Source: Alphaproteobacteria bacterium | GTDB lineage: Bacteria > Pseudomonadota > Alphaproteobacteria > Geminicoccales > Geminicoccaceae | DNA length: 52,367 nt | Direction: 5' to 3' | NCBI GenBank assembly: GCA_027045875.1 | Contig: JALUAG010000054.1 | Coordinates: 1-52,367 of the forward strand | Shown: positions 1 through 52,367 of the stretch, piece by piece | How positions within the stretch are numbered: position 1 is the first letter of the stretch | Layout: the number at the start of each line of letters is the position of its first letter | Program-made: the position numbers and the translations under genes | Notes under the pieces: model-generated | The model's input: the letters and a program-made list of their open reading frames with translations, nothing else | Databases searched by the model: none | Told to the model about the DNA's origin: nothing

Positions 1-939
1 GGCGGGGGGCACGGAGCGCGGCCGGAGGCGGGCGAGGGCGAGGGGAGCGAAGCCGGCCGGGGCCTCGAGGCCGCGGTTCGGGGCGATGCCGAAGGGACCG
101 GTGCGGGCGGCGACCGGCGTCGCGAAGCTGGGGCCGCCGGCCGAGGGTGCGAAACGGGCGAGGTCGCGGGCGAGCCGCACGATCCGACGCTGCCCGTCGC
201 GCGCTCCGCGCGCGGCGTCCAGCCTGCGGACGAGCTCGGTCCGTCGCGGCACCAGGCGGGCGAGCCGGTGATCGAGCATCACCCGCTTTCCGAGGAGGGC
301 GAGGCGGGAATCTTCGAGGCGGCTGCGGGTCATCGACAGGGAGGCCCGGGCTCGCGCGAGCTCGCGCCGACGCTCCTCGAGGCGGGCGAGGTCCGGGGTC
401 GCGCCGTCGTCCGCCCGCAGGAGGCCGCGCAGGAGCAGCCGCAGCCGTGCCGGCGGCGGGGTGCCGGATCCGCTCTCGTGCCGCAGACGGGCGAGCAGCG
501 CGCGGGCCGCCCGCTCCCGCTCCAGACGCATCCGCTGGTCCCGCTCGCGACCCGCCGCCAGCTCGGCCGCGAGCCGGGCGGAACGCTGCGCCAGGGTGGC
601 GAGATCGCGACGGAGCCCTTCGAGGCGGCGGTCGAGCCGCCGGACCCGCCGGTCGAGCCCCTCCCGCTCCCGCTCCAGCGCGAGGCGGCGGCCATCGAGC
701 CGTGCGAGGCTCGCCGTGACCTGGGCGGCGCGCACCTCGAGGATGCGGGCGAGGGCACCGACGTCGCCGGGCGGCTCGGCGGGCTCCGCACCGGCGTAGG
801 GGCGGCCGGCGGCCGCTCCCGACCACAGCATCCACAGCAACAGCGGAAGGAGGACCAGGGGCGGAAGGCCCGGGCCCGTGCGTGATCCGCGGCGGACACC
901 GGCGGCCGGCGGCGGATGTGATTTCAGACGGACCCGCAT
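1..939 (-). CDS. Exported coiled-coil protein, EnvC-like, C-terminus off the window
   Basis: The frame is open from the ATG at 939 to the left edge (313 codons). It is not the longest frame here, but it alone gives sensible protein: a basic N-terminus, a hydrophobic segment at about residues 28-40, then about 200 residues of Arg/Glu/Leu heptad-rich coiled coil. This is the architecture of EnvC-type murein hydrolase activators, which carry a C-terminal LytM/M23 domain and activate septal amidases in the periplasm. The end of the visible part (FATPVAARTGPFG) may be the entry to that domain, but the domain itself is not visible, so EnvC is an inference from architecture. Any exported coiled-coil protein is an alternative. 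It lies 114 nt downstream of, and co-directional with, the unknown gene at 1054-1473. Confidence 0.5.
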   Translation of the reverse strand, partial: MRVRLKSHPPPAAGVRRGSRTGPGLPPLVLLPLLLWMLWSGAAAGRPYAGAEPAEPPGDVGALARILEVRAAQVTASLARLDGRRLALEREREGLDRRVRRLDRRLEGLRRDLATLAQRSARLAAELAAGRERDQRMRLERERAARALLARLRHESGSGTPPPARLRLLLRGLLRADDGATPDLARLEERRRELARARASLSMTRSRLEDSRLALLGKRVMLDHRLARLVPRRTELVRRLDAARGARDGQRRIVRLARDLARFAPSAGGPSFATPVAARTGPFGIAPNRGLEAPAGFAPLALARLRPRSVPPA

Positions 940-1053
940 CCGCGGCGCTCCGCGGGCATGGGCGCGGCGGCGACCGCAGCCGGCGGCCGTAGCCGGGGCG
1001 GATGTCCGGATGGTGGAGGCGATCGTCGGAACCGGGCGAGCGTCGCGAGCCGC

Positions 1054-1473
1054 TCACGCATCGTCGGCGGTCGTGTGCACGATCTCCAGCCGCAGGTCCG
1101 GCGGATAATAGAGCACCACGCCCCCGGCGAAGCGGACGTAGCGGCAGCCGGAGACGTTCTCGCCGCCGGCGGTGATGTGGGGAACGGCGCGCCCGGTCTC
1201 GACCACCCCTTGGGCGGTCACCAGCACCACCGAACGTTCGCTGCCACCGGTACGCAGCACGATCTCCCCGGCATCGTCGGCCGCCAGCTCTTCGAGACGA
1301 AGGAGGACCACGCCTTCGAGGGCGCCCGTCGTCTCCTCGGACGGCAGTTCCGAAGCGATCTTGCGGGCCAGGGTTTCGAGCAGCCGGTCGGCGCCCCGCG
1401 GCGCCGACGGGTCCCCGCCCCTGCGCGCGGCCGATCCCAGGTGATCAACGAGGCGTACCACAGCCGACATCAT
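1054..1473 (-). CDS. Small protein of unknown function
   Basis: Encodes 139 residues, starting at one of two adjacent ATGs (1473 or 1470). A GGGGAG ribosome site at 1477-1482 favours the second Met (6 nt spacing). I recognise no family. The N-terminal 45 residues are charged and helical. The C-terminal half (about residues 55-135) alternates hydrophobic and polar residues as in a beta-rich fold (GVVLLRLEEL, SVVLVTAQGV, RYVRFAGGVVLYY). There is no signal peptide or membrane segment, so it is probably cytoplasmic. It lies 223 nt downstream of the TolC-like gene on the same strand and could be co-transcribed with it. Codon usage matches the neighbours, which supports a real gene. Confidence 0.6.
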   Translation of the reverse strand: MMSAVVRLVDHLGSAARRGGDPSAPRGADRLLETLARKIASELPSEETTGALEGVVLLRLEELAADDAGEIVLRTGGSERSVVLVTAQGVVETGRAVPHITAGGENVSGCRYVRFAGGVVLYYPPDLRLEIVHTTADDA

Positions 1474-1696
1474 CCACTCCCCGACGCCCCCGGGACCAAG
1501 GCCCGTGACGTCTCCGCGAGGTTGCGCCACGGGTCAGGGAGTAACAGCGTTAGGTTAACGAATGCTGAACGTCGGCCGGCCCCCGGCCGTCGGAGCGTAC
1601 CCCGGCGCGAGGCCAAGGGCCGGCTTCCGAGGTCACGGAGCGAAGGGGCCGGCATCGACACATGCCGCCCCCCGGAAGGAAGGGGGCGCTATCGGT

Positions 1697-3478
1697 TCAG
1701 TCGCGGCTGCCGAACAGCGATCGCAGGAAGGCGTCGAAGCTTTCGTAGCTGGGCGGCGAGTCCACGGTCTGCCCGCGAGCCGCCGGCTCGACGGCCGGCG
1801 CCGGGGCGCCGGCAGTCGATGTTTGCGGCCCCGCCGCCGGTTCCACCGCCGCCGCACCGGCGGTCCCGCCCCCGGCCACCGATTGCCAGAAGGCGGCGAA
1901 GCTCGAGTACCGGGGCACCGCGTCGCCGCCGGCCGCGGCGCTGTCCTGCCCGGGCCGGACCGGCTCCTCGGGCGGCCGGCCGACGTGCGGCGTGATGTCG
2001 GCATCCTCCGCGGGCGGCGCCCCTTCGAGCGGGTCGACGAGCGGCTGCGGGCTCATCGCCGGATCGACGAGCGGCTGCGACTTCTCCTTGATCCGTTCGG
2101 GGGTCGGTTCGTCGGCCGGCCGGCGTTCGATGTCGAGGGTCTCGCGCGGTGGGGCCACGTCCAGACTGGCGAGCAGATCGCCGGTCACCGCCAGCAGCCG
2201 GTAGGCGGCGAAGCGCTCGGTGTACTCCGCCGTGGTCAGCGCGACGCGGGCGAGGAACAGTTCGTTCTCGGCATCCAGCAGGTCGAGCAGGCTGCGCTGG
2301 CCGATCTCGAACTGGGAGGCGTAGGCGTCGCGGGTGCGCCGCTGCGCCTCGGCCTTGCTGCGCAGGGCCACGGTACGCGCCCGCGCGGTCTCGAGGGCAC
2401 TGAAGGACACCCGGGCCTGCTCCTCGGCCTCGCGCCGCTTCTTGGCGAGCCTCGCCCGCGCCTCGTTGAGGCGGTGGAAGGCCTCCCGCTCGCGGGCGAT
2501 GTCGGCGCCGCCCCGGAACAGGTTGTAGCGCAGTACGAGGAGCGCCGACTGCTGGTCGGTGGTCATGGCGACCCCGTTGGCATGGTCGGCCACCCGGGCG
2601 CTGAGCTCGGCGTCGAGACGGGGATAGTAACCGGCCCGGGCCTTCTTGAGCTCGGCGGCGGCCACGTCCACGTCCACCGCGGCGATCAGCACCGAAGGGT
2701 TGGACACCGACGCCCGCCCGGCCGCCTCTTCGGTGGTCTTCGGCAGAGCGGCGGTCGGCGCCTTGCCGAGGACGAGGTTCTCGGCCTTGATGCCGGCCAC
2801 CCGCTCGTAGGCCGCCTCCGCCTCCGCGAGCCGGCCGCGGGCGGTGGCGAGATTGGCCCTGGCATCGGCCAGCCGCGCCTCGGTCTGGCGCACATCGGCG
2901 ATGTCGCCACGGCCTTCCCGCTCGAGCCGCCGCACCTGGCCGAGGATGCGCTCGTGCTGGGCCACGTTTTCCTCGTTGAGCTCGACGATCCGGGTCCGGC
3001 GCAGCACCTCGAGATGGGCTTCGACGGCGTCGAGGGCGACGAACTCGGCCGTCTCCTCGACCCGCCGTGCGGCGCTGTCCACTCGTGCCCGCTGGCGCTC
3101 GATCTCACCCTGGGTCTCGAAACCGTCGAACAGCAGCTGCGAGATCCGCAGTTCCGCTTCGGAACGGAACAGCAGTTCGCTGTCGTCGCCGCTCAGCGGG
3201 TCCTTGGTGTTGGCGTTGTGGGAACGCTCCGGACCGGCGGCCGCGCGGAGGTCCACCGAGGGCAGCCAACGCGCCCGCGCCTGGCGCAGCTCCTGGTCCA
3301 CCGCCCGCCGGTCGGCCCGGACCTCCTCGAGTTCGGGATTGGTCGCGATCGCCGCCCGCACCGTGTCCACGATCGAGCCTGCCTCGGCCGTCGCGTAGGT
3401 GGCGAGAATCGCCGCCGACGCCAGCAGCGGGGGAACCAGCCACCGAAGCGGTACCGCCAAACCGGATTTCTTGCCCAT
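1697..3478 (-). CDS. TolC-family outer-membrane protein of a type I secretion system, with a long repeat-containing tail
   Basis: The ATG at 3478 gives 593 residues beginning MGKKSGLAVPLRWLVPP, a clear Sec signal peptide ending near TAEAGS. An upstream start at 3574 would add 32 residues that spoil the signal, so I prefer 3478. The body has the two-fold repeated alpha-helical/beta-barrel pattern of TolC proteins: ATNPELEEVRADRR, QLLFDGFET and, in the second half, RYNLFRGG and FEIGQRSLLDLLDAENELF. TolC forms the outer-membrane exit duct for an inner-membrane ABC exporter and HlyD adaptor, both encoded divergently at 3716-7346. After the barrel (about residue 435) comes a roughly 150-residue Pro/Ala/Glu-rich tail with two copies of QPLVDP and two related motifs, SSFAAFWQSV and ESFDAFLRSL, the latter close to the C-terminus. 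Ordinary TolC proteins lack this tail. Confidence 0.9.
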   Translation of the reverse strand: MGKKSGLAVPLRWLVPPLLASAAILATYATAEAGSIVDTVRAAIATNPELEEVRADRRAVDQELRQARARWLPSVDLRAAAGPERSHNANTKDPLSGDDSELLFRSEAELRISQLLFDGFETQGEIERQRARVDSAARRVEETAEFVALDAVEAHLEVLRRTRIVELNEENVAQHERILGQVRRLEREGRGDIADVRQTEARLADARANLATARGRLAEAEAAYERVAGIKAENLVLGKAPTAALPKTTEEAAGRASVSNPSVLIAAVDVDVAAAELKKARAGYYPRLDAELSARVADHANGVAMTTDQQSALLVLRYNLFRGGADIAREREAFHRLNEARARLAKKRREAEEQARVSFSALETARARTVALRSKAEAQRRTRDAYASQFEIGQRSLLDLLDAENELFLARVALTTAEYTERFAAYRLLAVTGDLLASLDVAPPRETLDIERRPADEPTPERIKEKSQPLVDPAMSPQPLVDPLEGAPPAEDADITPHVGRPPEEPVRPGQDSAAAGGDAVPRYSSFAAFWQSVAGGGTAGAAAVEPAAGPQTSTAGAPAPAVEPAARGQTVDSPPSYESFDAFLRSLFGSRD

Positions 3479-3715
3479 CTTCCCGTCCGTCAGTTGCGAG
3501 AGGAGGCCGGAATACGCTCGGGAGACCCTCGGAAAAGCAGGATCGCTGATATCTCCTGCGTCTGACAGCGTCAACGGCGCTCACCCGGAGGGGCCCGCCG
3601 GATACCGGACTGTGTTGTTTTTTTGCTGCGGCGGGGGCGGCGCTTGTCCTCGCCGCTTCCTCAATGCAAGATTATTAACGATTATCGGCCATAAGAAGCG
3701 ACCGTCGCGTGGCGA
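3479..3715. promoter_or_regulatory. Divergent promoter region between tolC-like gene and type I exporter operon
   Basis: This 237-nt gap between two divergent genes is the only stretch nearby with a marked AT-rich island: a run of seven T at about 3618-3624 and an AT-rich segment at about 3660-3698 containing ATTATTAACGATTATC. Promoters for both directions most likely lie here. I could not fix -35/-10 boxes with confidence. Confidence 0.4.
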
Positions 3716-6010
3716 GTGAACCGTCGCGCGGGAACGGCTGGCTGGAGCGGTGAGTTGGACGACGCGAGGGCGAGAGACGCGCTGACGAGGGAACGGGCGG
3801 AACCCACACCGGCGGCCGGGGGAACGGCCCGCGGGGCCCCGACCGCGGAGGCCCGGGCGGCGGACGGCGGGCCCGCTCCGATCGCGCCGCCGGAACCGCC
3901 ACGCGATCCGCTGGCGGAAAGCCTCGCCCTCCTCGCGGGTCTCCTGGAACGGCCGGTGTCGCCCATCGCCCTGACCGCGGGCCTGCCGCTGGTCGAAGGG
4001 CGGCTGACCCCGGCGCTCGCGGTCCGCGCCGCGGCACGGGCGGGGCTGGCGGCGCGGCTGGTGCGCCGCTCGCTCGTCGAACTCTGCGAGATGCTGGTGC
4101 CCTGCGTGATTCTGCTGGCGGGCGGCGAAGCCTGTGTCCTGCTGGGACGTACCGCAGACGGGCGGTTCCGGGTGGCGCTGCCCGACGCCGGTGGCGGCGA
4201 GAGCCCGATCGAGGCCGGACGGCTGGAGGCCCGCTATCTCGGCCATGCGCTGGTCGCCCGACCCCGGGTCGGCGCCGATCCGCACGATCCCGAGCCGATC
4301 GAGGATACCGGCGGCCACTGGTTCTGGTCGGTGCTGCTGCGGCAATGGCCGGTCTACGGCGAGGTGGCACTGGCGGCGCTGCTGATCAATCTGTTCGCCC
4401 TGGCGAGCCCGCTCTTCATCATGAACGTCTACGACCGGGTGGTGCCCAACCAGGCGATCGAGACCCTGTGGGTGCTGGCGATCGGCGTGGTGACGGTGTT
4501 CGGATTCGACTTCCTGCTGCGCACCCTGCGCGGCTATTTCGTCGACGCCGCCGGCAAGGTGGCGGACATCCGCCTCGCCTCGCGCATCTTCGAGCACGTG
4601 CTGGGCATCCGCATGGCCAGCCGGCCCGGCTCCTCCGGCGTCTTCGCGAATTACCTGCGCGAGTTCGAATCGCTGCGCGACTTCTTCGCCTCGGCCTCGA
4701 TCACGGCGCTCATCGACCTCCCCTTCATCTTCTTCTTCATCGCCATCATCTGGCTGATCGGCGGGCCGGTGGCGATCGTGCCGGCGGTGGCGGTGCCGCT
4801 CGTGCTGGCGATCGGCCTCCTGGTCCAGCTGCCGCTCAACCGGGTGGTGCGCCGGACCTTCGCCGAGGCGGCGCAAAAGCACGGCATCCTCGTGGAGGCC
4901 ATCAACGGCCTCGAGACGGTCAAGGCGACCGGCGCCGAGGGGCGGGTGCAGCGGGACTGGGAACGCTACGTCGCCGCCGCCGCCACCTCGGGTGCGCGCG
5001 CCCGGCTGCTGTCGGCGATCACCGTGAATTCGGCGGCGCTGGCCGCCAACATGACCACCGCCGGGGTGATGGTGGTGGGCGTCTATCTGATCGCCGAGGG
5101 ACGACTCACGGTCGGCGCCCTCGTCGCCTGTACCATCATCGCCGGCCGGGCGATGGCGCCGCTCGGCCAGGTGGCCGGGGTGCTGGCGCGTTTCCACCAG
5201 GCGCGCACCGCCTACGAGACGCTGAGCCGGGTCATGCGGCTGCCGACGGAGCGACCGCCCGGGAAACGGTTCGTGCACCGGCCGGTACTGGACGGGGCGA
5301 TCGAGTTCAAGCAGGTGTCCTTCACCTACCCGGGGCAGAAGCTGCCGGCCCTGGACGGGGTCTCCTTCCGCATCGCACCGGGCGAAAAGGTGGGGCTGAT
5401 CGGCCGGGTGGGCTCCGGCAAGACCACCGTCGAGAAGCTGATCCTCGGGCTCTACGAGCCGCAGCAGGGGTCGGTGCTGATCGACGGCATCGACATCCGC
5501 CAGATCGATCCCGCCGACCTGCGCCGCAACATCGGCGCGGTGCTGCAGGACGTCTGCCTGTTCCGCGGCACGCTCCGCGACAACGTCACCCTCGGTGCCA
5601 GCTTCGTCGACGATGCGGCGGTCATCCGCGCCGCCCGCTTAGCCGGAGTGGACGGATTCGCCAATCGCCATCCGCTGGGCTACGACATGCCGATCGGCGA
5701 ACGCGGCGAGGCCCTTTCGGGTGGCCAGCGGCAGGCGGTGGCCCTCGCCCGGGCGCTTCTCCTCGACCCGCCCCTTCTCCTCCTGGACGAACCCACGAGT
5801 GCCATGGACACCCTGGCCGAGGAGGAGATCAAGAAACGCCTCGCACATGTGCTGCGCGGCAAGACCCTGCTGCTGGTGACACACCGCGGGTCGCTCCTGA
5901 GCCTCGTCGAGCGGCTGATCGTGATGGACGCCGGCCGGGTGGTGGCCGACGGGCCGCGGGACGAGGTGCTGGAGGCGCTGGCCAAGGGCCGTATCCGGAG
6001 GGCCTCCTGA
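3716..6010 (+). CDS. Type I secretion ABC transporter/permease, LapB-type with degenerate C39-like domain
   Basis: A GTG start gives 764 residues. Residues 1-60 are low-complexity. About 62-170 form a C39-peptidase-like domain that lacks the catalytic Cys region, so it should bind rather than cleave substrate, as in LapB/RTX exporters. About 205-470 are the ABC membrane domain with several hydrophobic helices. The C-terminal third is the nucleotide-binding domain: Walker A GRVGSGKTT (about 563-571), signature LSGGQRQ (about 667), Walker [13 protein letters not shown] (about 687) and the H-loop VTHR. It powers export of a protein substrate straight through the envelope, together with the HlyD adaptor encoded 1 nt downstream and the divergent TolC. 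No RTX-type substrate gene is in the window. The start is uncertain because the first 60 residues are poorly conserved sequence. Confidence 0.93.
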   Translation: MNRRAGTAGWSGELDDARARDALTRERAEPTPAAGGTARGAPTAEARAADGGPAPIAPPEPPRDPLAESLALLAGLLERPVSPIALTAGLPLVEGRLTPALAVRAAARAGLAARLVRRSLVELCEMLVPCVILLAGGEACVLLGRTADGRFRVALPDAGGGESPIEAGRLEARYLGHALVARPRVGADPHDPEPIEDTGGHWFWSVLLRQWPVYGEVALAALLINLFALASPLFIMNVYDRVVPNQAIETLWVLAIGVVTVFGFDFLLRTLRGYFVDAAGKVADIRLASRIFEHVLGIRMASRPGSSGVFANYLREFESLRDFFASASITALIDLPFIFFFIAIIWLIGGPVAIVPAVAVPLVLAIGLLVQLPLNRVVRRTFAEAAQKHGILVEAINGLETVKATGAEGRVQRDWERYVAAAATSGARARLLSAITVNSAALAANMTTAGVMVVGVYLIAEGRLTVGALVACTIIAGRAMAPLGQVAGVLARFHQARTAYETLSRVMRLPTERPPGKRFVHRPVLDGAIEFKQVSFTYPGQKLPALDGVSFRIAPGEKVGLIGRVGSGKTTVEKLILGLYEPQQGSVLIDGIDIRQIDPADLRRNIGAVLQDVCLFRGTLRDNVTLGASFVDDAAVIRAARLAGVDGFANRHPLGYDMPIGERGEALSGGQRQAVALARALLLDPPLLLLDEPTSAMDTLAEEEIKKRLAHVLRGKTLLLVTHRGSLLSLVERLIVMDAGRVVADGPRDEVLEALAKGRIRRAS

Positions 6011-6011
6011 G

Positions 6012-7346
6012 ATGCGGTGGCGGGCGGTTCGACCCGGTTCGGCGCCCGGATGGCCGGCGGGTGCGCTCGTGGACCCCGAGGACCTGCGGCCGCGCGGGCT
6101 CGCTCATGTGCTGCTCTTCACCATCGCCGTCTTCTTCGTGGTGTTCCTCGCCTGGGCCTCCTGGGCCAGTCTCGAGGAGGTGACGCGCGGCACCGGCCGC
6201 GTCATTCCCTCGCGCCAGGTGCAGGTGGTGCAGCATCTCGAAGGTGGCATCGTCTCCGAGATCCTGGTCGCCGAAGGCGATACCGTCGAGGAAGGCCAGG
6301 TGCTGATGCGCATCGACAATGTCCGCGCCGCCAGCGACTATCGCGAGAAGCGGGCACGCTATCTCGGCGTACTGGCGGCGATCGCCCGCCTCGAGGCGGA
6401 GATCGAGGAGACCGCGATCGAGTTCCCGCCCGAGGTGCTGGCGGAGGCGCGGGAGGTGGCGGAAAGCGAGATCGCGCTCTTCAACTCGCGCCAGGAGAAG
6501 CTGCAGACCGATCTCGAGATCCTGCGCCGGCAGGCCGAGCAGCGGGAGCGGGAGCTGGCCGAACTCGAGAGCCGGCTCGCCCAGGCCCGGGAGTCCTACC
6601 GTCTGGTCCGGGAGGAACTCGAGCTCACCCGGCGCCTCGCCAAGCAGCGGCTGGTTTCCAAGACCGAGCTCCTCCGCCTCGAACGCCAGGCCAACGACCT
6701 CAAGGGCGAGATCGAACAGACGCGCCTCGCCGTCGAGCGCGTGCGGAGCAGCGTCCGCGAGGCCTACCAACGCATCGAAAACGCCTTTTCCAAGTTCCGT
6801 TCGGACGCGCTGCGCGAGCTCAGCGCGCTGCAGAGCGAGCTCGCCGGTCTCGAGCAGATCGTGCTGGCCGGCGAGGACCGGGTGCGGCGCACCGAACTGC
6901 GTTCGCCGGTGCGCGGCATCGTCAAGAAGATCTACGTCAACACCCGGGGCGGGGTGGTGGCGCCGGGCGAACGCCTGATCGAGGTGGTGCCGCTCGAGGA
7001 CACGCTGCTGATCGAGGCCAACATCCGCCCCACCGACATCGCCTTCATCCGGCCCGGACAGCAGGCGACGGTCAAGATCACCGCCTACGATTTCTCGATC
7101 TACGGCGGTCTCGAGGGGCGGGTGGAGCACATCTCGGCCGACACCATCACCAACGACAAGGGCGAGAGCTTCTACCTCATCCGGGTGCGGACCGACCGCA
7201 ACTATCTGGGAAGCGAGGAGAAACCCCTCGCCATCATTCCCGGCATGACGGCCGAGGTGGACATCCTCACCGGGCGCAAGACGGTCCTCGACTATCTGCT
7301 GAAGCCGGTGCTCAAGGCCCGCTACAACGCCCTGCGCGAGCGCTGA
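6012..7346 (+). CDS. HlyD-family periplasmic adaptor of the type I secretion system
   Basis: Encodes 444 residues beginning 1 nt after the exporter stop, so it is translationally coupled. A cytoplasmic N-terminus is followed by one membrane anchor (about residues 32-52). Next come a first half-lipoyl motif (QVVQHLEGGIVSEILVAEGD), a long coiled-coil hairpin (about 110-290) rich in Glu/Arg/Leu heptads, the second lipoyl half (TELRSPVRGIVKKIYVNTRGG), and the C-terminal beta-barrel signature ending in IPGMTAEVDILTGRKTVLDYLLKPV. This last motif is typical of type I secretion adaptors of the HlyD/LapC/PrtE group rather than RND pumps. It bridges the ABC exporter and TolC. The downstream gene is convergent, with a possible shared hairpin at 7347-7373. 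Confidence 0.95.
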   Translation: MRWRAVRPGSAPGWPAGALVDPEDLRPRGLAHVLLFTIAVFFVVFLAWASWASLEEVTRGTGRVIPSRQVQVVQHLEGGIVSEILVAEGDTVEEGQVLMRIDNVRAASDYREKRARYLGVLAAIARLEAEIEETAIEFPPEVLAEAREVAESEIALFNSRQEKLQTDLEILRRQAEQRERELAELESRLAQARESYRLVREELELTRRLAKQRLVSKTELLRLERQANDLKGEIEQTRLAVERVRSSVREAYQRIENAFSKFRSDALRELSALQSELAGLEQIVLAGEDRVRRTELRSPVRGIVKKIYVNTRGGVVAPGERLIEVVPLEDTLLIEANIRPTDIAFIRPGQQATVKITAYDFSIYGGLEGRVEHISADTITNDKGESFYLIRVRTDRNYLGSEEKPLAIIPGMTAEVDILTGRKTVLDYLLKPVLKARYNALRER

Positions 7347-7373
7347 GGCCCGAGGCGCGTCACCTCACGGGCC
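7347..7373. terminator. Possible bidirectional terminator hairpin
   Basis: GGCCCG (7347-7352) can pair with CGGGCC (7368-7373), with an additional AGG/CCT pairing inside. It sits at the junction of two convergent genes, the HlyD adaptor and the quinone oxidoreductase, overlapping the latter's stop region. There is no T-run, so efficiency is uncertain. Confidence 0.3.
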
Positions 7374-8366
7374 GACCGACCCCGGCCCGGGATCGACGGC
7401 GAGCACGAGCTTGCCGCCCGCGCGGCGCTGCGCGAGCCGGGCGAGGGCCTCGGCGGCCCGCTCGAACGGCAGCACTTCCGGCATCGGCGGACGGATGATT
7501 CCCTTGCCGAGCCAGTCGAGCAGCACCCGGAACCCGGCCCGCAGCCGTTCCGGATCGCGTTTCCGGTAGCTGCCCCAGTAGACGCCGATGGCGGCCGCGT
7601 TCTTGACCAGCAGATGGTTGGCCGGAATACGCGGGATCTCGCCGGAGGCGAAGCCGACGAGCAGGATGCGTCCCTCCCAGGCCACCGTGCGCCGGCAGAC
7701 CTCGAACATCGCCCCGCCCACGGGATCGAAGGCCACGTCCACCCCCTGGCCGCCGGTGAGGGCGCGGATGCGCGCCACGAGCTCGGGATCCTCGCTGTCC
7801 AGCACCTCGGAGGCGCCCTGCTCCAGGATGCGGGCGCGGGCGGCATCGCCGCGGGCGGTGGCTATGACCCGCGCGCCCAGCGCGCGTCCACAGGCGACGG
7901 CGGCGAGACCCGTGCCGCCCGAGGCGCCGTGGACGAGCAGCGTCTCCCCCGCCGACAGGCCGGCCCGCCACACGAGCGCCCCGTAGGCGGTGCCGAAGGT
8001 GATGGGAAAGCCGGCGGCCAGATACGGATCGACCCCTTCGGGCAGGGCGACCACGTCGTCGACACGGGCGATCGCGTATTCGGCGAAGGCGCCGTGATCG
8101 ACCACCGCCATCACCGGCCTCCCGCGCGCGAGCCCGTCGACGGCGGCCCCGCAGGCATCCACCGTACCCGCCAGTTCCATGCCGGGCACGAAGGGCAGGG
8201 CCGGCCGCTCCTGATAGCGCCCCCGGGTCATCAGCACATCGGCGAAATTGACGCCGGCCGCCCGGACGCGGATACGGACCTGGCAGGCCCCGGGACGGGG
8301 CAGCTCGCGCTCCGCGACGGCGAGGGCGTCGGGACCTTCGAGCTCACGGCACAGGATGGCGCGCAC
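7365..8366 (-). CDS. NADPH:quinone oxidoreductase, zinc-independent MDR family
   Basis: Encodes 333 residues starting ATG at 8366. It has the GroES-like N-terminal fold (RVRAAGVNFADVLMTRGRYQ, PFVPGMELAGTV) and a Rossmann nucleotide-binding segment LVHGASGGTGLAAVACGRALGARVIATA (abbreviated motif HGASGGTG near residue 145), followed by FDPVGG. The Cys/His zinc ligands of alcohol dehydrogenases are absent, which places it with the quinone oxidoreductase/QOR-like branch. Members reduce quinones or enones with NADPH in the cytoplasm, and the true substrate cannot be read from sequence. It is divergent from the RNA methyltransferase gene, with 64 nt between the two proposed starts. Confidence 0.9.
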   Translation of the reverse strand: MRAILCRELEGPDALAVAERELPRPGACQVRIRVRAAGVNFADVLMTRGRYQERPALPFVPGMELAGTVDACGAAVDGLARGRPVMAVVDHGAFAEYAIARVDDVVALPEGVDPYLAAGFPITFGTAYGALVWRAGLSAGETLLVHGASGGTGLAAVACGRALGARVIATARGDAARARILEQGASEVLDSEDPELVARIRALTGGQGVDVAFDPVGGAMFEVCRRTVAWEGRILLVGFASGEIPRIPANHLLVKNAAAIGVYWGSYRKRDPERLRAGFRVLLDWLGKGIIRPPMPEVLPFERAAEALARLAQRRAGGKLVLAVDPGPGSVGP

Positions 8367-8418
8367 GATCCGGGCTCACCATATGGCGGGGGGCGGTCTC
8401 CCCGGGCCGCGCCATGAC

Positions 8419-8433
8419 GGAGGACGGCGATTG
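8419..8433 (+). promoter_or_regulatory. Ribosome-binding site and TTG start of the TrmH-family gene
   Basis: GGAGGA at 8419-8424 is followed after 6 nt by TTG at 8431. No ATG or GTG in this frame has comparable spacing: the ATGs at 8356 and 8383 lack a ribosome site, and their extra residues resemble no part of the family. This decides a TTG start. Confidence 0.7.
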
Positions 8434-8997
8434 CACGACGGCGGCACGACGAAGACACGCGGCTACTTCGGCATCGGTGCCGAAGGTATAAGCAAGGCCA
8501 TGAACCTCGGCAATCTGGTGCGCTCGGCCCATGCCTTCGGGGCGAGTTTCGTGTTCCTGGTCGATGCCTGGTACACGGCCCGTTCCGCCCGCTCCGACAC
8601 CTCCCGGGCGGAGGGGCATCTGCCGGTCTACGACTTCCCCTCGGTCGAGGCCTTGACGCTGCCGCGGGGCTGCCGGCTCGTCGGCGTCGAGCTCGTCGAC
8701 GAGGCGATTCCGCTGCCCAGCTTCCGCCATCCTCTGCAGGCGGCCTACGTGTTCGGGCCCGAGCGGGGGAGCCTGTCGCCGGCGATGCTGGCGCGCTGCG
8801 ATTTCGTGGTGCGCATCCCGACCCGTTTTTGCATCAACCTCGGGGTCGCCGGCGCGATCGTGATGTACGATCGCATGCTGAGCCTCGGCCGCTTCGCCGA
8901 ACGTCCGGTGGGTGCCGGTGGCCCGCGCCAGCCGCGGCCACCCCACGTCCACGGCAATCCGGTACTGCGGCCGATGGCCGACCCACGGCGAAGTTGA
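8431..8997 (+). CDS. RNA methyltransferase, TrmH/SpoU family
   Basis: Encodes 188 residues from the TTG at 8431. It has all three SPOUT-knot motifs: AMNLGNLVRSAHAFGA (motif 1, binding RNA ribose region), YVFGPERGSLSPAML (motif 2) and VVRIPTRFCINLGVAGAIVMYDR (motif 3, AdoMet-binding knot). Family members 2'-O-methylate a tRNA or rRNA ribose using AdoMet. The motif 3 form IPT..CINLGVA differs slightly from the usual IPM.G...SLNVS.A, so the exact target RNA is not assignable. The last 25 residues (RQPRPPHVHGNP) are a basic tail. Its start region faces the divergent quinone oxidoreductase gene. Confidence 0.87.
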   Translation: MHDGGTTKTRGYFGIGAEGISKAMNLGNLVRSAHAFGASFVFLVDAWYTARSARSDTSRAEGHLPVYDFPSVEALTLPRGCRLVGVELVDEAIPLPSFRHPLQAAYVFGPERGSLSPAMLARCDFVVRIPTRFCINLGVAGAIVMYDRMLSLGRFAERPVGAGGPRQPRPPHVHGNPVLRPMADPRRS

Positions 8998-9062
8998 TCC
9001 CTATCGGAAGTTCGCTATCGTTTCTGTTGTCCGGAGACGCCACCCCCCATTCGCGCGAAAGG

Positions 9063-9593
9063 ATGGAACCCCGCATGCGCCAACGATGGATGCCGGTCGT
9101 CCTGCTACTCCTCGCCACCTGGCTCGCGCCGGCCGCTCCCGCCGGCGCCCAGTCGCCCGAGCTCAAGGGCACCTACCGCGACTGGAATCTCTTCGTCTAC
9201 AAGGACGAGAGTGGTCGCGTCTGCTACATCGCCAGCGAGCCGCAGAAGATGGAGGGGGACTATTCCAAGCGCGGGCCGGCGGCGGTGCTGGTGGCCAAGT
9301 TCCCCATCAAGCCCCCCAACGTCCAGGTGAGCGTGCAGGCGGGCTACCCCTACAAAAGGAACAGCACGGTCACGATGAAGATCGACAAGAAGAGCTATTC
9401 GCTGTTCACCGACGGCGAAAACGCCTTCGCCCGCACCGCCAAGGAGGACAAGCGCATCATCGAGGCCATGAAGAAGGGCCGCAAGATGACCGTGCGGGGC
9501 ACCTCCCGCAAGGGCACCTATTCCCTCGACACCTATTCGCTGCTCGGGTTCACCAAGGCCTACCGGGCGATGCTCGATGCCTGCAAGAAATGA
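9063..9593 (+). CDS. IalB-like (invasion-associated locus B family) exported protein
   Basis: Encodes 176 residues from the ATG at 9063. An in-frame ATG at 9075 gives a cleaner signal peptide (MRQRWMPVVLLLLATWL, cleavage near AGAQS) and better spacing from AAAGG at 9058-9062. The mature part begins with the family hallmark TYRDWNLFVYKDESGRVCYIAS and continues with short beta strands (TMKIDKKSYSLFTDGENAFA) and the end motif YSLLGFTKAYRAMLDACKK. IalB-family proteins are secreted or periplasmic, and are widespread in free-living alphaproteobacteria despite the name. Two Cys residues, in RVCYI and at the C-terminus (DACKK), could form a disulfide. Function is unknown. The stop overlaps the rlmN start by 17 nt, suggesting co-expression. 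Confidence 0.88.
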   Translation: MEPRMRQRWMPVVLLLLATWLAPAAPAGAQSPELKGTYRDWNLFVYKDESGRVCYIASEPQKMEGDYSKRGPAAVLVAKFPIKPPNVQVSVQAGYPYKRNSTVTMKIDKKSYSLFTDGENAFARTAKEDKRIIEAMKKGRKMTVRGTSRKGTYSLDTYSLLGFTKAYRAMLDACKK

Positions 9594-10665
9594 CGATGCC
9601 GGGCCCCTGCCGCTCGTGGGGCGCGACCTCGCGGGACTGGCCGAGGTGGTGGCCGCCCTCGGGGTGCCCGAGGCGCAGCGGCGGATGCGGGCGCGGCAGC
9701 TCTTCCGCTGGATCTACGCCCGCGGCGCCGGCGATTTCGAGCAGATGACCGATCTTCCCGCCGCGCTGCGGGACGGGCTCGCCGAGCGCTGCACCATCGC
9801 CCGGCCCGAGCTCATCGCCGAGGAGCGGTCCGCCGACGGCACCCGCAAATGGCTGCTGCGCTTCGCCGACGGCCAGGAGGTGGAGAGCGTGTTCATCCCC
9901 GAGGAGGACCGGGGTGCGCTCTGCGTCTCCACCCAGGTCGGCTGCACCCTCTCCTGCAGCTTCTGCCGCACCGGCACGATGCCGCTCGTGCGCAACCTGT
10001 CGGCGGGCGAGATCCTGGCGCAGATGCTGGTGGCCCGCGACCTGCTCGACGAATGGCCGACGGGCCGCCCCGGCCGGCGCTTCACCAACATCGTCGTCAT
10101 GGGCATGGGCGAGCCGCTCCTCAACTACGACAATCTGGCGACGGCGCTCGGGATCGCCATGGATCCCGCTGGCCTCGACCTGTCGCGCCGCAGGATCACC
10201 GTCTCCACCTCCGGCGTGGTGCCGCGCATCGACCAGTGCGGCCGCGAACTCGGCACCGGCCTCGCCGTCTCTCTGCACGCGGTGCGCGACGAGCTGCGGG
10301 ATCGGCTGGTACCCATCAATCGCCGATGGAACATCGCCAGCCTGCTCGATGCCTGCCGGCGCTATCCCGTGCGGCGCCGCATCACCTTCGAATACGTCAT
10401 GCTGGCGGGCGTCAACGACAGCGACGCCGACGCCCGCGAGCTGGTGCGCCTGCTGCGGGGCATTCCCGCCAAGGTCAACCTCATTCCCTTCAACGCCTGG
10501 CCCGGCGCCCCCTTCGCCTGCAGCTCCAACAACCGCATGCGCGCCTTCGCGGCGATCGTCGAGGAGGCCGGCATCGCCGCCCCCGTCCGCCAGCCGCGGG
10601 GACGCGACATCCTCGCCGCCTGCGGCCAGCTGCGGACCGCGAGCCGTCGCCGCCGTGCCGCCTGA
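9577..10665 (+). CDS. rlmN: RlmN, dual-specificity 23S rRNA/tRNA C2-adenosine methyltransferase
   Basis: Encodes 362 residues starting ATG 9577 inside the end of the IalB-like gene. It is a radical SAM enzyme: the cluster motif C123-x3-C127-x2-C130 lies in GCTLSCSFCRTG, followed by MGMGEPLLNYDN (the GGE-like SAM-binding segment) and SLHAVRDELRDRLVPINRR. The second catalytic cysteine, which forms the methyl-carrying adduct on the partner side, is C349 in ILAACGQL. The enzyme methylates A2503 of 23S rRNA and A37 of some tRNAs at carbon 2. Length and all essential cysteines match the family. The C-terminal six residues are basic (SRRRRAA). sppA follows after 33 nt on the same strand. Confidence 0.96.
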   Translation: MPARNDDAGPLPLVGRDLAGLAEVVAALGVPEAQRRMRARQLFRWIYARGAGDFEQMTDLPAALRDGLAERCTIARPELIAEERSADGTRKWLLRFADGQEVESVFIPEEDRGALCVSTQVGCTLSCSFCRTGTMPLVRNLSAGEILAQMLVARDLLDEWPTGRPGRRFTNIVVMGMGEPLLNYDNLATALGIAMDPAGLDLSRRRITVSTSGVVPRIDQCGRELGTGLAVSLHAVRDELRDRLVPINRRWNIASLLDACRRYPVRRRITFEYVMLAGVNDSDADARELVRLLRGIPAKVNLIPFNAWPGAPFACSSNNRMRAFAAIVEEAGIAAPVRQPRGRDILAACGQLRTASRRRRAA

Positions 10666-10698
10666 CGATCCCCCCGCCCGCCAGCCGGAACCCTCGCC

Positions 10699-12408
10699 AT
10701 GAAACGCTTCATCGTGGGCTTCTTCGCCGTGATCGGCGTGATCGCCGTGATGCTGGTGGTGACCGTCGGGGTCGCGGGCTACGCTGTCTGGCAGAGTCTG
10801 GTGGTGCCCAGGCCGGAGCTTCCCGAGCGCATTCTCCTCACCCTCGATCTGCGCGGCACCCTCGACAACGCGGGCGGTCCCGACCCGGTCGGCCTCCTGA
10901 CGGGCGAGGCGCGTCCGGGCCTGGACGAGGTCCTGCTCGCCCTCGATGCGGCCGCGGTCGATCCGCGGGTGGCGGGCATCGTCGCCCGCATCGACGCCAC
11001 CGCCCACGGCTTCGCCGCCGCCGAAGAGCTGCGGGCCGCGATCGCGCGGCTGCGGAAGGCCGGCAAGCGCGCCCTCGTCCATGCCGAGAGTTTCGGCGAG
11101 GGCGGGCCGGGCAACGAGGGCTATTTCGTCGCGACCGCCTTCGAGGAGATCTGGATGCAGCCCGGCGGGCTCGTCGCGATCACCGGGCTGTCCGTCGAGA
11201 TGCCGTTCCTGCGCGGTCTCCTGGACCGGATCGGGGTGGCGCCCGAGGTGCTGCGCCGCGAGGTCTACAAGACCGCCTTCGAGAGCTTCACCGAGCGGGC
11301 GCCGACCGCCGCCAACCGCGAGATGATGGAGGCCATCCTCGACGATCTCTTCGCCCGGTTCCGGGAGGGCATCGGGGAAGGCCGCGGCCTCGATCCTGCG
11401 ACCGTGGCGCGGCTCGTGGACGAGGCCCCCTTCACCGGCGAGGAGGCGCTGGCCGCGGATCTGCTCGATCGCATCGGCTACTACGACGAGATGCTGGAGG
11501 CCGCCCGCACGGCCGTCCCCGAGGCCGAAGAGGTCGCCCTCGGCGACTACGCGGCGGCGCTCGCGAACGGCGAGGAGGCGCCGGTGGTGGCCTTCGTCCA
11601 TGCGAGCGGCACCATTCTGCCGGGCGCGATCCCGGCCGCCGAGGGGATCGGCTCGGAGACCCTGCGCGAGGCGCTCGACGCCGCCCTCGAGGACGAGCAG
11701 GTGACGGCGGTGCTGCTGCGTCTCGACAGCCCGGGCGGCTCGGCGGTGGCTTCCATCTCCATCGCCCGCGCGATCGACCGGCTGCGGGCGGCCGGCAAGC
11801 CGGTGGTCGTGTCGATGGTCAACACCGCCGCTTCCGGCGGCTACTGGATCGCCTCCCGGGCCGACCGCATCCTCGCCTCGCCGGCCACCCTCACGGGCTC
11901 CATCGGCGTCATCTCCGGCAAGCCGGTGCTGGCCGGGCTGTGGCGCAAGCTGGAGATCGGCTGGGCGAGCCTGCGGCGCGGCCGCAACGCCGGCATCTGG
12001 TCGCTCAACGAGCCCTACGACGCCGCCGCCCGGCAGCGGATGGAGCGGGTGCTCGACGATCTCTACGCCCGCTTCAAGGCCACCGTGGCGGAGGGCCGGG
12101 CGCTCTCGCCCGAGGAGGTGGAGGCGGTGGCCAAGGGCCGGGTCTGGACCGGCCGCCAGGCCCTGGAGCGGAGGCTCGTCGATCGCCTCGGCGGCCTGCA
12201 CGAGGCGCTCGCCGAACTCCGGTCCCTGCTCGGTCTCGAGGCGGAGGCCGCGCTCGATCTCCGACCCTTCCCGCCGCCGGGCGGGCCGCTCGAATGGCTG
12301 CTGGCGCTGCGTCGCGAGTTCGGCGGCCTGCTGCGGCTCGCCCGCGAGCTGCGGGCGGTGGCCGGGCCGCCGGGGCTCGCGAGTGCGCCGCCGATCACGG
12401 TGCGCTGA
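10699..12408 (+). CDS. sppA: Signal peptide peptidase SppA, long (67K) type
   Basis: Encodes 569 residues with one N-terminal membrane anchor (about residues 4-30) followed by two tandem S49-peptidase domains, the long architecture of E. coli SppA. The catalytic Lys is expected in the first domain (K191 in VYKTAFESFTE) and the nucleophile Ser in the second (S379 in NTAASGGYWIAS); both are present. RLDSPGGSAVAS and TGSIGVISGKP are further family blocks. The enzyme digests remnant signal peptides at the inner-membrane outer face. The 3' end overlaps the convergent phoB gene by 14 nt, so there is no room for a conventional terminator. Confidence 0.95.
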   Translation: MKRFIVGFFAVIGVIAVMLVVTVGVAGYAVWQSLVVPRPELPERILLTLDLRGTLDNAGGPDPVGLLTGEARPGLDEVLLALDAAAVDPRVAGIVARIDATAHGFAAAEELRAAIARLRKAGKRALVHAESFGEGGPGNEGYFVATAFEEIWMQPGGLVAITGLSVEMPFLRGLLDRIGVAPEVLRREVYKTAFESFTERAPTAANREMMEAILDDLFARFREGIGEGRGLDPATVARLVDEAPFTGEEALAADLLDRIGYYDEMLEAARTAVPEAEEVALGDYAAALANGEEAPVVAFVHASGTILPGAIPAAEGIGSETLREALDAALEDEQVTAVLLRLDSPGGSAVASISIARAIDRLRAAGKPVVVSMVNTAASGGYWIASRADRILASPATLTGSIGVISGKPVLAGLWRKLEIGWASLRRGRNAGIWSLNEPYDAAARQRMERVLDDLYARFKATVAEGRALSPEEVEAVAKGRVWTGRQALERRLVDRLGGLHEALAELRSLLGLEAEAALDLRPFPPPGGPLEWLLALRREFGGLLRLARELRAVAGPPGLASAPPITVR

Positions 12409-13111
12409 GCGGCTCCGGGGCCGGCTCGGGAAGGTCGAGGGCGTAGCCCGTGCCGCGCACCGTGCGCACGAGGTCGGGCTCGCCGCCGGCGTTGAGGGCG
12501 CGGCGCAGCCGGCGGATGGTGGCGTCCACCGTGCGGAGTTCGACATCGGCGTCGAGCCCCCACACCCGGTCGAGGAGCTGGGCGCGCTCGAACACCCGGT
12601 GCGGGTTCTCGAGCAGATGGCGCAGGAGGCGGAACTCGGTGCGCGAGAGCGGGATCTCGCGGTTGCCGCGGAAGACGCGGCGGCTCGCGAGATCCATCCT
12701 GAGGTCGGCGAAGGTCAGCACCTCGCCGGCCATCGCCGGCCGCGCCCGCCGCAGCACCGCCCGCACCCGGGCCACCAGCTCGGCCGGGGAGAAGGGCTTG
12801 GTCACATAGTCGTCGGCGCCGGTATCGAGGCCGCGCAGGCGGTCCCTCTCCTCCACCCGGGCGGTGAGCATCACTACCGGCAGCGCGGCGGTCGCCGGCC
12901 GCCGTCGCAGGCGGCGGCAGAGCTCGATCCCCGACAGCCCGGGCAGCATCCAGTCGAGGATCAGGAGATCGGGCGGCAGCTCCTCGATCTGCCGCAGCGC
13001 CTCCTCGCCGTCCCGGGCCTCCGCCACCTCGAAGCCCGCCGCCTCGAGATTGTAGGCGAGCAGCCGGCGCACCGCCGGCTCGTCCTCGACGATCAGCACC
13101 CGCACGGTCAT
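12395..13111 (-). CDS. phoB: PhoB, phosphate regulon response regulator
   Basis: Encodes 238 residues. The receiver domain (1-120) has the acidic pocket E9/D10, the phospho-acceptor D53 in LILDWMLPG, T83 and K105 (TKPF). The OmpR-type winged-helix DNA-binding domain (about 132-228) is closed by TVRGTGYALD. PhoB phosphorylated by PhoR binds Pho boxes and activates phosphate-scavenging genes. It is the last gene of the pst-pho operon, overlapping phoU by the ATGA stop/start, and its 3' end overlaps convergent sppA. A Pho box at 17619-17636 upstream of pstS predicts autoregulation. Assignment as PhoB rather than another OmpR-family regulator rests mostly on this context. Confidence 0.95.
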   Translation of the reverse strand: MTVRVLIVEDEPAVRRLLAYNLEAAGFEVAEARDGEEALRQIEELPPDLLILDWMLPGLSGIELCRRLRRRPATAALPVVMLTARVEERDRLRGLDTGADDYVTKPFSPAELVARVRAVLRRARPAMAGEVLTFADLRMDLASRRVFRGNREIPLSRTEFRLLRHLLENPHRVFERAQLLDRVWGLDADVELRTVDATIRRLRRALNAGGEPDLVRTVRGTGYALDLPEPAPEPLSAP

Positions 13112-13803
13112 GCCTTGGTCTTCCGCATGCGGTTGATGAGATCGCCGTGGACGATGTAGTGCACCTTCTCGGCGATGTTGGTGGCGTGGTCGCCGATCCG
13201 CTCCAGGTTCTTGGCGATGAACATGAGATCGATGCAGGTGCCGGTGGTTCTCGGATCCTCGAGGATGTATGTGAGGAGCTCGCGGAACAGGCTCGTGTAG
13301 AGCTGGTCCACCTCGTCGTCCCGGTGCCAGGCGGCCATCGCCTTGTCGGGATCGCGTTCCACATAGGCGTCCAGCACCTCCTTGACCATCCGCTGGCAGA
13401 TCTCGGCCATCCGCGGGATGGTGACGAAGGGCTTGAGCTGCGGCTGTTCGGCGAGGCGGCGGGCGCGCTTGGCGATGTTGACCGCATAGTCGCTCGTGCG
13501 TTCGAGATCGTTGGAGATCTTGAGGGCCATCGCCACCATGCGCAGATCGATGGCCACCGGCTGGCGGGTGGCGAGGATGTGGATCGCCTCCTGGTCGATC
13601 GCCTCCTCGAGCTCGTCCACGGCGTCGTCGCGGCCGATCACCGTGGCCGCCGCCTCCTCGTCCCGCTCCACGAGGGCGCGGACGGCGAGCGCCACCTGCC
13701 GTTCGACGAGCGCCCCCATCTCCGTGACGTGGCGGGCGAGGCGGGCGAGCTCCTGATCGAAGGCCCGCACCGTGTGTTTCTTGACGAGGCCGCGCTCGGG
13801 CAT
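13108..13803 (-). CDS. phoU: PhoU, phosphate signalling modulator
   Basis: Encodes 231 residues in an all-helical protein made of two PhoU repeats, each with an acidic metal-binding segment: VIGRDDAVDELEEAIDQEAI in the first and AWHRDDEVDQLYTSLFRELL in the second. Other family motifs are LRMVAMALKISNDLERTSDYAVNIA and MFIAKNLERIGDHATNIAE. PhoU sits between PstSCAB and PhoR and keeps PhoR in its phosphatase state when phosphate is plentiful. It is cytoplasmic. The start lies 16 nt after the pstB stop and the stop overlaps phoB by 4 nt. Confidence 0.97.
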   Translation of the reverse strand: MPERGLVKKHTVRAFDQELARLARHVTEMGALVERQVALAVRALVERDEEAAATVIGRDDAVDELEEAIDQEAIHILATRQPVAIDLRMVAMALKISNDLERTSDYAVNIAKRARRLAEQPQLKPFVTIPRMAEICQRMVKEVLDAYVERDPDKAMAAWHRDDEVDQLYTSLFRELLTYILEDPRTTGTCIDLMFIAKNLERIGDHATNIAEKVHYIVHGDLINRMRKTKA

Positions 13804-13819
13804 CTCCGCCGTCTCCTCC

Positions 13820-14656
13820 TCAGCCGAAGCGGCCGGTGATGTAGTCCTGGGTCATGGTCTCGCGCGGCCGCGTGAACACCTCCTCGGTGGGACCGAACTC
13901 GATCAGCCGACCGAGGTGGAAGAAGGCGGTGAAGCGCGAGATGCGGGCCGCCTGCTGCATGTTGTGGGTGACGACGACGATGGTGTAGCGGCGGCTCAGC
14001 TCGTCGATCAGCTCCTCGATATGGGCGGTGGCGATGGGATCGAGGGCCGAGGTGGGCTCGTCGAGCAGCAGCAGCTCGGGTTCCGGCGCCAGCGCCCGGG
14101 CGATGCACAGCCGCTGCTGCTGGCCTCCCGAGAGGGTGTGGGCACTGGCGTGCAGGCGGTCCTTCACCTCCTCCCAGAGGGCGGCGCGGCGCAGGGACTT
14201 CTCCACCTGCGCATCGAGGACGGTGCGGCTGCGCACGCCGCGGATCCGCAACCCCGCCGCCACGTTCTCGTAGATCGACTTGGGGAAGGGGTTGGGCTTC
14301 TGGAACACCATCCCGATCCGCATGCGCGGCACCATGGGATCGGTCTTCGGGCCGATGATGTCGATGCCTTCGGGCTCGAGCAGGATGCGGCCGGCGTAGC
14401 GGTTGCCGGGATAGAGGTCGTGCATGCGGTTGAAGCAGCGCAGGAAGGTGCTCTTGCCACAGCCCGAGGGGCCGATCAGGGCGGTAACGCAGCCCTCCGC
14501 CACCGGCATCGAGATGGAGAAGAGGACCTGCTTCGGCCCGTACCAGAAGGAGAGATCCTCGACCGCGGCCTTGGCGCGGATCTCCGCCGGTCGAGCCTCG
14601 TCGGGGCGGGCGGAGGGCGGCGCCGGCTCCGCGGGCAGTGGGGCGGCCAGGGTCAT
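13820..14656 (-). CDS. pstB: PstB, phosphate ABC transporter ATPase
   Basis: Encodes 278 residues. It starts at the ATG at 14656, which overlaps the pstA stop by 4 nt (ATGA); the frame is open far upstream, but the homologous protein begins here. Walker A is GPSGCGKST (62-70), the Q-loop is [10 protein letters not shown], the signature is [16 protein letters not shown] (about 175), Walker B is [13 protein letters not shown] (about 195) and the switch His is in [14 protein letters not shown]. These blocks are characteristic of PstB. It hydrolyses ATP to drive high-affinity phosphate import through PstC/PstA. The first 30 residues are a Pro/Ala/Glu-rich extension not usually important. Confidence 0.97.
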
Positions 14657-15579
14657 CCGAGCAGTCTCCGTGCGCGGTAGCGGATGTAGATCGCGAGCCC
14701 GTTCATCGCCAGGGTCATCACCAGCAGCACCACGCCGGCGGCCGCCGCCAGCTCGTGGAAGGCGGCCTGCGGGCGGGAGATCCAGTTGAACATCTGGATC
14801 GGCAGCACGGTGAAGGGAGATCCCAGCCATTCGAAGCTCACGAAGGGCGGTTGGGCGGTGATCGGCGGGGGCGGCAGGAAGGCGATGAAGGTGAGGGCGC
14901 CGATGGTGACGAGCGGGGCCGTTTCGCCGATCGCCCGGGCGAGGGCGACGATGATGCCGGTGAGGATGCCCGGCCGCGCCGCCGGCAGCAGGTACATGGA
15001 GACCGTCTGCCACTTGTCGGCGCCGAGGGCGAAGGCCGCCTCCCGCACCTCCCGGGGAATGCTGCGCAGCGCCTCGCGGGTGGCGACGACGATCACCGGC
15101 AGCACGAGCAGCGCCAGCACCATGCCGGCCACCAGGATGGTCTCCCCGAGGCGGAAGCCGTAGACGAACACGCCCAGGGCCAGCAGACCGTAGATGATCG
15201 AGGGCACGCCGGCGAGATTGGTGATGTTGATCTCGATCACGTCGGTGACCCGGTTCCTGGGGGCGTATTCCTCGAGATAGAGACCGGCGGCGATGCCGAA
15301 GGGGATGGCCAGCGCCGCCGTCACCAGCATGACGAGGGCGCTCCCTACCCAGGCCGGCAGGATGCCGGCCCGCGAGGCGCGCCGCGAGGGATAGCTGGTT
15401 AGGAAATCGAGATCGATGTGGGGCGCACCGGTGAGTACCAGATCGAGAACGAGGGCCAGCAGCACCGCGGTGGCCACGAACAGCACCGCGAGGCCGATGC
15501 CGGCGAACAGCAGATCGCGACGCCGCGCGGCGGCGATCAGCCGGCGGCCGTCGGTGGTCGGTAGCCCGGTTTCGGACAC
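14653..15579 (-). CDS. pstA: PstA, phosphate ABC transporter permease
   Basis: Encodes 308 residues with about six hydrophobic membrane segments and the permease EAA-like loop [48 protein letters not shown] is the hallmark PstA block. Its residues 55-85 contain [23 protein letters not shown], the periplasmic entry typical of PstA. It forms the inner-membrane channel with PstC. It starts 3 nt after the pstC stop and overlaps pstB by 4 nt. Confidence 0.96.
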
Positions 15580-15582
15580 GGC

Positions 15583-16530
15583 TCAGTAGACCTCGCGGAA
15601 GCGGCGGCGGAGGAAGAAGCCGAGGACATTGAAGGCCAGGGTGAGCAGGAACAGGGTGAGGGCGGCGGCGAAGATGGACTGGTAGGCGATGGTGCCGTAG
15701 GCCACGTCGCCGAGGCTCACCTGGACGATGTACGTGGTGATGGTGGCGGCTCCCTCGAGCGGGTTGAAGGTGAAGTTGGGGTTCTGGCCGGCGGCGATGG
15801 CCACCACCATGGTCTCCCCCACCGCCCGGGCCATGCCCAGGAGATAGGCGGCGGTGACGCCCGAGAGGGCGGCCGGCAGCACCACCCGCACCGCCGTCTG
15901 CAGGCGCGTGTAGCCGAGCGCGTAGGCCCCCTCGCGCAGCGCATCCGGCACCGCACGCATGGCATCCTCGCTCAGCGACACGATGTAGGGCAGGATCATG
16001 ACCCCCATGACGAGACCCGGCGAGAGCATGTTGAAGCCGGGCAGATCGGGAAACAGCCGGCGCAGGAGCGGCGTCACGAACAGGAGCGCGAAATAGCCGA
16101 ACACCACCGTCGGCACGCCGGCCAGCATCTCGAGCAGCGGCTTCACCACCTCGCGCAGGCGGCTGTCGGCGTACTCGCTGAGATAGAGGGCCAGCACCGT
16201 GCCCGCCGGGATGGCCACCGAAAGGGCGATCGCCGAGATGGTCACGGTGCCGGCCAGGAGCGGCAGGATGCCGTAGTGGGGCTCGGCGAACAGCGGCGTC
16301 CACTGGGTGTCGGTGAGGAACGCGACGAGCCCCACATGGCGGAAGAAGGCGAGGCTCTCGCTCGCCAGCACGTAGACGATGGCGAGGGTGACGAGGACCG
16401 AGAGGGAGGCGGCGGCGAACAGGAGGCCGCGCATGATCCGATCCTTGAGCCGTCGCCGGGCGAGAAACTCCGGCGAGGGCCGGATCCCGGATGCGAGGAC
16501 GCCGTCCGCGGGCGGCAACGATCCGGCCAT
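15583..16530 (-). CDS. pstC: PstC, phosphate ABC transporter permease
   Basis: Encodes 315 residues, with a membrane helix at about 33-56, a periplasmic loop ([23 protein letters not shown]) that is very typical of PstC, then five more helices. The coupling motif is [21 protein letters not shown], followed by [21 protein letters not shown]. It partners PstA in the phosphate channel. The start is 16 nt after the pstS stop. The N-terminal 30 residues are longer than a minimal PstC, but no later ATG fits as well. Confidence 0.96.
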
Positions 16531-16546
16531 CGGAGTGCCTCCGCCC

Positions 16547-17554
16547 TCAGTCCACCGTCTCGGCGGCGATCAGATCCTCGATCGAGATGCCCACCTGGGC
16601 ACCGCCGGCGAACGCCGTGCCGGTGCGCCGGGCCTCGAGCTTCTCGCGCGCGAGAACGTAGGCCCTTTCGGGCAGCGGCACGTAGCCGACCTCGGTGACC
16701 AGCTCCGTGATCAGTCCGGGATCGAGGAACATCTCCACGAAGGCGGCCACCGCCGGCCGGTCGAGGGCGGTCGGGTTGACGTAGAGGAAGAGCGGACGGG
16801 AGAGGGGCTCGTAGCGGCCGCTGCGGGCGTTCTCCACGCTCGGCTCCACGCATTCGCCGGTCTCGGAATTGCGGATCGCCACCGCCTTGAGCCTGTCCCG
16901 GTTCTCGACGTAGTAGGCGAAGCCGAAGAAGCCGAGGGCGCCCCTGTCGTTGGCCACGCCCTGGACCAGCACGTTGTCGTCCTCGCTGGCGGTGAAGTCG
17001 CCCCGGCTCGCGCCCTCCTCGCCGATCACCGCGGCGGTGAAATAGTCGTAGGTGCCGGAATCGGTGCCGGGGCCGAACAGGCGCAGCGGCCGGTCGGGCC
17101 AGTCGGGTTCGGCCCGGTTCCAGCGCCGGACCGTCTCCTGCGCCGCCGGCTCCCAGATCCGCCGCAGCTCCTCGACGGTCATGCAAGAGACCCAGTCGTT
17201 GGCCGGGTTGACCACCACGGCGAGGGCGTCGAGGGCCACCGGCAGCTCGATGTAGGTGACGCCGCGTTCGGCGCAGGCCTCGCGCTCGCTCGCCTTGATC
17301 GGCCGCGAGGCGTCGGCGATGTCGATGTCGCCGCGGCAGAACTTCCTGAGACCACCGCCGGTTCCCGAGATGCCGACGGTGACCCGGAAGGTGCCGCGGT
17401 GCTCGATCTGGAACTCCTCGGCCACGGCCTCGGTGATCGGATAGACGGTGGAGGAGCCGTCGATGCGCACCGTGTCCCCGGCGCCGGAAGCCGTCCCCGG
17501 CAGCAGCAGGGGGGCGAGGAGGAGAAGGGAACCGAAGCTGCGATCCATGGGCAT
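16547..17554 (-). CDS. pstS: PstS, periplasmic phosphate-binding protein
   Basis: Encodes 335 residues from the ATG at 17554. The ATG at 17548, 6 nt later, is equally possible, as GGAG sits 3 nt before the first and 9 nt before the second. A longer frame from 17581 lacks a sensible signal. The signal peptide [22 protein letters not shown] is followed by the ligand-binding motif [11 protein letters not shown], then [26 protein letters not shown] and [12 protein letters not shown], all phosphate-binding loops of the family. It captures phosphate in the periplasm and hands it to PstCA. It is the first gene behind the Pho box at 17619-17636, so induction by phosphate starvation is predicted. Confidence 0.96.
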
Positions 17555-17618
17555 GCACTCCGAAGGCCGTTGCCTCCGCATCCCCGATCCACTTCGATGT
17601 CTATTCTGCGAGCGTTCC

Positions 17619-17636
17619 GTGACAGGTTCGTGACAG
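17619..17636 (-). promoter_or_regulatory. Pho box upstream of pstS
   Basis: Read on the minus strand the site is CTGTCAC-GAAC-CTGTCAC: two perfect 7-bp direct repeats separated by 4 bp, the classic PhoB-binding arrangement. It lies 64 nt before the pstS start and directly after the phoR stop (TAA at 17639-17637). PhoB should therefore activate pstSCAB-phoU-phoB from here, leaving phoR outside the induced unit except by read-through. Confidence 0.93.
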
Positions 17637-19046
17637 TTACGGCCCCGCCGCCGGCGACGGCAGCCAGGCGCAGAAGCGGCTGCCCTCGCCGAGACGGCTT
17701 TCGATGGAGAGATGGCCCTGATGGCGCCGCAGCACGTGCTTGACGATGGCGAGGCCGAGGCCGGTGCCGCCGATCTCCCGCGAACGGGCCCGGTCCACCC
17801 GGTAGAAACGTTCGGTCAGCCGCGGCAGATGCTCGGCGGGGATGCCGGGACCGAAGTCGCGCACGCAGAGGCGGATCGCCGGCCGGCCGGCCACCGGCCC
17901 CGCTTCGGCGGGGGCGCGCGGCAGATGGTCGAGAGTGACCTCGACGCGACCGCCGCCGGCCCCGTATTTGAGGGCGTTGTCGAGGAGGTTGGCGACGAGC
18001 TGGTGGATCTGGTCGGCATCGGCCACGACCGCCGGCAGCGGTTCGGCGATCCGCAGCTCGAGCGCCACCCCGGCCTCCTCGGCCCGGGGCGCGAACTTCG
18101 CCACCACCGAGCGCAGCAGGGGGGCCGGATCGAGGGTCTCCTCGGGCGGCGCACCGGCGGCGAGCTCGATGCGCGACAGGGAGAGGAGATCGTCGATCAG
18201 CCGCTGCATGCGGGCGGCCTCGGCGGCCATCAGGGCGAGGAATTCCTCGCGCGCCGCGGGATCGTCGCGGGCCGGGCCGCGCAGGGTCTCGATCAGCCCG
18301 ACGAGAGAGGTGAGGGGCGTGCGGATCTCGTGGCTGGCGTTGGCCACGAAATCCGAGCGCATGCGTTCGATCATCACCTGCTCGGACATCTCGCGCAGCA
18401 CCAGGACCGCGCCGCGGTCCTCGCCGGCGAAGCCGGCCGCGCTCACCCGGGCGGCGAAGCGGCGCGCGGGATCCATGGGCGGGGTGATGTCGACCTGGGT
18501 GGTACGGCCCTCGAGGAGCGCGGCCTCCACCGCCGCCGTAAGACCGGGGTCGCGCAGCACCGCGTCGAGCGGCACCGGCAGGGCGGCGACGGCGAGGGCC
18601 TCGCGGGCGGCGGCATTGCAGCGCACCACCTCGCGTCCGCCGTCCACCAGCAGCACGGGGTCGGGAAAGGCGTCGACGAGATCCTCGAGAAAGCGCCGGG
18701 CGGCGGCACTCCGCTGGCGCTCTTCCGCGAGCCGTTCGAGGAGGTGCTGCACCGGCGCCGCGACCTCGCGATGGAGGCTTTCCTCGAGCTCCGCGGGTCG
18801 TACCCCCCGGCCCGTCTCCGCCGCCCCCTCGATCCAGGCTCCCAGCTCCTCGAGCATCCGCCGCCGTCGTCGCGCCGCCCACAGCGCGGTGGCGCCGGCG
18901 GTGGCGAGACCGGCGACGAAGCCCGGCAGGGAGACGCCGAGCAGGGCCAGTGTGACGAGCCCGGCGAGCGCCGGATGCAGGAAGGGCAGGATGCCGGCGA
19001 GGGTCGAGGGCCGCGTCCGCCCGGGTTCGATGGGATCCCGGATCAG
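17637..19046 (-). CDS. phoR: PhoR, phosphate regulon sensor histidine kinase, proposed CTG start
   Basis: The first ATG in frame (18857) would give 406 residues without any membrane segment. The same frame is open and protein-like upstream, encoding [20 protein letters not shown] and a second hydrophobic stretch ending [10 protein letters not shown]. This is the membrane anchor expected of PhoR. No ATG, GTG or TTG occurs between 18857 and about 19100. A CTG at 19046-19044 overlaps the TGA of the upstream ligase gene (CTGA) and has GAGGAG 8 nt before it, so I propose it as start (469 residues). A PAS-like sensor (about 115-220) is followed by HisKA with phospho-His H239 ([13 protein letters not shown]) and the ATPase domain ([29 protein letters not shown]). 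It phosphorylates PhoB when phosphate is scarce. Confidence 0.9.
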
Positions 19047-20983
19047 CTCCGCAGCTCCTCGAGATCGCGGTAGAGATCGAGGGCCTCGGGATTGGCCAGC
19101 GCCTCGGTGTTGCGCACCGGCCGTCCGTGGATCACCTCGCGCACCGCGATCTCGCTGATCTTGCCGCTCATGGTGCGGGGGATGTCGGCGATCTGCAGGA
19201 TCTTGGCCGGCACGTGGCGGGGCGAACAGTTGTCGCGGATGCGCTGGCGGATGGTCCGCTCGAGCTCGGCGTCGAGCTGCACGCCCTCGCGCAGGCGCAC
19301 GAACAGCACCACCCGCTGGTCACCCTCCCATTCCTGGCCCACGCAGACCGCCTCCAGCACCTCCGGGATCTGTTCCACCTGGCGGTAGATCTCGGCGGTG
19401 CCGATGCGCACCCCGCCGGGATTGAGGGTGGCGTCCGAGCGGCCGTAGATCACCATGCCGTCGTGCTCGGTGATCTCCGCCCAGTCGCCGTGGCACCAGA
19501 CCCCGGGAAAGCGCGCGAAATAGGCGGCGCGGTAGCGGCTGCCGTCGGGATCGTTCCAGAAGCCCACCGGCATCGAGGGAAACGGTTTGGTGCACACGAG
19601 CTCGCCCTTCCGGCCGCGCACCGGTCGCCCCTCCTCGTCGAACACCTCCACCGCCATGCCGAGGCCGCGCATCTGGATCTCGCCGCGCCACACCGGACCG
19701 GCGGGGTTGCCGAGCACGAAGCAGGAGACGATGTCGGTGCCGCCCGAGATGGAGGCCAGATGGAGGTCCCGCTTGATGTCGGCGTAGACGTAGTCGAAAC
19801 TCTCGGGAAGCAGCGGCGAGCCGGTGGACAGCACCGCGCGCAGCGCCGACAGATCGTGGGTCTCCCGCGGCTTCAGCCCGGCCTTCTTGATGGCGTCGAT
19901 GTATTTGGCGCCGGTGCCGAAGTATTCGAGCCTCTCCCTTTCGGCCATGTCCCACAGCACCGCCGGCGAGGGATGGAAGGGCGAGCCGTCGTAGAGGACG
20001 ATGGTGGCCTCGCTGGCCAGCGCCGAGACCAGCCAGTTCCACATCATCCAGCCACAGGTGGTGAAGTAGAAGAGCTTCTGGCCCGGCCGGATGTCGGTGT
20101 GCAGCCGGTGCTCCTTCATGTGCTGCAGGAGCGTGCCGCCGGCACCGTGGACGATGGCCTTGGGCTTTCCCGTGGTGCCCGAGGAATAGAGGATGTAGAG
20201 GGGATGGTCGAAGGGGACGGGGGTGAAGGCGAGCGGCGGCGGATCGTTCACGAGGAAGTCCTCGAAGGGCACCGCCCCCGGGATCCCGGCGAGATCGGCG
20301 AAGGGATCGAGGAAACGGTGCACGAGGGTGCGGCGCAGGCCGGGCAGCCCCTCGGCGATCGCCGCCACCTTGTCCCGCACGTCGATGGCCTTGCCGTTGT
20401 AGCGGTAGCCGTCCACCGCCAGCAGCAAAACGGGCTCGATCTGGCCGAAGCGGTCGAGCACCGCCGAGACCCCGAATTCGGGACTGCAGGAGGACCAGAC
20501 GGCGCCCAGCGAGCTCGCGGCCAGCATGCCGATCACCGTTTCCGGGATGTTCGGCATGAAGGCCGCCACCCGGTCGCCGACGCCGATCCCCTCGGCCTTC
20601 ATGGCGGCGGCGAGGGCCGCCACCTTGTGGCGCAGGGCGCTCCAGCTCAGTTCGGCGGAGCGGCCGTCCTCGCCGTGGAAGAGGATCGCCGGCTCCTCTC
20701 CCTCGCGCCGCAGCAGGTTCTCGGCGAAATTGAGCTCGGCGCCGAGGAACCAGCGCGCGCCCGGCATGGCGTCGCCGTTCTCGAGCACGGTGTGGGCGCG
20801 GCGGCGCGCCCGCACCTCGAAACGGTCCCAGAGATCGGCCCAGAAGGCGGCGCGATCGGTAACCGACCATTCCCACAGCCGCCGCACGGCGTCCGGCCCG
20901 TCGAAGCCGCGATCCCGCGCGAGCCGCATGATCTGGGTCGCCGCGGCACGTTCCGGATCCGGCTGCCAGAGGGGTCTGTCCAT
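19043..20983 (-). CDS. aacS: Acetoacetyl-CoA synthetase (acetoacetate--CoA ligase)
   Basis: Encodes 646 residues from the ATG at 20983 (GAGG 7 nt before); a longer frame to 21061 adds unrelated residues. It is an ANL-superfamily adenylate-forming enzyme: AMP-binding P-loop [21 protein letters not shown], then [36 protein letters not shown] and the hinge/C-terminal [21 protein letters not shown], with the acylation Lys in [18 protein letters not shown]. The W-rich block and the ...GGTDI... segment are typical of acetoacetyl-CoA synthetases as opposed to acetyl-CoA synthetases. It activates acetoacetate for ketone-body or PHB recycling. Its stop overlaps the proposed phoR CTG start, which couples a carbon-storage enzyme to the phosphate sensor. 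Confidence 0.93.
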
Positions 20984-21144
20984 GGCGCATCCTCGCAGCG
21001 TACGTCCACGGGGGCCGCCCGTGCGGCCGCTCCGGCCGATACATAGTGCGGCAATCGGCACGACGCAAAGCGGGCCCGGAGCGGTGGAGCGCCGGCGGCG
21101 AAGGGTTTAGGCTGGACCCGGAAGGAACAGGGGAGGAAAACCGG

Positions 21145-21618
21145 ATGCGGTCCTTTTGGTCGTTGCTGCTGCTGCTGGTGCTGACGGCCTGTGCCGGGGT
21201 CACGCCGGAGACGCTGGCACCGCCCGAGGTGCGCCTCGTCGATCTCCTGCCGGCGCGCGTGGGCCTCCTCGAACAGGAGCTCGAGGCGAAGCTCCGGATC
21301 GTCAACCCCAATACGGTCCCCCTCGAGGCCCGCGGCATCCGTGTCACCCTGGAGACCGAGGGTAGCCGTCTCGGGCAGGGTGTGAGCGACCGCGGGTTCA
21401 CCGTACCGGCGCTGGGCGAGACGGTGGTGGCCGTACCTATCTACGTCTCCACCGCCGATCTGGTGGAGCGGATCCTGGGGCTCGCGGCCGGTCGTGGGAT
21501 CACCTACCGGCTGACCGGCGACATATTGCTCGCGCGCGGGATCGCCGGCGGCACGACGGCGCTGCCGTTCGAGAGCGAGGCGGCACTGCGCCTGCCGCGC
21601 CTGCCCGGCACGTCCTGA
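21145..21618 (+). CDS. LEA type 2/WHy-domain lipoprotein
   Basis: Encodes 157 residues with GGGAGG 8 nt before the ATG at 21145. The N-terminus [16 protein letters not shown] is a lipoprotein signal with lipidated C16. The mature part is one WHy/LEA2 beta-sandwich: [30 protein letters not shown] is the typical 'NPN' strand motif, followed by [18 protein letters not shown]. Such proteins are envelope lipoproteins linked to desiccation or stress tolerance in some bacteria; the precise role is unknown. It is divergent from aacS (161 nt between starts), and the GMC oxidoreductase gene follows after 16 nt, so these two probably form one operon. Confidence 0.85.
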
Positions 21619-21634
21619 CGTTCGGGGGAGGAGG

Positions 21635-23251
21635 ATGAGCGAGACCATCGGCCGGTTCGACTACGTGATCGTCGGCGCGGGTTCGGCGGGCTGCGTGTTG
21701 GCCAACCGGCTGTCCGCCGATCCGGGCAAGCGGGTGCTGCTGCTGGAGGCCGGGGGCAGGGACAACTACATCTGGATCCACATCCCGATCGGCTATCTCT
21801 ACACCCAGAACAACCCGCGCACCGACTGGTGCTTCGAGACCGAGCCCGAGGAGGGGCTCGGTGGCCGCGCCCTCAAGTATCCCCGCGGCCGGGTACTCGG
21901 CGGCTGCTCCTCCATCAACGGCATGATCTACATGCGCGGCCAGGCCCGGGACTACGACCTCTGGCGGCAGATGGGCAATCCCGGCTGGTCCTGGTCGGAG
22001 GTGCTGCCCTACTTCAAGAAGTCCGAGGACTTCTTCCGCGGCGCCGACGAATGGCACGGCGCGGGCGGCGAATGGCGGGTGGAGGAGCCACGGGTGCGCT
22101 GGCCGATCCTCGACGCCTTCCGCGAGGCGGCGGCGGAGGTGGGCATCCCCCGGATCGAGGATTTCAACCGGGGCAACAACGAGGGCTGCAGCTACTTCCA
22201 CGTCAACCAGAAGAACGGCGTGCGCTGGAGCACCGCCAAGGCGTTCCTGCGGCCGGCGATGGGCCGACCCAACCTCGAGGTGCTGACCCACGCCCAGGCG
22301 AAGCGCCTGCTGGTCGAGGGGCGGCGGGTGACCGGGGTCGCGTTCTGGCACCACGGCGAGCCGCGGCGGGTGACCGCCGACATCGAGGTGATCCTGGCCG
22401 CCGGCGCCATCGGTTCGCCGCAGCTGCTCCAGGTCTCGGGCATCGGCCCGGCGGCGCTCCTGCGCGAGCACGGCATCGAGGTGATCCACGCGCTGCCGGG
22501 GGTGGGCGAGAACCTGCAGGACCATCTGCAGATCCGCCCCGTGTTCCGGGTCGAGAACGCCCTCACCCTCAACCAGCGCGGCAACAGCTGGTTCTGGCGC
22601 GGGCTGATGGGGCTCGAGTATCTCCTGTTCCGGAAGGGACCGCTGAGCATGGCCCCCTCGACCCTGGGGGCCTTCGCGAAGAGCGACCCCTCCTTCGAGA
22701 CCCCGAACCTCCAATACCATGTGCAGCCGCTGTCGCTGGACCGCTTCGGCGACCCGCTGCACCCCTTCCCGGCGATCACCCCTTCGGTGTGCAACCTGCG
22801 GCCCACCAGCCGCGGCCATGTCCGCATCCGCAGCGCCGATCCGCGCGAGGCGCCGAGCATCAAGCCCAACTATCTGTCGACCCCCGAGGACCGCAAGGTG
22901 GCGGCCGACGCGCTGCGTCTCACCCGGCGCATCATGGCGGCGCGGGTGATGGCGCCCCATCGGCCCGAGGAATACCGCCCCGGCGCCCAGCTCCGCGAGG
23001 ACGAGGAGCTGGCCACCGCCGCCGGCGAGATCGCCACCACCATCTTCCATCCGGTCTCCACCTGCAAGATGGGTCCGGCCGAGGATCCGACGGCGGTGGT
23101 GGACCCGCGGCTGCGCCTCCACGGCATGGACGGCCTGCGCATCGTCGATGCCTCGGTGATGCCCACTATCACCTCCGGCAACACCAACTCGCCCACCATC
23201 ATGATCGCCGAGAAGGCGAGCGACATGATCCTCGAGGATGCGCGCGCCTGA
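21635..23251 (+). CDS. GMC-family FAD oxidoreductase (choline dehydrogenase-like)
   Basis: Encodes 538 residues with GGGGGAGGAGG immediately upstream. The FAD dinucleotide motif VGAGSAGCVLANRLS (about 13-27) is followed by GMC signature 1 (PRGRVLGGCSSINGMIYMRGQ) and signature 2 (ILAAGAIGSPQLLQVSGIGP). The catalytic pair is H472 in TIFHPVSTCKMGP and N516 in SGNTNSPTIMIAEKASDMI. Members oxidise alcohols such as choline, long-chain alcohols or polyethylene glycol. Sequence alone does not give the substrate, and no betaine aldehyde dehydrogenase or BetI regulator is next to it, so choline is not favoured by context. Confidence 0.93.
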   Translation: MSETIGRFDYVIVGAGSAGCVLANRLSADPGKRVLLLEAGGRDNYIWIHIPIGYLYTQNNPRTDWCFETEPEEGLGGRALKYPRGRVLGGCSSINGMIYMRGQARDYDLWRQMGNPGWSWSEVLPYFKKSEDFFRGADEWHGAGGEWRVEEPRVRWPILDAFREAAAEVGIPRIEDFNRGNNEGCSYFHVNQKNGVRWSTAKAFLRPAMGRPNLEVLTHAQAKRLLVEGRRVTGVAFWHHGEPRRVTADIEVILAAGAIGSPQLLQVSGIGPAALLREHGIEVIHALPGVGENLQDHLQIRPVFRVENALTLNQRGNSWFWRGLMGLEYLLFRKGPLSMAPSTLGAFAKSDPSFETPNLQYHVQPLSLDRFGDPLHPFPAITPSVCNLRPTSRGHVRIRSADPREAPSIKPNYLSTPEDRKVAADALRLTRRIMAARVMAPHRPEEYRPGAQLREDEELATAAGEIATTIFHPVSTCKMGPAEDPTAVVDPRLRLHGMDGLRIVDASVMPTITSGNTNSPTIMIAEKASDMILEDARA

Positions 23252-23361
23252 CGATTCCCGGTGGCGGCGTTGAAAAACCGCTGGTAGCGGGCCATCATGG
23301 TCCGGGCCGATGGCGCCCAGCGGCGCGCGTCCGGTCGACAACACCGCCGGGAGGTTCAAGC

Positions 23362-24015
23362 ATGTGGTTCGTCTGGCTCGTTCTCGGCGCGGTGCTCGGC
23401 GCCGCGGCCGTCTGGTACTGGCGCGAGCGGAACGAGGGTACGCGCGTCGCCGAAGTGCAGGGCAGCTGGGAGGCCAAGTACCGGCACGCGGTCGAGGACG
23501 TGAAGCGGGCCGACGCCGCCCACGAGGAAACGAAGGAGCGGCTGCGGGCGGCGGAGAGCCGGGTGGCCGAGCTGGAGGCGGAGAAGGCCCGCCTCGAGGC
23601 CCGCATCGCCGAGCTCGAAGGGGCCGCGAAGGCGCCACCGGCGGCGCCCGCCGGGGTCGGGGCGACGGCGCCGCGCCGCCGCGGCGATGCCCGTCTCAAG
23701 GAGATCGACGCCAAGCTCGCCCAGCTTCCGGCCGGATCCAGCGCCCGTCGGGCGCTCCTGGCCGCGCGCGAGAAGCTGCTGTCGGGCGGCGGCGGGGCCG
23801 GCGAGGGCGGAGAGGATCTGAAGCGCATCAAGGGGATCGGCCCCGCCATCGAGAAGAAGCTGAAGGCCATGGGCATCACCCGCATCGCCCAGATCGCCGA
23901 GCTCGGCGAGGAGGAGATCGCCCGCATCGAGGAAAAGCTCGCCTTCAAGGGCCGGATCGCCCGCGAGCACTGGGTGGAACAGGCGCGGGCGCTGATGCGG
24001 GGCGAGGCCGGCTAA
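23362..24015 (+). CDS. Membrane-anchored coiled-coil protein with C-terminal helix-hairpin-helix domain
   Basis: Encodes 217 residues from the ATG at 23362, with GGAGG 7 nt before it. The N-terminal helix MWFVWLVLGAVLGAAAVWYW is a single membrane anchor with a short outside end. About residues 45-95 are a charged coiled coil (ESRVAELEAEKARLEARIAEL), then a Pro/Ala linker, and from about 155 a helix-hairpin-helix unit DLKRIKGIGPAIEKKLKAMGI continuing to the end. The last domain resembles the L21-like or DUF4332-type HhH domains that alphaproteobacteria often attach to NADH dehydrogenase subunits or carry alone. DNA binding is possible but unproven. Its 3' end overlaps the convergent HD-domain gene by 4 nt. 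Confidence 0.8.
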   Translation: MWFVWLVLGAVLGAAAVWYWRERNEGTRVAEVQGSWEAKYRHAVEDVKRADAAHEETKERLRAAESRVAELEAEKARLEARIAELEGAAKAPPAAPAGVGATAPRRRGDARLKEIDAKLAQLPAGSSARRALLAAREKLLSGGGGAGEGGEDLKRIKGIGPAIEKKLKAMGITRIAQIAELGEEEIARIEEKLAFKGRIAREHWVEQARALMRGEAG

Positions 24016-24659
24016 GCGCCGAGCTCGCGGGCGAGCTCCTCAAGAAAGCGATGGACGAAGGCCAGCCGTGCCTCGGCGAGGCGGCGGCCGGTGGCGGTGC
24101 GCATCAGGCCCGGAAGCTTCTCGAGCTTGGTCCTCACATGGTCGAGGGCGAAGGCGACGTCGTCGAGCGGGCGCCGCTCGGCGAAGGGATCGTCGGGATG
24201 GAGCAGCCGCCGCCCCATCCGCCCGCTGACCGCGAACAGGCGCGCGAGGCCGATGGCGCCCAGGCTCTCGAGCCGGTCCGCGTCCTGCAGGATCTCGGCC
24301 TCGCGCGAGCGCGGGGGGATGCCCGCCGAATAGCTGTGGGCCTCGATGACGTGGCGCACCGCCTCCAGCCGATCCTCGGGAAAGTCCATGCCGCGCAGCA
24401 GCGTGACCGCCTCGGCCGCGGAGCGGCGGGAGGCCTCGGCGCGCTCGGGCGAGTCCTTGGGCGTGTTGACGAGGTCGTGGAGATAGGATCCCGCCAGCAG
24501 CACCAGCATGTCGGCGTCGGGCGCCTCGGCCGCGGCGAGCTCGCGGGCGAGCGTCCAGACGCGCCGGAAATGGCCGAGATCGTGCGAGGGATCGCCGTCC
24601 TCGCGGGCCGCCACCGCCCGCTCGAAGCGGTCCCGCCAGACCGCGAGCGGATCGCTCAT
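24012..24659 (-). CDS. HD-domain phosphohydrolase-like protein
   Basis: Encodes 215 residues starting at the ATG at 24659, which overlaps the gpsA stop (ATGA). The metal-binding pattern of the HD superfamily is present: H26 and H30 in SHDLGHF, H61-D62 in YLHDLVN, H in RHVIEAHSYS and D in ILQDADRLESLGAIG. The overall layout matches the YedJ/DUF-type HD hydrolases that act on nucleotides or related phosphate esters. Substrate is unknown. Strict translational coupling to glycerol-3-phosphate dehydrogenase is the only context clue. Alternative upstream frames (to 24818) read into gpsA and are not credible. Confidence 0.85.
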   Translation of the reverse strand: MSDPLAVWRDRFERAVAAREDGDPSHDLGHFRRVWTLARELAAAEAPDADMLVLLAGSYLHDLVNTPKDSPERAEASRRSAAEAVTLLRGMDFPEDRLEAVRHVIEAHSYSAGIPPRSREAEILQDADRLESLGAIGLARLFAVSGRMGRRLLHPDDPFAERRPLDDVAFALDHVRTKLEKLPGLMRTATGRRLAEARLAFVHRFLEELARELGA

Positions 24660-25642
24660 TCGCTCGCCGCCGGCGGCCGCGAGAGCAGGGCCGCGACGGC
24701 CTCGCTCACGGACCAGTCGCCTTCGACGATGCGTGCCACCGCCTCGCTGACCGGCAGCTCGACTCCCTTCTCGGCCGCCATCTCGCAGGCGGCGCGGGCG
24801 GTCCACACGCCTTCGCACAGCGGTGCGCCGCTTCCCGTGAGGCTGTCGAGGGGCGCACCGCAGCCCAGTTCGAAGCCGAAACGGGTGTTGCGGGAGGTGA
24901 GGCTGGTGGCGGTGAGCACGAGATCGCCCATTCCGGACAGGCCGGCCAGGGTCTCGCGGCGGGCACCGAGCGCCATCCCGAGGCGCGTGATCTCGGCGAG
25001 ACCGCGGGTGATCAGCGCCGCCCGCGCGTTCTCACCGTATCCCCGACCCATCACGATACCGGCGGCGATGGCGACGACGTTCTTGAGGGCGCCGGCGATC
25101 TCGACGCCGACCAGATCGTCGCAGGGATAGAGGCGGAAGCTCGAGCTGCCCAGCTCCTCCGCCAGCTCACGGGCGAGCGCGATGGCCGGCGCCGCCACCG
25201 TCAGCGCGGTCGGCAACCCGCGCGCCACCTCGCTCGCGAAGGAGGGACCGGAAAGCACCGCGGGCGTGCAGTCGGGACATTCCTCGGCCAGCACCTCGCT
25301 GAGGCGACGGTGGCTCGTCCGCTCGAGACCCTTGGCACAGACCACGAGCACGCGGCCGCGATGCTCGATCCCCCACACCGTTTCGCGCAGCTTCTGGGCA
25401 GGTACCGCCAGCAGCAGGATGCGGCAGGCGTCGAGCGCGAGCAGATCGGCGGTGAAGCGGATCGAGGGGTGGAGCAGGATGCCCGGCAGATACCGGCCGT
25501 TGACGCGGCTGCGGGCGATACGGGCCATCGCCGCGCCGTCGCGCCCCCAGAGAACGACTTCATGGCCGCTGCGCGCCAGGACCTGGGCGAGCGCCGTTCC
25601 CCAACTGCCGCTTCCGACGATACCGATCGCTGGCTCTGCCAT
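24656..25642 (-). CDS. gpsA: GpsA, glycerol-3-phosphate dehydrogenase [NAD(P)+]
   Basis: Encodes 328 residues from the ATG at 25642. The nucleotide-binding motif GIVGSGSWGTALAQ begins 5 residues in, confirming this start over the longer frame. VVCAKGLER, VLSGPSFASEVARGLPTALTVA, ALKNVVAIAAGIVMGRGYGENARAALITRGLAEI and LAGLSGMGDLVLTATS are all family blocks, with catalytic Lys in ALKN. It reduces dihydroxyacetone phosphate to sn-glycerol 3-phosphate for phospholipid synthesis in the cytoplasm. Length fits the family. The HD gene follows by a 4-nt overlap. Confidence 0.96.
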   Translation of the reverse strand: MAEPAIGIVGSGSWGTALAQVLARSGHEVVLWGRDGAAMARIARSRVNGRYLPGILLHPSIRFTADLLALDACRILLLAVPAQKLRETVWGIEHRGRVLVVCAKGLERTSHRRLSEVLAEECPDCTPAVLSGPSFASEVARGLPTALTVAAPAIALARELAEELGSSSFRLYPCDDLVGVEIAGALKNVVAIAAGIVMGRGYGENARAALITRGLAEITRLGMALGARRETLAGLSGMGDLVLTATSLTSRNTRFGFELGCGAPLDSLTGSGAPLCEGVWTARAACEMAAEKGVELPVSEAVARIVEGDWSVSEAVAALLSRPPAASE

Positions 25643-25743
25643 GGCCCCGTTTCGGTAACATAGTCGACCGGCCTTTTGTACCGCGGATCCCGCCAAGGGC
25701 CAGTGTCACGAATGCCGCGCCGGCACACCCCGGGATATGACGG

Positions 25744-26802
25744 TCAGGCCGCGCGGGCGCGGCGGGCGGCAGCGAGGATCTCACGCGCCATGGCGTCGGC
25801 GACGCGGTGGGTGGGCTCGTCCCGCCGTGCGGCCCGGGTGAAGACCTCGGCCAGCCGCTCGCCGATCACCCCGAGCCGGTCCAGGGCCCGCTCGCGCCGG
25901 TAGCCTTCGGGATGCAGCTCCTCGGCGATGTTGATCACTCCGCCGGCATTGATCACATAGTCCGGAGCGTAGAGGATCCGCCGCTCGTGCAGCCCGTCGC
26001 CGTGGCGCGGCGCGGCGAGCTGGTTGTTGGCGGCGCCGGCGATCACCGCACAGCGCAGCCGCGGCAGGCTGTGATCGTCGATCACCCCGCCGAGGGCGCA
26101 GGGGGCCAGCACCTCGCAGGGCACGGAGAGGATCTCGGTCCCGTCCACCACCCGGGCGCCGAACCGCCGGGCCGCCTCCTCGCTGCGGGCGGGGTCGAGA
26201 TCGGCCACCACCAGCCGCGCCCCTTCCTCGGCCAGCAGGCCGGCGAGGCTCATGCCGACGTGACCGAGCCCCTGGACGGCCACCGTGATCCCTTGCAGCC
26301 GGTCGCGGCCGAGCCGGTGGCGCACCGCCACCCGGATGCCCAGGAGCACGCCACGGGCGGTCATCGGCGAGGGATCGCCGCTGCCGCCCTCGCTGCGGCC
26401 GAGGACGTAGCGGGTGACGCCGCCGGCGATGTCCATGTCGGCGGGCGCGGTGCCGACGTCCTCGCCGGTGTAGTAGCGGCCGGCCAGGCTCTCCACCGCC
26501 CGGCCGAAGGCGCGCAGCAGCGCGGGCGACTTGTCGCGGCGCGGATCGCCGATGACGACGCTCTTGCCGCCGCCGAAGGCGAGGCCGGCCATCGCCGTCT
26601 TGTAGGTCATGCCGCGGGAGAGACGGAGCACGTCGGCGAGCGCCTCGGCATCGCTCGCATAGGGCCACATGCGACAGCCACCGATGGCCGGGCCGAGCGT
26701 GGTGTCGTGCAGGGCGACGATGGCCCGCAGACCGCTTTCCCGATGGTGGAGGAAATGCACTTCCTCGTGGCCGTCGAACTCCGCGTGCGAGAAGAGATCC
26801 AT
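25744..26802 (-). CDS. Leu/Val/Phe/Glu-family amino acid dehydrogenase
   Basis: Encodes 352 residues from the ATG at 26802, chosen because the family begins MDLFSHAEFDGHEEV; longer frames add unrelated residues. The catalytic region TYKTAMAGLAFGGGKSVVIGDP contains both Lys residues of the family. YYTGEDVGTAPADMDI is the substrate loop, and the Rossmann motif is VQGLGHVGMSLAGLL. ALGGVIDDHSLPRLRCAVIAGAANNQLA follows. It oxidatively deaminates a branched-chain or aromatic amino acid with NAD. Leucine dehydrogenase is the usual label in this group, but the choice among Leu, Val and Phe cannot be made by eye. Confidence 0.92.
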   Translation of the reverse strand: MDLFSHAEFDGHEEVHFLHHRESGLRAIVALHDTTLGPAIGGCRMWPYASDAEALADVLRLSRGMTYKTAMAGLAFGGGKSVVIGDPRRDKSPALLRAFGRAVESLAGRYYTGEDVGTAPADMDIAGGVTRYVLGRSEGGSGDPSPMTARGVLLGIRVAVRHRLGRDRLQGITVAVQGLGHVGMSLAGLLAEEGARLVVADLDPARSEEAARRFGARVVDGTEILSVPCEVLAPCALGGVIDDHSLPRLRCAVIAGAANNQLAAPRHGDGLHERRILYAPDYVINAGGVINIAEELHPEGYRRERALDRLGVIGERLAEVFTRAARRDEPTHRVADAMAREILAAARRARAA

Positions 26803-27050
26803 GGCGGGTTCCCCGGTTCGGACGCGATGGATGTCGCGCGTTATTCTACACGCTCCGAAGAGGAACATGCTTGCCGAGCGAGGCCGCGCTGCGAAATTGC
26901 CGAAAGCATCCACCCGGATGCACGCCGTTCGCGAAACGTCCTTGCGGAAGCTGCCACCCTCTTCGAACGACCGTCCGGCGGGATCATGGCAACCGGAAGT
27001 TAACGCTCGGTAAACTTGCCCCCGTCGTCGGCGGGTGGTGGCGCGGGTAC
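26803..27050. other. Intergenic region between ccmI and the amino acid dehydrogenase
   Basis: I see no gene, tRNA-like fold or repeat in these 248 nt. It must hold the dehydrogenase promoter, and GGGGAA at about 26809-26814 on the minus strand is a weak ribosome site. The segment 26995-27018 (GAAGTTAACGCTCGGTAAAC) is locally AT-richer. Confidence 0.3.
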
Positions 27051-28676
27051 TCAGGAATCGAGGGCGTCGAGCTGCTTCTTGACTTCCTCGTACTGGGGGG
27101 TCTCGGCCGGCAGCATGGAAAGGAGCCGCTCCCAGAGCTCCCGCGCCCGTGCGGCGTCACCGCGCTGGGCGGCGGCGAGGCCGAGATAGAACAGCGCGTC
27201 GGGCTGGTCGGTGTCGAGGTTCCGCACCGTCTCGAAGGCGGCGACCACCTGCTCGGGGAGCGGATCCTCGGCGGGCACCGTCTCGAGGAGCGCCAGCGCG
27301 TAGTCGAGCTGGGCCTCGACGTCCTCGGGCAGCTTGCGGGCGAGGGTACCGTAGACTTCGGCCGCCTCCTCGCGCCGTCCCAGCACCCGATAGGAGCGGG
27401 CCAGCATGCGCCAGCCCTCGATGTCGTCGGGCTGCCGTTCGAGGCGGGCGGCCAGGCGATCGACCATGCTCGCGATCATCGCCCGCTGCTCCTCGGGACT
27501 CATCCGGGCCGCCGCCGCCACCGCCTCCTGGCCCGGCCCGGAACCGACCCCCGCCGGCGGCTCCTCGAGACCCAGCTCCATCGCCAGGCTGGCGAGCTGC
27601 TCGGTCACGAACGGTGCCTCGGCGAAGATCTCCCGCGCCCGGGCGAGATCGGCGCGTGCCGCCTCCTCCTCGCCGCTCGCCATCCGCAGCCGCACGAGCT
27701 CGATCCAGCCCTGCCAGTCCCCGGGGTTCTCCTCGAGAGCGCGGGCCAGACGCGCCGCCTCCTCGGCGGTGGACAGGGTTCCGACCTCGGCGAGAAGCGG
27801 CTCCACGTCGACATCGAGCTCCTCCGCCACCGCCCGGATGCGGCTGCGGAGCTGGGGCAGCCAGGGCGCATCGCTCGTCGAATCGCGGCCGAGTTCGAGA
27901 TAGGCCGACAGCGCCTTGTCGAACTCGCCGGCCTGCTCGTAGGAGAGGCCGATGTAGAAGCGTGCGCGGGGATCGCGGGGATTGCGCTCGAACTCGCGTT
28001 CGAAGGCCTCCTTGGCGGCGGGGGTCACCATGCCCTGGGCGGCCAGGGTCAGGGCTTCGCCCAGCGCACCCGCCACACCGGGCAGCTGGGGCGAGAGAGC
28101 CTCCGCCCGCTGATAGGCGCGGGCGGCCTCGGCGTAGCGGCCGAGCACGATGTTGGAACGCGCCAGCATCAGCCAGCCGTCGACGTCCTCGGGCTGTTCG
28201 GCGAGCCGCTTTTCCAGCCGCGCCACCATTTCCTCGACGTTGGGCAGGCTGTCCTCCTCGCCCCCGGCCATCCGCACCTCGCGGCCGGGCAGATCGCCGC
28301 GCGAGGCGAGGGGCATGTCGGGGAGATCGGGCCGGCCGAGATAGAGGTACAGGGCGACGCTGGCGATGGGCACGAGGAGCGCCGAGACGATGGCCACCGA
28401 GCGCAGCGGCCGCACCTCCCGTCCCTCCTCCTTTTCGCTCTCGCCGGCGATGGCGAGCATCCGCCGCTTGATCTCGGTTTCCGCCGCCTTCGCCGCCCGG
28501 TCGTCGACCAGTCCCAGCTCGCGGTCGCGTTCCAGCTCCTCGAGTTGGGCCCGACAGACGGCAAGTTCGGCCTCGATCCGCCCGAGCCTCTGCCGCCGCC
28601 GCCAGACGGGCCAGGCGAGAAGGATGGTCGTCAGCAGTGCCAGTGCCGAATACGCCGCGATCTGCCAGGCCTGCAT
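27051..28676 (-). CDS. ccmI: CcmI, cytochrome c maturation TPR protein, with duplicated TPR region
   Basis: Encodes 541 residues from the ATG at 28676. The N-terminal architecture is diagnostic: membrane helix (about 6-24), a cytoplasmic-loop coiled coil with RIEAELAVCRAQLEELERDRELGLVDD and EIKRRMLA, a second helix (about 88-110), then periplasmic TPRs. Two blocks are related: MVARLEKRLAEQPEDVDGWLMLARSNIVLGRYAEA (about 150-185) and MVDRLAARLERQPDDIEGWRMLARSYRVLGRREEA (about 410-445). Each is followed by more TPR helices. Usual CcmI proteins carry one such block and are near 400 residues. CcmI chaperones apocytochrome c to the CcmFH haem ligase. Other ccm genes are not visible in the window. 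Confidence 0.9.
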   Translation of the reverse strand: MQAWQIAAYSALALLTTILLAWPVWRRRQRLGRIEAELAVCRAQLEELERDRELGLVDDRAAKAAETEIKRRMLAIAGESEKEEGREVRPLRSVAIVSALLVPIASVALYLYLGRPDLPDMPLASRGDLPGREVRMAGGEEDSLPNVEEMVARLEKRLAEQPEDVDGWLMLARSNIVLGRYAEAARAYQRAEALSPQLPGVAGALGEALTLAAQGMVTPAAKEAFEREFERNPRDPRARFYIGLSYEQAGEFDKALSAYLELGRDSTSDAPWLPQLRSRIRAVAEELDVDVEPLLAEVGTLSTAEEAARLARALEENPGDWQGWIELVRLRMASGEEEAARADLARAREIFAEAPFVTEQLASLAMELGLEEPPAGVGSGPGQEAVAAAARMSPEEQRAMIASMVDRLAARLERQPDDIEGWRMLARSYRVLGRREEAAEVYGTLARKLPEDVEAQLDYALALLETVPAEDPLPEQVVAAFETVRNLDTDQPDALFYLGLAAAQRGDAARARELWERLLSMLPAETPQYEEVKKQLDALDS

Positions 28677-28919
28677 GCCATTATCCCCGCGTTTGGACGG
28701 GGTTCTATTTGGCGCCGGCGCGGCCTGCGGCAAGCGACGCCGTGTCGCGCGCTCTCCCGCCGCGGCCGGAATGCCCCACCAGCGGGCCGATCCGCGGCCG
28801 TTTTCCCGGTTTTCGGAGGAAGATGCTGGATCTTCGTGAAGAAGGTTTCATCTTTCGGTCATCTTTCCGCAAATCGCGGGGCGCGAGCCGTCGCACCCGC
28901 GGGGCTGGGGAGGCCGGCG
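28677..28919. other. Divergent intergenic region between ccmI and the cupin gene
   Basis: 243 nt with promoters expected in both directions. It contains a less GC-rich stretch at about 28835-28875 (GAAGAAGGTTTCATCTTTCGGTCATC). No gene is apparent. Confidence 0.3.
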
Positions 28920-29471
28920 ATGGCGACGCACGAACGGCCGGCGGTGCGGCCGGTGGAGCCGGAGGTGGTCCGGCTGGCATACGACGAACGCCTGCCCGAC
29001 AATCCGCTGCTGCCGGTCCTCGTCTACCGGGGGGTACTGGATCCCGCAGCCGGCGAGCCCGCCGCCGCCTTCGCGGCGCTGTTCGCGGCCCACGGCTGGG
29101 GCGGCATCTGGCGCAACGGCATCTTCGCCTTTCCGCACTATCACGGCACCGCCCACGAGGCGCTGGGGGTCGCCCGCGGCCGGGTGCGGCTGCGCCTCGG
29201 TGGCGTGCGCGACATCCGCCTCGAGGCCCGGGCCGGCGATGCGCTGGTGCTGCCCGCCGGCACCAGCCACCAGAACCTCGGATCGAGTCCCGATCTCCTG
29301 GTGATCGGCGCCTATCCGCCGGGCCAGGACTGGGATCTCATGTACGGTCGGCCGGAGGAACGGGAGACGGCCCGTGTCCGCATCGCCCGCGTCCCGCTGC
29401 CGCCGACCGACCCGCTGTTCGGCGGCGACGGGCCGCTCCCGCGCCTTTGGGGCGGGGGCGCCGTCAGTTGA
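28920..29471 (+). CDS. Cupin-domain protein, YjlB-like
   Basis: Encodes 183 residues from the ATG at 28920, with GGGGAGG 6 nt before it (28907-28913). The double-stranded beta-helix cupin fold is visible as WRNGIFAFPHYHGTAHEALGVARGRVRLRLGG, which holds the metal His/His/Glu cluster (H..H...E), and then GDALVLPAGTSHQNLGSSPDLLVIGAYPPGQDWDLMYG with the second-motif His. This order and the PPGQ.WDL ending match YjlB-type cupins, whose biochemical role is unknown. There is no signal peptide, so it is cytoplasmic. Its 3' end overlaps the convergent patatin gene by 8 nt. Confidence 0.85.
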   Translation: MATHERPAVRPVEPEVVRLAYDERLPDNPLLPVLVYRGVLDPAAGEPAAAFAALFAAHGWGGIWRNGIFAFPHYHGTAHEALGVARGRVRLRLGGVRDIRLEARAGDALVLPAGTSHQNLGSSPDLLVIGAYPPGQDWDLMYGRPEERETARVRIARVPLPPTDPLFGGDGPLPRLWGGGAVS

Positions 29472-30555
29472 GATCCACCACCGCGACCCCCTCGGGTGGC
29501 CGCGGTGGCCGTCCGCGTTCGCGCAGGCCCCGGCGCATGTCCTCGTAGCCGGCCCGCCAGTGCTCCTCGACGGACAGGCGCGAAAAATCGAAGTCCTTGG
29601 AACCGCTCTGGTATTCCCGGGGCCGGTAGGTGACGCGCAGGAGGGTCGCCGGCCGGTCGCAGCGCAGCGCCGCGAAGGCCGCGAGCTCCGGGCGGGCGCG
29701 CAGCTCCGCCGGCAGCAGATCCAGGAGCCGGCCGATGCGGTGCCGCAGCGCCCGCGTCTCGCAGGCCAGACGGTCGGCGAGCTGGCTGCGGCTCGCGAAG
29801 CGGATGTCCTTGGCCCGCTCGTCGACGTCGAAGATGGTCCGCGGCATCGGCCCCTCGGCGCGCCAGAGATCGACCTGGAAGAGCTCCATCGCCTCGTCGC
29901 CCGCCTCCTCGAAGACGTAGGTGACGGGCGTGTTGGAGAGGATGCCGCCGTCCCAGTAGGCCTCGCCCTCGATCTCCACCGGCGGGAAGGCCGGCGGCAG
30001 GGCGGCGCTGGCCATCACATGCTCCGGCCCGAGGCGCTCGCGTGCGCTGTCGAAATAGTGGAGGGCGCCGCTCCGCACGTTGACGGTGCCCAGGCTGAGA
30101 CGGATGGTGCCGGCGGCGAGGCGGTCGAAATCCACGAGCTCCTCGAGGCTGCGCCGCAGCGGTGCGGGATCGTACCAGCCGAGGGCCTGCTCGCTGCCCG
30201 CCGGCCAGAAGGGGGGCGGCGGCAGATGGGGGGTGAAGAAGCCCGGAAGGCCGAAGGCGAGGGCCATGAAGGCGCCGGTCTCGCCGAACACCGCCCGCGC
30301 ATCGTCACCGGGCACGAGCGGCTTGCCGGGCAGGCTCGACGAGATCCGTTCCCAGAAGGCGCGCAGCCGCGCGACCCGGCGCTCCGGCGGATTGCCTGCG
30401 ATCAGCGCGCCGTTGATGGCGCCGATGGAAATGCCGGCGATCCAGTCGGGCACCACCTCCGCCTCGGCCAGGGCCTCGAAGGCGCCGGCCTGGTAGGCGC
30501 CGAGCGCACCGCCGCCCTGGAGCAGGAGGACCCGCCGCATCTCGTTCGCGTTCAC
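29464..30555 (-). CDS. Patatin-like phospholipase with DUF3734 C-terminal region
   Basis: Encodes 363 residues from the GTG at 30555. The GTG overlaps the stop of the MaoC gene (GTGA), and GGGAGGGG precedes it with suitable spacing. A later ATG at 30540 is an alternative. The oxyanion hole is LQGGGALGAYQAG, the nucleophile elbow GISIG has S43, and the dyad Asp is D202 in YWDGGILSNTP. The C-terminus (about 295-350), with ATLLRVTYRPREYQSGSKDFDFSR, matches the DUF3734 region of this subgroup. Family members hydrolyse lipid acyl esters; links to polyhydroxyalkanoate metabolism are known for some. Here it closes an operon of AtuA-like, MaoC and patatin genes. Confidence 0.9.
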   Translation of the reverse strand: MNANEMRRVLLLQGGGALGAYQAGAFEALAEAEVVPDWIAGISIGAINGALIAGNPPERRVARLRAFWERISSSLPGKPLVPGDDARAVFGETGAFMALAFGLPGFFTPHLPPPPFWPAGSEQALGWYDPAPLRRSLEELVDFDRLAAGTIRLSLGTVNVRSGALHYFDSARERLGPEHVMASAALPPAFPPVEIEGEAYWDGGILSNTPVTYVFEEAGDEAMELFQVDLWRAEGPMPRTIFDVDERAKDIRFASRSQLADRLACETRALRHRIGRLLDLLPAELRARPELAAFAALRCDRPATLLRVTYRPREYQSGSKDFDFSRLSVEEHWRAGYEDMRRGLRERGRPPRPPEGVAVVDLN

Positions 30556-31634
30556 CCGGTCCCCTCCCGGGCCGCCCCGCTGCCGCGGCGCGGCATGAGC
30601 CCCCAGTAGTCGAAATCGAGCAGCACCTCGGGGAGATAGCGTCCCTCGTCGTCCCTCAGAGGAAAATCGGCGGCGGGACGGTTCTTCACCGCCACCAGAC
30701 GCAAGCGCAGGGCACCGAGGTCCGGGCGCCCCGGCAGTTCCGCCTTCTCCAGCACTTCCGACCAGGCGTAGATCGTATCCCCGGCCACGCAGGGGTTGGC
30801 GTGGGTGCCGGCGTTGATCGCCAGGATGTGGAGCATGTTGCCGAGGCCGTTGAAGGAGAGGGCGCGGGCGATCGAGATCACCACCCCGCCGTAGACGATG
30901 CAGGCGCCGAGCCGCCCCTGGCGCTCGATATGGTCGTTGAAATGGACCCGGGCGGTGTTCTGGTAGAGGCGGGTGGCGAGCCGGTGCTCGCTTTCCCGGA
31001 CGCCCATGCCGTTCACATGGTCGATCCGCTCCCCCGGCTCGTAGTCCTCGAAGAACCAGGGCGCGCCGGTGACCGCGGGATCGACGGCGACCGGCCCGAG
31101 CCCGGGAGGCGGCGCCAGTGCCTGTGCGGGCACCGCGGCGGCGAGGGACGGCGTGCAGGCCACCTCGCTCCGCCGTTCGGGATCGCGCTTGCGCACCAGC
31201 ACCCAACGCACATACTCCAGTATCGGCCGTCCCTCCTGCTTGAAGCCGCGGGTGCGCACCCAGACGATCCCGGCCCGACCGTTCGAGGTCTCCCGCAGGC
31301 CGATCACCTCCGAGGTCGCGGTCAGGGTGTCGCCCGGGTAGACGAGATCGAGGAAGCGTCCCTCCGCGTAGCCGAGGTTGGCGATGGCGTTGAGGGAGAC
31401 GTCGGGCACCGAGCGGCCGAACACCAGATGGAAGGTCAGCAGGTCCTCGACCGGCATCGCCGGCAGCCCGTTCGCGCGGGCGAAGGGGGCGCTCGAGTGC
31501 TGGGCGAAGCGCGAGCCGGTGAGGGCCAGATAGAGGGCGGCATCGCCCTCGGTGACGGTGCGCGGCGGCGCGTGCCGGAGCTCCTCGCCGAGGGCGAAAT
31601 CCTCGAAGAAGCGGCCGGTCCGTGTCTTGCGCAT
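30552..31634 (-). CDS. MaoC-family double hot-dog hydratase, mesaconyl-CoA hydratase-like
   Basis: Encodes 360 residues with two hot-dog domains. The first (about 5-150) begins RFFEDFALGEELRHAPPRTVTEGDAALYLALTG and contains FGRSVPDVSLNAIANLGYAEGRF. The second (about 190-345) has WFFEDYEPGERIDHVNGMGVRESEHRLATRLYQNTARVHFND. This two-domain pattern and length match the mesaconyl-CoA (2-methylfumaryl-CoA) hydratases of the ethylmalonyl-CoA pathway and their relatives. The operon context (AtuA-like proteins upstream, patatin downstream) is not that of the ethylmalonyl-CoA pathway, so the substrate may be a different branched unsaturated acyl-CoA. Cytoplasmic. Confidence 0.85.
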   Translation of the reverse strand: MRKTRTGRFFEDFALGEELRHAPPRTVTEGDAALYLALTGSRFAQHSSAPFARANGLPAMPVEDLLTFHLVFGRSVPDVSLNAIANLGYAEGRFLDLVYPGDTLTATSEVIGLRETSNGRAGIVWVRTRGFKQEGRPILEYVRWVLVRKRDPERRSEVACTPSLAAAVPAQALAPPPGLGPVAVDPAVTGAPWFFEDYEPGERIDHVNGMGVRESEHRLATRLYQNTARVHFNDHIERQGRLGACIVYGGVVISIARALSFNGLGNMLHILAINAGTHANPCVAGDTIYAWSEVLEKAELPGRPDLGALRLRLVAVKNRPAADFPLRDDEGRYLPEVLLDFDYWGLMPRRGSGAAREGTG

Positions 31635-31732
31635 GACTCCCCCGAAGCCCGGTCCGCAGGCTGCCTAGCGCAGCCCGTGCTGCACCGCAAACACGACGAC
31701 GCTCGCGGCACCCCGCCGGCCTTCCTCGACCA

Positions 31733-32077
31733 TCACCGAACGCGGGTCTTCGAGGGTGGATCGAGCTCGATCTTGAGGCGCAGGATCAGGTAGCTCCAGG
31801 ACTTGCCGTGACCGTCGAGATTGAGGGAGCGGTTGACGCCGCCCTCGAGGGCCTCCCGCATGACGATGTTGAGACCCAGGAGATGCGGCAGCGCGTGGAT
31901 CTCGACCGCACCCCGCACGAGGCGCGGGAACGCCGCGCGGATGCGCTCCGGGGTGAGCTCGCGCCGCACGGCCGCGTAATGGGCGGGATCCTCGACCCAG
32001 ACCGAGACGTTCGAGACGTCGCCCTTGTCGCCGGCGCGGGCGTGGGCGATGTCGTAGAGACGCACCCTCCGGCTCAT
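31733..32077 (-). CDS. AtuA-related C-terminal (ferredoxin-fold) protein
   Basis: Encodes 114 residues from the ATG at 32077, overlapping the AtuA-like gene's stop by ATGA. YDIAHARAGDKGDVSNVSVWV is the strong hallmark of the small domain found at the C-terminus of AtuA or as a separate partner subunit. ALPHLLGLNIVMREALEGGVNRSLNLDGHGKSWSYLILRLKI finishes the fold. It presumably forms a complex with the 456-residue AtuA-like protein. A 98-nt gap precedes the MaoC gene. Confidence 0.88.
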   Translation of the reverse strand: MSRRVRLYDIAHARAGDKGDVSNVSVWVEDPAHYAAVRRELTPERIRAAFPRLVRGAVEIHALPHLLGLNIVMREALEGGVNRSLNLDGHGKSWSYLILRLKIELDPPSKTRVR

Positions 32078-33444
32078 GCCTCGAGCACCTCCACGCGGGC
32101 GTGCACCGCGTCGCGGGCGACGAAGCTCGAGGCGGTGGTGACGCTCTCGACGATGCGGCCGCGAAAACCGCCGCCGCCGGCCGGCCCGCAGGTGAGGATG
32201 GCCTCGGTCTCCCAGAGGACGAGTTCCGCTTCCTCCCGCTCGCGGGTGCGGCAGGCGACCCGGAGACGCACGTCCTCGGTGCGCACCGGGCCCACCCCGG
32301 CGGTGCCGTGCAGGGAATCGACGCCGATCAGATCGAAGCGCAGGGGACAGCGCAGCCCGTGGATGCCCAGCAGACGCTCGCGCAGGATCTCGCGGGCGAG
32401 CTCGGCCCGGGCCACGGCGTTGATGCCGGCATAGGACACCCCCGCCTCGCCGAGCCAGCCGCCGTCGAAGGCGAGGGTCACCTTGAGCCGCTCGGGGCGC
32501 GGCCTTCCCCGCGCGCCCGCCACGCGCACCCGGTCGCGACCCACCTCCTCGACGGTGACCCGGGAGAAATCGGCGATGACGTCGGGGGTGACGTAGGCGG
32601 TCGGGTCGTGCACCTCGTAGAGAAGCTGCTCCTTCACCGTCGCTGCGGAGACGCGTCCGCCGGCGCTCGCGAGCTTGGTGACGACGGCCTCGCCGTCGGG
32701 CCCCACCTCGGCCAGCGGATAGCCGCAGCGGGCGAGATCGGGCACCTCCTTGCGACCGGGATCGGCGAAATAGCCGCCCGTGACCTGCATCCCGCATTCG
32801 AGCAGGTGCCCGACCAGGGTGCCGGCGGCCAGCCGCTCCCAGTCGTGGGCTTCCCAGCCGAAGTGCAGCACCAGCGGGGCCAGGAACAGCGAGGGATCGG
32901 CGACGCGGCCGGTGAGCACCACGTCGGCGCCGGTGAGCAGCGCCGGCAGCAGGTGTTCGATGCCGAGATAGGCGTTGGCGGCCAGGAGCGCGCCCTCCGC
33001 CTCGCCCACCGTGCCGCCTTCGAGGAGGGGAGTGTCGCGATCCACGATGTCTGTGACCTCGTCCCCTTCGAGCCAGGCCACGGTGAGACCCGCCAGCCCG
33101 AGCTCGCGGGCGATGGCGATCGTGCGTTCGGCGGCCGCCGCCGGGTTGGCCACTCCCATGTCGGAGAGGAGGCGGGTGCCGTGGCGGCGGCAGAGTGGCA
33201 GGAGCGCCCGCATCCGCGCCGCGAGACGCGGATTGTAGCCGGCACTGGGATCGCGCCGGCGGTCGCGATGACCGAAGGCCATGGTACGCTCGCCGATGCA
33301 TTCCAGCACCAGCCAGTCGAGGCGGCCCTCGGCCAAGAGATCGACCGCCGGACCGAGCCGGTCGCTCGAGAAGCCGGCTCCGCAGCCGATGCGGAGGACC
33401 CGCCCCGGTCGTTCCCCACCCTCCAGACGGCGCAGCGCTTCCAA
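32074..33444 (-). CDS. AtuA-family protein (DUF1446, acyclic terpene utilisation-like)
   Basis: Encodes 456 residues from a TTG at 33444; no ATG or GTG gives a full-length protein. RVLRIGCGAGFSSDRLGPAVDLLAEGRLDWLVLECIGERTMAF is the family N-terminal signature. Further blocks are GYNPRLAARMRALLPLC, LTGRVADPSLFLAPLVLHFGW, AGTLVGHLLECGMQVTGGYFADPG and ATVKEQLLYEVHDPTAYVTPDVIADFS. AtuA is needed for citronellol/geranyl-CoA catabolism in pseudomonads, but its reaction is unknown and relatives occur in many catabolic loci. Here the full-length gene is split into this part and the small partner at 31733-32077. It is divergent from the TRAP transporter. Confidence 0.87.
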   Translation of the reverse strand: MEALRRLEGGERPGRVLRIGCGAGFSSDRLGPAVDLLAEGRLDWLVLECIGERTMAFGHRDRRRDPSAGYNPRLAARMRALLPLCRRHGTRLLSDMGVANPAAAAERTIAIARELGLAGLTVAWLEGDEVTDIVDRDTPLLEGGTVGEAEGALLAANAYLGIEHLLPALLTGADVVLTGRVADPSLFLAPLVLHFGWEAHDWERLAAGTLVGHLLECGMQVTGGYFADPGRKEVPDLARCGYPLAEVGPDGEAVVTKLASAGGRVSAATVKEQLLYEVHDPTAYVTPDVIADFSRVTVEEVGRDRVRVAGARGRPRPERLKVTLAFDGGWLGEAGVSYAGINAVARAELAREILRERLLGIHGLRCPLRFDLIGVDSLHGTAGVGPVRTEDVRLRVACRTREREEAELVLWETEAILTCGPAGGGGFRGRIVESVTTASSFVARDAVHARVEVLEA

Positions 33445-33639
33445 GACCCCCGTTCCCGTCGTTTCGCCGCCCCATCCTCGGCCGGCGGGGCGTTCGTGTC
33501 GAGGGTGCGGTGCCGCCGCCCCCGAAACGGTTTTGCCAATCGGTGCCCGAGCCTCTAGAAAGGCGACAGAGCGACGGTCGGATCACCGGGGGCGCATGCT
33601 CCGATCGCGCGACTGCTACAGGGAGTGGAGGAAGCCACC
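33445..33639. promoter_or_regulatory. Divergent control region of the AtuA-like operon and TRAP transporter
   Basis: 195 nt separate the two starts. The dctP side ends in GTGGAGGAAGCCACCATG with a good GGAGG. No regulator gene lies next to it, and I could not identify a clear operator. The arrangement implies coordinated control of uptake and catabolism. Confidence 0.4.
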
Positions 33640-34644
33640 ATGCGCAAGCTGAGCCGTCGACTGTTCCTTTCCGTGGCCTTCGTCGGTGCGATGATGGCCG
33701 GCATGGCGGACGCCGGGGCCGAGATCGTCATCAAGTTCAGCCATGTCGTCTCCCCCAAGAACCATCCGAAGGGGCTCGCCGCCCAAGCCTTCGCCGACTG
33801 CGTCAACGGCAAGGAGAGCCTGAAGGGCAAGGCGCGGGTCGAGGTCTATCCCAACTCGCAGCTCTACAACGACAACAAGGTGCTCGAGGCCTTGCTCCTG
33901 GGCGACGTGCAGATGGCCGCGCCCTCGCTCTCCAAGTTCGAGCGCTTCACCCTGAAATACCGGGTGTTCGATCTGCCGTTCCTGTTCGAGGATCTCGACG
34001 CCGTTCTCCGCTTCATGAAGAGCGAACAGGGACGCGAGCTCCTGCGGGCGATGGAGGACAAGGGGCTCGTCGGGCTCGACTACTGGATCAACGGCATGAA
34101 GCAGCTGTCCGCCAACCGGCCGCTGCTGACCCCCGAGGACGCCAAGGGGCTCAAGTTCCGCATCCAGCAGTCCGACGTCCTGCAGGCGCAGTTCGAGACG
34201 CTGGGCGCGGTGCCGCAGAAGATGGCCTTCGCCGAGGTCTACGGGGCCCTCCAGCAGGGGGTGGTGGACGGTCAGGAGAACACCTGGACCAACATCTACA
34301 CCAAGAAGTTCTACGAGGTGCAGGACGGCATCACCGAATCGAACCACGGCATCATCTCCTACCTGGTGGTCACCAGCAAGGAGTTCTGGGAGGGGCTTCC
34401 CGACGACGTCCGCAAGGAGGTCCGCGCCTGCCTCGACGAGGCCACCGAGCTCGCCAATTCCACCGCCGAGCGCCTCAATCAGGAATCGAAGCAGAAGATC
34501 ATCGAATCCGGCGTCGAGGTGCGCGAGCTCACGCCCGAGCAGCGGCAGGCCTGGATCGATGCCATGAAGCCGGTCTGGGACAAGTTCAAGGACGACATCG
34601 GCGAGGACGTCATCCAGGCCGCGCTCGCCGCCAACCGGAAGTAA
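33640..34644 (+). CDS. dctP: TRAP transporter solute-binding protein, DctP family
   Basis: Encodes 334 residues from the ATG at 33640 (GGAGG 8 nt before). The signal peptide is MRKLSRRLFLSVAFVGAMM with cleavage near MADAGA. The mature protein begins EIVIKFSHVVSPKNHPKGLAAQAFAD, the classical DctP opening, then NSQLYNDNKVLEALLLGDVQMAAPS. LKFRIQQSDVLQAQFETLGAVPQKMAF holds the Arg that clamps the substrate carboxylate, followed by EVYGALQQGVVDGQENTWTNIYTKKFYEVQ. It binds a carboxylate in the periplasm and delivers it to the DctQM permease. Resemblance is to the C4-dicarboxylate (malate/succinate/fumarate) branch, but the locus suggests a catabolic substrate. The first gene of a dctPQM operon. Confidence 0.95.
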   Translation: MRKLSRRLFLSVAFVGAMMAGMADAGAEIVIKFSHVVSPKNHPKGLAAQAFADCVNGKESLKGKARVEVYPNSQLYNDNKVLEALLLGDVQMAAPSLSKFERFTLKYRVFDLPFLFEDLDAVLRFMKSEQGRELLRAMEDKGLVGLDYWINGMKQLSANRPLLTPEDAKGLKFRIQQSDVLQAQFETLGAVPQKMAFAEVYGALQQGVVDGQENTWTNIYTKKFYEVQDGITESNHGIISYLVVTSKEFWEGLPDDVRKEVRACLDEATELANSTAERLNQESKQKIIESGVEVRELTPEQRQAWIDAMKPVWDKFKDDIGEDVIQAALAANRK

Positions 34645-34717
34645 CCGCGTCTCGGGCCGCCGGCGGTACCCGCCGCCGGTGGCCCCCGCCCGGAGCAGGA
34701 AGACGGGGAACGGCGCC

Positions 34718-35287
34718 ATGGCCGGGCAGTCGGGCTTGCGGCGTTTCGTCGAGACCCTCGAGGAAAGCATCATCGCCTTCATCTTCGCGGTGATGGTGCT
34801 GGTCACCTTCTCCCAGGTGGTGGCCCGTTACGTGTTCAACGCGGGCGCGGTCTGGGCCCTCGAGCTCACCACCTTCGCCTTCGCCTGGCTGGTGCTGATC
34901 GGCGTTTCCTACGGCATCCGCCGCTCGGCCCACATCGGGGTGGACGCCTTCGTGCGCCTGTTCCCGAATCCGGTGCAGCGCTTCTTCGGGCTCGTCACGG
35001 TGGGCGCCGGGCTTCTCTACGCCGGCATCATCTTGACCGGCGCCTTCGAATATGTCGGCAAACTCTACAAGATCGGCATCGGCGCGGTCGACCTGCCGAT
35101 CCCGCGCTGGATCCCCTACAGCGTCCTCGTCCTCAGCATGGTGCTGATGATCCTGCGGCTGCTCGAGGCCGGGTGGCAGATCCTGCGCGGCGAGCGCCGC
35201 AACCTGCTGGCCGACGAGGCACGCGACACCATCCGGGAGATCCTGGGCAGGGAAGAGGGGCCGACGGGACCGGAGAGGGACCGCTGA
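34718..35287 (+). CDS. dctQ: TRAP transporter small permease, DctQ family
   Basis: Encodes 189 residues from the ATG at 34718 with GGGGAA upstream. There are four hydrophobic helices at about 20-40, 55-75, 95-115 and 135-155. The motif ARYVFNAGAVWALELTTFAFAWLVLIGVSYGIRRSAHIGVD is characteristic of DctQ. The C-terminal 35 residues are charged and cytoplasmic. It pairs with the large permease DctM (start 1 nt after its stop) in the inner membrane. Confidence 0.95.
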   Translation: MAGQSGLRRFVETLEESIIAFIFAVMVLVTFSQVVARYVFNAGAVWALELTTFAFAWLVLIGVSYGIRRSAHIGVDAFVRLFPNPVQRFFGLVTVGAGLLYAGIILTGAFEYVGKLYKIGIGAVDLPIPRWIPYSVLVLSMVLMILRLLEAGWQILRGERRNLLADEARDTIREILGREEGPTGPERDR

Positions 35288-35288
35288 C

Positions 35289-36836
35289 ATGGCCATCGCC
35301 AGCCTCTTCGTCACCCTCTTCGTCCTGCTGCTGATCGGTACGCCGATCGCCGTCGCGCTCGGGCTGTCGAGCGCGATCACCATCCTCTTCTTCTCCGACG
35401 ACAGCCTCGCCTCCATCGCCCTCAAGCTGTTCGAGACGATGGAGCACTACACGCTGCTCGCCATCCCCTTCTTCATCCTGGCCTCGGCCTTCCTCACCAC
35501 CGGCGGGGTGGCGCGGCGGCTGATCGATTTCGCGATCTCCAGCGTCGGCCATTTCCGCGGCGGCCTCGCCATGGCCGGTGTGCTCGCCTGCATGCTGTTC
35601 GCCGCCGTGTCCGGCTCCTCGCCGGCCACCGTGGTGGCCATCGGCTCGATCGCCATCGCCGGCATGGTGCGGGCCGGCTACAGCCTCGACTTCGCCGCCG
35701 GGGTGATCGCCAATGCCGGCACCCTCGGCATCCTCATCCCGCCCTCCATCGTGATGGTGGTCTACGCCGCCGCCACCGACCAGTCGGTGGGACGGCTGTT
35801 CATGGCCGGCATCATCCCCGGCGTGCTCGCGGGGCTGCTGCTGATGGGCGGCATCTACCTGCGCGCGCGCCATCTCGATCTGCCCCGCCTGCCCAGGACG
35901 GGCTGGCTCGAATGGCTCGGCCATCTCGGCGAATCGATCTGGGGGCTGCTGCTCATCTTCATCATCATGGGCGGCATCTACGGCGGCATCTTCACTCCCA
36001 CCGAGGCGGCCGCCGTGTCCTCCGTCTACGCCTTCCTGATCGCCTGCTTCGTCTATCGCGACATGGGGCCACTCAAGGATACCGAGCCCGCCCCCACCAC
36101 CCACGGGGTGGCCCTCGTGCTGGTGGTGGGAGTGCTGGTGTTCGGGTTCGGCCTCGCGAGCGGGACCTTCGACCCGGTCGGCAGCCTACCGGGGATCGCG
36201 CTCCTGGCGCTCCTCGCCCTCCTTTATGTTGTGCTGGCGCCCAAACGCGGGGTGGCGCGGCCGGTCGCGGCGCTCCTGCGCTCGGTCCGCGAGCTGCTCG
36301 TCCATCTGCCCGCCGCCTTCCTCCACCGCGACACCCGCCACGTGATGCTGGAGGCGGGCCGCACAACCATCATGCTGCTGTTCATCATCGCCAACGCGAT
36401 GCTGTTCGCCCATGTGCTGACCACCGAGCGCATTCCCCACACCATCACCCAGTGGATCATCGAGAGCGGCTTCGAGTGGTGGTCCTATCTGATCATCGTC
36501 AACATCCTGCTGCTGATCGCCGGCAACTTCATGGAACCCTCGGCGATCCTGCTGATCATGGCGCCGATCCTGTTCCCCATCGCGGTGCAGCTCGGCATCG
36601 ACCCGATCCACCTCGGCATCATCATGGTGGTGAACATGGAGATCGGCATGATCACCCCGCCGGTGGGGCTCAATCTCTTCGTCACCTCGGGCATCACCGG
36701 CATGCCGGTGCTGCGGGTGGTGCGGGCGGCGCTGCCCTGGCTCGCCATCCTGCTCATGTTCCTGGTGCTGGTGACCTACATCCCGGTGCTCTCCACCTTC
36801 ATTCCCGACCTCGCCTACGGGCCGCTCACCCCCTAG
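35289..36836 (+). CDS. dctM: TRAP transporter large permease, DctM family, with extra two-helix insertion
   Basis: Encodes 515 residues, versus about 430 usual. Conserved blocks are LLAIPFFILASAFLTTGGVARRLIDFA, CMLFAAVSGSSPATVVAIGSIAI, GTLGILIPPSIVMVVYA, GGIYGGIFTPTEAAAVSSVYA and, late, MEPSAILLIMAPILFPIAVQLGIDPIHLG and MITPPVGLNLFVTSGI. The insertion lies at about residues 263-345, just after FVYRDMGPLK, and contains two hydrophobic stretches (about 273-290, 298-316). Normal family sequence resumes at MLEAGRTTIMLLFIIANAMLFAHVL. Two extra helices would keep the topology. It moves the carboxylate using a sodium gradient. Confidence 0.95.
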   Translation: MAIASLFVTLFVLLLIGTPIAVALGLSSAITILFFSDDSLASIALKLFETMEHYTLLAIPFFILASAFLTTGGVARRLIDFAISSVGHFRGGLAMAGVLACMLFAAVSGSSPATVVAIGSIAIAGMVRAGYSLDFAAGVIANAGTLGILIPPSIVMVVYAAATDQSVGRLFMAGIIPGVLAGLLLMGGIYLRARHLDLPRLPRTGWLEWLGHLGESIWGLLLIFIIMGGIYGGIFTPTEAAAVSSVYAFLIACFVYRDMGPLKDTEPAPTTHGVALVLVVGVLVFGFGLASGTFDPVGSLPGIALLALLALLYVVLAPKRGVARPVAALLRSVRELLVHLPAAFLHRDTRHVMLEAGRTTIMLLFIIANAMLFAHVLTTERIPHTITQWIIESGFEWWSYLIIVNILLLIAGNFMEPSAILLIMAPILFPIAVQLGIDPIHLGIIMVVNMEIGMITPPVGLNLFVTSGITGMPVLRVVRAALPWLAILLMFLVLVTYIPVLSTFIPDLAYGPLTP

Positions 36837-36856
36837 ATACCGGGCGCCGTCTTCCG

Positions 36857-36907
36857 TCGGGCGGCGGTGGCGGCTAAGACTGGCGTCAGCCCCCGTCCGC
36901 CGCCCGA
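36857..36907. terminator. Long inverted repeat between dctM and the antiporter gene
   Basis: TCGGGCGGCGG (36857-36867) is the exact inverse of CCGCCGCCCGA (36897-36907), an 11-bp perfect stem with a 29-nt loop that contains a further GGCT/AGCC pairing. It begins 20 nt after the dctM stop and ends 11 nt before the antiporter ATG. It may terminate dctPQM or occlude the antiporter ribosome site. No T-run follows. Confidence 0.45.
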
Positions 36908-36918
36908 TCGGACCGTCC

Positions 36919-38589
36919 ATGCCCGAAGCGTCCCTTCTCTTCCAGCTCGTGCTCGTGCTGGCCACCGCCCTCGTGCTGGTGGCGGCCTCCCTGCGGGCGG
37001 GACTCGGGGTGGTGGTGGGCTATCTCTTGGCCGGCATGCTGCTCGGCCCCCAGGGGCTGGCGGTGATCGAGGACAGCGCGCTGGTGCGGGTCCTGGCCGA
37101 GTTCGGGGTGGTGTTCCTGCTGTTCGCCATCGGTCTCGAACTGCCGCTCGCGCGCCTGCGCACCATCGGTTTCGCGAGCTTCCTCTTGGGTGGCCTGCAG
37201 ATCGCGGTGACCGCCGCCCTGATCACCGCCGTCGCCCGGTTCATGGGGGCGCCGCCGCGCCTCGCCATCGTGATCGGTCTCGCGCTGTCGCTGTCCTCGA
37301 CCGCGGTCGTGCTGCGTCTCCTGAGCGAACGCGACGGGCTGCGCAGCCGCTACGGCCGCACCGCCTTCGCCATCCTGATGGTCCAGGACGTGGCGGTGGG
37401 GCCGCTGCTGATCACCGTCTTCGCCCTCGGCAGGGGCGAGAACCCGCTGTCCGGCCTCGCCACCACCCTGGTCGCCGGCCTCCTGTTCGTGGTGCCGCTG
37501 GTACTGGGCGGGCGGCGGCTCCTCGAATGGCTCTACCGCCGCGTGGCCGCTTTCGCCCAGCCGGAGCTTCTCGTGGCCCTCAGCCTGCTGGTGGGGATCG
37601 GCTTCGCCTACGCCACATCGACCGCCGGCCTGTCGCTGGGCTTCGGCGGTTTCCTCGCCGGCATGCTGCTCGCCGACACCTCCTTCCGCCATCAGGTGGC
37701 GGCCGACATCGGCCCCTTCCGCGGCCTGCTCGTGGGGCTCTTCTTCCTGACGGTGGGTCTCGGGCTCGAGATCCGGCGGCCGCCCGCCGAATGGCTGGAG
37801 GTGGCGGCGATCGCCCTCGCCCTGCTGCTCGCCAAGGGGGCCGTGGTGGCGGCGCTGACGCGGGCCGGCGGCTTCGGCTGGCCGCTCGCCTGGCGGGTGG
37901 GACTGCTGCTCGCCCAGGGCGGCGAGTTCGCCTTCGTGCTGTTCGCCGCCGCCAGGACCTTCCCCGCCCTCGACCACCCCATCCTCGGCGAGCTCGGTCT
38001 CGCGGTGGCCCTGAGCATGGCGGCGACGCCACTCCTGGTCCACCTCGCCGGCGCCCTGACGCCGCCCGCCCTGCCGCCGGGAGCGGTGCCCGCCACCGGC
38101 GAGCTGCTGGAGGGCGAGGGGCCGCCGGCCGGCCATGTCGTGGTCGCCGGCGCCGGCCCCGCCGGACAGCGGGTCGCCTTCGCCCTCGGGGAAGCCGGCA
38201 TCCCGGTGGTGGGTCTCGACGATTCGGTGGAGCGGGTGGCGCGGGCACGGCGCCGCGGCCTGCCCTTCTTCTTCGGCGAGGTCACCCGTCCCGACATCCT
38301 CGAGGATGTGCACGTCGAGCGCGCCCGGGCGCTCGTGCTGGCCCTCGAGGACCGGCGCTGCGCCTGCCAGGCGGCGGCCCTGCTCGCCTATCTCTTCCCC
38401 GAGCTGCCGGTGCTGGTGCGGGTGGTGGAGGAGGAGGACTGCGAGACCTTCCGCCGACTGGGGGTGACCATGGTGGTGCCGGAGATCGTCGCCACCGGCC
38501 GGGTGCTGGCGGACGCCACCCTGCGCCTGCTCGCCGACCGGCCGGCCGCGCCGCAGCCGGAGACGGCCGTCAGTTCGCCCCCTCGGTGA
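36919..38589 (+). CDS. Kef-type monovalent cation:proton antiporter (CPA2) with TrkA-N domain
   Basis: Encodes 556 residues. About 12-13 hydrophobic helices fill residues 5-390, with CPA2 motifs [77 protein letters not shown] and [17 protein letters not shown]. After a Pro-rich linker comes a Rossmann regulatory domain (from about 410): [30 protein letters not shown]. It exports K+ or Na+ in exchange for H+, gated by nucleotide or glutathione-like ligands in KefB/KefC relatives. The 3' end overlaps the convergent TlpA gene by 20 nt. Confidence 0.93.
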
Positions 38590-39103
38590 GCAGGCCGCGG
38601 ATCGCCGCCTGGACCTCGTCGCTGTCCCATTCGGCGATGCCCAGATGGCGGGCGGCCTCGCGGCCCTGACGGTCGATGAGCAGGGTGGCGGGCAGACCCG
38701 GCACCCGCAGCCTCCGGGTTGCCGCCATTTTCGGATCCCGGTAGACATGCAGCCGCGCGACGCCGATCTCCTCGAGGAAGGCGCGCACCCGCTCCGGCCC
38801 GCCGCGGTCCACCGACAGGGCCAGCACGATCACCGGCTCCTCGGCGAAGATCGCCTGCAGATTGTCGAGGGTCGGCATCTCCTCGCGACAGGGCTGGCAC
38901 CAGGTGGCCCAGATGTTGAGGACCACGATCTTGCCGCGGAAATCGGAGAGCTTCGCGGGGTTGCCCGCCATGTCCACGAAGGCGAGATCGGGCACCGGCG
39001 GCCGCATCTCGACGGGGGTCACCTCGATGGCCCGCGCCGCACCCGCCGGCGCGAGCAGCAGCAGGGCCAGGAGGAGCAGCGGACGGAGACCTCGTGCGAT
39101 CAT
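38570..39103 (-). CDS. TlpA-family thioredoxin-like disulfide reductase
   Basis: Encodes 177 residues from the ATG at 39103, beginning with signal peptide [25 protein letters not shown]. The thioredoxin fold has the active site [17 protein letters not shown] (CxxC), the cis-Pro region [15 protein letters not shown], and the typical lead [30 protein letters not shown]. TlpA/ResA-like proteins reduce disulfides in the periplasm, for example in apocytochromes c or cytochrome oxidase copper chaperones. The start is only 21 nt from the divergent argH start, so each promoter must lie in the other's 5' region; this pairing is common in alphaproteobacteria. Confidence 0.92.
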
Positions 39104-39124
39104 GACAGCACCGCGGTGAAGGGC

Positions 39125-40525
39125 ATGAAGGACGGACGGAACAAGGCGGCCAGGGATCTCTGGGGTGGCCATTTCGCCAGCGGGCCGGCGCCTCTCATGG
39201 AGCAGATTAACGCCTCCATCGATTTCGACAAGCGGCTCTACGCTCACGATATCGCGGGCTCCGTGGCGCATGCGCGGATGCTGGCCGCCACCGGCATCAT
39301 CGGCGAGGCCGAGCGCGACGCCATCCTCGAGGGGCTCGAACGCATCCGCGAACGCATCGAGGAGGGTGCGTTCCCCTTCTCGCGGGCGCTCGAGGACATC
39401 CATCTCAACATCGAGGCCCGCCTCACCGAGATGATCGGCGAGCCCGGTCGCAGGCTCCATACCGCCCGTTCGCGCAACGACCAGGTGGCGACCGATTTCC
39501 GCCTCTGGGTCCGGGACGCGGTGGACCGGGCGGACGCCCTCCTCCGGGGGTTGCAGGCGGTGCTGCTCGACCGGGCCGAGGAGCATGCGGCCACGGTGAT
39601 GCCCGGCTTCACCCATCTCCAGGCGGCCCAGCCGGTGACCTTCGGCCATCACCTCATGGCCTATGTGGAGATGTTCGGACGCGACCGCTCGCGCTTCGCC
39701 GATGCGCGGCGGCGCATGAACGAATGCCCGCTGGGGGCGGCGGCGCTGGCGGGGACGAGCTTTCCCATCGACCGCGAGATGACCGCCCGCGAACTCGGCT
39801 TCGACCGCCCGGCGGCCAACTCCATCGACGCCGTCTCGGATCGGGACTTCGCCCTCGACTATCTGGCCGCGGCGGCCATCTGCGCCGTCCATCTCTCGCG
39901 CTTCGCCGAGGAGCTGGTGCTGTGGTCGACGCCGCAGTTCGGCTTCGTGCGCATGGCGGAGGCCTTCACCTCCGGCAGCTCCATCATGCCCCAGAAGCGC
40001 AATCCCGACGCCGCCGAACTGGTGCGCGCGAAGAGCGGCCGGGTGATCGGCCATCTCCAGGCGCTGCTCGTGGTCCTCAAGGGGCTGCCGCTCGCCTACA
40101 GCAAGGACATGCAGGAGGACAAGGAGGGGGTGTTCGACGCCGCCGACACCCTCGAGCTCTGTCTCGCGGCGATGGCCGAGATGGTCCGCGGCATGACCGT
40201 CTTTCCGGAGCGGATGCGGGAGGCGGCGGGCGTCGGCTACACCACCGCCACCGATCTCGCCGACTGGCTGGTGCGCGAGAAGGGGGTGCCGTTCCGCGAC
40301 GCCCATGCCGTCGCCGCCGGGGCGGTGGCGCTGGCCGAGCGCCGCGGCTGCGGGCTCGAGGAGCTGTCGCTTGAGGATCTGCGGGGGATCGATCCCCGCC
40401 TCGATCAGGGGGTGTTCGAGGTGCTGTCGGTGGAGAAATCGGTGGCCAGCCGCAGGAGCTTCGGTGGCACCGCCCCGGAGCGGGTCCGGGAGGCGATCGC
40501 CGCCGCCAGGAAGCGTTTCCTCTGA
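39125..40525 (+). CDS. argH: ArgH, argininosuccinate lyase
   Basis: Encodes 466 residues from the ATG at 39125; a GTG 9 nt upstream is an alternative. The fumarase-superfamily signature [12 protein letters not shown] is exact. [20 protein letters not shown] (substrate binding), [18 protein letters not shown] (catalytic His) and [19 protein letters not shown] complete the set. The start [26 protein letters not shown] is standard for ArgH. It splits argininosuccinate into arginine and fumarate in the cytoplasm, the last step of arginine synthesis. Confidence 0.97.
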
Positions 40526-40628
40526 CGGCCGCCACCCGCCGTCCTGCGCGGCCGCGGGCCGTTTGCGGGGCGTGCGGCGCGTGTTAGGCAGGGGCGGTCG
40601 CGGCAGTCGGGAGGAGAAGGGGAAAGCG

Positions 40629-41168
40629 GTGACGACGGCGGAACGGGAGGAGCGGGTCGCCCCGCTCTTCGAGGCGGCGCAGATCGCCGCCCGGGTCGAG
40701 GAACTGGCGAAGGCCATCGCCGCCGAACTGCCGGCGGAGTTCGCCCTCGTCGGCCTGCTCAAGGGCAGCTTCATGTTCGTGGCCGATCTCGTGCGCGCCC
40801 TCGATGCCGCGGGCTGCCGGCCGAGCGTCGAATTCATGCACGTTTCGAGCTACGGCCTCGGCAAGGAGAGCAGCGGCACGGTGCAGGTGCTGGGCGAGCT
40901 GCCGGAATCGGTGCGCGGGCGGCCGGTGCTGCTGGTGGACGACATCCAGGACACCGGCCGGACCCTGTCCTTCACCCGCGACCTGCTGCTCGAGCACGGC
41001 GCCACCCGCATCTGGACCTGCACGCTCCTCGACAAGCCCTCGCGCCGGCAGATCGACATCGAGCCCGATTTCGTGGGCTTCGTCATTCCCGACGTCTTCG
41101 TGGTGGGCTACGGGATCGACTATGCCGAGCGCTACCGTCACCTGCCCTGGATCGGCCGGGTGGAGTAG
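40629..41168 (+). CDS. hpt: Hypoxanthine phosphoribosyltransferase
   Basis: Encodes 179 residues from a GTG at 40629 preceded by a purine-rich GGAGAAGGGGAAA stretch. LVGLLKGSFMFVADLVRAL holds the pyrophosphate loop, SVEFMHVSSYG the flexible loop, and VLLVDDIQDTGRTLSFTRDLL the PRPP-binding motif with paired acidic residues. DFVGFVIPDVFVVGYGIDYAERYRHLPWIG is the purine-contact region of HPRT. It salvages hypoxanthine or guanine with PRPP in the cytoplasm. The frame is open upstream into argH, but the family begins near this GTG. Confidence 0.95.
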   Translation: MTTAEREERVAPLFEAAQIAARVEELAKAIAAELPAEFALVGLLKGSFMFVADLVRALDAAGCRPSVEFMHVSSYGLGKESSGTVQVLGELPESVRGRPVLLVDDIQDTGRTLSFTRDLLLEHGATRIWTCTLLDKPSRRQIDIEPDFVGFVIPDVFVVGYGIDYAERYRHLPWIGRVE

Positions 41169-41946
41169 GGGGCGCCGATCACCCGCCCGCGGCGCGCGCG
41201 CCGGGCCGATCGCACCCGCGGCCGTGCTCCTTCTCGGTCTGCTGCTCGCGGCCTGCGCGGCACCGAAGCCGCCCGCCGCCACCGTGCCCGTCGCGGCGCC
41301 GCCGGAATCCACCCTGGGCCGGCTCGTCGCGCGCGCGGGTTTCGTTTCCGTGCTCGCCTATGCGCCGGGCGAGCGGCGGGCGGAGCCGCGTCGCGTCGTC
41401 CTGGGCGGCGGCAGCGGCACCCTGATCGGTACGGAGGGGCTCGTGGTGACGGCCGCCCATGTCGTGGTGGGCGAGGGCTTTCCGGTGGAAGTGACCACCG
41501 TCGACGGCGCCCGGTTCGCGGGGCGGGTGCTGGCGCTTCTGCCCGAGAAGGATCTGGCCTTCCTCTGCGTGCCCGGTCTGATCGGCCGTCCGGGTGTCCG
41601 GCTGCGGCTCTCCGATCCCCTGCCGGGGGCGCCGGTGCTGGCCTTCGGCAGCCCCCGCGAGGGGCGGATCGCGGCCGCCGCGGGGCGAGTGCGCGGCGGC
41701 CGTCTCTCGGGGTCCATCCACTACGGCCGCTTCGTCCTCGAGGCGCCCCTCGAGCTCGCGCTCACCATCGGGCCCGGCTTCTCCGGCGGTCCGGTGGTGG
41801 ACGTCGACGGCGAGCTCGTGGGCATGCTCGCGAGCTTCGCCCTCGATACCGGCGACGACGGCGACCCGCCGGGCCGCGGCCTCGCCTTCGCCGTGCCCGG
41901 CAAGACCCTGGCCGCGGAACTGCCGGCCGCCCGCTGCGCGCGGTAG
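41122..41946 (+). CDS. Trypsin-like serine protease, probable lipoprotein (start uncertain)
   Basis: The catalytic triad is clear: His in VVTAAHVVVGEG, Asp in LLPEKDLAFLCV and Ser in TIGPGFSGGPVVDVDG. The hydrophobic stretch AVLLLGLLLAACAAP is a signal with lipobox LAAC, so the protein should be a periplasmic lipoprotein. The start is a problem. The only in-frame starts are the ATG at 41122, inside hpt, which gives a long N-terminal region before the signal, and the GTG at 41224, which gives a signal with no positive N-region. I give the longer frame (274 residues); the real start may be elsewhere. No PDZ domain follows, so it is shorter than DegP. Confidence 0.75.
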   Translation: MPSATVTCPGSAGWSRGRRSPARGARAGPIAPAAVLLLGLLLAACAAPKPPAATVPVAAPPESTLGRLVARAGFVSVLAYAPGERRAEPRRVVLGGGSGTLIGTEGLVVTAAHVVVGEGFPVEVTTVDGARFAGRVLALLPEKDLAFLCVPGLIGRPGVRLRLSDPLPGAPVLAFGSPREGRIAAAAGRVRGGRLSGSIHYGRFVLEAPLELALTIGPGFSGGPVVDVDGELVGMLASFALDTGDDGDPPGRGLAFAVPGKTLAAELPAARCAR

Positions 41947-42294
41947 CGGCCCGGCGCGGTCGGGGCGATCGCTCCGGCGCGCCGCTCGGCGGCGGCGCGC
42001 GGCGGGGGAGAAGGGGACGGTCGCCGGCACGATCGGATGCGGTGGCTTCGCGCCTCCGGGGCCTCGCTGAGGCCGGATCCGTCCGGCCTTCCGATTTCCG
42101 CGCCTCCGGGAAAGCTTCCTCGGCTTCCGGCGGAACCGTCCGGCGGAAGGGGGCGCGGCGTCCGGATCCTGTCGCGCCGGTTGTACTTCCCGTACTTGCG
42201 GGCGACGCGAGGTCGTGCTTCAAGGGACCGATCGAAGATCGGGCCGCACAACCGATCCCCGGACGACCGGTTTACGCGAAAGGAGGCTGAAACG
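41947..42294. other. 348-nt intergenic region upstream of phoX
   Basis: No gene is visible. It contains a hairpin GGCCTC-GCT-GAGGCC at about 42059-42073, two copies of CGCGCCTCCGGG (about 42049 and 42101), several CCGTCCGG-type short repeats and, from about 42170 on, less GC-rich sequence (TTGTACTTCCCGTACTTG) that may carry the phoX promoter. AGGAGG at 42281-42286 is the phoX ribosome site. I found no convincing Pho box; see the rejected list. Confidence 0.4.
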
Positions 42295-44268
42295 ATGACC
42301 GACGATCCCGTGACACGCGCGCATGCCATGGAGTTCTCGGACGACGTCCCGGCGAACGCGAGCGCGAACCCGACGATGGGCGATGTGATCGCCGCCCGAT
42401 TCGGCCGTCGCGACCTGATGAAGGGAATCATGGCGGCCACCGCGATCGGCGCCACCCTCGGCCCGCTCGCGCTGGCCTCGGCACGCGGCACGCGGGCCGC
42501 CGCCGGCAGCTTCGGCTTCACCGAACTCGAAGCGGGGGTGGACGCCACCCATCATGTGGCACCCGGCTACCGGGCGGAGGTTCTGATCCGCTGGGGTGAT
42601 CCGGTGGTGGCAGGGGCGCCGGAGTTCGATCCGGCGGCCCAGTCGGCGGAAGCGCAGAGCCGGCAATTCGGCTACAACAACGATTTCGTCGCCTATTTTC
42701 CGATCGACGGTTCCTCGGAACACGGGCTGCTGGTCGTCAATCACGAGTATACGAACGAGGAACTCATGTTCCCGGGCGTCGGCGTTCAGAAGAAGAAGGA
42801 CGATTTCGCCGGCATGACGAAGGCTCTCGTGGACATCGAGATGGCCGCACACGGCGGCTCGGTGATCGAGATCCGGAAGGAGAATGGCCGCTGGCGAGTG
42901 GTGCGGGACAGCCCCTACGCCCGGCGGCTGACGCTGCAGACGCCGATGGAGATGAGCGGGCCGGCGGCCGGACATCCCCGCCTGGTGACCAGCTACGATC
43001 CCACGGGTCGCAGGGTGCTCGGCATGGTCAACAACTGCGCTGGCGGCAAGACGCCCTGGGGCACCTGGCTGTCGGCCGAGGAGAACTTCCACGGCTACTT
43101 CCGGGGCGAGCTCGGCGAGGACCATCCCGAAGCGCGCAACTATCGGCGTTACGGCGTGCCCGGCAACTGGTACGCATGGGGCAAGTTCCACGACCGCTTC
43201 CACATCGACAGGGAGCCCAACGAGGCCAACCGGTTCGGCTGGATCGTCGAGATCGATCCCTTCGATCCCGCCTCGACGCCGAAGAAGCGGACCGCCCTCG
43301 GCCGTTTCAAGCACGAATGCGCCACTCCGATCGTCAACGCCGACGGCCGCGTGGTCGTCTACATGGGCGACGACCAGCGGTTCGACTACATTTACAAATT
43401 CGTGACCGCGGGCCGTTTCGATCCCGCCGATCCGGCGGCGGCGAGGGACCTGCTGGACGAGGGCACCCTCTACGTCGCGCGTTTCGACGCCGACGGCACC
43501 ATGGAATGGATGCCTCTCGTCTTCGGCCGGGGACCGCTGACGCCGGAGAACGGCTTCGAGAGCCAGGCCGACGTGGTGATCGAGGCCCGTCGGGCGGCCG
43601 ATCTCCTGGGCGCGACCAAGATGGATCGGCCCGAGGACGTGGAGCCCAACCCGAAGACCGGCCGCGTCTACGCCATGTGCACCAAGAACAAGAAACGCAA
43701 GAAGGGGGACGAGAACCCGGCCAATCCCCGCTCCGAGAACCGCTGGGGCCACGTGGTGGAGATGATTCCGCCGGACGGCGACCACACCGCCTCGACGTAC
43801 CGGTGGGAGATCCTGCTGCTCTGCGGCGATCCCACCATCGCCGAGGTGGGCGCCCGCTTCAGCTCGGCGACCAGCAAGGACGGCTGGTTCGCCAATCCGG
43901 ACAACTGCGCCTTCGACGCCGAAGGCCGCCTGTGGATCGCCACCGACGGCAACAACGCCCGCTTCACCGGACGGGCGGACGGCCTCTGGGCGGTGGAGAC
44001 GGAAGGCGAGCTCCGGGGGACCTCGCGCCACTTCTTCCGCTGTCCCGCGGGTGCCGAAATGTGCGGGCCGGAGTTCACCCCCGACGGGCGGACCTTGTTC
44101 CTCGCGGTCCAGCATCCGGGGGACGACGGCGAGGAATGGCCCGAATTCGGGCGCACCTCGACCTTCGAAGATCCCTCCACCCGCTGGCCCGATTTCCGCG
44201 ACGGTGTGCCGCCGCGTCCCTCCATCGTCGTCGTCACGAAGGAGGACGGTGGCCCGATCGGGAGCTGA
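42295..44268 (+). CDS. phoX: PhoX-family phosphatase, Tat-exported
   Basis: Encodes 657 residues with AGGAGG 8 nt before the ATG. A Tat signal lies at about residues 36-70: FGRRDLMKGIMAATAIGATLG, with the twin Arg preceding a hydrophobic stretch. The body matches PhoX/DUF839: QFGYNNDFVAYFPIDGSSEHGLLVVNHEYTNEELMFPG, NNCAGGKTPWGTWLSAEENFHGYF (a calcium/iron site region), GRFKHECATPIVNADGRVVVYMGDDQRFDYIYKF and WFANPDNCAFDAEGRLWIATDGN. PhoX is a Ca/Fe-dependent alkaline phosphatase of the periplasm used in phosphate starvation. It faces aioA across a strong hairpin. The 35 residues before the twin Arg are unusually long for a Tat n-region. Confidence 0.95.
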   Translation: MTDDPVTRAHAMEFSDDVPANASANPTMGDVIAARFGRRDLMKGIMAATAIGATLGPLALASARGTRAAAGSFGFTELEAGVDATHHVAPGYRAEVLIRWGDPVVAGAPEFDPAAQSAEAQSRQFGYNNDFVAYFPIDGSSEHGLLVVNHEYTNEELMFPGVGVQKKKDDFAGMTKALVDIEMAAHGGSVIEIRKENGRWRVVRDSPYARRLTLQTPMEMSGPAAGHPRLVTSYDPTGRRVLGMVNNCAGGKTPWGTWLSAEENFHGYFRGELGEDHPEARNYRRYGVPGNWYAWGKFHDRFHIDREPNEANRFGWIVEIDPFDPASTPKKRTALGRFKHECATPIVNADGRVVVYMGDDQRFDYIYKFVTAGRFDPADPAAARDLLDEGTLYVARFDADGTMEWMPLVFGRGPLTPENGFESQADVVIEARRAADLLGATKMDRPEDVEPNPKTGRVYAMCTKNKKRKKGDENPANPRSENRWGHVVEMIPPDGDHTASTYRWEILLLCGDPTIAEVGARFSSATSKDGWFANPDNCAFDAEGRLWIATDGNNARFTGRADGLWAVETEGELRGTSRHFFRCPAGAEMCGPEFTPDGRTLFLAVQHPGDDGEEWPEFGRTSTFEDPSTRWPDFRDGVPPRPSIVVVTKEDGGPIGS

Positions 44269-44301
44269 TGCCGGGGCGCGGTTCCGCGGAGAGGACGGAA
44301 G

Positions 44302-44327
44302 GGGCGGGGCGCTCCGGCGCCCCGCCC
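44302..44327. terminator. Strong bidirectional hairpin between phoX and aioA
   Basis: GGGCGGGGCGC (44302-44312) pairs perfectly with GCGCCCCGCCC (44317-44327) around the loop TCCG, an extra-stable UNCG-type tetraloop closed by C-G. It sits in the 87-nt gap between two convergent genes. It lacks a T-run, but the 11-bp GC stem is the strongest hairpin I noticed in the window. Confidence 0.65.
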
Positions 44328-44355
44328 GCGGACATGCCCCGAACGCCGGGGTGGG

Positions 44356-46896
44356 TCAGGCCGGCTTGTACTCCCGCGACTTGAAGCTCACATGGGCCAC
44401 CGCCCGCGGCGCCTTCGCGAGCTTGCGGATGTTGGCCCAGGTCTGCTTGTAGTTGGGGATCACGAGCTCGTTGACCCCGGCGTTGACCACGTTGCCCTGG
44501 ACGCCCGTCGGGTAGGCGAAGAGCATGAAGGTCTCCCGCCGCCTGGCCTTCTCGTTGGGGTAGACCATCGCCTGGGTCCAGCCGGCGTCGTTCCAGACCT
44601 CGACCAGATCCCCTTCCTCGACCCCGAGCTCCGCCATGTCCTCGGGGTTCATCTCGATGAAGGGATAGGGCCAGCGGTCCTGCACGAACTCGCTGTCCTC
44701 GTCGTAGTAGGCGGACTGCCAGACCTGGTTGGCGCGGCCGTTGTTGACGAGGAACTTGTAGCGCTTCTTCTGCTCCTCCTTGCCCGGCGCCTGCAGGCCG
44801 CGCCACTTGGTGACCATGAAGCGCGCCTTGCCGTCCGGGGTCGAGAAGCGACCGTCGGTGTAGAGGCGCGGCGAGCCGATGATCTTGCCGTCCTCGTAGC
44901 CCACAGCCGGCTCCTGGAAGCCGTTGGTGCCCATGGCGATGAGACGCTCGTAGGTGACGTGCTGGCCACCGGCCGCGTGCTGGTGGTAGCCGTCCATGAA
45001 GGCGTCCTCCTCGGTCTTCCAGTCGAAGCCCCGGAACTGCTTCGCGCGCCCCATGTCGCCGTCCTCGCGGAACACCCGTTCCATGTGGTTGGCGATGCGG
45101 GCGGCGATCAGGCAGTCGGGCATCGCCTGCCCCGGCGGATCCATGTAGCGCTGGGTGATGCGCATCCGCCGCTCGCCGTTCATCGAGGTGAGGTTCATCT
45201 CGCCCTGGGTGGCGGCGGGCAGGATCACGTGGCAGTGCTGGCCGATCTTGGTGGGCTTGATGTCCACGTCGACGGCGAACAGCCCGCCCTGGCGGACGGC
45301 CCACATGATGGCGTCGACCAGCGCCCTGCGGTCACCCCAGCCGACGCTGTTCATGGCGTCCTTCACCATGTCGGTGCGCTTCTTGTAGACGCGCTTGAAC
45401 TCGGTGGCGTTGAGGGTCGTCTTGAAATGGTCGCAGCCCCAGATGTGGTGGACGCCGCCCTTGCCCTCGATCAGCAGCTTGTCGACGTAGGGCGCCGGCC
45501 GGCCGCCCGGATAGTCGGGACGGACGTAGCCCTCCTGATGGCCGCCGAGGCGCACGCAACCGCCGCCCTCGCGGCCGATGTTGCCGGTGGCCAGGGCGAG
45601 GTTCACGAGGGAGGCGATGGTGCGGTAGTTGTCGTTGCCCCAGATCACCCCCTTCTCGTAGCCGATCATCGTCCGCCGGCGCTTGCCGCCCGCCTTGGGC
45701 TCGGCGATCCAGCGCGCCGCCTTGACGATGTCCTCGGCCGGCACGCCGCAGATCTCGGCCGCCTGTTCGGGCGTGGTGCGGATCCCCGCCAGCACCTCGT
45801 TGAAGCCCGGCCAGCGCTCGGCCAGCACGCCCGAATCGGCGCGGGCCGGAAACAGCGGCGGCTCCGCCGGCCCCTCCTCGAAGCCCACCGTGTGCTTGTC
45901 GATGAACTCGCGGTCGATCCACCCCTGATCGGCGATGTAGGTGAGGAGCGCGTTGAACAGCACGAGGTCGGTGCCGGAATTGATGGCCAGGTGCAGCACC
46001 CGGTCCCTGCCGGCCTCCACCTCGCAGGCGTTGACGGTCACCGTGCGCCGCGGATCGACGATGATCACCCGTGCCGGCTCGTGCGGCTCGTCGGGCAGCA
46101 TCCGCTTCTTCTTCTCGAGCGATTCGCCCCGCAGGTTGGGCACCCAGTGGGCCAGGAAGTAGTTGGTCTGGGTCTCGAGCGGGTTGGTACCGACGGCGAC
46201 GATGGTGTCCGCCAGTTCCGCGTCCTCGTAGGCGTTGTTGAGCTCGCCCACGCCCATGTCGCGGCTGGAATGGACCTCGGAATTGTAGGCGGGGCGGTTG
46301 TGGATGCGGATGTTCCTGATCTTCATCGCCCCGAAGTAGAGCTTGCCGGTGCCCCAGGTGTTCTCGTAGCCGCCGCCGGCGCCGCCGTGGTCGAAGGCGG
46401 AGACGAACACCCCGTCCTCGCCGTATTCCTTGAGCACCCGCGCCGTCACCCGGGCCACCAGGTCGAGGGCGTCGTCCCAGCTCGTGGGCTGCATCTGGCC
46501 GTAGCGCCAGACCAGGGGATCGGTGAGGCGGTTGAGCTGGGTGCCGGTGACCCGGGAATAGCTGAGCTCGCCGATCCGCGCGCCACGCACCGAGCCGAGG
46601 CCCTTGTTCACCACGCAGTCGGGATCCGGCTTGAACACCATGTGCACGTCGCGACCCTGCTGGGTGACGATGTTGTACATCGAGGGGGAGTACCAGGCCG
46701 GCGTGAGGGCTTCCTGCTGACGGGAAAGATCGACGCCGAAGGCGTTCTGGCCGGGGGCCGTGCCGCCCTCGCGATTGACGTCCCAGGTGTAGACCTTGTA
46801 GCCGCAGCCGACGATGCAGAAATGGCAGACGGCCACGTGCTCCCTGGCGTCCGCGGGGACGATCGGGAGCCGGTCGACATTGCGCTTGTAGGCCAT
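44356..46896 (-). CDS. aioA: AioA, arsenite oxidase large (molybdopterin) subunit
   Basis: Encodes 846 residues, matching AioA length. The 3Fe-4S cluster ligands are C24, C27 and C31 in VCHFCIVGCGYKVY, with S102 (GLGSVRG) where other DMSO-reductase enzymes have a fourth Cys, as known for arsenite oxidase. By spacing, the substrate pocket residues correspond to H198 and E206 (RIHNRPAYNSEVHSS) and R448/H452 (CVRLGGHQEGYVRP). There is no Tat signal of its own, as it is exported with AioB. It oxidises arsenite to arsenate in the periplasm using Mo-bis-MGD. It lies 12 nt behind aioB. Genes for a cytochrome acceptor, AioXSR or cofactor insertion are not in the window. Confidence 0.97.
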   Translation of the reverse strand: MAYKRNVDRLPIVPADAREHVAVCHFCIVGCGYKVYTWDVNREGGTAPGQNAFGVDLSRQQEALTPAWYSPSMYNIVTQQGRDVHMVFKPDPDCVVNKGLGSVRGARIGELSYSRVTGTQLNRLTDPLVWRYGQMQPTSWDDALDLVARVTARVLKEYGEDGVFVSAFDHGGAGGGYENTWGTGKLYFGAMKIRNIRIHNRPAYNSEVHSSRDMGVGELNNAYEDAELADTIVAVGTNPLETQTNYFLAHWVPNLRGESLEKKKRMLPDEPHEPARVIIVDPRRTVTVNACEVEAGRDRVLHLAINSGTDLVLFNALLTYIADQGWIDREFIDKHTVGFEEGPAEPPLFPARADSGVLAERWPGFNEVLAGIRTTPEQAAEICGVPAEDIVKAARWIAEPKAGGKRRRTMIGYEKGVIWGNDNYRTIASLVNLALATGNIGREGGGCVRLGGHQEGYVRPDYPGGRPAPYVDKLLIEGKGGVHHIWGCDHFKTTLNATEFKRVYKKRTDMVKDAMNSVGWGDRRALVDAIMWAVRQGGLFAVDVDIKPTKIGQHCHVILPAATQGEMNLTSMNGERRMRITQRYMDPPGQAMPDCLIAARIANHMERVFREDGDMGRAKQFRGFDWKTEEDAFMDGYHQHAAGGQHVTYERLIAMGTNGFQEPAVGYEDGKIIGSPRLYTDGRFSTPDGKARFMVTKWRGLQAPGKEEQKKRYKFLVNNGRANQVWQSAYYDEDSEFVQDRWPYPFIEMNPEDMAELGVEEGDLVEVWNDAGWTQAMVYPNEKARRRETFMLFAYPTGVQGNVVNAGVNELVIPNYKQTWANIRKLAKAPRAVAHVSFKSREYKPA

Positions 46897-46908
46897 GGTT
46901 CGCCTCCC

Positions 46909-47439
46909 TCAGCCGAGCACGTTGGACAGGCGGCCGTAAAGGAGCTCGTCCACGCCCTCGGCGTAGATGTCGCCCTTCTCGTCCACCCGGAGATCGTATT
47001 GCGGCAGGTTCTGGGTCGCCTGGCCCCAGATCTGCTGGCCGCCCTTCTCGGCGTCGAAGCGCGAATAGTGCCCCGGGCAGTCGAACGTCCGCTCCTCGGC
47101 CGTGTAGTGGAGCGGAAAGCCCTTGTGGGGGCAGATCGTGGTGAAGCCCACGATGTCGCGGTCGGGGCCGACCCCGCCCTCCACCGGCCGCCCCAGCTTC
47201 AGCAGCACCCCCGGGGCGTCGGCATCGGGATAGGCCACCTCGAACGGCTCGTTGAGCGCGAGGTCCTTGATGTTGGCGAGGCGGGTGGAGGGGTAGGCCA
47301 CCCGGGCGCCGCCCTGCGCCGCGGCGGGTTTCGCGCCACCCCCCGCCACCGTCGCGACTGCCGCACCTGCCGCGGTGGCGGCGCTTCCACGGAGGAACTG
47401 CCGCCGTCCCAGATCCACCATCAGTTTGCAGCGTTTCAC
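46909..47439 (-). CDS. aioB: AioB, arsenite oxidase small (Rieske) subunit
   Basis: A GTG at 47439 with GGGAGG 7 nt before gives 176 residues; the ATG at 47421 is an alternative. The Tat signal is LGRRQFLRGSAATAAGAAVATVAG, which carries the folded AioAB complex out. The Rieske 2Fe-2S ligands are Cys and His in CPHKGF and Cys and His in CPGHYS. The positions that form a disulfide in many Rieske proteins are Phe and Gly here, so the cluster lacks the bridge. The C-terminal 50 residues (ATQNLPQYDLRVDEKGDIYAEGVDELLYGR) are typical of AioB. It passes electrons from AioA to a c-type cytochrome or azurin. Confidence 0.96.
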   Translation of the reverse strand: MKRCKLMVDLGRRQFLRGSAATAAGAAVATVAGGGAKPAAAQGGARVAYPSTRLANIKDLALNEPFEVAYPDADAPGVLLKLGRPVEGGVGPDRDIVGFTTICPHKGFPLHYTAEERTFDCPGHYSRFDAEKGGQQIWGQATQNLPQYDLRVDEKGDIYAEGVDELLYGRLSNVLG

Positions 47440-47794
47440 GTCGGATCCTCCCTTCGTTCGCCGGACGGCTTTCGCCAAGCACGGTCCGTGCCAACCGGCA
47501 GGTTACCGTTCCCGCAGGCTTTGGGAAAGCGGAAGGATGCCGCAGGTCCGGGGATCCGGACATGCGTTCCGGCGCGTTCGCCTTTCCGAACGGGACCCGC
47601 CGTCGGCGTCGGGGGGTGTGCGCCGGTTCCCGGACCGCGGGGCAGGAACAATACGGGCGGCCGTGCGTCTGTCTTCCGGCGGAGGCGTCCCGGGACGTCG
47701 CCGTCGCCCGCCGTCGGCCGGCGTCCGGGCACGGGGGCTCGCCGGCGGTTGAAGCCCGCGGCGGTGATGGCAATCTCTCGGGAAGGAGGTCGTC
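47440..47794. promoter_or_regulatory. 355-nt divergent control region of aioBA and mutM
   Basis: Contains the sigma-54-like promoter of aioBA at 47478-47493 (separate entry), whose predicted transcript would start near 47467. The rest, about 47500-47780, carries no credible gene: the frames here are shadows. The mutM end has GGAAGGAGG at about 47780-47788. Upstream activator sites for an AioR-type enhancer protein would be expected 80-150 nt before the promoter (about 47570-47650), but I could not identify a repeat there. Confidence 0.5.
47478..47493 (-). promoter_or_regulatory. Sigma-54 (-24/-12) promoter upstream of aioB
   Basis: On the minus strand, TGGCACGGACCGTGCT matches the RpoN consensus TGGCAC-N5-TTGC except for one base in the -12 element (GTGC for TTGC), with GG (47492-47491) and GC (47480-47479) separated by exactly 10 nt. 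The predicted start lies about 28 nt before the aioB GTG. Sigma-54-dependent aioBA promoters are established in several arsenite oxidisers. GCACGG-A-CCGTGC inside it is also a perfect palindrome, so a repressor site is the alternative. Confidence 0.7.
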
Positions 47795-48601
47795 ATGCCC
47801 GAACTTCCCGATGTGGAGATCTTCCGGCGGGTGCTGGAGCGGCACGGGCTGCATCGCGTGGTGACCGCGGTCGAGGTCCTCGATCCCGGGCTCGTGGTGA
47901 ACAGCACGCCCGTGGCGCTGGCCCGGGCGCTCGCCGGCGATCGCCTGACCGGGAGCCGCCGCCACGGCAAGAACCTGTTCGCGGCCCGCGGCCGCGGCGG
48001 CCATCTGTGGATGCATTTCGGCATGACCGGCAGCCTCGAGCCCTTCCGCGAGGAGCCGCCGGCCCATGCCCGGCTGCTGTTCCGTTTCGAGCGCGGGCCG
48101 CATCTCGCCTATGTGAACGTCAGACGGCTCGGTCATGTGGGGCTGGTCGAGGACATCGAGGCCTGGCTCGCGGCCGAGGGGATCGGCCCCGACGCCCTCG
48201 ATCCGGCGCTCACCGCCGCATGGTTCGCGGAGGCGCTGGGCCGCGGCCGACGCAGCATCAAGGCGGCGCTCATGGACCAGGGGCTGGTGGCCGGGATCGG
48301 CAACGTCTACGCCGACGAGATCCTGTTCCAGGCAGGGCTCCGTCCCGAGGTGCCGGTGGCGGCCCTCGACGAAGGCTGGCGCGAACGGCTGTTCGCGACC
48401 ATGCGGGAGGTGCTCCGGACCGCGGTCGACTGCGGTGCCGCGGCCGAGCGCTACGTCGAGCGGCTGCCCGACGGCTATCTCACCAGAAGGCGGGAGAAGG
48501 GGGCTCCCTGCCCGCGCTGCGCAACGCCGCTCGAAACGGCCAGGATCGGCGGCCGCACGAGCGTCTTCTGCCCCCGCTGCCAGATCGATCCTCGCCGCTG
48601 A
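47795..48601 (+). CDS. mutM: Fpg/Nei-family DNA glycosylase (MutM-like)
   Basis: Encodes 268 residues with AGGAGG at optimal spacing. The N-terminus MPELPDVEIFRRVLE has the catalytic P2 (nucleophile) and E3. RRHGKNLF holds K59. The helix-two-turn-helix is RRSIKAALMDQGLVAGIGNVYADEILFQAGL. The C-terminal zinc finger is C239-x2-C242 ... C259-x2-C262. It excises 8-oxoguanine and cuts the abasic site. MPELPDVE instead of MPELPEVE is a small deviation seen in some Fpg relatives, so mutM versus a Nei-like subfamily is not certain. It is divergent from aioBA. Confidence 0.92.
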   Translation: MPELPDVEIFRRVLERHGLHRVVTAVEVLDPGLVVNSTPVALARALAGDRLTGSRRHGKNLFAARGRGGHLWMHFGMTGSLEPFREEPPAHARLLFRFERGPHLAYVNVRRLGHVGLVEDIEAWLAAEGIGPDALDPALTAAWFAEALGRGRRSIKAALMDQGLVAGIGNVYADEILFQAGLRPEVPVAALDEGWRERLFATMREVLRTAVDCGAAAERYVERLPDGYLTRRREKGAPCPRCATPLETARIGGRTSVFCPRCQIDPRR

Positions 48602-48631
48602 CGGGCCGCGCCGGGAGCCGCGTTCCCGCGC

Positions 48632-49549
48632 TCAGCAGCCCGCCGTCTCGGATGCCCGGACGGTGGTGACGGCGGTCGGCGGCGCGAAGCGGCGGCCGGT
48701 CTCGACGATGTGCCGTTCGAGGCTGTCCAGCAGCGGGTTGGGCTCCTCGCGCCGGCGCAGGAGCACGACCCCCGCCTCCGGCAGCGGCGGAAAGCCGTCC
48801 GTCTCGCCGAGGATGCGGTGGTCGGGGCGGACGTTGCTGCGGTGCAGGGCGGCCACCGCGAGCCCGGTGTCGATGGCGGCGTAGATGCCGGTGATGCTCA
48901 TGCTCGTGAGCGTCACCCGGTAGCTGCGACCGATGCCGGCCAGCCGTTCGGTGGCGATCCGCCGGAACGGGCAGGCGGCCTCGAAGCAGGCGAGGGGAAG
49001 CGGATCGCGGCGGTGGGCGTCGTGGCGGGCGGAGGTCACCCAGACCATGGGTTCGCGGTAGAGGAGGCGTCCGCCGGGCGGCGCCGCGTCCTCGGCCAGG
49101 AGCGCGAGGTCGAGGTCGCCCGCCGCCATCAGCGGCCGCAGCCGCGAGCTGGGCTCGCACAGAAGCTCGATGTGCACCTTGGGGTGGCACTCGACGAAGG
49201 CGGCGAGGGTGCCGGGCAGGAAGCTGCAGACGAAATCGTCCGGGGCACCGATCCGCAGCTCCCCCTCGAGCTCCGTCTCCTCGAAGGCGGCCAGCGCCTC
49301 GGCGTGCACCCGCAGCAGCCGCCGCGCGTGATCCAGCAGCCGCTCGCCGTCGATGGTGAGCACCATGCTGCGGCCGTCGCGGACGAACAGGCGCCGCTCC
49401 AGGATCCGCTCCAGCCGTCGCATCTGCATGCTGACCGCGGACTGGGTGCGCCCCACCTCGGCGGCGGCGGCGGAGAAGCTGCCGAGATCGACGATGGCGA
49501 CGAAGGTCCGCAGCAGATCGAGATCGAGTCGCGCCGGCACCGTTCCCAT
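48632..49549 (-). CDS. LysR-family transcriptional regulator
   Basis: Encodes 305 residues from the ATG at 49549; GAAGG abuts this ATG, and an in-frame GTG 9 nt later would have better spacing. The N-terminal winged helix is LDLDLLRTFVAIVDLGSFSAAAAEVGRTQSAVSMQMRRLE, followed by the linker helix and an effector-binding domain with strands GELRIGAPDDFVCSFLPGTLAAFVECHPKVHIEL. The C-terminus SITGIYAAIDTGLAVAALHRS is usual for the subgroup that controls a neighbouring DUF1127 gene. It is divergent from that gene at 49647, its likely target. Confidence 0.92.
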   Translation of the reverse strand: MGTVPARLDLDLLRTFVAIVDLGSFSAAAAEVGRTQSAVSMQMRRLERILERRLFVRDGRSMVLTIDGERLLDHARRLLRVHAEALAAFEETELEGELRIGAPDDFVCSFLPGTLAAFVECHPKVHIELLCEPSSRLRPLMAAGDLDLALLAEDAAPPGGRLLYREPMVWVTSARHDAHRRDPLPLACFEAACPFRRIATERLAGIGRSYRVTLTSMSITGIYAAIDTGLAVAALHRSNVRPDHRILGETDGFPPLPEAGVVLLRRREEPNPLLDSLERHIVETGRRFAPPTAVTTVRASETAGC

Positions 49550-49588
49550 CCTTCAGCGACGTTGATGGGAAGCATTAGAACTATTCGT

Positions 49589-49600
49589 TTGATGGATCAA
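49589..49600. promoter_or_regulatory. Possible operator between the LysR and DUF1127 genes
   Basis: TTGAT-GG-ATCAA is an inverted repeat with 5-nt arms in the 97-nt divergent gap. The surrounding ATTAGAACTATTCGTTTGATGG is AT-rich for this genome. LysR proteins bind such partly palindromic sites, and this is the best candidate here. Confidence 0.35.
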
Positions 49601-49646
49601 TCCGGTTCCGCCATCACGATGGTCCGAACGAACCGGAGAGGATGCC

Positions 49647-49988
49647 ATGTCCTGCCATCTCACGATCCCCGAACGGGGCGTCGCCCGCCCATCCGGGTTC
49701 ACCGCCGTCCTGCGCCGGCGCCTCCGCGCAGTCGCCCGCCTGTTCCGCGACTGGCGCCACCGCCGCCTGCTCGCCGCCCTTTCCGAGGCGCAGCTGCGCG
49801 ACATCGGCCTCGGTCCGGGCGACGTCATGCGGGAGGTGCTGCGGCCGGTCTGGGAGCCGGTGGACTGGGAGGAGCTCCAGCGCATCCGCCGCCGCCGTGC
49901 CCGCACCGAGCTCGAAACCGGCATCGGGCCGCGTCCGCACCGCTGGAAGAAGCCGCGGGAGGGTGGGGATCAGGAGCGCCGGCGATAG
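49647..49988 (+). CDS. DUF1127 (YjiS-like) protein
   Basis: Encodes 113 residues with GGAGAGG upstream of the ATG. Residues about 29-70 (RLFRDWRHRRLLAALSEAQLRDIGLGPGDVMREV) are a textbook DUF1127 domain, a short Arg-rich helix often followed by DIG(L/I). Short DUF1127 proteins can bind RNA and influence phosphate and carbon metabolism in alphaproteobacteria; this one is a longer form with basic tails on both sides. It faces the LysR regulator and overlaps the convergent cheR-like gene by 19 nt. Confidence 0.88.
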   Translation: MSCHLTIPERGVARPSGFTAVLRRRLRAVARLFRDWRHRRLLAALSEAQLRDIGLGPGDVMREVLRPVWEPVDWEELQRIRRRRARTELETGIGPRPHRWKKPREGGDQERRR

Positions 49989-50785
49989 ACGGGAAGGCCT
50001 GCCGTGACCGGGACGAAGCCCTCCACCCGGTCCGGCAGGCGCTCCTTCGCGCCCAGCACCATGAGGCCGCCGACCCGCAGGCGCCGGCGGAAGCGCGCCG
50101 CCATCTCGCAGCGCAGATCCTGCGCGAAATAGGTGAACACGAGGTTGCGGCACAGAAGGAGGTCGAAGGGACCCTCGGGCATCGCCGCCCGCACGTCCTG
50201 GCGTCGGAAGCGCACGGCGGCGCGGATGGCGGGCGGGAGCCGCGGACGCCCCTCCTCCTCGAGGAACCCCCGCCGCAGGTCCGCCGGCAGCGCGCGCAGG
50301 CTCGAGGGGGCGTAACGGGCCTCGCGGGCGCGTGCCAGCAGAACGGGATCGGCGTCGGTGGCGAGGATGTCGAGGGCCGTTCCGGGGAACCGCGGGGCGA
50401 GGCGCCGATGCCAGAGAAGGGCGAGGCCGTAGGGCTCCTCGCCGGCGGCGCAGCCGCAGCTCCAGGCGGAAAGCCGGTTCCGTCCCGAGGCCCGGGCCGC
50501 TTGCGCGAGCCCCGGCAGCCCGATCTCCCCCAGCCACTCCCAGACCGAGGCATCGCGCCAGAAACGGGAGATCGGGATCCGCAGCATGGCCTCGAGCCGC
50601 TCGCGCTCCCCGGGATCCTCATCGAGGCGGCGCGCGTAGCCCGCGGGATCCGCGAGCCCGAGTTCGCGCAGCCGCCGCGCGAGGCGCTTGCAGACGGTGC
50701 GATGGACCCGCCGGTAGCCGGCCCAGCAGAGGCCCAGCCGTGGCAGCAGGTGCCGGAGAAAGGCGACGCAGTCGGCCCGGCGCAA
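49970..50785 (-). CDS. CheR-type protein-glutamate methyltransferase
   Basis: A TTG at 50785 gives 271 residues, the usual CheR size. It lies 7 nt after the enoyl-CoA hydratase stop, with GAGGGG overlapping that stop. An N-terminal helical domain contains MLRIPISRFWRDASVWEWLGE (usual motif: T.FFR....F..L). The AdoMet-binding Rossmann domain follows: SAWSCGCAAGEEPYGLALLWH (for S.GCSTGEEPYS.A) and FDLLLCRNLVFTYFAQDLRCEMAARFRRRLRVGGLMVLGAKE. CheR methylates chemoreceptor glutamates. No other chemotaxis genes are in the window, so this orphan may serve another receptor or act on a different substrate. Confidence 0.88.
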   Translation of the reverse strand: MRRADCVAFLRHLLPRLGLCWAGYRRVHRTVCKRLARRLRELGLADPAGYARRLDEDPGERERLEAMLRIPISRFWRDASVWEWLGEIGLPGLAQAARASGRNRLSAWSCGCAAGEEPYGLALLWHRRLAPRFPGTALDILATDADPVLLARAREARYAPSSLRALPADLRRGFLEEEGRPRLPPAIRAAVRFRRQDVRAAMPEGPFDLLLCRNLVFTYFAQDLRCEMAARFRRRLRVGGLMVLGAKERLPDRVEGFVPVTAGLPVYRRRS

Positions 50786-50792
50786 CGGCCCC

Positions 50793-51569
50793 TCAGCGCC
50801 CCCGGAAGACCGGTTTTCGCTTCTCGAAGAAGGCGGCGACGCCCTCCCTGCGGTCCTCGGTGGCGAACAGGATGGTGAAGGCCTTGCGCTCGAAGGCGAG
50901 ACCCTGGGCCAAAAGCGCCTCGCTCGCCTGCCGCACCGCTTCCTTGGCGAGGCGGACGGCGAGCGGCGGCTTCTCGGCGATCCTGGCGGCGAGCTCGACT
51001 GCCCGCGGGATCGTCTCCGCATCCTCGGTGAGCTCCGCCGCGAGCCCGGCGCGCAGCGCCTCCTCGCCGGAGAGGAATTCGCCCGACAAGACGAGCTTCA
51101 TGGCGAGGCTCTTGCCCACGAGCTGGGTGAGGCGCTGGGTGCCGCCGGCGCCGGGGATGATGCCGAGGTTCACCTCCGGCTGACCGAAACGGGCGCCCCT
51201 GCCGGCGATGATGATGTCGGCGTGCATGGCGAGCTCGCAGCCGCCGCCCAGCGCATAGCCGTTGACGGCGGCGATCAGGGGCTTCGGAAAGCGTGCGATC
51301 GCCCGCCAGTGGCCGGCACGCGGGTCGTCGAGCACATCGACCACCGTTTTTTCGGCCATCTCCCGGAGATCGGCACCGGCCGCGAACACCTTCTCGCCGC
51401 CGGTCAGCACCACCGCCCGCACCTCCTCCTCCTCGGCGAAGGCCGCGAGGGCCGCCGCGATCTCGCCCAGCATGGTGGTGGTGAGGGCGTTCCGCGCCTC
51501 GGGACGGTTCAGCGTGATCCGCCGCACGCCGTCGGCGGGGGCGTCGATCCGGATCTGGGTCGGGGCCAC
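50793..51569 (-). CDS. Enoyl-CoA hydratase/isomerase family protein
   Basis: The ATG at 51578 follows GGGAGG with no spacing, whereas the GTG at 51569 has 9 nt, so I take the GTG start (258 residues). RITLNRPEARNALTTTMLGEI and GGEKVFAAGADLREM form the CoA-binding crotonase region. AAVNGYALGGGCELAMHADIIIAGRGARFGQPEVNLGIIPGAGGTQRL contains the oxyanion-hole residues and the two catalytic glutamates of hydratases. It hydrates enoyl-CoA in fatty acid or other acyl-CoA degradation. cheR-like follows at once. It is divergent from the TusA-like gene. Confidence 0.93.
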   Translation of the reverse strand: MAPTQIRIDAPADGVRRITLNRPEARNALTTTMLGEIAAALAAFAEEEEVRAVVLTGGEKVFAAGADLREMAEKTVVDVLDDPRAGHWRAIARFPKPLIAAVNGYALGGGCELAMHADIIIAGRGARFGQPEVNLGIIPGAGGTQRLTQLVGKSLAMKLVLSGEFLSGEEALRAGLAAELTEDAETIPRAVELAARIAEKPPLAVRLAKEAVRQASEALLAQGLAFERKAFTILFATEDRREGVAAFFEKRKPVFRGR

Positions 51570-51644
51570 CGGCCGCATCCTCCCTTTGCCGTGTTCGCCG
51601 GCGATGGTAATGGGCGGGGGCGAGGCGGACAACGAGGGAAGCCC

Positions 51645-51899
51645 GTGCCGGAACCGTCACCCGCCGAGAAGACCCGCTACGACGCGCTGATCGACGCCCG
51701 CGGCCTCGCCTGTCCGCTGCCGCTCGTCAAGGCGCGCCAGGCGCTGATGGTGCTCGATGCCGGCGCCCGCATCTGCGTGCTGGCCACCGACAGTGCCGCC
51801 CCCCGCGATTTCGCCGAATTCTGCGAGGTCTCGGGCCATCTCCTGATCGAACAGCGCGAGGCCGAGGGGGTCTATCTGTTCGTGCTGGAGAAGGTGTAG
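51645..51899 (+). CDS. TusA-family sulfur-carrier protein
   Basis: Encodes 84 residues from a GTG at 51645 (GAGGGAA upstream). The family signature is DARGLACPLPLVKARQAL, with the persulfide-accepting Cys in CPLP. The rest, VLDAGARICVLATDSAAPRDFAEFCEVSGHLLIEQREAEGVYLFVLEKV, is the usual two-layer fold. TusA proteins ferry sulfur for tRNA thiolation, molybdopterin or sulfur oxidation. A molybdenum enzyme (AioA) lies in the same window, but no direct link is shown. The aminotransferase fragment begins 54 nt downstream on the same strand. Confidence 0.88.
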   Translation: MPEPSPAEKTRYDALIDARGLACPLPLVKARQALMVLDAGARICVLATDSAAPRDFAEFCEVSGHLLIEQREAEGVYLFVLEKV

Positions 51900-51953
51900 A
51901 CAGAGACGCATGCCGCCGCCCGGCGGATCCAGGAGGCGAGGGGAGGCGCCGCA

Positions 51954-52271
51954 ATGCCCGGCCGCACACTTTACGATCGTGATGTGGCGTCCGTTTCGGC
52001 GCTGCAGAAGCTGCGCTTCTTTCCGCTCGCCCTGACCGGCGGCGAGGGCTGCCGGCTGATCGACGATCGCGGACGGCGGCTGCTCGATCTATCGGCGGCC
52101 TGGGGGGCGGCCAGTCTCGGCTACGGCCATCCGGCGATCCGCCGCAAGGTCGATGCCGCACTACGCTCCCAGGCCGGCGCCTCGATCCTTTCCTCGACCA
52201 GCCTCGAGGCGGTGACCCTGGCCGAACGGCTGCTGGAGATCGTGCCCGGCGAGAGCGAATGGCGAGTCTGA
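51954..52271 (+). pseudogene. Class III aminotransferase, truncated by a probable insertion
   Basis: The first 105 codons start with a good GGGGAGG-preceded ATG and match class III (ornithine/omega-amino acid) aminotransferases: GGEGCRLIDDRGRRLLDLSAAWGAASLGYGHPAIRRKVDAAL then SLEAVTLAERLLEIVPGESEWRV. A normal protein would continue VWFG.SGSDANE and run to about 430-460 residues with a PLP Lys. Here a TGA follows directly and the sequence beyond it resembles no part of the family in any frame. The break coincides with GAGACCTTCCCGCAACCCCC, which has the look of an insertion sequence end. It could still be intact beyond the edge if the insertion is excised. Confidence 0.7.
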
Positions 52272-52367
52272 GACCTTCCCGCAACCCCCTTGTCTCGGCC
52301 GGTTGGGTGTGATTCGGAGGTGTTGGGGGTAGGAGAGCGCCGAGGGGGTCGGGGATGCGCCGGGAGC
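52269..52367. mobile_element. Probable left end of an insertion sequence, runs off the window
   Basis: The sequence from about 52269 begins GAGACCTTCCCGCAACCCCC, breaks the aminotransferase gene abruptly and has a different texture from the coding sequence (a T/G-rich part TTGGGTGTGATTCGGAGGTG). Near the edge, GGGATGCGCCGGGAGC preceded by GAGGGGGTCGGGG might be a transposase start. The family cannot be assigned; GAGACC-type ends occur in several IS groups. The opposite end, transposase and target duplication lie outside the window. Confidence 0.45.

Follow-up and report, generated by a model that had tools for sequence, protein, structure and literature searches.

The split AtuA-type protein encoded in this 52,367-nucleotide stretch of Geminicoccaceae DNA (the window) is best explained as a lyase resembling the citramalate lyase CmlAB, placed beside the genome's mesaconyl-CoA hydratase (Mch), a C4-dicarboxylate TRAP importer and an unrelated patatin; the probability of this explanation is put at roughly 0.6. 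The likely activity of this two-part enzyme, here called AtuLS after its large and small subunits, is cleavage of acetate from a small organic acid. Among the loci examined, the wider cluster occurs in one genus only, and it looks like a local, genus-level neighborhood of mostly known parts, not a new conserved pathway.

Layout of the locus

Four of the seven genes are on the minus strand. AtuL (32074-33444, 456 amino acids, TTG start) encodes the large subunit of the split AtuA-type lyase (PF07287, 463.9 bits, cut-off 22.8), and AtuS (31733-32077, 114 amino acids) encodes the small subunit, the counterpart of the ferredoxin-like C-terminal domain of AtuA (PF23544, 102.1 bits, cut-off 27). They are followed by a MaoC-type protein, the putative Mch of the ethylmalonyl-CoA pathway (30552-31634; PF19315, 69.1 bits, and PF01575, 64.4 bits), and by a patatin-like phospholipase with a DUF3734 domain (29464-30555; PF01734, 117 bits, and PF12536, 81.9 bits). 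On the plus strand are the C4-dicarboxylate-type TRAP solute receptor DctP (33640-34644; Pfam match of 357.4 bits), the small permease DctQ (34718-35287; PF04290, 99.4 bits) and the large permease DctM (35289-36836; PF06808, 383.6 bits). All of these Pfam scores exceed their cut-offs. A sequence-only reading of the window had assigned the same positions and identities, and direct reading and Pfam agree with it, as they do on the TTG start of AtuL, the 4-nt ATGA overlap of AtuL and AtuS, the GTGA overlap of MaoC and patatin, and the 195-nt gap (33445-33639, read directly) from which AtuL and the opposite-strand DctPQM genes diverge. The TTG start is plausible from the sequence, being the sole in-frame ATG, GTG or TTG between the upstream stop and a conserved GAGF motif; residues 1-13 have low confidence in the AtuL structure model. 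A small cupin-like gene was also among the genes queried.

The same reading had described the four minus-strand genes as tightly linked. This holds for two coupled pairs, AtuL-AtuS and MaoC-patatin, but 98 nt separates AtuS from MaoC, and a single operon is thus not established. The divergent region between AtuL and DctP is common to both other genomes of the genus, and the region and the gene ends align at 83% mean column identity. A promoter scan of positions 29300-37000 found no promoter-like sites (0.3 expected) and no sigma-70-like site in the divergent region. One terminator-like site was found, within the 98-nt gap, against 1.8 expected over positions 29300-37000 as a whole. Intergenic inverted repeats are weak. 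With promoter and terminator counts at or below chance and weak repeats, regulatory signals were set aside as evidence.

The AtuL-AtuS pair

Of 80 related loci, 79 have AtuS next to AtuL and in the same orientation, the lone exception being at a contig end, and the source genome has one AtuA match. That AtuS is the split-off partner of AtuA, as the sequence-only reading had it, is borne out by a fused 599-residue protein (L185) carrying both PF07287 and PF23544. Structure models of AtuL (pLDDT 87.6) and AtuS (pLDDT 89.3) were built on shallow alignments of 11 and 20 rows; alignment A1 comprises hits from 10 of the 15 other AtuA-bearing genomes and the window sequence. The top PDB matches of the two models are the two chains of one complex, CmlAB (9evf). 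The AtuL model matches 9evf_A over its whole length (Foldseek E 9.7e-23, VIA Z 31.9, rmsd 3.6, 400 aligned residues, 16% identity), and its next-best PDB row covers one domain only, with a Z of 10.5. For AtuS, the top match is 9evf_B (E 3.2e-4 and Z 10.3, as against 0.29 and 7.6 for the next hits; rmsd 2.6, 101 aligned residues).

CmlAB (PDB 9erq and 9evf) was identified by PDB titles and molecule names, and is near-identical to ECs_0760 and ECs_0759 of Escherichia coli O157. The two systems share subunits of 456 and 105-114 residues, genes overlapping by 4 nt, the predicted fold of both subunits and several conserved large-subunit motifs (GRxxDP, EC and YExxDP); the residues named as conserved in AtuL are R180, D183, E216, C217 and E277. 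A profile comparison of AtuL and CmlA gives E 9.6e-7 and a probability of 91 over 221 columns. However, no sequence relation between AtuS and CmlB was detected (hhalign probability 1.2), which rules out sequence-based proof that AtuS is CmlB and leaves agreement in predicted fold only; AtuS belongs to PF23544, whereas the E. coli CmlB relative belongs to DUF4387 (PF14330). Given this and the low identity of AtuL to CmlA, the AtuLS reaction may differ from that of CmlAB. ADP is present in 9evf, and was counted against a simple transfer of the CmlAB reading. Searches for literature linking citramalate lyase with AtuA, or acyclic terpene utilization with CitMHS, found none, and among the titles listed for citramalate lyase with mesaconate or for recent work on CmlA, none concerned CmlAB.

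The constancy of the pair and the matches of the predicted models to both CmlAB chains support the view of AtuL and AtuS as a two-subunit enzyme. The subunits would bind as a heterodimeric carbon-carbon lyase with the architecture of CmlAB, and the reaction would release acetate. To call the reaction of AtuA unknown, as the sequence-only reading did, is too strong: the PDB entry of a distant family member carries the name citramalate lyase, and the consulted parts of two papers propose an acetate-lyase reaction for AtuA (PMC4847356, PMC9973270). Taken together, the fold matches and this proposal mean that the reaction class is not blank, and the substrate of AtuLS is the remaining, testable question.

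Neighborhoods of AtuLS in other bacteria

Methylaspartate-pathway genes adjoin the CmlAB relatives in E. coli, but none is found among the window genes scanned (24656-38589). AtuLS shares its two domains with the AtuA of acyclic terpene utilization, in which they are fused and not split over two genes. Unlike the classical AtuA cluster, the scanned neighbors lack genes of the geranyl-CoA carboxylase type and genes for an acyl-CoA dehydrogenase or an enoyl-CoA hydratase, and they include no biotin carboxylase or carboxyltransferase gene. Two acyl-CoA carboxylase queries matched nothing within 5 kb of AtuL in the 80 related loci, and membership in a classical terpene cluster was rejected for lack of such a match. 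In a quick tree, built without the short L050 and without 14 near-duplicate loci, the window AtuL falls in a group separate from the classical copies, although the long branches of those copies meet.

The substrate of AtuLS may still be a CoA thioester, as proposed for the classical Atu pathways, in which case it would work on leucine- or terpene-like acids together with enzymes encoded elsewhere, such as an acyl-CoA carboxylase. An Achromobacter plasmid does carry a split AtuLS together with genes for a biotin carboxylase, a carboxyltransferase and a CoA-transferase, and in Sagittula a fused AtuA is likewise accompanied by genes for a biotin carboxylase, a carrier protein, a carboxyltransferase, an acyl-CoA dehydrogenase and an enoyl-CoA hydratase. 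However, the absence of carboxylase matches near AtuL and the position of the window protein outside the Achromobacter/Sagittula group, subject to the same long branches, make this quite unlikely.

Other carboxylate importers often adjoin AtuLS: they occur beside it in 60 of the 80 loci, one of these from the same genus. In the 51 loci with both 9.5-kb flanks, a carboxylate importer lies within 5 kb in 41 and at 5-10 kb in 4; the importer queries were picked after such genes had been seen near AtuL, which favors high counts, and the 5-10 kb control uses the same queries. By these counts, AtuLS adjoins carboxylate importers more often than do genes 5-10 kb away. A crude homology script supplied the gene calls in high-GC loci, and some of these calls are wrong; one locus (L070) has no called AtuL gene in one locus comparison.

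Classical citrate and citramalate lyases use an acyl-carrier protein. Those AtuLS pairs that have LysR regulators and importers of citrate or other carboxylates beside them, and where CoA enzymes were not detected, could be a widespread CoA-independent two-subunit lyase. It would convert a tertiary hydroxy acid taken up by the cell (resembling citrate, citramalate or an alkylmalate) to acetate and a keto acid without such a carrier, and in this genus it would be wired to the ethylmalonyl-CoA pathway. This broader proposal is tentative, and rather doubtful as a whole.

The model drawn from the sequence-only reading is instead a single operon: a branched or aromatic acid would be taken up and become an unsaturated acyl-CoA, MaoC would hydrate this and AtuLS would process it, and the patatin would serve as an accessory hydrolase. 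Gene order, the overlaps and the common divergent region are in keeping with this, as are a few loci where AtuLS has a family III CoA-transferase nearby (L041, L043, L050 and L053), a CoA ligase (L046) or, in L041, both an acyl-CoA dehydrogenase and a small MaoC-fold protein. However, only one of the 80 loci, the same-genus L019, has a homologue of this MaoC within 5 kb of AtuL, and the same is true of the patatin. MaoC and the TRAP genes accompany AtuLS in each of the three genomes examined from the genus, but one of them, G017, has no patatin match. On these counts, the idea that AtuLS, MaoC and patatin form a conserved operon was rejected; among the loci examined, the set does not co-occur near AtuL in other genera, and lack of co-occurrence was an outcome that the sequence-only reading had itself named as contrary to its proposal. 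None of the seven genes encodes a CoA-activating enzyme, and the MaoC homologues have other neighbors in relatives. The single-operon model is therefore very unlikely.

The MaoC-type protein

Solved chains matched by MaoC include 4e3e (455 bits) and 8hgn, a beta-methylmalyl-CoA dehydratase, the latter at full length (434 bits, E 3.2e-129). It is the sole match of its kind in the source genome, and homologues are present in 26 of the 31 genomes of the order. The source genome also encodes crotonyl-CoA carboxylase/reductase (Ccr; TIGR01751, 630.6 bits at C106, cut-off 378.55), as do 24 others of the 31 above the cut-off, and has only partial isocitrate lyase matches (43-45 bits). Because Ccr is present and isocitrate lyase matches are partial, MaoC, previously taken as a member of an AtuA catabolic system, most probably serves the ethylmalonyl-CoA pathway as its Mch. 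It would hydrate mesaconyl-CoA in this route of acetate assimilation. Ccr and MaoC are not in exact step, and three genomes (G001, G003 and G029) have Ccr above the cut-off but no MaoC match. MaoC falls below the cut-offs of the NCBIfam models for RipB/Ich (114.2 of 340 bits) and the haloarchaeal 2-methylfumaryl-CoA hydratase (70.6 of 560 bits), neither of which, by name, represents bacterial Mch.

The setting of the gene differs from that in relatives. In this genus it adjoins AtuLS, whereas outside it, 7 of the 12 regions examined (from 23 Mch-bearing genomes) have a CitE-like gene close to Mch, 5 of these also with succinate dehydrogenase subunit genes; the CitE-like protein is below the cut-offs of named lyase models. 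MaoC is present in each of the 16 genomes of the order that have an AtuA match, compared to 10 of the 15 others (p 0.018, assuming an independence that these genomes do not have). This distribution, and the retention of MaoC and TRAP genes beside AtuLS in the genus, favor some functional tie.

The TRAP importer and the patatin

DctP and DctM score above the cut-offs of TIGR00787 (280.9 against 175.05 bits) and TIGR00786 (453.1 against 268.45 bits). The best solved chains for DctP are DctP proteins, several of them named C4-dicarboxylate-binding, and the receptor matches chains of this kind (4o94, 9dtl and 9ht3) at 378-392 bits. As judged from these relatives, the importer is of the general C4-dicarboxylate TRAP type, and uptake of an unusual acid was rejected on the same grounds. 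Unlike in the reference systems, its genes here are divergent from AtuLS. Relatives of DctP also occur in four genomes without an AtuA match (G007, G008, G009 and G015). The patatin, matched in 5 of the 31 genomes of the order but not in a congener that retains MaoC and the TRAP genes, would be an unrelated hydrolase with no functional tie to AtuLS.

The flanking of AtuLS by Mch and a C4-dicarboxylate importer in the three genomes examined from the genus could also reflect salvage of C5-dicarboxylates. Mesaconate, methylsuccinate or citramalate leaked from the ethylmalonyl-CoA pathway would be imported by the TRAP system, a class I fumarase would convert mesaconate to citramalate, and AtuLS would cleave citramalate to pyruvate and acetate, the acetate re-entering the pathway that requires Mch. 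The class I fumarase domain (PF05681) is matched twice in the source genome. AtuLS shares its predicted fold with CmlAB, whose relatives in E. coli O157 adjoin fumarase and dicarboxylate symporter genes. In Methylorubrum extorquens, the consulted part of one study has DctA2 as the likely carrier for mesaconate re-uptake, but citramalate is not re-imported (PMC9529712). Moreover, the link between Mch, TRAP and AtuLS is confined to one genus, the fumarase genes are on other contigs, mesaconase activity is a guess, and AtuL is distant from CmlA in sequence. Such salvage is thus unlikely, and the CmlAB-like lyase beside Mch and a general C4-dicarboxylate importer is preferred.

Implications

The analysis reduces a speculative seven-gene pathway to one defined question, namely which substrate is cut by the split AtuA lyase. 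Because both subunits match citramalate lyase and importers adjoin AtuLS in many bacteria, there is a short list of candidate acids. Once found, the substrate would matter for many genes: a genome scan confirmed at least 442 AtuL relatives, and such relatives are found in 161 plasmid records, many of which describe them simply as 'acyclic terpene utilization AtuA family protein'.

Gene organization

All seven genes of the sequence-only reading were found where it had placed them, by sequence reading, Pfam and NCBIfam. The minus strand carries the large and small proteins of an AtuA pair, AtuL (33444-32074, with a TTG start) and AtuS (32077-31733), which overlap via ATGA, followed after 98 nt by a second pair, MaoC (31634-30552) and patatin (30555-29464), which overlap via GTGA. 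DctP (33640-34644), DctQ (34718-35287) and DctM (35289-36836) are oriented in the opposite direction, across a divergent gap of 195 nt. The Pfam and NCBIfam assignments are AtuA, the AtuA ferredoxin-like domain, mesaconyl-CoA hydratase/MaoC, patatin with DUF3734, and a DctPQM TRAP transporter. DctM has 515 amino acids and matches its family in two separate stretches, and may therefore contain an insertion in the middle of the protein.

The dctP-proximal part of the gap (33560-33660) is strongly conserved in two same-genus genomes, with invariant runs such as GGGGGCGCATGCTCC, and by eye appears better conserved than the AtuL-proximal side; it is a possible operator or leader. Convergent with the patatin is a small cupin-like protein (28917-29471, plus strand; 24.4 bits, just below the Pfam cut-off of 27.2), and a similar protein is present in G017, the third genome of the genus, in which the patatin has no match. 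A leucine/tryptophan-dehydrogenase-like protein (25744-26913, minus strand; 368 bits to the ScyB model, cut-off 600) adjoins CycH and gpsA.

Relationship to citramalate lyase

The AtuL-AtuS pair (AtuLS) is a split AtuA, since a 599-residue Sagittula protein, encoded inside a carboxylase cluster, fuses both domains. The reaction of AtuA had been described as unknown in the sequence-only reading, but an acetate lyase has already been proposed in two papers (PMC4847356, PMC9973270). The predicted AtuL model (pLDDT 87.6) has a single whole-length match in the PDB, 9evf_A, the large chain (CmlA) of the entry "Citramalate lyase - ADP - pyruvate complex" (Foldseek E 9.7e-23; VIA Z 31.9, rmsd 3.6, 400 aligned, 16% identity); the second-best entry (Z 10.5) matches one domain only. 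The AtuS model (pLDDT 89.3) has as its top match the partner chain of the same complex, 9evf_B or CmlB (E 3.2e-4, Z 10.3, rmsd 2.6, 101 aligned), with runners-up at E 0.29 and Z 7.6. AtuL and CmlA are also related by sequence (hhalign E 9.6e-7, probability 91, 221 columns) and have the motifs GRxxDP, EC and YExxDP in common, whereas no sequence relation is detectable between AtuS and CmlB. The families PF23544 (window 31733-32077) and PF14330/DUF4387 (locus L178, 3234-3551) are not detectably related by sequence; judging from models, they appear to have a common fold and a common place as the small subunit of a lyase.

The 9evf chains closely resemble ECs_0760 and ECs_0759 of E. coli O157 (970 and 193.5 bits), which lie between genes for a methylaspartate ammonia-lyase and a dicarboxylate symporter, followed by a fumarase gene. 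A 2015 paper notes that in E. coli O157 mal is followed downstream by a DUF1446 gene whose function was not known, and describes the fate of citramalate as unclear (PMC4682846). Among the matches listed by literature searches, which did not reach most subscription journals, none dealt with CmlAB or with the combination of AtuA and CitMHS. We infer by analogy that the proposed AtuA step and citramalate lyase would represent the same chemistry, in which acetate is lost from a hydroxy acid; AtuLS would probably release acetate in this manner.

Neighborhoods of AtuLS in other bacteria

Genome contigs were searched with an 11-row AtuL alignment, and 80 loci were retained of at least 442 confirmed relatives. 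In 79 of these, AtuL has AtuS downstream of it on its own strand; in the sole exception, L050, the contig ends inside AtuL. Neighbors were counted with chosen query proteins within 5 kb of AtuL. Importers occur in 60 loci, including the same-genus L019, and LysR regulators in 36. Where both flanks are complete, an importer is found within 5 kb in 41/51 loci, as opposed to 4/51 at 5-10 kb. The importer types, in overlapping sets, are citrate-type CitMHS (36 loci), TctC (10), TRAP large permease (10), NMT1-like (6) and MFS (4). CoA-type enzymes (nine queries) are near AtuL in seven of the 80 loci and in none of the 36 CitMHS loci, an indication that enzymes of the CitMHS group cleave the imported acid without CoA. 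Neither an importer nor a CoA-type enzyme is near AtuL in 18 loci. A LysR/CitMHS/AtuL/AtuS locus recurs in Burkholderia, Ralstonia, Pseudomonas, Azospirillum and others (L048-L098), with CoA enzymes not detected.

The indication of CoA-free cleavage is not transferable to the window, because the window AtuL belongs to a separate group (31 rows, support 99 in a quick tree), four loci of which (L041, L043, L046 and L053) have a gene for a CoA-transferase or CoA ligase close to AtuL. Such an enzyme is also near AtuL in L050, which is too short for the tree. In L041, L043 and L053, a family III CoA-transferase and a different TRAP type adjoin AtuLS, accompanied in L041 by an acyl-CoA dehydrogenase and a small MaoC-fold protein; these three loci are better candidates than the window for a CoA-dependent AtuLS pathway. 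On an Achromobacter insolitus plasmid (L184), a split AtuLS is accompanied by genes for biotin carboxylase, carboxyltransferase and CoA-transferase.

MaoC, importer and patatin

The MaoC protein is concluded to be the mesaconyl-CoA hydratase (Mch) of the ethylmalonyl-CoA pathway. Its best solved relatives, 4e3e at 455 bits and 8hgn, which bears the name beta-methylmalyl-CoA dehydratase, at 434 bits, match over nearly the whole length, and it is the single match of its kind in the window's genome. Crotonyl-CoA carboxylase/reductase (Ccr) is above cut-off in 25 of 31 genomes of the order Geminicoccales, including the window's (contig C106), in which isocitrate lyase has just three partial matches (43-45 bits). 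Genes of the pathway are typically scattered over the genome, according to PMC10370305. Among 12 Mch regions compared outside the genus, a CitE-like lyase gene lies within about 2.4 kb of Mch in seven (L136-L141, L145), five of which (L136, L139, L140, L141, L145) also have succinate dehydrogenase subunit genes; a similar arrangement occurs in Rhodobacter sphaeroides. Against this assignment, MaoC does not reach the cut-offs of two NCBIfam models, the CitE-like protein near Mch is below those of the named lyase models, and Ccr and MaoC track inexactly: G001, G003 and G029, in a set of partly incomplete genomes, have Ccr above cut-off and no MaoC match.

The importer is read from sequence as an ordinary C4-dicarboxylate TRAP, because the solved structures that DctP matches best are themselves DctP proteins, several of which are named C4-dicarboxylate-binding, and relatives with 67-86% identity occur in four genomes that lack an AtuA match (G007, G008, G009, G015). 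No tie between the patatin and the remaining genes was detected in the loci and genomes compared.

Distribution and possible origin

The idea of one conserved gene set does not survive comparison: homologues of the window MaoC and of the patatin occur in one of the 80 loci, the same-genus L019. Among the 31 genomes, matches were found to AtuL in 16 and MaoC in 26 (both E up to 1e-20), to DctP in 14 (E up to 1e-60) and to the patatin in five (E up to 1e-30), and the parts thus differ in distribution. The complete set is present in two genomes of one genus and AtuLS-MaoC-TRAP in three, MaoC and TRAP being present in G017. A contrary sign is that MaoC accompanies AtuA in 16/16 genomes, as opposed to 10/15 AtuA-free genomes, although p = 0.018 assumes independent genomes, which these are not.

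In Bacterium HR40, from another genus of the same family, gpsA immediately follows AtuL-AtuS, and MaoC adjoins the cytochrome-biogenesis gene CycH on a different contig. The window's minus-strand order is AtuL, AtuS, MaoC, patatin, CycH, the leucine-dehydrogenase-like gene and gpsA, which looks like a fusion of the two HR40 neighborhoods, in either direction of change.

It may be that AtuLS is a two-subunit, CoA-independent lyase for imported hydroxy acids and that this genus has linked it to the ethylmalonyl-CoA pathway, but we regard this as unlikely. The best reading, with a probability of roughly 0.6, is that a split AtuA lyase, which probably releases acetate, lies next to Mch, a dicarboxylate importer of a general kind and a patatin unrelated to them; the whole group is then best read as a local neighborhood of mostly known parts.
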